Shown: positions 1 through 25,663, counted from the first letter of the stretch. The stretch is DNA of 25,663 nucleotides from Fidelibacterota bacterium (GCA_021734045.1 JAIPJR010000041.1:1-25663); one strand, 5' to 3'. Program-made: numbers and translations. The notes: generated from the letters alone by a model not told the origin.

Positions 1-114
1 TTTTTAGCGGCTCTAAATGGAGTCTTTCGGCAGTTTAGAGGAATGAAATATGGTGAACTGACTTTAATAGATATTTTCGCTAACAAGACCACACGATCAG
101 CCTGTGTGGCATGA
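1..114 (+). CDS. possible 3' end of an unidentified protein (partial)
   Basis: A frame is open from the first base and closes with TGA at 112-114, giving 37 residues that end ...ANKTTRSACVA. I do not recognise the sequence, and a stop-free run of this length arises by chance fairly often. It is AT-richer than the rest of the window. If real, its body lies left of the window and it converges on lon. The shared hairpin at 365-395 could then end both transcripts. Low confidence. Confidence 0.2.
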   Translation, partial: FLAALNGVFRQFRGMKYGELTLIDIFANKTTRSACVA

Positions 115-364
115 AACTTCTTGAGGAACCCCTAATTATAATAATATATTTCGGCTAATCCTAAATATTAGTATCGGCTAATTTAAAATATTTTACAGCT
201 GCGAGGAATTCTGCAAGATTTTGTTGAATTACATTGAACGCTTGTATATACCGGGAACGATCCCTACACCTTTTCTTCGTTACGATCGCCCTCACTGCTA
301 TTCGACGGAGTCAGTTTTGCGGGGAACTAGGTAGATTCAGAATCATAAGAAAGCGGATTAACAG
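115..364. other. non-coding, AT-rich spacer left of the lon terminator
   Basis: No gene could be supported here. The segment 130-195 is strongly AT-rich and holds a 9-base direct repeat, TCGGCTAAT, at 151-159 and 174-182 (23-base period). A small dyad, CTAAT/ATTAG, sits between the copies at 155-171. A plus-strand frame ending with TAG at 332-334 is open for about 50 codons but has no convincing start or ribosome-binding site. This may be decayed coding or mobile sequence, but nothing recognisable remains. Confidence 0.35.
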
Positions 365-395
365 AAAAGCCCGACCTGTTTAGGCCGGGCTTTTT
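365..395 (-). terminator. Rho-independent terminator 3' of lon (works on both strands)
   Basis: The stem AAAAGCCCG (365-373) pairs with CGGGCTTTT (386-394), and two further G-C pairs close a TGTTTA loop. The plus strand continues into five T and the minus strand into four T, so the hairpin could stop transcription in both directions. It lies about 27 bases past the lon stop codon. Confidence 0.8.
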
Positions 396-421
396 CATAT
401 GTATCTATTTGTCTATTGTCG

Positions 422-2830
422 TCAGGCTTGCGCAACTTCCTGGGAAGATACCTTCTTCTTTTTGGCGCTGCGCTTGGTCGTTTTGGCAGTCTCCTCTAAA
501 GTCTCCAGGGCCAGATCAAACACCTGGCTGATCTCTTCCACAAACTGAAAGTTCATTTTCCGCTTCACATTGTCCGGCAATTCCACCAGGTCTCGCTCAT
601 TCTTTGCGGGTAAAATAACCGTATTTAAACCGGCGCGATGAGCAGCCATGACCTTCTCACGAACACCACCAATCGGCAGTACCGCACCACGCAGCGTTAT
701 TTCACCGGTCATTCCCAGATTGGTTTTTACCAGGCGTCCGGATAAAAGTGAAACCAGTGCAGTAAAGAGTGTGATCCCCGCTGACGGACCATCCTTTGGG
801 ATGGCACCTGCCGGAATGTGGATGTGAATATCCGTCTTCTCGTGGAATTTGGGATCAATGTCGAACAGGTCCGCATTTGCGCGCAGGTACGAATAGGCTG
901 CCTGAGCCGATTCCTTCATCACATCGCCTAACTTTCCCGTGAGCTTAAGGGCACCCTTTCCCGGCATTTTCGTGGCTTCGATGAATAAAATATCACCACC
1001 CACCGCGGTGTACGCCAGGCCGATGGCAATTCCCGGCTTCACCATTCGTTCAGCGATCTCACTGTAAAATTTCTTGGGTCCCAGATATTTGTCCACATTC
1101 TTACGGGTGATGCGACGGGGCTTGGTGTTACCTTCCGCCTTTTCCCGAGCAACTTTCCGACAAATATGCCCGATTTCCCGTTCCAAATTTCGCACACCCG
1201 CTTCCCGAGTATAATGAGAAATGATTTCAGAAATTGCCGTATCCAGAAACTGGATGCCTTCATCATCCAGCCCCTGCTCCTTAATCTGCTTGGGTAGCAG
1301 GTAATTCTTGGCAATCTGAATTTTCTCCTCTTCAATGTATCCGGGAAATTCAATAACCTCCATCCGATCCCGCAGTGGTCCCGGAATGGGATCCATCCAG
1401 TTGGCCGTGGCGATGAACATGACCTTGGAAAGATCAAATGGTACTTCCAGATAGTGGTCACTGAAACTGTTATTCTGCTCTGGATCAAGGACTTCCAGTA
1501 ACGCTGATGACGGGTCTCCCCGAAAATCCATCCCCAGTTTATCCACCTCATCCAGCATGAATACCGGGTTGCGGGTTTTCACCTTTTTCAACCCTTGGAT
1601 AATCCGACCGGGCAAGGCACCAATGTAAGTACGCCGGTGACCCCGGATTTCCGCTTCATCCCGCACGCCTCCCAGGCTCATACGGATAAATTCCCGACCC
1701 ATGGCCCGGGCAATGGAATGTCCCATTGAGGTCTTGCCGGTTCCCGGAGGGCCGACGAAACACAAAATTGGACCCTTCACCGGTGCATCCGGATCCTGTT
1801 CGGTTTTCAGCTTGCGCACCGATAAAAATTCCAATATCCGGTCTTTCATGGGTTTTAAACCATAATGGTCTTCATCCAAGGTTCCAGCCGCCCGATTAAT
1901 GTCCACATTGTCAGCCGTCTCCTTCATCCACGGCAATTCGACCAACCAATCCAGATAGGTGCGAGAAACCGTGTATTCCGGTGATGAGGGCGGAATGCGA
2001 CGCAAGCGGTCCAGCTCTTTATTCGCAACCTTCAGTACCTCTTCAGGCATGTGCGCTTCTGCCACCTTTTCTTCCAATTCGGTGAGCTCGATGGTTTGGT
2101 CATCCTCGCCCAATTCCCGCTTAATCGCCTTCATCTGCTCGCGTAAAAAATATTCCCGCTGCGTTTTGGAAATTTCTTCCTGCACTTCGGTCTGAATCTT
2201 TTCACCAATCTCCTGCCGTTGAATCTCCCGGTTGATCAGAACAGTCGCCTTTTCCAACCGCCGGTGTACATTCAATTCCTCCAGAATCTCCTGCTTTTCG
2301 GCATTGGATAACTGCAGCACGGAAATCGCCCGGTCCACCAAACGCGCCGGATGCTGGATATTGGACAAAAGTGCCAGGTGTTCCTGGTTAATGTGGTCCG
2401 ACACTTTTGACAATTCTTTGAACAAACTGCGCATGTTTGCTGCCAGGGCATCAATTTCCAGACTGGCTTCGAACGCTTCATTCAGTGTATCCACCACTGC
2501 ACGGTAATAGGGGTCATCCTGGGTGTACTTGGTAATTTTTACCCGTTCCCCGCCCTGAACAATGGCACTCTGGCTGCCATCCGGCATTTCCATAATTTTC
2601 ATCACCGTAGCCGTCGTCCCCACCTCATAGATATCCTGAGGATCCGGGTCCTCAATGGTGCCCTCTTTCTGAGCGACCACAACGATGGTTTTGCGGCCCG
2701 TTGGTAACTCGCGGATTAATTTGAGCGAGCGTTCACGACCGATATATAAGGGAATGACTTGTTGCGGAAACAATACCGTATTTCTTAGCGGCATTACCGG
2801 TAACGAATGGATCGTTTCTTCACTTGGCAT
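422..2830 (-). CDS. lon: ATP-dependent Lon protease (endopeptidase La)
   Basis: This is a cytoplasmic AAA+ serine protease that unfolds and degrades damaged or regulatory proteins as a homohexamer. The 802 residues match bacterial LonA length. Visible in order: an N-terminal substrate-binding LON domain (about 8-200), a coiled helical linker, Walker A GPPGTGKT (360-367), Walker B VFMLDEVDK (423-431), and the protease domain with catalytic Ser683 in PKDGPSAG and Lys726 in GGVREKV. The Ser-Lys spacing of 43 equals that of the E. coli enzyme. The C-terminal tail (about 786-802) is rich in Lys and Ser. The ATG at 2830 has an AAAGGA ribosome-binding site a few bases upstream. It lies 39 bases after the toroid-protein gene and is probably cotranscribed with it, unless a promoter hides inside that gene. 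All catalytic motifs are intact. Confidence 0.98.
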   Translation of the reverse strand: MPSEETIHSLPVMPLRNTVLFPQQVIPLYIGRERSLKLIRELPTGRKTIVVVAQKEGTIEDPDPQDIYEVGTTATVMKIMEMPDGSQSAIVQGGERVKITKYTQDDPYYRAVVDTLNEAFEASLEIDALAANMRSLFKELSKVSDHINQEHLALLSNIQHPARLVDRAISVLQLSNAEKQEILEELNVHRRLEKATVLINREIQRQEIGEKIQTEVQEEISKTQREYFLREQMKAIKRELGEDDQTIELTELEEKVAEAHMPEEVLKVANKELDRLRRIPPSSPEYTVSRTYLDWLVELPWMKETADNVDINRAAGTLDEDHYGLKPMKDRILEFLSVRKLKTEQDPDAPVKGPILCFVGPPGTGKTSMGHSIARAMGREFIRMSLGGVRDEAEIRGHRRTYIGALPGRIIQGLKKVKTRNPVFMLDEVDKLGMDFRGDPSSALLEVLDPEQNNSFSDHYLEVPFDLSKVMFIATANWMDPIPGPLRDRMEVIEFPGYIEEEKIQIAKNYLLPKQIKEQGLDDEGIQFLDTAISEIISHYTREAGVRNLEREIGHICRKVAREKAEGNTKPRRITRKNVDKYLGPKKFYSEIAERMVKPGIAIGLAYTAVGGDILFIEATKMPGKGALKLTGKLGDVMKESAQAAYSYLRANADLFDIDPKFHEKTDIHIHIPAGAIPKDGPSAGITLFTALVSLLSGRLVKTNLGMTGEITLRGAVLPIGGVREKVMAAHRAGLNTVILPAKNERDLVELPDNVKRKMNFQFVEEISQVFDLALETLEETAKTTKRSAKKKKVSSQEVAQA

Positions 2831-2869
2831 TTCTATTCCTTTCGAATCAATTCATTGTTGTCAATCATT

Positions 2870-3847
2870 TCACATCTGTTGTGCGAAATATTTCATCACT
2901 TTCAATATCCGCACGGTAACCATAGGATCACCGCTTTTCGGATTTTTCACCATGGCAGGCCATAGTCCATCAGGTAGCTGAATGCTTTTCAACCAATCCA
3001 GCAGTTTCCACACCCGTTTTTCTAATGGCCAATTCATCTGAACCAAAATTTCCAAAAACCGCAAGGTTCCCCCATGGAGAACACTGACTCCCGAGTAGCC
3101 ATAACTCAAATGATCCCAGGCAGATGGGTCCTGTAACAGCGTTGTTGCGTTAGGTTTCAGGAGATGCTGGAATAAAAATTCAACTGCCCGTGTGGCTCCG
3201 GTGCGCTTGCACATACTGGGACTGAGACTGATGGCATAAGTGAGCAGCATCGTGGTCCAAATACAGCTTGGAGAGACTTTTTCATCCTCTCCCGATTCCA
3301 AATATGCCGGATCCAGCCAGCCGCCATCTTTTCGCTGCCGATGGAAGACATAGAGATAAGCCTGCTTCACCATTGGATTACCGTCCAGACCATACAGGGC
3401 CGCCACAAGTAAGGCATGCGCATGCTGGGGGAGGTTTCCCGGGAAAGCGCCACTTGTCTCATCAAGATTTTTCAACAGCTCCACCATTCCCCGCTTGACC
3501 CGTTCCTGGCTGAGTGTCGTCGTATAATCATAAAGCCGATGCAGCACTTCAGTCTGCTGGACAAATTGCAGAATCTGAAGTTGTTCAGAATTCAGATTCT
3601 TTTCCGGAACCGTAACCGGCCACAAACCATCCTCGGTTTGTTGTTGCATGAGCAAACGGCGAGGCCTGTACTTCCGCAGGTTTTTCTTGACCCCTTCATA
3701 GACATCAGAGTATGTGTCTCTTTGTACATCGCGCATGAGCAAAAATCGCTGGGGTAAATCACCCTGCTTTTTCACCGCCCGAATCGGATCAGCGCGCAGA
3801 CTGGCTAACCAGTTCTGAAAAGCTTCCTTTTCCTCAATTCGACTCAT
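2870..3847 (-). CDS. hypothetical protein with terpenoid-cyclase/prenyltransferase-like alpha/alpha-toroid repeats
   Basis: A 325-residue protein without a signal peptide or membrane segment, so probably cytoplasmic. Three QW-like repeats can be seen: QQQTEDGLW (68-76), RQRKDGGW (170-177) and SIQLPDGLW (288-296). They are separated by helix-rich sequence, as in the alpha/alpha-barrel superfamily of squalene cyclases, prenyltransferase beta subunits and their non-enzymatic relatives. The DXDD acid motif of squalene-hopene cyclases is absent and the chain is about half cyclase length, so cyclase activity is unlikely. It precedes lon by 39 bases, which hints at cotranscription but gives no firm function. 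The ribosome-binding site before ATG 3847 is weak. The fold is moderately secure; the role is unknown. Confidence 0.75.
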   Translation of the reverse strand: MSRIEEKEAFQNWLASLRADPIRAVKKQGDLPQRFLLMRDVQRDTYSDVYEGVKKNLRKYRPRRLLMQQQTEDGLWPVTVPEKNLNSEQLQILQFVQQTEVLHRLYDYTTTLSQERVKRGMVELLKNLDETSGAFPGNLPQHAHALLVAALYGLDGNPMVKQAYLYVFHRQRKDGGWLDPAYLESGEDEKVSPSCIWTTMLLTYAISLSPSMCKRTGATRAVEFLFQHLLKPNATTLLQDPSAWDHLSYGYSGVSVLHGGTLRFLEILVQMNWPLEKRVWKLLDWLKSIQLPDGLWPAMVKNPKSGDPMVTVRILKVMKYFAQQM

Positions 3848-4021
3848 TGGGCCAATCTAATGACGCCTTTAAGCGTTTCAAAGCCATTTCAAGGCTGGCT
3901 AATCATAATACCAGCTCGTCTATTTGAATATTTTGGCGGGCTAAAGTAGAAAAATAAGTATTAAAACGAATTATCGCTGCCAAGGGCAGGCACATTTGGA
4001 ACTTAAACCGGGCAGAACGTA

Positions 4022-4052
4022 AAACGACCCCTGCTAATGGCAGAGGTCGTTT
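4022..4052 (-). terminator. terminator hairpin after the A-type Fe-S carrier gene
   Basis: AAACGACC (4022-4029) pairs with GGTCGTTT (4045-4052), and CTGC/GCAG extends the stem inward after one mismatch. The loop is TAATG. Read on the minus strand the stem runs into four T. It starts 24 bases after the stop codon of the 4076-4402 gene and separates it from the toroid-protein/lon pair. Confidence 0.7.
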
Positions 4053-4075
4053 GGGTAATCTGGGTATGAACTGGG

Positions 4076-4402
4076 CTAAGCGTTAAATGAGTGGCCGCAA
4101 CCGCAGGAGGATGAAGCGTTGGGATTCTGGAATTTGAAACCACCACCCATACCATTTTCAACCCAGTCTATCTCAGCACCTGCCAGGTATTTCAAGCTTA
4201 CCGGGTCAACGATAATACGAACGCCATTGGACTCGCTGATTTTGTCCTGCTCATCCGTCTCATTTTCGAACGCCATTCCGTAGGAAAATCCGGAACAACC
4301 ACCATCTTTGACATAAACGCGCAAGCCGGCGTTATCATCTAATTTCTGCTCAGCAATCAACCCCCGAACTTTCTCGGCAGCGGTTTCGGTTAATGAAAGC
4401 AT
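4076..4402 (-). CDS. erpA: A-type iron-sulfur cluster carrier (ErpA/IscA/SufA family)
   Basis: A 108-residue HesB/IscA-family protein that binds a [2Fe-2S] or [4Fe-4S] cluster and passes it to apo-proteins in the cytoplasm. The three family cysteines are present: Cys36 in KDGGCSGFSYG, and Cys100 and Cys102 in the C-terminal CGCG motif. Length is normal. The AAGGAGAT ribosome-binding site is very strong (4408-4416 on the plus strand) and fixes ATG 4402. It is monocistronic, with its own terminator, and diverges from the cytochrome operon. ErpA, IscA and SufA cannot be told apart from sequence alone; the symbol is the closest general choice. A role in maturing the four clusters of the HybA-like protein next door is possible but only inferred from position. 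Confidence 0.93.
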   Translation of the reverse strand: MLSLTETAAEKVRGLIAEQKLDDNAGLRVYVKDGGCSGFSYGMAFENETDEQDKISESNGVRIIVDPVSLKYLAGAEIDWVENGMGGGFKFQNPNASSSCGCGHSFNA

Positions 4403-4454
4403 GCTATATCTCCTTTTCTCATATTCAATAATAGGTGCTTATGATTTAGTCATC

Positions 4455-4460
4455 ATTATA
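4455..4460 (-). promoter_or_regulatory. candidate -10 box for the A-type carrier gene
   Basis: The minus strand reads TATAAT here, about 50 bases before the ATG at 4402. No good TTGACA-like -35 box lies 17 bases upstream. A near-inverted repeat, TATATGA (4459-4465) with TCGTATA (4475-4481), overlaps it and might be an operator. Weak call based on the -10 match alone. Confidence 0.35.
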
Positions 4461-4546
4461 TATGACCATATTCATCGTATATAAATATAAGGAATCCCCA
4501 CGGCCAGACAAGTAACAGATAGACAGGGCCACACGGTTTGAGAAAT

Positions 4547-4560
4547 TAATAGTACTATTA
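4547..4560. promoter_or_regulatory. perfect 14-bp palindrome upstream of the sigma-54 promoter
   Basis: TAATAGTACTATTA is its own reverse complement. It shares the half TAATAGT/ACTATTA with the palindrome at 4601-4614, in inverted half order. It is centred about 93 bases before the predicted transcription start of the cytochrome operon, within the usual distance for an activator site. Possible binding site of an unidentified regulator. Confidence 0.45.
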
Positions 4561-4600
4561 CCCTTTCGCCTCATCAACGACCGACACAGTGAATATTGTT

Positions 4601-4614
4601 AACTATTAATAGTT
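4601..4614. promoter_or_regulatory. second perfect 14-bp palindrome upstream of the sigma-54 promoter
   Basis: AACTATTAATAGTT is perfectly self-complementary and contains both ACTATTA and TAATAGT, as does the palindrome 54 bases to the left. It ends 7 bases before the -24 element, so a bound protein could compete with or touch the polymerase. Its role as a repressor, activator or architectural-protein site is unknown. Confidence 0.45.
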
Positions 4615-4620
4615 GTTAGG

Positions 4621-4636
4621 TGGCACTGATTTTGCC
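4621..4636 (+). promoter_or_regulatory. sigma-54 (-24/-12) promoter of the HybA/NrfD-cytochrome operon
   Basis: TGGCAC-TGATT-TTGC matches the RpoN consensus (TGGCAC-N5-TTGC) at every position. The invariant GG (4622-4623) and GC (4634-4635) are separated by exactly 10 bases. Transcription would start near 4647, leaving a 180-base leader before the first cytochrome start codon at 4827. Such promoters need an AAA+ enhancer-binding protein; one is encoded at 14313-15653. Confidence 0.75.
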
Positions 4637-4659
4637 AACTCATGTACAGGGGGATTGAC

Positions 4660-4830
4660 ATGGCAAAATGCCTGGTACATAACACGCCAAGTACACCACA
4701 CAAATTTACTTGTCTAGCACACCATTGTTATCAGAAGGCTGATGCGATCAGAATTGTGCCTGCCATCCCCTGCGTTTTTATTCGGAAAAACTTTAATGCT
4801 AAAATCAACCACAGAGGGAGAAACCAATGA
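4660..4830 (+). CDS. possible small ORF in the operon leader (doubtful)
   Basis: This 56-codon frame starts MAKCLVHNTP. An AGGGGGA ribosome-binding-like run lies about 6 bases before the ATG. Its TGA overlaps the ATG of the next gene as ATGA, a typical coupling arrangement. It begins just after the predicted sigma-54 start site. Against it: no recognised domain, no signal peptide, a length a random frame can reach, and a composition unlike its neighbours. If real it could be a leader peptide; more likely the segment is untranslated leader. Confidence 0.2.
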   Translation: MAKCLVHNTPSTPHKFTCLAHHCYQKADAIRIVPAIPCVFIRKNFNAKINHRGRNQ

Positions 4831-5399
4831 AACGCATCATTCTTGGATTGATGGTTATGTCTGCCTGCGTATGGGCGCAGACACCAAAATTTGAATATGT
4901 TGGCTCTAATCGTTGTAAAGCCTGTCATAACAAAGCGGATGAGGGTGCCCAGTATGCTCAGTGGGAATCAACCGATCACGCCAAAGCTTATGAGACGCTT
5001 CTAACCGAAGAGTCAAAGAAAATCGCGAAAGATATGGGACTCACGGTCGCTCCGGAAAAAGCACCTGAATGTTTACGCTGCCACGTCACCGGTTGGGGCG
5101 ATCCATCCGGGTATAAACTGGACATTCCTGCAGATGATATGCGCGCCAAACGCGCCAATGACAACTTGGCCGCGGTGGGTTGCGAATCCTGTCATGGTCC
5201 CGGGAGCGAGTACAAATCGAAAAAAGTGAAGGATGCCATCACGGCCGGTGAAATCAGCATGGAAAGTGTGGGATTAAAAAATCCTACTGCTGAGGATTGC
5301 ATCGTTTGTCATAACGAAGATTCGCCAACCTATAAGCCATTCACCTGGGAGGAGAAATATCCGGCCATTTCCCATCCCTATACAAAAAACACGGAATAA
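4827..5399 (+). CDS. tetrahaem cytochrome c, cytochrome c554 family
   Basis: A 190-residue periplasmic electron carrier. A signal peptide with likely cleavage after VWA (about residue 17) is followed by four CXXCH motifs at 30-34, 82-86, 119-123 and 158-162. The segments YAQWESTDHAKAYETL, CLRCHVTGWG, VGCESCHGPGSEYKS and CHNEDSPTYKPF are characteristic of the cytochrome c554/c-prime family, where a haem is often ligated by a distal His such as His51. GGGAG stands 7-10 bases before the ATG. It is the first recognised gene of the sigma-54-promoted operon and probably the soluble partner of the HybA/NrfD complex. The classical c554 partner, hydroxylamine oxidoreductase, is not present in this window, so nitrification is not implied. 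Confidence 0.92.
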   Translation: MKRIILGLMVMSACVWAQTPKFEYVGSNRCKACHNKADEGAQYAQWESTDHAKAYETLLTEESKKIAKDMGLTVAPEKAPECLRCHVTGWGDPSGYKLDIPADDMRAKRANDNLAAVGCESCHGPGSEYKSKKVKDAITAGEISMESVGLKNPTAEDCIVCHNEDSPTYKPFTWEEKYPAISHPYTKNTE

Positions 5400-5437
5400 T
5401 GCGATTCTGAATTCCAAGCATTTCTAGCGGAGTTACT

Positions 5438-6349
5438 ATGGAAAGACGCGACTTTTTCAAATTCATGGGTGCCACGGGTGCCCTGCTCAGCGGGACCACT
5501 GCTCAGGCTGCCTCCCACAATCCCGACTTTGATCCCAATGAAGGTGTGGGCGTACTTACCGATTTCACGGAATGTATCGGGTGTCGTGAGTGCGAATGGG
5601 CCTGTAAAGATGCCCACAACATGGAAACGCCCCCCCTTGAGAGCTACAAGGACAAAAGTGTATTCGCGGAGTACCGGCGCCCGGATGAAAAAGGTTACAC
5701 CGTAGTCAACCGCTTCGCCGGAAAAGGTTGTGGTGAGATTGACCTGGATGTGAAGGTGCAGTGCATGCATTGCAATGACCCCGCTTGTGTCTCCGCCTGT
5801 ATTGTTGGTGCGCTGGAGAAACAAGATTTTGGTCCGGTAACGTACGATGCCTGGAAGTGTATCGGCTGCCGGTACTGTATGGTAGCGTGTCCCTTCGAAA
5901 TTCCTGCGTATGAATATGATAACGCGCTGGATCCGCTGGTTCAGAAATGCGATATGTGTATCACCCGGTTAGAGCTTGGACAAGTGCCTGCCTGTGTTGA
6001 AATCTGCCCGCGAAATGCCATGACATTCGGTAAGCGAGGCGACCTCATCAAGTTGGCCCATCAAAAAATCACCGAAAATCCGGATAAATACATTGACCAT
6101 GTTTATGGTGAACATGAATTAGGCGGCACAGCCTGGATGTTCATTTCCTGCGAACCGTTTGAGGAACTCAAATTCCCCAAGCTGCAGGAAGCTTCCGTGG
6201 TAAGACTCCCGGAAAGTATTCAGCACGGCATCTTTAAATACTTCATTCCTCCTGCCATGTTTTATGGCTTTCTGGGGTTAATTATGCATCTCACAAAACC
6301 CAAATCCGATGAGTCACAGGAATCCGAGACGGAGGTACACCATGACTGA
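5438..6349 (+). CDS. Tat-exported HybA-like 4x[4Fe-4S] electron-transfer protein
   Basis: A 303-residue periplasmic iron-sulfur subunit. The N-terminus carries a twin-arginine signal (ERRDFFKFMG, Arg3-Arg4) with likely cleavage after TAQA. Sixteen cysteines form four cluster sites: Cys46/49/52/56, 109/112/117/121, 141/144/147/151 and 171/174/186/190. One hydrophobic helix (about 264-285, FKYFIPPAMFYGFLGLIMHL) would anchor it in the inner membrane, as in HybA of hydrogenase-2. The order and the C-terminal anchor resemble HybA more closely than NrfC or PsrB. It overlaps the NrfD gene by 8 bases. No hydrogenase or molybdoenzyme subunit lies in the window, so its electron partners are more likely the flanking cytochromes. 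The second cluster motif is followed by Ile instead of the usual Pro, which is tolerated. Confidence 0.92.
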   Translation: MERRDFFKFMGATGALLSGTTAQAASHNPDFDPNEGVGVLTDFTECIGCRECEWACKDAHNMETPPLESYKDKSVFAEYRRPDEKGYTVVNRFAGKGCGEIDLDVKVQCMHCNDPACVSACIVGALEKQDFGPVTYDAWKCIGCRYCMVACPFEIPAYEYDNALDPLVQKCDMCITRLELGQVPACVEICPRNAMTFGKRGDLIKLAHQKITENPDKYIDHVYGEHELGGTAWMFISCEPFEELKFPKLQEASVVRLPESIQHGIFKYFIPPAMFYGFLGLIMHLTKPKSDESQESETEVHHD

Positions 6350-7550
6350 GCATGCGATGGCCGCCCCCCTGAAACAGAAGTACTTCACCCCCGGCGTTCT
6401 GGTTCTCACCGCCCTTTTTGGCACCGCTGTGGTGATTGCCTTGATTCGATTCGTGTTTGGTCTGGGTGCAGTAACCAACTTGAACACCCAGTATCCCTGG
6501 GGAATCTGGATTGCCATTGATGTAGCCAGCGGTGTTGCGCTGGCGGCCGGTGGTTTTACCTCGGCATTCCTTATACACATCCTCCATAAGGAGGAATATC
6601 ATGTTTTGAGCCGGCCGGCACTTCTCACAGCCATGTTGGGCTATACGTTTGTCGTGTTGGGTCTCCTGGTGGACCTGGGGCGCTATTACAATGTCTGGCA
6701 CCCTGTTCTTCCCTCCATGTGGCAGGGGAATTCAGCACTCTTTGAGGTGGGCATGTGCGTCATGACCTACCTGACGGTGCTGTATATTGAATTCATCCCC
6801 ATTGTGGCCGAGGAATATCGCGATCGGGTAAATCTGCCTATTTTTAAATTCCTCAACAAGCCACTGGGACGGCTCCTGGCTTTTCTGGACACGAAGATGG
6901 GAAAAATCATGTTCATTTTCATCATCCTGGGCGTGGTGCTCTCCTTTATGCACCAGTCGTCACTGGGTGCGCTCATGGTCTTGGTGAAAACGAAAATGCA
7001 CCCCCTGTGGTGGTCTCCAATCCTGGCACTGGAATTCCTGCTATCCGCCATTGCCGTAGGATTCCCCATGATTATTGTGGAATCGCTGGCGGCATCTCGT
7101 TCATTCAAATTGAAACCGGAAATGAGCGTACTCTCTCCATTTGCCCGTTATGTCCCCATCACGCTGGGTTTGTACCTGGCCACCCGCTTCGCCAACCTGA
7201 CGATTCGGGGAACCTGGGGTTATGCGTTTGATGGTTCACTGGAATCCTGGTTTTTCCTCGCAGAAATATTCTTCGGTGGAATTCTACCCTTTATTTTATT
7301 CTTACAGGAAAAAGTCCGCCGCTCGCCACTCATGCTCTTTATCGCTGCACTGCTGGTGGTTTTGGGAGTGGTATTTAACCGTATCAATGTCTATCTGGTG
7401 GCCTACAAACCGGTGTATTTAGCAGAACGGTATGTCCCAACACTTTGGGAAATCCTGGTCACGGTGGGGTTGGTTTCAGGCTTGATTCTGGTCTATCGTT
7501 TTCTGGTCATCCACTTACCTGTGATTCATGCCGGGAGGAAGTCGTCATGA
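6342..7550 (+). CDS. nrfD: NrfD/HybB-family integral membrane quinone-interacting subunit
   Basis: A 402-residue polytopic membrane protein with about ten hydrophobic helices. The family reads electrons into or out of the menaquinone pool and passes them to a partner Fe-S protein; it has no cofactor of its own. NTQYPWGIWIAIDVASGVAL near the N-terminus and DLGRYYNVWHP are typical HybB/NrfD sequence. The start is set at ATG 6342, just after GGAGGTACACC, rather than at an upstream in-frame ATG at 6309, which would lie deep in the HybA-like gene. The reading frames overlap by 8 bases upstream and by ATGA with the next gene, so translation is probably coupled. The symbol is the family name, not a claim of nitrite reduction. 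HybB, ActC, QrcD and HmcC are relatives. Confidence 0.93.
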   Translation: MTEHAMAAPLKQKYFTPGVLVLTALFGTAVVIALIRFVFGLGAVTNLNTQYPWGIWIAIDVASGVALAAGGFTSAFLIHILHKEEYHVLSRPALLTAMLGYTFVVLGLLVDLGRYYNVWHPVLPSMWQGNSALFEVGMCVMTYLTVLYIEFIPIVAEEYRDRVNLPIFKFLNKPLGRLLAFLDTKMGKIMFIFIILGVVLSFMHQSSLGALMVLVKTKMHPLWWSPILALEFLLSAIAVGFPMIIVESLAASRSFKLKPEMSVLSPFARYVPITLGLYLATRFANLTIRGTWGYAFDGSLESWFFLAEIFFGGILPFILFLQEKVRRSPLMLFIAALLVVLGVVFNRINVYLVAYKPVYLAERYVPTLWEILVTVGLVSGLILVYRFLVIHLPVIHAGRKSS

Positions 7551-8728
7551 AGAAGCTCATCCCTGTTTTCATCATTCTGCTCGCTTGTTGGAGTTGTGAA
7601 AAAGAAAGAACCTATTCCCTGCCACAGGATACGGTCAGAACCGCTAGTGACACCAGTGCTCACGTGCTGGCAATGGAAAGCGGTAGTACGCCTTGTAATA
7701 CCTGTCATACTTGCGATACACCGACGGTGCAGAATCCCTGTCTGATAGCATGTCCTCGCGATAAATCTTCGCATATCACATCAGGTAAGCATGCGCCGGA
7801 TGAGGGGCCGGAAATCGTCATTATCGACCAACTCAAGAAGCTGTATGAGCCGGTGATTTTCCAGCATCGTCTTCATTCAAGCATGTCCGCCATGGGCGTG
7901 GGGTGCAGCGCGTGTCACCATTACAGTCCGGAAGGTGAAATTCCACCCTGCCGCGAATGCCACAGCGAAGAAGCGATTAGCACGAACCTGCGTCAACCGA
8001 GTCTGAAAGGTGCTTATCACCGGCAATGTTTGAATTGTCACCGGGAATGGAGCCATGATACCGATTGTGACGTGTGCCATTTGCCGCTGGATAGGTTGGC
8101 ACCACCCACTCCACAGCCGGATAAAACCGACATTATCGGTGTGGATCACCCCACTATTCATATTCCGGAAAAACAGATATTTAAAACACCGGATGAGAAT
8201 AACACCATTGTCACCTTCCATCACCAGGAGCATGTGGATCTTTACAGATACCGCTGTGTGGATTGTCACCGGGATGAGAATTGTAGTCAATGCCATGAGG
8301 GCGTTGGGATGATAAAATCATTTGGTGATAAGCTGGAGATGCATCATTCGCCCTGCTCGGATTGTCACAATACCACTGCGGATAAAAATTGCAATTTCTG
8401 CCACATGCAGGAAGAGAGTAAGGGCTTTACCCATGACCTCACCGGCTGGCCCTTAAGTCGGTTTCACAAAGCCCTGACCTGTGCAAGTTGCCATCCTCAA
8501 AATCGTCCGTTACAGAAGCTGAATAAAACCTGCACCGCCTGCCATACCAACTGGTTTGTGGGCAATTTTGACCACAGCGTTACCGGACTCACGCTCAGCG
8601 AATCACACGAGTATTTTGACTGCTATGAGTGTCACCTGGATGAGCAGTATGATCAGCCGCCCCAGTGCGAAACCTGCCACGACTACGATGTCATCTACCC
8701 GGAAGACCTGCCGGGAGAAAAGGAGTAG
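7547..8728 (+). CDS. 13-haem periplasmic cytochrome c lipoprotein with extra N-terminal cysteine cluster
   Basis: A 393-residue cytochrome. The short signal MKKLIPVFIILLAC contains a lipobox (LLAC, Cys15; Cys18 is an alternative), so it is likely tethered to a membrane facing the periplasm. Thirteen CXXCH motifs are seen. Twelve align with the following gene. The extra one (50-54) lies in an N-terminal insert PCNTCHTC...PCLIACPR whose five cysteines (50, 53, 56, 65, 69) recall a ferredoxin motif. GPEIVIIDQL starts the shared region. The ATG overlaps the NrfD stop as ATGA and follows GGGAGGAA, ruling out an in-frame upstream start at 7445. It probably takes electrons from, or gives them to, the HybA/NrfD pair. 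Known relatives are generic class III/c7-like multihaem proteins without a fixed function. Confidence 0.9.
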   Translation: MKKLIPVFIILLACWSCEKERTYSLPQDTVRTASDTSAHVLAMESGSTPCNTCHTCDTPTVQNPCLIACPRDKSSHITSGKHAPDEGPEIVIIDQLKKLYEPVIFQHRLHSSMSAMGVGCSACHHYSPEGEIPPCRECHSEEAISTNLRQPSLKGAYHRQCLNCHREWSHDTDCDVCHLPLDRLAPPTPQPDKTDIIGVDHPTIHIPEKQIFKTPDENNTIVTFHHQEHVDLYRYRCVDCHRDENCSQCHEGVGMIKSFGDKLEMHHSPCSDCHNTTADKNCNFCHMQEESKGFTHDLTGWPLSRFHKALTCASCHPQNRPLQKLNKTCTACHTNWFVGNFDHSVTGLTLSESHEYFDCYECHLDEQYDQPPQCETCHDYDVIYPEDLPGEKE

Positions 8729-8733
8729 GTAGA

Positions 8734-9750
8734 ATGATGCGGCGCTCTCTGACCTGCTGTTTGGTGATTGGTCTACTGGCTGGACACTCATTTGCCCAGA
8801 AGAGCGCCAGCCAGACTGTACCAGAGGTGGTCATTCTGGACCAACTTGAGGCTATCTTCAATCCGGTCATCTTTCAGCATAAACTTCACGCTGATATGGC
8901 CACCATGGGCAAGGGCTGTGAAGTCTGTCATCATAACAGCTCGCTGGAAGCAATCCCGCCCTGCCGGGAGTGTCACACCACCAACATCGAAGAACATGAC
9001 CTTAAGAAGCCTACACTGAATGGCGCGTACCACCGTCAATGCCTGAATTGCCACAAGGATTGGGAGCAGGAGCAGGTCTGCGAATCCTGCCACACCCGAA
9101 AATCAGATCAGGCTATTGATGTGAAAATGTCCATTCCGGATAAAACCGACATTATCGGTGTGGACCATCCGGTGATTCATGTGCCTGAAAAGCAGGTTTA
9201 CAATACCTCCCACAAATCGGGCCCCTTGGTGACTTTTCATCATCAGGAGCATGTTGAGCTCTATCAATATAATTGCGTGGATTGTCACCATCAGGAAAGC
9301 TGCAGTACTTGCCATGAGGGACTTAAAAAAATAGCGCCGATTCAAAAAACCCTTAGCGTGCATCACGACCCTTGTTCCAGCTGTCATGAGACGGAAAAGG
9401 CGACGGGCTGTAGTCATTGCCACATGAAAAAAGAGAGTCCCGGCTTTACCCATGAGTTGACCGGCTGGCCGTTAAACCGTTTCCACGAAGCATTGGAATG
9501 CAACGCCTGTCACCCAAAAAGTCAGTCGGTTAAAGCGCTGGATAATACCTGTGTCAACTGCCACACCAACTGGTTTGTAGGCAATTTTGACCATGCGGTC
9601 ACCGGCTTGGAACTGAGTGACTCCCATGTCTATTTCGATTGTTTTGAATGTCATGTGGAAGAGGAATACGTGGATCCTCCAAGTTGTGAAACCTGTCATG
9701 ACGAGGATATCTATTTTCCTGATTTCCTCCCGGGAGATTGGATTAAATAA
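8734..9750 (+). CDS. 12-haem periplasmic cytochrome c, paralogue of the preceding gene
   Basis: A 338-residue cytochrome with a cleavable signal (MMRRSLTCCLVIGLLAGHSFA) and 12 CXXCH motifs. It is clearly homologous to the 13-haem lipoprotein over its whole length: both contain PDKTDIIGVDHP, VTFHHQEHV, FTHxLTGWPL, CHTNWFVGNFDH and GAYHRQCLNCH. It lacks the N-terminal cysteine cluster and has no lipobox, so it should be soluble. AAAGGAG lies 9-15 bases upstream of ATG 8734; a second ATG at 8737 is equally possible. It follows the upstream stop by 5 bases and is the last gene of the operon. A tandem duplication that split into a membrane-tethered and a soluble carrier is the simplest reading. 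Confidence 0.9.
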   Translation: MMRRSLTCCLVIGLLAGHSFAQKSASQTVPEVVILDQLEAIFNPVIFQHKLHADMATMGKGCEVCHHNSSLEAIPPCRECHTTNIEEHDLKKPTLNGAYHRQCLNCHKDWEQEQVCESCHTRKSDQAIDVKMSIPDKTDIIGVDHPVIHVPEKQVYNTSHKSGPLVTFHHQEHVELYQYNCVDCHHQESCSTCHEGLKKIAPIQKTLSVHHDPCSSCHETEKATGCSHCHMKKESPGFTHELTGWPLNRFHEALECNACHPKSQSVKALDNTCVNCHTNWFVGNFDHAVTGLELSDSHVYFDCFECHVEEEYVDPPSCETCHDEDIYFPDFLPGDWIK

Positions 9751-9784
9751 CCAATCCCGACACTCATCATCACGATAAAACACG

Positions 9785-9815
9785 AAAAGCTTCCGACCAG
9801 CGGGAGCTTTTTTTT
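9785..9815 (+). terminator. Rho-independent terminator of the HybA/NrfD-cytochrome operon
   Basis: AAAAGCTTCCG (9785-9795) pairs with CGGGAGCTTTT (9801-9811) with one T-G wobble and an ACCAG loop, followed by T through 9815. It lies 35 bases after the last stop codon. Textbook structure. Confidence 0.92.
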
Positions 9816-9896
9816 GTCTGAATTCATAGATGCGTAGAAGGACTAACCGACGGAGAAACGGTCCATCACAATGGAAAAGGTCTCTTGTTTACACGA

Positions 9897-9931
9897 GTTA
9901 AAAACAAGCAGCCCGTCTTGAGACAGGCCGC
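9897..9931 (-). terminator. probable terminator of the ZraP-like operon
   Basis: GCAGCCCGTCT (9908-9918) pairs with AGACAGGCCGC (9921-9931) with two mismatches. On the minus strand the hairpin continues into TTGTTTTTAAC. It lies about 60 bases beyond the stop codon of the 9992-10483 gene. The 9816-9896 stretch between the two facing terminators shows nothing else. Confidence 0.6.
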
Positions 9932-9991
9932 TGTGTTCACGCGAAGGAGGGGTACTGAGGAGAATCCCTTCAGGGATATGGAAACGATTTC

Positions 9992-10483
9992 CTACCTACG
10001 TCCGCCACCTGAGCCGGGTGAATGGATACCACGTTGTCCCGGAGCGCCACCCCGGCGTCCTTCACCGCGCCGAAAACCCTCACCATCACGCATGCCACGA
10101 CGGGCTTGCTGATCAAACAACACTTGTTGCTCGGGCGTTAGAACTTTCCGAATAGCATTGCGATGGTCCACACCAGCATTCTGCAATTGGGTACGGATTT
10201 GATTAATTTCAGCTTGTTTCGCCTTGATCTGTTTCGCATTGCCATCCATGTCCTGCATCAATGCCCGCAGTTCCACTTCTGCCGATGCCAGGTCGGAGCG
10301 GGTCTTGATTTGACTCTTCTGGAAGTCGGTCTGCATTTTGGTAATGGTTTCCTGTTGCTTGGCGGTCAAGTCCAGATCATCCATCCACCATCCTGCATTT
10401 CCCGCCTTCGCTCCCCGCCCCTGGGCGAACATGAGTGAGGTTGTGAGTAGGGTTAGCATGGATATTTTCATAAACTGGCGCAT
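9992..10483 (-). CDS. ZraP/CpxP/Spy-like periplasmic LTXXQ-motif protein
   Basis: A 163-residue secreted protein. Signal peptide MRQFMKISMLTLLTTSLMFA is followed by a helical domain (about 35-125) with two LTXXQ-type motifs, LTAKQ (39-43) and LTPEQ (115-119), the mark of the Spy/CpxP/ZraP group of periplasmic chaperones and metal-responsive stress proteins. The C-terminal 35 residues are Arg/Gly-rich (RRGEGRRGG and similar), not the His-rich end of enterobacterial ZraP. AAGGAGGTGCAAT gives a very strong ribosome-binding site for ATG 10483. It is the third gene of a minus-strand operon that diverges from a sensor kinase/sigma-54 regulator pair, the same context as zraP next to zraSR. It may bind metal or moderate signalling by the kinase. 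Family call good, exact function inferred. Confidence 0.8.
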   Translation of the reverse strand: MRQFMKISMLTLLTTSLMFAQGRGAKAGNAGWWMDDLDLTAKQQETITKMQTDFQKSQIKTRSDLASAEVELRALMQDMDGNAKQIKAKQAEINQIRTQLQNAGVDHRNAIRKVLTPEQQVLFDQQARRGMRDGEGFRRGEGRRGGAPGQRGIHSPGSGGGRR

Positions 10484-10501
10484 ATTGCACCTCCTTATGG
10501 G

Positions 10502-11713
10502 TTAGTAATTGAACGTGATTCCGGTTTGAATTTGGTTGCCGGAAAACTGGTACAAGGGATCATTCCCATTCAGAGTCAGGTATTGACCCTGAATCCAAAC
10601 ATCCAGGGAGCCCATATCATCATAACTCCCCGGATAAAAAGTTTTTGATAGAACAACTTGCAAGCGCTGCGATTCGATGGTTCGCTGAGCCGCTGAGATG
10701 AGATAATTTCCATCGGTATCCATAGCATACTCACCCAGTGTGAAATCATATTCATATACCGGGACATCGTTATACAACCGAGCACCCAGGCTACCGTCAA
10801 CCGAAAGCGATAGACGCCACGGCAGACGAAAATTAAGTCCCGCGCTATGCTCGATCCCCGACCAGCGAAAATCATCCATTATGGGGCTGGTTTCCGATTC
10901 AGACACAATTACACCGGTGGTGTTTTCATCTAACCGCCGTTGATAGTACATATTATACCAACCCCCTAACCAACTGGTCACGGACTGGCTAATATGCAGA
11001 CTGGCCGTACCCATATAATTGGTAGGTAAATCCGGCAATGCTGCTACGATTACCTGACGGCGCCCCTGCCCTACTGTGGTGGATTGGGTCACGGGGAGAA
11101 AATCCTGCACACCAGCACCCAGATTGAAGATCATGGCGGTCCGGATCGGAAAGGAGCGGTGGTATTTCATATCCAGCCAGTGCTGAAGGTTGGACGCTTC
11201 CGGCAGCTCCTGAAATAATTTGGCATTAAAAAGGTAGCGTCCTTCCCAGAAACTAGTCATGGAAGTATTCACTTTCGAACGGAAATAGCCGGTTAGGTTG
11301 GTGAAGTCATTATAACTCAGGGCTGCAGCATATCGATTAAGTCCGATACTTACTCCCCCATAGTGCTGCCATGGACTGATTCCATCGGTTTCACCACGCC
11401 AATCATAAGCGAGATATAGCGTTCCCCGGGAGTAGTCGGTGGTGGGATAAACCTGTTCACCACTAAAGGATGCGGAGAGTCGGGATTGATCTGATGGATA
11501 GAGATTCAACCCGCCATCGACACCCAGGGATTGCTGATTATCTGAAATGGATGAGCCCAGGTAATGGTCATTTTGAAGCATCGTTGTTTCAAAGTACCAG
11601 CTGAAATCCTCACCCCACAAGGTCGTTACACTGATGCTCAGGATAAGGAGTCGCTTGATTCTGGTGTTTTGGGATTTCATGGTTCTCATCTCTTGTTGCT
11701 TATGCTTTCTCAT
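10502..11713 (-). CDS. outer-membrane beta-barrel protein, function unknown
   Basis: The 403-residue frame starts at ATG 11713; ATG 11680 (MKSQNTRIKR, 392 residues) gives a cleaner signal peptide ending near TTLWG. The mature part alternates polar and hydrophobic residues with many Tyr, Trp and Gly and ends in GITFNY, an aromatic C-terminus as used for outer-membrane assembly. No periplasmic domain or known porin motif is recognised. It lies 18 bases before the ZraP-like gene and 54 bases after the Gly/Asp-rich protein gene, so the three probably form one transcript. A channel or an outer-membrane sensor component are possible roles. Confidence is good for the barrel, none for the substrate. 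Confidence 0.75.
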   Translation of the reverse strand: MRKHKQQEMRTMKSQNTRIKRLLILSISVTTLWGEDFSWYFETTMLQNDHYLGSSISDNQQSLGVDGGLNLYPSDQSRLSASFSGEQVYPTTDYSRGTLYLAYDWRGETDGISPWQHYGGVSIGLNRYAAALSYNDFTNLTGYFRSKVNTSMTSFWEGRYLFNAKLFQELPEASNLQHWLDMKYHRSFPIRTAMIFNLGAGVQDFLPVTQSTTVGQGRRQVIVAALPDLPTNYMGTASLHISQSVTSWLGGWYNMYYQRRLDENTTGVIVSESETSPIMDDFRWSGIEHSAGLNFRLPWRLSLSVDGSLGARLYNDVPVYEYDFTLGEYAMDTDGNYLISAAQRTIESQRLQVVLSKTFYPGSYDDMGSLDVWIQGQYLTLNGNDPLYQFSGNQIQTGITFNY

Positions 11714-11723
11714 TGGATTGGAT

Positions 11724-11755
11724 AATCCGGGAGGCCATTGCTGACCTCCCGGGTT
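11724..11755 (-). promoter_or_regulatory. intercistronic stem-loop between the secreted-protein and barrel genes
   Basis: CCGGGAGG (11727-11734) pairs perfectly with CCTCCCGG (11745-11752), and A-T and T-G pairs extend the stem. The loop has 10 bases. On the minus strand it is followed by ATTATCC rather than a T run, so it is probably an mRNA-stabilising or attenuating hairpin that favours expression of the first gene over the two downstream ones. It is not a full terminator. Confidence 0.6.
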
Positions 11756-11767
11756 TTCTGCAGGGCT

Positions 11768-12193
11768 TTACTTCTTCAGCATGACTTTTGAGCGGTTCAC
11801 GCGCGGGGAGACAGCCGCACCGGATCCGTCACAAGTGCCTGAACCGGGTCCAAAACCGGAACCACTGCCCATAGCACGCCGGCCATTACCGGTTCCATCA
11901 GCAGGTCCACTGGCCTGTCCGGTACCTGCACCGGCACCATAAGGACCGCTGCCATCGCATTCTCCCACATAGTCATCATCCTGACCATTGGGAATACCAT
12001 CACCATCGGCATCGGGTGCATTGTCGTTGAACCCGTCACCGTCAGCGTCCACAAAGGAGCTGTTATACCCGGTGCCGTCACCAGGTCCGAATCCATTGCC
12101 CTGTCCCTGGGCGTAAACGGTTGTGGTACCAAGGCTGAAAACCAGAATGGCTGCCAGCGCAAAAATCAGATTGGTTAAGGAGGTCTTTTTCAT
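11768..12193 (-). CDS. secreted Gly/Asp-rich protein with TSP3-type calcium-binding motifs
   Basis: The 141-residue protein has a clear signal peptide (MKKTSLTNLIFALAAILVFSLGTTTVYA). The mature chain holds two Asp-rich repeats, DADGDGFND and DADGDGIPNGQDDD, typical of thrombospondin type 3/EF-hand-like calcium loops. These are flanked by Gly-rich repeats GNGFGPGDGTG, GAGAGTG and GSGFGPGSGT, with two lone cysteines in CDGSG contexts. ATG 12193 follows AGGAAAGGA at good spacing; an in-frame ATG at 12235 also has a GAGG site and would add 14 residues to the signal. It is the first gene of the operon that diverges from the sensor kinase. Calcium or another divalent ion is the likely ligand by family, but the role is unknown. 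The sensor kinase carries similar Gly-Pro motifs in its periplasmic domain. Confidence 0.75.
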   Translation of the reverse strand: MKKTSLTNLIFALAAILVFSLGTTTVYAQGQGNGFGPGDGTGYNSSFVDADGDGFNDNAPDADGDGIPNGQDDDYVGECDGSGPYGAGAGTGQASGPADGTGNGRRAMGSGSGFGPGSGTCDGSGAAVSPRVNRSKVMLKK

Positions 12194-12264
12194 GATGTTG
12201 TCCTTTCCTGTTGTGTTTTGAAGTTCTTGTTTCATGTTCATTTCCTCTCTTGGCCCCCTATAGT

Positions 12265-12280
12265 CCAATCCCAGTGCCAA
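12265..12280 (-). promoter_or_regulatory. imperfect sigma-54-like promoter toward the secreted-protein operon
   Basis: The minus strand reads TGGCAC-TGGGA-TTGG. The -24 element is perfect, but the -12 element has GG where GC is expected. Spacing is correct. The start site would be near 12253, 60 bases before ATG 12193. The mismatch at a conserved base keeps confidence moderate. Confidence 0.4.
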
Positions 12281-12330
12281 GTCTGTAAGCGTTAGTCACA
12301 AACAACCTTATCAGATTGTATTTATTATAG

Positions 12331-12344
12331 TTATGAATTCATAA
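12331..12344. promoter_or_regulatory. perfect 14-bp palindrome in the divergent intergenic region
   Basis: TTATGAATTCATAA is self-complementary and lies in an AT-rich stretch between the two divergent promoters. Sequence and position are compatible with a binding site for a bending protein or a second regulator. Nothing identifies the protein. Confidence 0.35.
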
Positions 12345-12370
12345 AGAGATCGTGCATACCGGTGCCAACT

Positions 12371-12386
12371 CGACGATTTTGTCGAA
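12371..12386. promoter_or_regulatory. enhancer-type operator copy 1: CGAC-N6-GTCGAA
   Basis: The dyad CGAC-GATTTT-GTCG is centred about 96 bases before the kinase start site and about 125 bases from the predicted divergent start site. Both fit an upstream activator site for an NtrC-type protein. The most likely ligand is the regulator encoded at 14313-15653. Confidence 0.6.
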
Positions 12387-12391
12387 TTGAC

Positions 12392-12407
12392 CGACAGAAA
12401 TGTCGAA
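12392..12407. promoter_or_regulatory. enhancer-type operator copy 2: CGAC-N6-GTCGAA
   Basis: CGAC-AGAAAT-GTCGAA repeats the first operator exactly 21 bp downstream, two helical turns away, with an unrelated 6-base spacer. The two dimers would therefore bind the same face of the DNA, as is usual for enhancer-binding proteins. Centre at about -75 relative to the predicted kinase start site. Confidence 0.6.
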
Positions 12408-12447
12408 AATTTGCCGGCAGATGCGCGGAACTGACGCATCGCCGATA

Positions 12448-12464
12448 TTGGACCTTCGCTTGCT
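12448..12464 (+). promoter_or_regulatory. sigma-54 promoter of the sensor kinase/regulator operon
   Basis: TTGGACC-TTCGC-TTGCT has the invariant GG (12450-12451) and GC (12462-12463) 10 bases apart; only CA in the -24 box deviates (ACC for CAC). The start site would be near 12475. This makes an ATG at 12479 too close to be used and supports translation from ATG 12530. Confidence 0.65.
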
Positions 12465-12529
12465 GGAGAAGAGCGGTGATGATTGGAAAATCACATACCA
12501 TCAAAACCTCTACTGGAATAAGTTACCTC

Positions 12530-14320
12530 ATGTCCAAAATTCATATTAACCGCTGGTTCATTCTCTTCTACCTGTTCCTATTTTTATTGGTGATTTTTTG
12601 GAGTTACAGCGAATTTCGCTCCCGCAATCAGCAAATTCTGGACGGCTACCGTGAACAGGCACGACTGACGGTAAATGCTATTTCCCACAGCGGCATCCGC
12701 CAGCTGGATTTATCGGAAAATCTTGAGCAAGCCTATAAAAACCGCGCGTTTAGTCTGCTGCGAACCCTGGATGAGCTGGACCGGCAAGGCATGCTGAATG
12801 ACGACCGGCTGGAGACATTGGTAGCCAGGGAAGGATTTTTCCGCATCATGTTCATCAATGCCCAGGGTGACATTCCGGTCAGTGCCGGCCACGGTCCGGG
12901 TCCCGGATATGGTATGGCCAGGTCGGGTGATCGGCCGGGATCCCACGCCCCACCACCGGGACAGGTTCGGGCGATTTACCGGTATCTGGAACCCATTCTC
13001 AGCGGTAAAACCGATTCGCTCCTCATTGGTTTACCCAGTATTGGGGCCGGATTTGGTCCCAATCGGGGTGAAGGGAGTCGAAGTCCCAACCGACCTGCAC
13101 CGCTCTCCCGGTTTATGGCGGCGATTGCTGCTCATAATGGCGGCGCCTGGGTGGCGCAATTAAATGTGGAAGTGGAAAGTGCGCTGCGGGCACAGGCGGA
13201 TTTCCAAAATCTGCTGGACAGTTTTTTGGATCTTAAAGGTGTAGCGTATCTCCGATTAACCTCACCAGCAGGCGAGCCACTGGTAACCCTGCCGGATTCA
13301 CTCTCCAAAAGCCTTCAGCAGGCAGCCATCGAATCCATTGACAATGGCGTGTTGTATGTGGATGCCGCCGACGCAGCATATATCCAGATGCAGGAATCGG
13401 TGCGATTTCAAAACCAACCTTTTCATTTAATTATAGGTTTTTACGCAGAAGCGTTTGACATGCTTAAGCACAAACTGCTACTCCAGATTCTCTTCCGCAC
13501 CGGTGTTTTTATCATCCTGGCTGTGGTTATCACGGCATTTTTCATCTCGCGGCAAAACACAGCGTTGCTACAGGCGGAGAAAGAGCGAATTGAGTCGGAA
13601 GTACGTCGGCTGGAACGCTTGCAACGCATCCAGGAAAAACAAGCCGCCATGGGCGAATTAGCCGCCGGTGTCGCCCATGAAATCCGGAATCCACTTAATG
13701 CCATCGGGATATTGGTCCAGCGACTTCAGAAAGAATTGAAACCCGCCGACGGGGCAGCAGCCGAACTAAAAAGCCTCACTTCCACGCTGCGAAATGAGGT
13801 GAACAGGATTAACACCACACTGGAGGAATTTCTCGCCTTCGCCAGACCCATTCCTCTGAAACAGGAGCCGGTGGCAGTGAAAAAAATGTTTGGTGAGATT
13901 AAAAACCTGTTCGGTTCCCAGGCTGAATCAGAACAAAAAACGCTAACCTTTTCCATTACCGGCGATCCCGTGATACTGGGTGACGATCATTATCTACACC
14001 AAGCCATGAACAATCTGGTAAAGAATGCCCTTGAGGCAACCACAGCCGGGGACACCATAACGCTGCACGCGGAAACTCAGGGCGAAGAGGTTCTGATTCG
14101 GATAAGCGATACGGGTGCCGGCATTCCCGCTGAAGCCCAGAATCGACTCTTTGATCTGTTTTATTCCACCAAGGATTCGGGGAATGGAATTGGCCTGGCA
14201 CTGGTGCATAAAATTATTAATGATCATGAGGGGAGCATTGAGGTGGCAAGTAAACCCCATAAAGCAACCATCTTCACCATTCGACTACCAGCCGCACAAA
14301 CTCAGTTAGGAAATGTGTAA
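12530..14320 (+). CDS. membrane sensor histidine kinase (ZraS/NtrB-like, partner of the sigma-54 regulator)
   Basis: A 596-residue inner-membrane kinase. Order: TM1 (about 9-25), a 290-residue periplasmic sensor region, TM2 (about 318-340), a charged coiled linker, a HisKA domain with His383 in GVAHEIRNPLN, and an ATPase domain with the N-box NLVKNALE (495-502), DTGAGIP (527-533) and GNGIGLA (551-557). The sensor region carries two unusual Gly/Pro/Arg-rich stretches (119-146 and 171-192, with GHGPGPGYG and GAGFGPNRGEG) that resemble the secreted protein encoded divergently. ATG 12530 is chosen because it directly precedes TM1 and lies downstream of the sigma-54 start site, although its ribosome-binding site is weak; the frame is open further upstream. 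Its stop overlaps the regulator gene by 8 bases. Ligand unknown; metal or envelope stress is suggested by the Zra-like arrangement. Confidence 0.9.
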   Translation: MSKIHINRWFILFYLFLFLLVIFWSYSEFRSRNQQILDGYREQARLTVNAISHSGIRQLDLSENLEQAYKNRAFSLLRTLDELDRQGMLNDDRLETLVAREGFFRIMFINAQGDIPVSAGHGPGPGYGMARSGDRPGSHAPPPGQVRAIYRYLEPILSGKTDSLLIGLPSIGAGFGPNRGEGSRSPNRPAPLSRFMAAIAAHNGGAWVAQLNVEVESALRAQADFQNLLDSFLDLKGVAYLRLTSPAGEPLVTLPDSLSKSLQQAAIESIDNGVLYVDAADAAYIQMQESVRFQNQPFHLIIGFYAEAFDMLKHKLLLQILFRTGVFIILAVVITAFFISRQNTALLQAEKERIESEVRRLERLQRIQEKQAAMGELAAGVAHEIRNPLNAIGILVQRLQKELKPADGAAAELKSLTSTLRNEVNRINTTLEEFLAFARPIPLKQEPVAVKKMFGEIKNLFGSQAESEQKTLTFSITGDPVILGDDHYLHQAMNNLVKNALEATTAGDTITLHAETQGEEVLIRISDTGAGIPAEAQNRLFDLFYSTKDSGNGIGLALVHKIINDHEGSIEVASKPHKATIFTIRLPAAQTQLGNV

Positions 14321-15653
14321 AAACATGCGCGTTCTGATTGTTGATGATGAGCAGGTGCAGCGGGAATCACTGGCTGGATTCCTGAAAAATATCGGTCACC
14401 AGGTTTTCACAGCCGATTCCGGCGGAAGCGCGCTGGCTCTGCTGGAAAAAGAACCGGTGGAGGTGGTACTTACCGATTTCAAGATGCCCGGAATGACCGG
14501 CGCCCAGCTTTTACACGATATCCGGCGTCGCTATCCATCTATTGTGGTTATTCTCATTACGGCTTACGGAACGATTGATACGGCGGTAAATGCCATGAAA
14601 GCCGGCGCCTGGGATTTCCTTACCAAGCCGGTGGATTTGGACATTTTGGAAAATCAGCTCAACGCGATTCAGGACTATTTCAAAAACCAGGTTAAAGCGC
14701 AGTCTGCATCCACTTATTCAGGACCCCCCACGGAAAATTATGTTGCTGTAGATCCCAAAATGGTGAAGCTGTTTCAGCAAGCGGAGCGGTTGGCAGCTTC
14801 CAATGCCACGGTTCTCGTTACCGGTGAAACGGGTACCGGCAAGGAGGTATTGGCGCGCTTTATCCATGATCACTCGCCCCGCAAATCGAGTCCATTCGTG
14901 GCGGTAAATTCAGCCGCACTACCTGGCAATCTGGTTGAAAGCGAGCTTTTCGGTCATGAGAAGGGTGCTTTTACCGGGGCTACGGGTCAGCGCATCGGAC
15001 GGTTTGAGGAAGCGGACAAGGGGACACTATTTCTGGACGAAATTGGAGATTTACCCCTGTTGGTTCAGATCAAGCTGCTACGCTTCCTTCAGGAGAGCGA
15101 GTTCCAGCGCGTGGGTGGTAATAAAACTATCCGAACCGACACCCGGGTCATTTCCGCGACCAATGTTGATTTGAAACAGGCCGTGCAGGAAGGCAGTTTT
15201 CGCGAGGATTTGTATTACCGTGTGAATGTGGTGCAACTTCAACTGCCCCCGTTGCGGGAGCGGCATCAGGATATTATTCCGCTCGCTGAGTTTTTCATCC
15301 GAAAAGTGTGTGACCGGGAGAGGCTGACACCACCGGCACTATCCGAATCCGCGAGACAGGCCTTACTGGCTTACACCTTTCCGGGAAATATCCGTGAATT
15401 GCAAAATATTGTTGAACGGGCGGTCCTGCTCACCACGTCACCGGAATTGACGGTGGACGAGCTGTCATTGGAACAGGATTCCGAGCCAATAACCGGAGGG
15501 GAAAATCTCACCGATTACCTGGCGACGCTTGAGCGGAATTTGATTTTGGAGGCGCTGCAGAATGCAGGCGGTAATCAGAGCGAATGCGCCCGTCAGTTGG
15601 GTATCAGCGAGCGTGTGTTGCGCTATAAATTGGGGAAGTATAAAATTCGCTAA
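14313..15653 (+). CDS. sigma-54-dependent NtrC-type response regulator (ZraR-like)
   Basis: A 446-residue cytoplasmic activator. Receiver domain (5-120) with the phospho-acceptor Asp55 in LTDFKMPG, Thr83 and Lys105. AAA+ domain (about 143-375) with Walker A GETGTGKE (171-178), the sigma-54 contact loop GAFTGA (218-223), Walker B TLFLDEIGD and the arginine finger region. C-terminal Fis-type helix-turn-helix (about 415-446, NQSECARQLGISERVLRYKL). It has every feature needed to open sigma-54 promoters. It overlaps the kinase gene by 8 bases; ATG 14325 (MRVLIVDD) is an alternative start with better spacing from TTAGGA. Likely targets are its own operon and the divergent one, through the tandem sites at 12371-12407, and perhaps the promoter at 4621. 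Convergent 4-base overlap with the next gene. Confidence 0.95.
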   Translation: MCKNMRVLIVDDEQVQRESLAGFLKNIGHQVFTADSGGSALALLEKEPVEVVLTDFKMPGMTGAQLLHDIRRRYPSIVVILITAYGTIDTAVNAMKAGAWDFLTKPVDLDILENQLNAIQDYFKNQVKAQSASTYSGPPTENYVAVDPKMVKLFQQAERLAASNATVLVTGETGTGKEVLARFIHDHSPRKSSPFVAVNSAALPGNLVESELFGHEKGAFTGATGQRIGRFEEADKGTLFLDEIGDLPLLVQIKLLRFLQESEFQRVGGNKTIRTDTRVISATNVDLKQAVQEGSFREDLYYRVNVVQLQLPPLRERHQDIIPLAEFFIRKVCDRERLTPPALSESARQALLAYTFPGNIRELQNIVERAVLLTTSPELTVDELSLEQDSEPITGGENLTDYLATLERNLILEALQNAGGNQSECARQLGISERVLRYKLGKYKIR

Positions 15654-16249
15654 AAAAGGCCGCTTACGGTGATACCCATGGTGGTAGCATCTTCATCCTC
15701 AATCCTTCTCAGAGCATAATTCACATTGATTAAAAGACGCGTCCCGCCCAGGTCAAATGAATAGCCTGCGCCACCCAGAATGCCGAAACCATTTTCACTG
15801 GAATCCGTATCGCCGTCACTATCCTGCATTACCATTTTCGCCAGGCCAGCATCCGCCCGTAAGAACAAACCACTCCCGAATCTCTTGCCCGGGTAGGTAA
15901 TCATGCTGATGCCATACAGATACTGATTGAGTTGCATCCAGGAGTCATCCACTTCCATCCGATCAGCGGCACCATTTATCACAACGCCCCCGATAGTCTG
16001 CGGGGAGAGATGTTTATAAAATCCCAGAAGATCCATGGCAATTTTTGTGCGGGTAACACCATCCTGATCCTCAAGGTAATTCATGATGGTATTTAAATCT
16101 CCCGGGTAGGTAATGTCCGCCGATCCCAGACTCCACAGGGTGTACCAGGATTCACGGTTTCCGGAATTTCCCTCATCTGCCTGCGCAAATACACCTGAGG
16201 TGACCAAAAGAAATCCTACGACGAACTTTTTGACCAAATGACTTCCCAT
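15650..16249 (-). CDS. small outer-membrane beta-barrel protein
   Basis: A 199-residue protein with a signal peptide (MGSHLVKKFVVGFLLVTSGVFA). The mature part has alternating strand patterns with Gly/Tyr-rich turns, such as SGLFLRADAGLAKM, GFGILGGAGYSFDLGG and RLLINVNYALRR, and ends in VSGLF. That C-terminal Phe is typical of outer-membrane barrels of about eight strands. GGAGGG 7 bases before ATG 16249 is a strong ribosome-binding site. It stands between the regulator (overlapping stop codons) and the cytochrome b gene, 126 bases from the latter, so it may have its own promoter. Function unknown. Confidence 0.7.
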   Translation of the reverse strand: MGSHLVKKFVVGFLLVTSGVFAQADEGNSGNRESWYTLWSLGSADITYPGDLNTIMNYLEDQDGVTRTKIAMDLLGFYKHLSPQTIGGVVINGAADRMEVDDSWMQLNQYLYGISMITYPGKRFGSGLFLRADAGLAKMVMQDSDGDTDSSENGFGILGGAGYSFDLGGTRLLINVNYALRRIEDEDATTMGITVSGLF

Positions 16250-16374
16250 GTCTTGACCCTCCCTGATCGTTCACCATTCTCGTTCACGAGGAATGTTAGC
16301 AATTGAACCAGTTTAGTGTTTGTCTACTTATCTCCGAATATCAGAAGTTGTGTAAATATGTGTACACAAAGCCA
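16250..16374. other. spacer between the b-cytochrome and small barrel genes
   Basis: This 125-base spacer has no strong terminator for the cytochrome operon. It holds a direct repeat TCGTTCAC (16267-16274 and 16280-16287), a small hairpin CTCGT-TC-ACGAG (16279-16290) and a 10-base palindrome TGTGTACACA (16359-16368). It may contain the promoter of the small barrel gene, but no convincing -35/-10 or sigma-54 element was found. Confidence 0.3.
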
Positions 16375-17220
16375 CTAACGGTAGGCAAAAATCATGGCGT
16401 AAATTATCCACACCACGATGAAAAGTCCGGTAAACAGGGCCACGGTCCCAAACACCCTGATCGCGCGGATAACAATCGGCTGATAAGGCTCCACCAGATG
16501 CTTTTCCAGCTCGCCATTCTCCACCAGTTTGGCATATTCTTCCGGTCGGTCCAGCTTGAATTCCTCCAGGGGAACCCGCCCTGAGAAAATGACGATGTCC
16601 ATGGGAAATTTTTCCGGACGCAAATGGGTATTAAAAAAGTGGACCGTGAAAATAAATCCGGTTGCCAACAACGCTTCATCACTGTGAATAATCGTGGCGA
16701 CATTCAATACCCAGCCCGGCAGAAACAGCGTGAAAAACTCCGGGAACCACAGTGTCATTCCCGTTGACCCAATCACCACCATCCCCCAAAAAACCGCCAG
16801 ATAATCGAACTTCTCCCAGTAGGTCCAGCGCCCGTACGCCGGACGATCCCCCTGTCCTAAAAACCATTTCAGGGAAGCTTTCAGGTCCAGCCAATCTTTT
16901 TTATTGAACCACATGGAATTGGGATGCAATAGCATATCCTTAAAAGTCCAGCCCGAGCTGATTTTTAATCGTGCCAAATCCACCAAATGGATAAGAAACA
17001 CCATTATCATCACAAAAGCTGCCAACCGGTGATAAAAGCCCGCCGCTTCGAATCCACCAAAAAAGCGGGACAACCCGACCGCCCAGCCGGTGTAGGAAAA
17101 CTTCAATGTCATACCCGTGAGAGAAAGGGTAATAAAGCTCAGGATCGTGAAAATATGCAGCGCCCGGTTCAGCCGGGTGAAACGTTCATATTGGGGCTGG
17201 GTAGATTTATTGCTGTTCAT
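16375..17220 (-). CDS. b-type cytochrome, di-haem membrane subunit (cytochrome b561/FdnI-like)
   Basis: A 281-residue inner-membrane protein starting MNSNKSTQPQYERF at ATG 17220, preceded by GAGGAAAACA; the longer in-frame extension to 17343 has no membrane or signal features. Hydrophobic helices lie at about 21-40, 60-83, 140-160, 165-195 and 250-278. Candidate haem ligands inside or beside helices are His22, His64, His78, His179, His194 and His199. The pattern resembles formate dehydrogenase gamma and thiosulfate-reductase cytochrome b subunits that oxidise or reduce quinones. The gene overlaps the 19-haem cytochrome gene by 14 bases, so the two proteins very probably form a complex. The C-terminal cytoplasmic loop (about 205-245) is charged. 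Confidence 0.88.
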   Translation of the reverse strand: MNSNKSTQPQYERFTRLNRALHIFTILSFITLSLTGMTLKFSYTGWAVGLSRFFGGFEAAGFYHRLAAFVMIMVFLIHLVDLARLKISSGWTFKDMLLHPNSMWFNKKDWLDLKASLKWFLGQGDRPAYGRWTYWEKFDYLAVFWGMVVIGSTGMTLWFPEFFTLFLPGWVLNVATIIHSDEALLATGFIFTVHFFNTHLRPEKFPMDIVIFSGRVPLEEFKLDRPEEYAKLVENGELEKHLVEPYQPIVIRAIRVFGTVALFTGLFIVVWIIYAMIFAYR

Positions 17221-19267
17221 TGTTTTCCTCGTCAGTGTTTCCATCAAATTGCTCAGCCTGTTCAGCTGCTGCCAGGCGCCGCCGGAGTTCCCGCTTCCAC
17301 TGGAATGAGCGCGGCAGCCAGAGCAAAGTGTGCAGACCGGCAATCAAAAATGTGACTGTCAGCAGGCCGGTCATTGCCCAGAATGTCCAGAACAAAATGG
17401 GATATTTCACCGGATCATGGTGGGTGGCGTGGGTGAGGTAACCGGCAAATTGGCGATTCGCAGCCGGATGACAGGTTTTGCAGGTTTCCACCACATTCTG
17501 GCGGCTCAGCCTTGAATCAGGATCCTCTGGTGGCAGAATATCGTGGGCACCGTGGCAGTCGTAACACTTGGCTGTTTTGGTATAGCCAAGCTGAGAGACT
17601 TTACCATGATATGTATCAAAATAGGATTCGGTCACCTCCTTGTGACACTGACCGCACTGGGTCATCATCTGCAATTTGAAGTTTTCCTCATCTGTGCGGG
17701 AAATGGTGTGGGCAGAGTGACAGGTGGAGCAAACCGGCAACCGCTCATCAGTCTGTGACACCATAGGCGAGTGAATGCTCTTTAAAAATGTGGCTTCCAC
17801 ACCCATGTGACACTCTCCACACGTCCCGGCAATATTATTGGGATGGACGCTGGAATTGGGATTGGAAGCCGGCTGCTCCCGGTGCGCGGTATGACAGTTG
17901 GTACAGGTAGCGGTCACGGTTAATCCGCTTTTCAGCAGCCCTTTTCCGTGAATACTCTCGATGTAATTGAAAACGATATCCTTCTCAGCACCTTCATACC
18001 GTACGGCCGCGTCCTGGCCGGTACGGTGGCAATTTCCGCAGAGATTGGGGATATTGGTCGGGAAGATTGGCGAATCCGGATTGGCGCGTCCCTGCACACT
18101 GTGATCACCGTGACACTCGGTACACGAGGGTCCATTCGGGTCGTTTTTCGCGACTAATTCACCATGAATACTGTGGCGGAAGTCCTCGCCCTGCGATTCA
18201 TGGCAGATAGAACAATCCACTGGCTCCGTAAGCGTTTCACAGGGACGGTCATGACGGGGATCCACATTGATATGACATTGACTACAAGCCGTTTGGGCAT
18301 GGCGGGAATGGGAAATTTCGGTTTTATCCACAAACAGTGAGCGTCCATCCAGGGATGACTTGATCTCCTGATCGGCGTGACATTTCTGACAATCCTCATC
18401 GGCAATGCCTTCAATGTAGAAGGATTTACGAACCTTATGGGGTTGGTGGCAATCCACGCAAGCCGGCAGTTTGTGCGGTTCAGTCTCCCAGAGCTGACCC
18501 CGAATCACCTTTTGATGCACCCGCTCGATCTCGGTATGACAATTGGAGCAAGTCGAGGCAATGTTCTGCTTTGCAATGGTCGATCGGGGATCGGTGTGGG
18601 GTAAAATCCGGTGGGCGGTGTGGCAGGAAACACAGGTCGCTGAAACTGTCAGTCCCTTTTTCAGCAACCCCTCACCGTGCATACTTTGGGAGTAGTTTTC
18701 CAGAATTTTATCCTGGGGAATATTATAGCGCACACTGACTTCAGTACCTTCATGGTGGCAGGAGCCGCACAACGCGGGAATTTTGATGGGCCGTACATTG
18801 GATTCGGGTGAGGCAAGGGGTTTAATGTCGTGAGAACCGTGACAGGTTTGGCACATGGGCGCCAATTCCTCCCCGCCTGCTACCCGCTTGTCATGGAGTG
18901 ACATGCTATATTGCTGGAGTGCCACGCGGTGACAATTTCCACAGGCAACTTTTTGCAAACCCGGAGAATGGCCCGGTTTTCCGGGTTGCGGTAGCGCATC
19001 TTCATGACAATCCGTACAACTCAGGACATTGTGAACCGAATGGTTAAATACCTGGCGATCCACATAGAGAGAAATGCTTTCCTCATTTTCAATCCGCTCC
19101 AGTGAGCGATAACCATGACACGTGAGGCATTGCTCGTTATCCAGGGTTTGAGCCCGAAGGCGTACCGGATTAACCCACCCGATTAAAAGATACGTGAGGG
19201 CGAAAATGAAAGTTTTGTGCAGCAGACTGGTTCTAACGGGTTCTCGGACTATCTCATACATTCGCAA
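17207..19267 (-). CDS. 19-haem cytochrome c with C-terminal membrane anchor
   Basis: A 686-residue protein with an N-terminal signal (about 1-40), 19 CXXCH motifs and one C-terminal transmembrane helix (about 622-652) followed by a charged cytoplasmic tail. Haem motifs begin at residues 47, 84, 109, 139, 167, 212, 240 and 270, and again at 293, 328, 352, 382, 410, 455, 483 and 513, a regular shift of about 243. This shows a tandem duplication of an octahaem module. Three more (538, 568, 596) form the conserved tail containing CYDCHGAHDI. The TTG start at 19267 is preferred over ATG 19261 because GGGGGG lies 7 bases before the TTG but 13 before the ATG. It overlaps the cytochrome b gene and should pass electrons between its quinone site and the periplasm. 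Confidence 0.93.
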   Translation of the reverse strand: MRMYEIVREPVRTSLLHKTFIFALTYLLIGWVNPVRLRAQTLDNEQCLTCHGYRSLERIENEESISLYVDRQVFNHSVHNVLSCTDCHEDALPQPGKPGHSPGLQKVACGNCHRVALQQYSMSLHDKRVAGGEELAPMCQTCHGSHDIKPLASPESNVRPIKIPALCGSCHHEGTEVSVRYNIPQDKILENYSQSMHGEGLLKKGLTVSATCVSCHTAHRILPHTDPRSTIAKQNIASTCSNCHTEIERVHQKVIRGQLWETEPHKLPACVDCHQPHKVRKSFYIEGIADEDCQKCHADQEIKSSLDGRSLFVDKTEISHSRHAQTACSQCHINVDPRHDRPCETLTEPVDCSICHESQGEDFRHSIHGELVAKNDPNGPSCTECHGDHSVQGRANPDSPIFPTNIPNLCGNCHRTGQDAAVRYEGAEKDIVFNYIESIHGKGLLKSGLTVTATCTNCHTAHREQPASNPNSSVHPNNIAGTCGECHMGVEATFLKSIHSPMVSQTDERLPVCSTCHSAHTISRTDEENFKLQMMTQCGQCHKEVTESYFDTYHGKVSQLGYTKTAKCYDCHGAHDILPPEDPDSRLSRQNVVETCKTCHPAANRQFAGYLTHATHHDPVKYPILFWTFWAMTGLLTVTFLIAGLHTLLWLPRSFQWKRELRRRLAAAEQAEQFDGNTDEENNEQQ

Positions 19268-19341
19268 GTGCAGACCCCCCTTGCGTTTTACAGTACCGTC
19301 CCCCTTAAACTCTGACTGTAATTGCTCTGTGTTATATTTTC

Positions 19342-21021
19342 TTAATAGCTCTGACCATTATGGTCTTTGCCATGGCAGATGAGATAGCAACTCCCGTGCC
19401 CGGGTGTTTCGGATTCCACAATTTTTTTCCCATGAGATGGCTCGATAAATGGCCGGTTCAGATCCAGCAAACCCGGCAACGTGGGGCTACCGTGGGGATT
19501 ATGACACGCGCTGCAGGCGTAGCCGGCCCGTTCAATATGCAGATTGTGGAACTTAAACCCGTTATCCTGCAGAACGCGCTGTTCCGCATGGCATTGATAG
19601 CACAATTCACTCCCTGCTGAAGCAGCGAAAGGTGTTTGGCTGTCGGCGTAGGGTTTTTTCAAAATATGCGGGATATTGGATCCGTGTGGTCCGGTCACGC
19701 CGCCGACATCATCGTTACCGTGACAATCGGTACACCGAATCATGGATTGTTCGGACCAACCCTCTTTCAGACTGGGCACGTAAGGCGAATTCCCGGGACC
19801 TTCAATCGGGTGAAAGCTCATATTGGATGTGGCAAACAGACGCGCCACATCGCTGGCCGGTTCCGCGTTTTGATTATACCCGTGACATTTATAACAGACC
19901 TGATATTCAAATTCGGCATTCTCTTTGGGAAATCCCATAGCGTCCACACCGCGCACAAAAATGAGCGCACCGGGCAGGAAGGGCGACGGATCTTCCGGTT
20001 GGGCTGAATGGGGATTATGACAATCACCACAGCGCACATACCGGTCTTCGGAAAAGCCACCCTGCCAGCGTGATGTGGCAGAGCCATACCCGATCTCGGT
20101 TACATTGGGATTGATGCGGATGGGGTGGATGAAAGGCTTTTCAAACACTTCTTGCAGATTGTAGCGACTCATAACCTCGGTGGCGTCATCCTGTGAGCCA
20201 TCGTGACAACTCATGCAGAGCGAATTTTCATCGGTGCGCAATAGTTTGGCTTTTGTGGGTAGTGTGTGAATCTCATGACACTGAAGACAGGCAATCTCTT
20301 TCAGTGGTTTTAGTACCGGATTGGCGGGATTCCCGTGGGTAGAATTTCCCCAGTTATTCATGTGATGGCACGCCAGGCAAATTTCAGAGCCACGATTGGT
20401 CACTTTCAGGAAATGGCCATTTTCATTGTTGTGGGGATCGTGGCAGGTACCGCATTGGACCGTCTGATTATCACCCATGAATAAAGGTGAAGATGAGTCG
20501 GGACGGCTGATTTCCGCACCGGATGGCGGGAATGCAAACAGATGGGTGTTGTAATTTTCAGCCGAGACCGGTTGAGGTGCGGTCAGGTTGACCTGGGGAT
20601 TGGCACGCTCAGGACGCCGTGGAAATCCACGGGCTACGGTACCGTCGTGACAAAACAGGCAATTCCGGCTGTCCGGATCCAGTGGGAATACTTTGCCGGG
20701 CGCGTTTTCAACGGTTTTGCGGGTATCAAAATTGCGTACCGATTCCTGACGATACCAAAGCGGTTCCACCGCCGGATTTACCCGGGGCATGTGACAATAG
20801 CGGCACAGGGAATAATCCGTTAAAAACGCCAGACTGTCGGCCACGTCCTGACGACCTTGCAGGGAGAGATTGTGGGGTGTGGAAATAACTTTCCCCTTCT
20901 CCTCCAGGCTGCCGGGTTCATCAACTTGTGCCCAAACCCCTGTGGCCGCCAGCGTCATTATCAACAAAACCCGCCAGGCTGTTGCCGGGGTTTTACCGCG
21001 AAATAGTTTCTGCCGTCGCAT
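19342..21021 (-). CDS. multihaem cytochrome c (11 CXXCH plus one CX3CH)
   Basis: A 559-residue exported protein. The signal peptide (about 1-31, cleaved near VWA) is followed by 11 CXXCH motifs from Cys73 onward and by one atypical CYLICH (CX3CH) at 545-550, ten residues before the C-terminus. Doubled-CXXCH spacing and DPHNN/NPHS segments after haems are typical of the paired-CXXCH family. The ATG overlaps the stop of the upstream beta-barrel gene by one base (TAATG), so translation is coupled. Together with the barrel and the NHL lipoprotein it may form a porin-cytochrome conduit. There is no lipobox and no transmembrane anchor, so it is periplasmic or held by the barrel. The CX3CH is seen in the DNA directly and is not a frameshift. 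Confidence 0.92.
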   Translation of the reverse strand: MRRQKLFRGKTPATAWRVLLIMTLAATGVWAQVDEPGSLEEKGKVISTPHNLSLQGRQDVADSLAFLTDYSLCRYCHMPRVNPAVEPLWYRQESVRNFDTRKTVENAPGKVFPLDPDSRNCLFCHDGTVARGFPRRPERANPQVNLTAPQPVSAENYNTHLFAFPPSGAEISRPDSSSPLFMGDNQTVQCGTCHDPHNNENGHFLKVTNRGSEICLACHHMNNWGNSTHGNPANPVLKPLKEIACLQCHEIHTLPTKAKLLRTDENSLCMSCHDGSQDDATEVMSRYNLQEVFEKPFIHPIRINPNVTEIGYGSATSRWQGGFSEDRYVRCGDCHNPHSAQPEDPSPFLPGALIFVRGVDAMGFPKENAEFEYQVCYKCHGYNQNAEPASDVARLFATSNMSFHPIEGPGNSPYVPSLKEGWSEQSMIRCTDCHGNDDVGGVTGPHGSNIPHILKKPYADSQTPFAASAGSELCYQCHAEQRVLQDNGFKFHNLHIERAGYACSACHNPHGSPTLPGLLDLNRPFIEPSHGKKIVESETPGHGSCYLICHGKDHNGQSY

Positions 21022-22652
21022 TAGAACCGCCTCATAAAACGCATCCAGACCAGGGTGTTTTGTTCACCGAATTGCTCCGGCAACCCTCGGAACTGAAAAT
21101 CCAGGACATAATCAAATTTTACAAAATTGAACTTCAAAAACGCGCTGAGCCACAGGTAGTCCGGATAAATTTCTGAATTGAACCGGTAGAGCCCCATGAG
21201 ATTCAAACTGGTGAACCGGTTTAGTGGCATCGTCGCCCGGGTGTTGACCCGTTGCTCCATATCCCCGGCTGTGAGGTGAAGAATATCGAAATAGGATACC
21301 GATACCTGCAGTCGCTGTCGAAGTATTTTCACAAAAACTTCATTGGTAATGGCATTTCGCAGGGTGTCTTCGGCGAATTGTAAATCCGCACCAATATGAT
21401 TCTTGATTTGTAGCCGGTTGCCGTACTGAAAGCGCTGGCGGGGATTCACCAGAAATGTGGTTTGGAGTTGATGCTCCACATCATAGAGAAATTCCTCTGT
21501 CACCGGGTCAAAGGCATTAAAAATCTCACCCTGAAAAATGTCTTTCACATTCCAGGCAAATTTGGAGGACCGGTACAGGTCAAATCCCTCTTCGGTGAGG
21601 AATTCAGTCGTCAGACCAAGTCCGTAGTTGAAAGACTCTTTGTAACCGGTGCGTATCAATCCCCGGGCAAAATTGGTACGTCCGATCTGCCAGTTCAAAC
21701 CCGCCTGATAGGCGCGCCAGTGAAAAAGTGTCACGGAATCCGATTCCTGAACCTTATTCCCGCGGAAAATGGCTTCCAGCTCAAAAACGGGCGTTAATTG
21801 GTACCGGTAGGCCGCACTATAGCGCTGAATCAGGAGCGGACGCGCCCCATATTCATAATCACCGTAGCTGTAATAGCCGCGCAACTCATGCCGGTTTTTC
21901 TGATAATTGGCCTCCTGGAATGCCCGCCAATACTGGGTCTCACCCTGCTGGTAAAAACTGTTTGAGCCGGTCCAGTGAAAACCTTTGAAGGGGCGTCCAT
22001 GCCAGTTGAATGACGCCCGCTGACGAAAATCAGGATTGGCTGACCGTTGCTGGCGCTGCCAATCATCCCGCTCTGCCGTCAAACGAAAATTCAATCCCAG
22101 CATCCGTTTTTCCAGTTGCGCCTGGATAAATTGACGCGCCGTTTCAACGCTGTCGCGTTGCTGGGTTCGGTATCCCAGACCGATTCCCAGCCGGGTCCGG
22201 GCAGGCAATTGCGTATCCAGCCGGATGCCATTAACCCACTCGGTCCGGGCTAATGAATCCACCATAAACCGCACCGGGTCCGTGACCTGATAATAGCTGA
22301 ACAGCGCGAGTGACACCGGTTTCCAGGGATTTAGCCGGCTCTGGAGATGGTATTCCGGCGTGACCTGCGTTTCCTGATAGCGTGAAGCTCCCTGGATAAT
22401 GCCGCCACCGGTGAGTTTCCAGCGCCAATCCATTGATTCGCTGAGAATGCCGGTTCCACCCCACTGCAGACGCTCCATGTGAACGAAATAGCCACCACTG
22501 GACTGGGTGGTGTCCCGAATGTAGCCCATGCGACCTTCCAACATACCAGCAGGCTGAAGCCCTTGCCCTTGTGCTGATAAGCCGGATAGTCCCAAAAGCC
22601 CCCCGAGAAGGACCAATCCTGCTTGTCGAAGAAATGTCTTATGGTTGTGCAT
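21021..22652 (-). CDS. large outer-membrane beta-barrel (porin of a putative porin-cytochrome conduit)
   Basis: A 543-residue protein starting MHNHKTFLRQAGLVLLGG at ATG 22652 with a signal peptide ending near GLSAQG. The frame is open further upstream to 22913, but that part overlaps the NHL gene and has no secretion signal. The rest is dominated by alternating amphipathic strands rich in Tyr, Arg, Gln and Trp, and ends LVWMRFMRRF with a terminal Phe. Length and strand content suggest roughly 20 or more strands. It is translationally coupled to the downstream cytochrome (TAATG) and overlaps the upstream lipoprotein gene by 14 bases. That arrangement matches the idea behind MtrB/PioB and OmbB-type porins, although no sequence similarity to those was recognised. 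Confidence 0.82.
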   Translation of the reverse strand: MHNHKTFLRQAGLVLLGGLLGLSGLSAQGQGLQPAGMLEGRMGYIRDTTQSSGGYFVHMERLQWGGTGILSESMDWRWKLTGGGIIQGASRYQETQVTPEYHLQSRLNPWKPVSLALFSYYQVTDPVRFMVDSLARTEWVNGIRLDTQLPARTRLGIGLGYRTQQRDSVETARQFIQAQLEKRMLGLNFRLTAERDDWQRQQRSANPDFRQRASFNWHGRPFKGFHWTGSNSFYQQGETQYWRAFQEANYQKNRHELRGYYSYGDYEYGARPLLIQRYSAAYRYQLTPVFELEAIFRGNKVQESDSVTLFHWRAYQAGLNWQIGRTNFARGLIRTGYKESFNYGLGLTTEFLTEEGFDLYRSSKFAWNVKDIFQGEIFNAFDPVTEEFLYDVEHQLQTTFLVNPRQRFQYGNRLQIKNHIGADLQFAEDTLRNAITNEVFVKILRQRLQVSVSYFDILHLTAGDMEQRVNTRATMPLNRFTSLNLMGLYRFNSEIYPDYLWLSAFLKFNFVKFDYVLDFQFRGLPEQFGEQNTLVWMRFMRRF

Positions 22653-23661
22653 AGTACTGAAAAACCTGGATTCGGTTATTGTATTGATCCACCACATAGA
22701 GCTGCTCCTGGTCATCAAACCCGATAGCGCCGGGCAGCATGAATTCCCCCTGCTCCCAGCCGGTTTCACCGAAGAAATAGAGCAGGGCGCCCTGCTGGTT
22801 AAAAATCTGAATATTGCCGAAGGCAGCATCTGAAACAAATATGTACCCATCACTGGAAATGGCAATTCCCTTGGGAAACCCGAAGGATCCCGGTGTGCGA
22901 TCGTACGTCCCAAATTCAGACAACCACGCCAGTTCGGGTGAAAAAATCTTGGTCTTGCGGTTCAGGCCGTCCAGCACGAAAATTTTTCCTGTCTCATCCG
23001 TATCCACACTCACCGGAAAGTGAAACTGCGTCGGCGCAGTACCCAATCCGCCCAGGGCAGCCATAAATGTACCGTCGGTCTGGAAAATGAAAATCTGGTG
23101 CGACGGCGGATCTACTACCAGAAGGCGCTGAGTAACCGGATCGTATTTCAATTGGCTGGGACGAACGAAATTATCATGATGAATAGTCCCGACAGCTTCC
23201 AACGCATGATTAAAAACCTGGACCAAATGCCGGTCCACATCGGATACGAAGATAGCCTGATTCGTGATGGCAATGCCCACTGGCATTTTCAACACATCCA
23301 CTCCGAATTCCGTGACTTCGTGACAATCCCCTTCCGGGCCAGAAAATCGCAGGACACGACCCAATTCCATATCCACTACGAATATCTGCCCCATGGAATC
23401 TACAGCCACGCCGGTGGGACGATGGAGTGGCATCTGGGGACAATCCCCGGCCAGGAGTCGCTGCAGGCGTGAGCCCCATGACCCAGACTCTTCTACCTTA
23501 CCCGTGTAGGTTTTTTCCAATGTGAGGAACGGGAAATTTTCATCCGCCGGGAACTGGAGTTTCTCCATGGGCTGCTGATGACCACAGGCGGTGACAATTG
23601 CCGTGAGAATCCCCAAGGAAAAGAATACCCTGACCTGTTGCCAGCGTTTTTTGAAACGCAT
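22639..23661 (-). CDS. NHL-repeat beta-propeller lipoprotein
   Basis: A 340-residue protein. The signal ends with a lipobox (IVTAC, Cys26), so it is lipid-anchored. From about residue 78 it holds repeating blades such as PTGVAVDSMGQIFVVD, PKGIAISSDGYIFVSDAA and LYVVDQYNNRIQVF, giving a six-bladed NHL propeller. NHL propellers are protein- or ligand-binding scaffolds and often accompany multihaem cytochrome clusters in metal- or electrode-respiring bacteria. AGGGGGA precedes ATG 23661. It starts 11 bases after the upstream 18-haem cytochrome stop and overlaps the barrel gene by 14 bases, so all four proteins are probably made together. Likely a scaffold on the outer-membrane inner or outer leaflet. 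Confidence 0.9.
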   Translation of the reverse strand: MRFKKRWQQVRVFFSLGILTAIVTACGHQQPMEKLQFPADENFPFLTLEKTYTGKVEESGSWGSRLQRLLAGDCPQMPLHRPTGVAVDSMGQIFVVDMELGRVLRFSGPEGDCHEVTEFGVDVLKMPVGIAITNQAIFVSDVDRHLVQVFNHALEAVGTIHHDNFVRPSQLKYDPVTQRLLVVDPPSHQIFIFQTDGTFMAALGGLGTAPTQFHFPVSVDTDETGKIFVLDGLNRKTKIFSPELAWLSEFGTYDRTPGSFGFPKGIAISSDGYIFVSDAAFGNIQIFNQQGALLYFFGETGWEQGEFMLPGAIGFDDQEQLYVVDQYNNRIQVFQYYAQP

Positions 23662-23672
23662 ATAAACTCCCC

Positions 23673-25663
23673 CTAATACCGTTTCCGCTTGGCCGGATCA
23701 TGGAAATAATTGTATTTCCAGAGTGCGCTGGTACCGTGACAATCGGAACACAACGCTTTTTCACTGGGTTCCCGCAGGAATGAGGTGAGGCGAGTGCCTT
23801 CCTCATTTTCAGATTTGGGTACGACCAGCGCATTGTCAAAGGACCACTTATGTGGGTTATGACATGTAAAGCAATCAATGTACCCAACGGTGTCCGCCGG
23901 GCCGGATTCTGTAAATAATGGAAAATCTGTCCACTCACCTACACCCCGGATTGAGGTGGTCACCGTACCATATTCATGGGGATGGGACCAGGTTGAGGGG
24001 ACCTTGCCGGCAGCCATGCCATTCTCCCGGTGGCAGGTAAAACAATGCTTCTCGTTGTAGGTATCACCCGGTACATCCTCACTCCAGCGCGCCAGAATGC
24101 CCGCTTGTGCTGAAGCGTTATGCGGAGTATGACACAATGAGCACGCGCTTTTTCCGGGTTGAGATAAATCGTGGTCGGTCATGAGAACAGTGGCTTGTTC
24201 AGTATGGCAATCCAGACACAATCCCGGTTCCGGGAAATTACTGACCCGCAGGAAAGAATTTTCGTCGTTACCCGCCAGATTTTCAGTGGTGGCGTTACTC
24301 GTTACCGTCCCCCAGTCGTGGGGATCATGACAGGTAATACAGTTCATTACGGTACCCTGACCTGCCGCCATTCCAGGCAGGCCGGAGTTGGAGCTGAATG
24401 TCATGCCCATGGGATGGTCGGCATGGCCCACCGTCGTGGCTGGCGTATTCTCGTTGTGGCAGCCTTCGCACAGTCCAGCCACCCGATCCTGGTTTGTATT
24501 GGGCGCAGCCACGGTAAAACCGGCCGAGTGCGTACTGTGGCAGGCAGAACACTGCCCCTGAACCTCACCGGTTTCCTGGAAATACATTTGAAAGCCCTCA
24601 CGCTTTACGCTATGGTCGGACTGGGTGATAGTTTGTTGTTCGGCGTGACAGGTGGCGCACAAGGTGCCCTCGGCATCATCCGGCAGGCGCAGGAACGACG
24701 TGCGCTCCGTTCCCTCCTCGTTGGTAGCCGTCAAATTACGCTTACCCTCGTGCTCCCAGCGATGGGGGTCATGACAAGAGACGCACTTCAGCTCGTCTCC
24801 GGCCTGAATGGCCATTTCCGGAATGGCATCGCCAAAAACTTTCCCACTTATGGGATGACCTTCATGCTTGAATGCCTTTGCGCTTGCCAGGCCATCATTT
24901 GAATGACATTCCAGACAATAGGCGTTCAGCGACTGCTTCTCCTGAATCTCCAGCGCCCACATGTATTTGCCCTCACCATCATGGGTCACATGGCAGGAAG
25001 CACAGATATCCTGTTCACGGAAGGTTAAGCCATTTGCAGTGGTTTCGTATGGATGGGAGACGGTCAAATCGTGGTCAGTGAGAGAAATAGCAAACTGATC
25101 CGCGTGACAGGCGGAACAGAGAGCCGTGCGATTTTTACCGGCTACCAATTCCACATCTTTTTCGCCATGAATGGGATGACAGGTCATACACTCCACCGTA
25201 TTGTCATCACCCCAATGGGTGCTTTCCGGCATACGATTCCCATCCGGGCGGGACACATGAATCGGATGATTGATTTCAGGCCGGTTTTGGTCCGGATGAC
25301 ATTTCATACAGAGTTCAGAGTTGTCCGTTTCCACGCGCATGAAGGGCGCAAAACTGTCTGGTCGTTCCGGCGGCAGAGAGTGAACCGAATGACAGGTTCC
25401 GCAATAAATCTCCCCATTGGCATTCAGGGGCAGGTCATTCACCGGAAGCTGACCAGGGAGCATGTTACCGTGATGATTCTCCGACAGAAAAGCCTCCCGG
25501 GAATCAGACACATACCCATCATGACAGGACAGGCACATGGCTTCCGCGGTGACCAGGGAGGGTTTTCCATCAATGATAATATTCGATGTGATCTTGGGAA
25601 TGAGGGTTTCCTTCCCCTTGCCGGTCACATGCCAGGTGACATGACAGGTGGAGCAATCCTCCG
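23673..25663 (-). CDS. multihaem cytochrome c, at least 18 haems (5' end outside window)
   Basis: The frame is open to the right edge and the N-terminus is missing: the extra codons at 25629-25663 encode another haem motif, CSTCH, so the in-window GTG at 25628 is not the start. At least 18 CXXCH motifs occur in about 660 residues. A module recurs in which SFLR or FMR is followed 9-12 residues later by LCxxCH (for example SFLRLPDDAEGTLCATCH, SFLREPSEKALCSDCH). It alternates with CxxCHDPHxW and CxxCHTPHN segments, typical of doubled-CXXCH proteins. Whether it is a lipoprotein or surface-exposed cannot be told without the N-terminus. It precedes the NHL lipoprotein by 11 bases and is likely the outermost electron carrier of the cluster, although that is inference. 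Confidence 0.9.
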   Translation of the reverse strand, partial: EDCSTCHVTWHVTGKGKETLIPKITSNIIIDGKPSLVTAEAMCLSCHDGYVSDSREAFLSENHHGNMLPGQLPVNDLPLNANGEIYCGTCHSVHSLPPERPDSFAPFMRVETDNSELCMKCHPDQNRPEINHPIHVSRPDGNRMPESTHWGDDNTVECMTCHPIHGEKDVELVAGKNRTALCSACHADQFAISLTDHDLTVSHPYETTANGLTFREQDICASCHVTHDGEGKYMWALEIQEKQSLNAYCLECHSNDGLASAKAFKHEGHPISGKVFGDAIPEMAIQAGDELKCVSCHDPHRWEHEGKRNLTATNEEGTERTSFLRLPDDAEGTLCATCHAEQQTITQSDHSVKREGFQMYFQETGEVQGQCSACHSTHSAGFTVAAPNTNQDRVAGLCEGCHNENTPATTVGHADHPMGMTFSSNSGLPGMAAGQGTVMNCITCHDPHDWGTVTSNATTENLAGNDENSFLRVSNFPEPGLCLDCHTEQATVLMTDHDLSQPGKSACSLCHTPHNASAQAGILARWSEDVPGDTYNEKHCFTCHRENGMAAGKVPSTWSHPHEYGTVTTSIRGVGEWTDFPLFTESGPADTVGYIDCFTCHNPHKWSFDNALVVPKSENEEGTRLTSFLREPSEKALCSDCHGTSALWKYNYFHDPAKRKRY

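Follow-up and report, generated by a model that had tools for sequence, protein, structure and literature searches.

A Marinimicrobia gene cluster with a large outer-membrane barrel and multihaem cytochromes as a candidate trans-envelope electron-transfer system

Introduction

Do six adjoining genes of a Marinimicrobia contig, which code for multihaem cytochromes, a large outer-membrane barrel, a lipoprotein, and a cytochrome b, belong to a route for electrons across the cell envelope? Porin-cytochrome conduits of unrelated origin are known, namely Mtr, Omb/Omc, Ext, Oet, PCC3/4, and Uet, and NHL or β-propeller proteins are present in some porin-cytochrome clusters or related cytochrome operons. 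The window analyzed here, a stretch of 25,663 nucleotides, is one entire contig (C5) of Candidatus Neomarinimicrobiota (Marinimicrobia), and an earlier note on this DNA had proposed that the six genes form a new conduit. In marine redoxclines, Marinimicrobia rank among the most abundant bacteria; at a depth of 150 m in the Black Sea, they make up about 30% of the 16S reads (PMC8067304). In the literature searched, no paper on Neomarinimicrobiota or Marinimicrobia also deals with extracellular electron transfer and cytochromes or multihaem proteins, and only five mention Marinimicrobia and extracellular electrons together at all. A working conduit would let these bacteria, abundant in oxygen-poor seas, trade electrons with the cell exterior, and would place a pelagic phylum among those that do so with solids, dissolved metals, or partners. 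Our analysis indicates that the window probably holds the downstream half of a larger trans-envelope electron-transfer cluster, which would work like a porin-cytochrome complex.

Results

Genes of the window

All six minus-strand genes are present, in the order and with the spacing given in the earlier note. From the upstream end, they encode an 18-haem c-type cytochrome (23673–25663), an NHL six-bladed propeller lipoprotein (22639–23661; start ATG 23661, 340 residues), the large outer-membrane barrel (21021–22652; start ATG 22652, 543 residues), a 12-haem c-type cytochrome proposed as the barrel partner (19342–21021; start ATG 21021, 559 residues), a 19-haem c-type cytochrome (17207–19267; stop 17207, start either TTG 19267 or ATG 19261), and a b561-type cytochrome b (16375–17220; start ATG 17220, 281 residues; PF01292, CxxCH absent), which is proposed as the inner-membrane quinone partner of the 19-haem protein. 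The 18-haem and NHL lipoprotein genes are separated by 11 bases, the NHL lipoprotein and barrel genes overlap by 14 bases, the barrel and 12-haem genes meet in TAATG, a gap of 74 bases (taking the TTG start) lies between the 12-haem and 19-haem genes, and the 19-haem and cytochrome b genes overlap by 14 bases. The haem counts claimed earlier are borne out by 18 and 19 CxxCH motifs for the 18-haem and 19-haem proteins, whereas the 12-haem protein has 11 CxxCH and reaches twelve only if a C-terminal CX3CH is counted. Since composition-matched shuffled sequences contain on average 0.04–0.14 CxxCH, chance is excluded for these motifs. Measured against the nearest genome, all six genes, including the barrel, are under strong purifying selection (dN/dS 0.04–0.07).

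The window terminates within the 18-haem gene, the 5' end of which is lost, and because it is a whole contig the gene set is cut. The 18-haem gene is broken at the identical codon in contigs of two different genomes of the window's genus (window end 25663; L023 start). Directly downstream of the six genes lies a minus-strand gene for a 199-residue probable small outer-membrane protein (15650–16249; weak PF13505 match, E 0.013), which is kept in the nearest genome and whose membership in the cluster is uncertain. Plus-strand genes for a histidine kinase and a sigma54-type response regulator (12362–15653) directly adjoin the proposed conduit genes and are candidate regulators. Additionally, the plus strand at 4827–9750 carries consecutive genes for a c554-like cytochrome, an Fe-S protein, NrfD, and two c3/c7 cytochromes, a probable further quinone-linked multihaem complex on the same contig.

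A large barrel without recognized relatives

The barrel protein has a signal peptide and a C-terminal aromatic residue. Structure prediction, which the earlier note had suggested for the barrel together with the cytochrome, was carried out on the barrel alone, and the AlphaFold2 model contains 28 strands (mean pLDDT 83.2) that start at residue 33, directly after the signal peptide. Neither the barrel nor its 19 homologues gave a convincing Pfam or NCBIfam match. The MtrB/PioB model (PF11854) matched none of these 20 proteins, even at E 10, and nothing anywhere in the window's genome; likewise, the barrel profile found no sequence match among PDB chains, the MtrB chain included. The absence of MtrB/PioB likeness remarked on earlier therefore holds, and no match to an unrelated transporter family appeared. 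As for the suggested separate family, the barrel appears new by sequence as measured against the Pfam, NCBIfam, and PDB models, and was compared with the ExtB/ExtE/ExtI, OetI, OmbB, UetC, and PCC3/PCC4 barrels by description only.

Foldseek searches against the PDB and viral structures returned generic barrels only (TM about 0.2–0.4). In a VIA re-alignment of the matches, MtrB (6r2q_B) was joint top with a Z of 13.9 and had the longest alignment among the matches listed (422 residues over 30–543, rmsd 7.7), while VDAC, Occ porins, and maltoporin reached the same Z over shorter alignments. Because of this tie, the fold comparison indicates a large barrel, not a conduit; as far as a predicted model goes, it supports a very large barrel and nothing beyond. 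LptD, TonB receptors, VDAC, ushers, and Occ porins were rejected as relatives (4–11% identity, mostly large rmsd). A barrel new by sequence would help define the features that let a barrel hold a cytochrome.

The 12-haem cytochrome and its junction with the barrel

The barrel gene adjoins a multihaem cytochrome gene, as in porin-cytochrome systems. Specifically, at each of the 20 junctions read, the stop codon of the barrel gene shares bases with the start codon of the 12-haem gene, as TAATG in the window's genus and ATGA elsewhere. The coupling that the earlier note had taken as a sign of a 1:1 complex is thus general, but an overlap is no proof of 1:1 stoichiometry. The 12-haem protein has a type I signal peptide, and its complete homologues all show 11 CxxCH plus the C-terminal CX3CH (masked in one copy); from this conserved motif, a twelfth haem is likely. 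The 12-haem profile matches MtrA (6r2q_A) weakly, the score against TIGR03508 (DmsE/MtrA-family decahaem) is 65 bits and below the cut-off of 192, and tblastn gave no match to the protein in plasmids. Its AlphaFold2 model reached a pLDDT of 33 and was left unused, so the placement of the cytochrome in the barrel stays a proposal.

Another resemblance bears on a different role for the barrel. The 12-haem profile matches 7tfs, the filament cytochrome OmcE, in two stretches (E 7.9e-16 in the N-terminal third), and OmcE-like tetrahaem genes adjoin the second cluster type described below. Both points would suit a barrel that exports or assembles extracellular cytochromes, as a filament or at the surface, and does not house one. 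However, the barrel has no periplasmic domain of the secretion-channel kind, its strands running from residue 33, and the 12-haem protein is much bigger than OmcE; we consider such an export function improbable.

The 18-haem cytochrome and the NHL lipoprotein

The 18-haem protein matches PF22113 (MtrC/MtrF-like, 91 bits) and also PF09699. Its complete homologues are 687–717 residues long, carry a type I signal peptide without a lipobox, and share a conserved C-terminus (LWKYNY-HDP-KR-RY). Every complete homologue has 18 haem sites, and therefore no site is missing from the contig-cut window copy. A surface location of this protein is a guess. The NHL lipoprotein (PF01436, 86 bits) has the lipobox VTAC, and its homologues also have lipobox-like sites at the N-terminus. 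With respect to a haem-bearing surface lipoprotein, the window lipoprotein is a haem-free NHL propeller, the 18-haem protein is without a lipobox, the rhodanese lipoprotein encoded upstream is without haem, and the upstream selenocysteine cytochrome has an ambiguous lipid anchor.

The complete cluster and its distribution

The cluster extends upstream of the 18-haem gene in L024/L044, a genome of the window's genus, and contig C6 of the window's own genome carries this upstream half. There, the nos gene set is followed by genes for a multihaem cytochrome that has an in-frame TGA and for a rhodanese lipoprotein. Next come another multihaem cytochrome, an 8-haem cytochrome, a fusion of a 7-haem protein with cytochrome b, a 3-haem protein anchored in the membrane, and finally an NHL protein reaching the contig end. 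Contigs C6 and C5 share no overlapping bases, and we infer their adjacency from synteny. Across the taxonomic order, the genes run selenocysteine (Sec) cytochrome, rhodanese, 8-haem, 7-haem, cytochrome b, 3-haem, NHL, 18-haem, NHL lipoprotein, barrel, and 12-haem. The core 18-haem/NHL lipoprotein/barrel/12-haem is kept wherever contigs allow (20 loci), whereas the 19-haem/cytochrome b pair is confined to the window's genus. The conserved gene order that the earlier note had suggested as a check thus exists for the former four genes and not for the latter two, and its six-gene conduit was the wrong unit. The proper unit is a cluster of roughly 12 genes with a four-gene core, to which the window's genus adds a second quinone module. 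The broader claim is supported: one conserved unit combines a quinone-type inner-membrane module with many cytochromes, a large barrel, and a lipoprotein.

The genomes compared are metagenome-assembled. Of the 23 genomes in the order, 22 have the barrel, and the one without it is 63% complete; none of the 222 other genomes of the phylum has it. The 18-haem protein occurs in 21 genomes, every one a barrel carrier; the two proteins therefore share their distribution. Outside the phylum, distribution was assessed by one contig scan with two peptide patterns, in which the barrel relatives in named genomes were Candidatus Neomarinimicrobiota (Marinimicrobia) metagenome-assembled genomes. A record titled Sphingomonadales (L061, PFJE01000086.1) includes a barrel fragment of the Marinimicrobia type, with 83% identity to the window's barrel, and is probably a mis-binned contig. 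The barrel-carrying genomes include the isolate names BS150m, which suggests a Black Sea origin, and SI036, presumably Saanich Inlet; the name of the cluster-bearing genome L052 (isolate BS150m-G71) is that of a Black Sea genome.

Upstream of the cluster in the window's genome (L077:2-7876) are nosZ, nosL, nosD, nosF, nosY, and genes for a Ric-type hemerythrin protein and a NapH/NosR-like ferredoxin membrane protein. The nos genes would fit a periplasmic system that supplies electrons to nitrous oxide reductase or to a different reductase, in which case the barrel would be an unrelated passenger. In the other genomes' loci read (up to 19 kb), however, nosZ and nosD gave no match whereas the barrel stays in place, and a mere passenger would sit poorly with the strong purifying selection on the barrel. 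A nosZ link was rejected as a general feature of the cluster, since nosZ is not a neighbor in the other loci, and we regard the electron-supply explanation as very improbable.

A probable selenocysteine cytochrome and a rhodanese lipoprotein

The gene at the head of the cluster (L077:8995-10506, contig C6) probably encodes a selenocysteine multihaem cytochrome outside the ExtKL family model, to judge from its sequence. An in-frame TGA stands at one conserved site (..PG-U-GGG..) in 11 genomes (homologues in L025, L031, L032, L035, L046, L052, L054, L056, L057, and L062), and the hairpin 3' of it, positioned like a bacterial SECIS, has three pairs changed on both sides in a compensatory manner. 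SelB is above cut-off in 21 of the 23 genomes of the order, and the L042 homologue has Asp at the TGA site. Read through the TGA, the protein has no NCBIfam match. Its identification as ExtKL was rejected because it fails the NF040886 model, for which the best match, elsewhere in the genome, reached 30.8 bits against a cut-off of 250. The rhodanese lipoprotein (L077:10529-11521) matches PF00581 and has the N-terminal lipobox MSGC. The scan of the cluster genes gave no Rieske match.

The selenocysteine cytochrome and rhodanese lipoprotein also favor a reading in which the barrel acts as a substrate channel that admits, for instance, selenium or sulfur oxyanions or some other soluble acceptor, and the cytochromes make up a periplasmic reductase chain that uses what enters. 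Geobacter ExtI, which has a similar parts list around it, was reported to be unneeded for Fe(III) citrate reduction and needed for selenite and tellurite reduction (PMC5877670), and a barrel beside cytochromes therefore need not be a mineral conduit. Nevertheless, the predicted 28 strands are far more than in ordinary solute porins, the barrel gene overlaps the 12-haem gene in all genomes read, and no convincing porin-family match was obtained, so a substrate channel seems unlikely.

A second quinone module in the window's genus

The 19-haem protein has one C-terminal transmembrane helix (residues 622–640). The upstream heptahaem protein matches it at three separate places, so that in sequence it resembles tandem copies of the heptahaem domain, and the cytochrome b beside it shares 30% identity with the corresponding half of the upstream 7-haem/cytochrome b fusion. 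On these grounds, the 19-haem/cytochrome b pair looks like a second quinone module, a duplicated and expanded copy of the upstream one.

Relatives of the 12-haem cytochrome beside another outer-membrane protein

Six genomes from four other families encode relatives of the 12-haem protein, full-length or contig-cut, with the same C-terminal CX3CH, and G004 has such a relative as a second copy. The earlier note had held that cytochromes found without the barrel would count against the proposal; these relatives do lack the window's barrel, yet they adjoin another large outer-membrane protein. Where the contig reaches, this second, conduit-like cluster (L078–L084) comprises an NHL lipoprotein and a 5-haem cytochrome, then an outer-membrane protein of about 650 residues, an NHL protein, and a 13-haem relative of the 12-haem protein; further genes encode a 14-haem cytochrome, a histidine kinase together with a response regulator, and a tetrahaem protein like OmcE. 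In G004, both cluster types lie on one contig. Profile comparison of the window barrel with the 650-residue protein gave a probability of 0.3%, both profiles being shallow and a common origin possible. It appears that one conserved cytochrome family stays with NHL propellers and a large outer-membrane protein, although the latter is not always the same.

Discussion

We favor the view that the cluster is a trans-envelope electron-transfer system of the porin-cytochrome kind. This view is based on the conserved core order, the shared distribution of barrel and 18-haem protein, the overlap at every barrel/12-haem junction, the fixed haem counts, the 28-strand model, the length of the structural alignment with MtrB, the large outer-membrane protein beside the 12-haem relatives, the quinone-type modules in the run, and the low dN/dS. 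In the mechanism we infer, the b-type cytochromes with membrane-anchored multihaem partners (7-haem/cytochrome b and 3-haem) would exchange electrons with quinone at the inner membrane, as would the 19-haem/cytochrome b pair in the window's genus, and periplasmic cytochromes would ferry them across the periplasm. The 12-haem cytochrome, inside or docked to the 28-strand barrel, would form a complex crossing the outer membrane, and the 18-haem cytochrome and NHL lipoprotein may be the surface or docking part. Electrons could flow in either direction.

A bolder version, which we hold to be doubtful, sees an independently evolved outer-membrane conduit confined to one Marinimicrobia order. In this version, a conserved 12/13-haem family would be paired with unrelated barrels in different families, and the conduit would act, together with the selenocysteine cytochrome and rhodanese lipoprotein, on sulfur or selenium compounds outside the cell in marine redoxclines.

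Functionally, the closest systems may be the Geobacter ext clusters, with barrels set side by side by description. Geobacter extHIJKLMNOPQS, which corresponds to GSU2940–GSU2930 (PMC5877670, PMC6148476), has been tied to the reduction of selenite and tellurite (PMC5877670), and its extHIJKL part to that of Fe and Mn oxides (PMC6148476). Both clusters contain a selenocysteine multihaem cytochrome, a rhodanese lipoprotein (likened to ExtH by domain and lipobox), a porin-like barrel, a 12-haem cytochrome, more multihaem cytochromes, and a cytochrome b. Unlike the Geobacter cluster, that of Marinimicrobia adds the 18-haem and NHL proteins, and its barrel has 543 residues compared with the 45-kDa ExtI. 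Because the selenocysteine cytochrome falls below the ExtKL cut-off and no Rieske protein (ExtO) was found, we do not class the Marinimicrobia cluster as extHIJKLMNOPQS.

Geobacter ExtEFG and the OetABI of syntrophic sulfate reducers (PMC6148476, PMC10553843) likewise combine a barrel with a periplasmic dodecahaem cytochrome (ExtG), but have a pentahaem lipoprotein where the window has the 18-haem cytochrome and NHL lipoprotein. The second cluster type has parts similar to theirs, and its 5-haem cytochrome adjoins the barrel as in ExtEFG. MtrCAB/PioAB/MtoAB share the pairing of a large barrel with a multihaem cytochrome, and MtrB gave the longest structural alignment; in contrast, the present barrel has no MtrB/PioB sequence match, and its proposed partner has 12 instead of 10 haem sites and stays below the DmsE/MtrA-family cut-off. 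Compared by parts list, Uet of Ca. Tenderia and Gallionella (PMC10734462) has an 11/12-haem doubled-CXXCH cytochrome, a barrel, two NHL proteins, and trihaem cytochromes in common with our cluster, but differs in a peptidylprolyl isomerase and a tetrahaem surface cytochrome. The ANME-partner operon (PMC5539420) and PCC3/PCC4 (PMC5566968), also compared by parts list, are alike in very large cytochromes plus β-propeller proteins, or in a barrel combined with large cytochromes and a b-type protein of the inner membrane, but have gene sets of their own (isomerase and 16/26-haem cytochromes; five-helix inner-membrane protein). Set against these systems, the features that appear new here are the barrel family, by sequence and relative to the models tested; the four-gene core; the occurrence in this phylum; and the way in which different barrels have been exchanged around a single cytochrome family.
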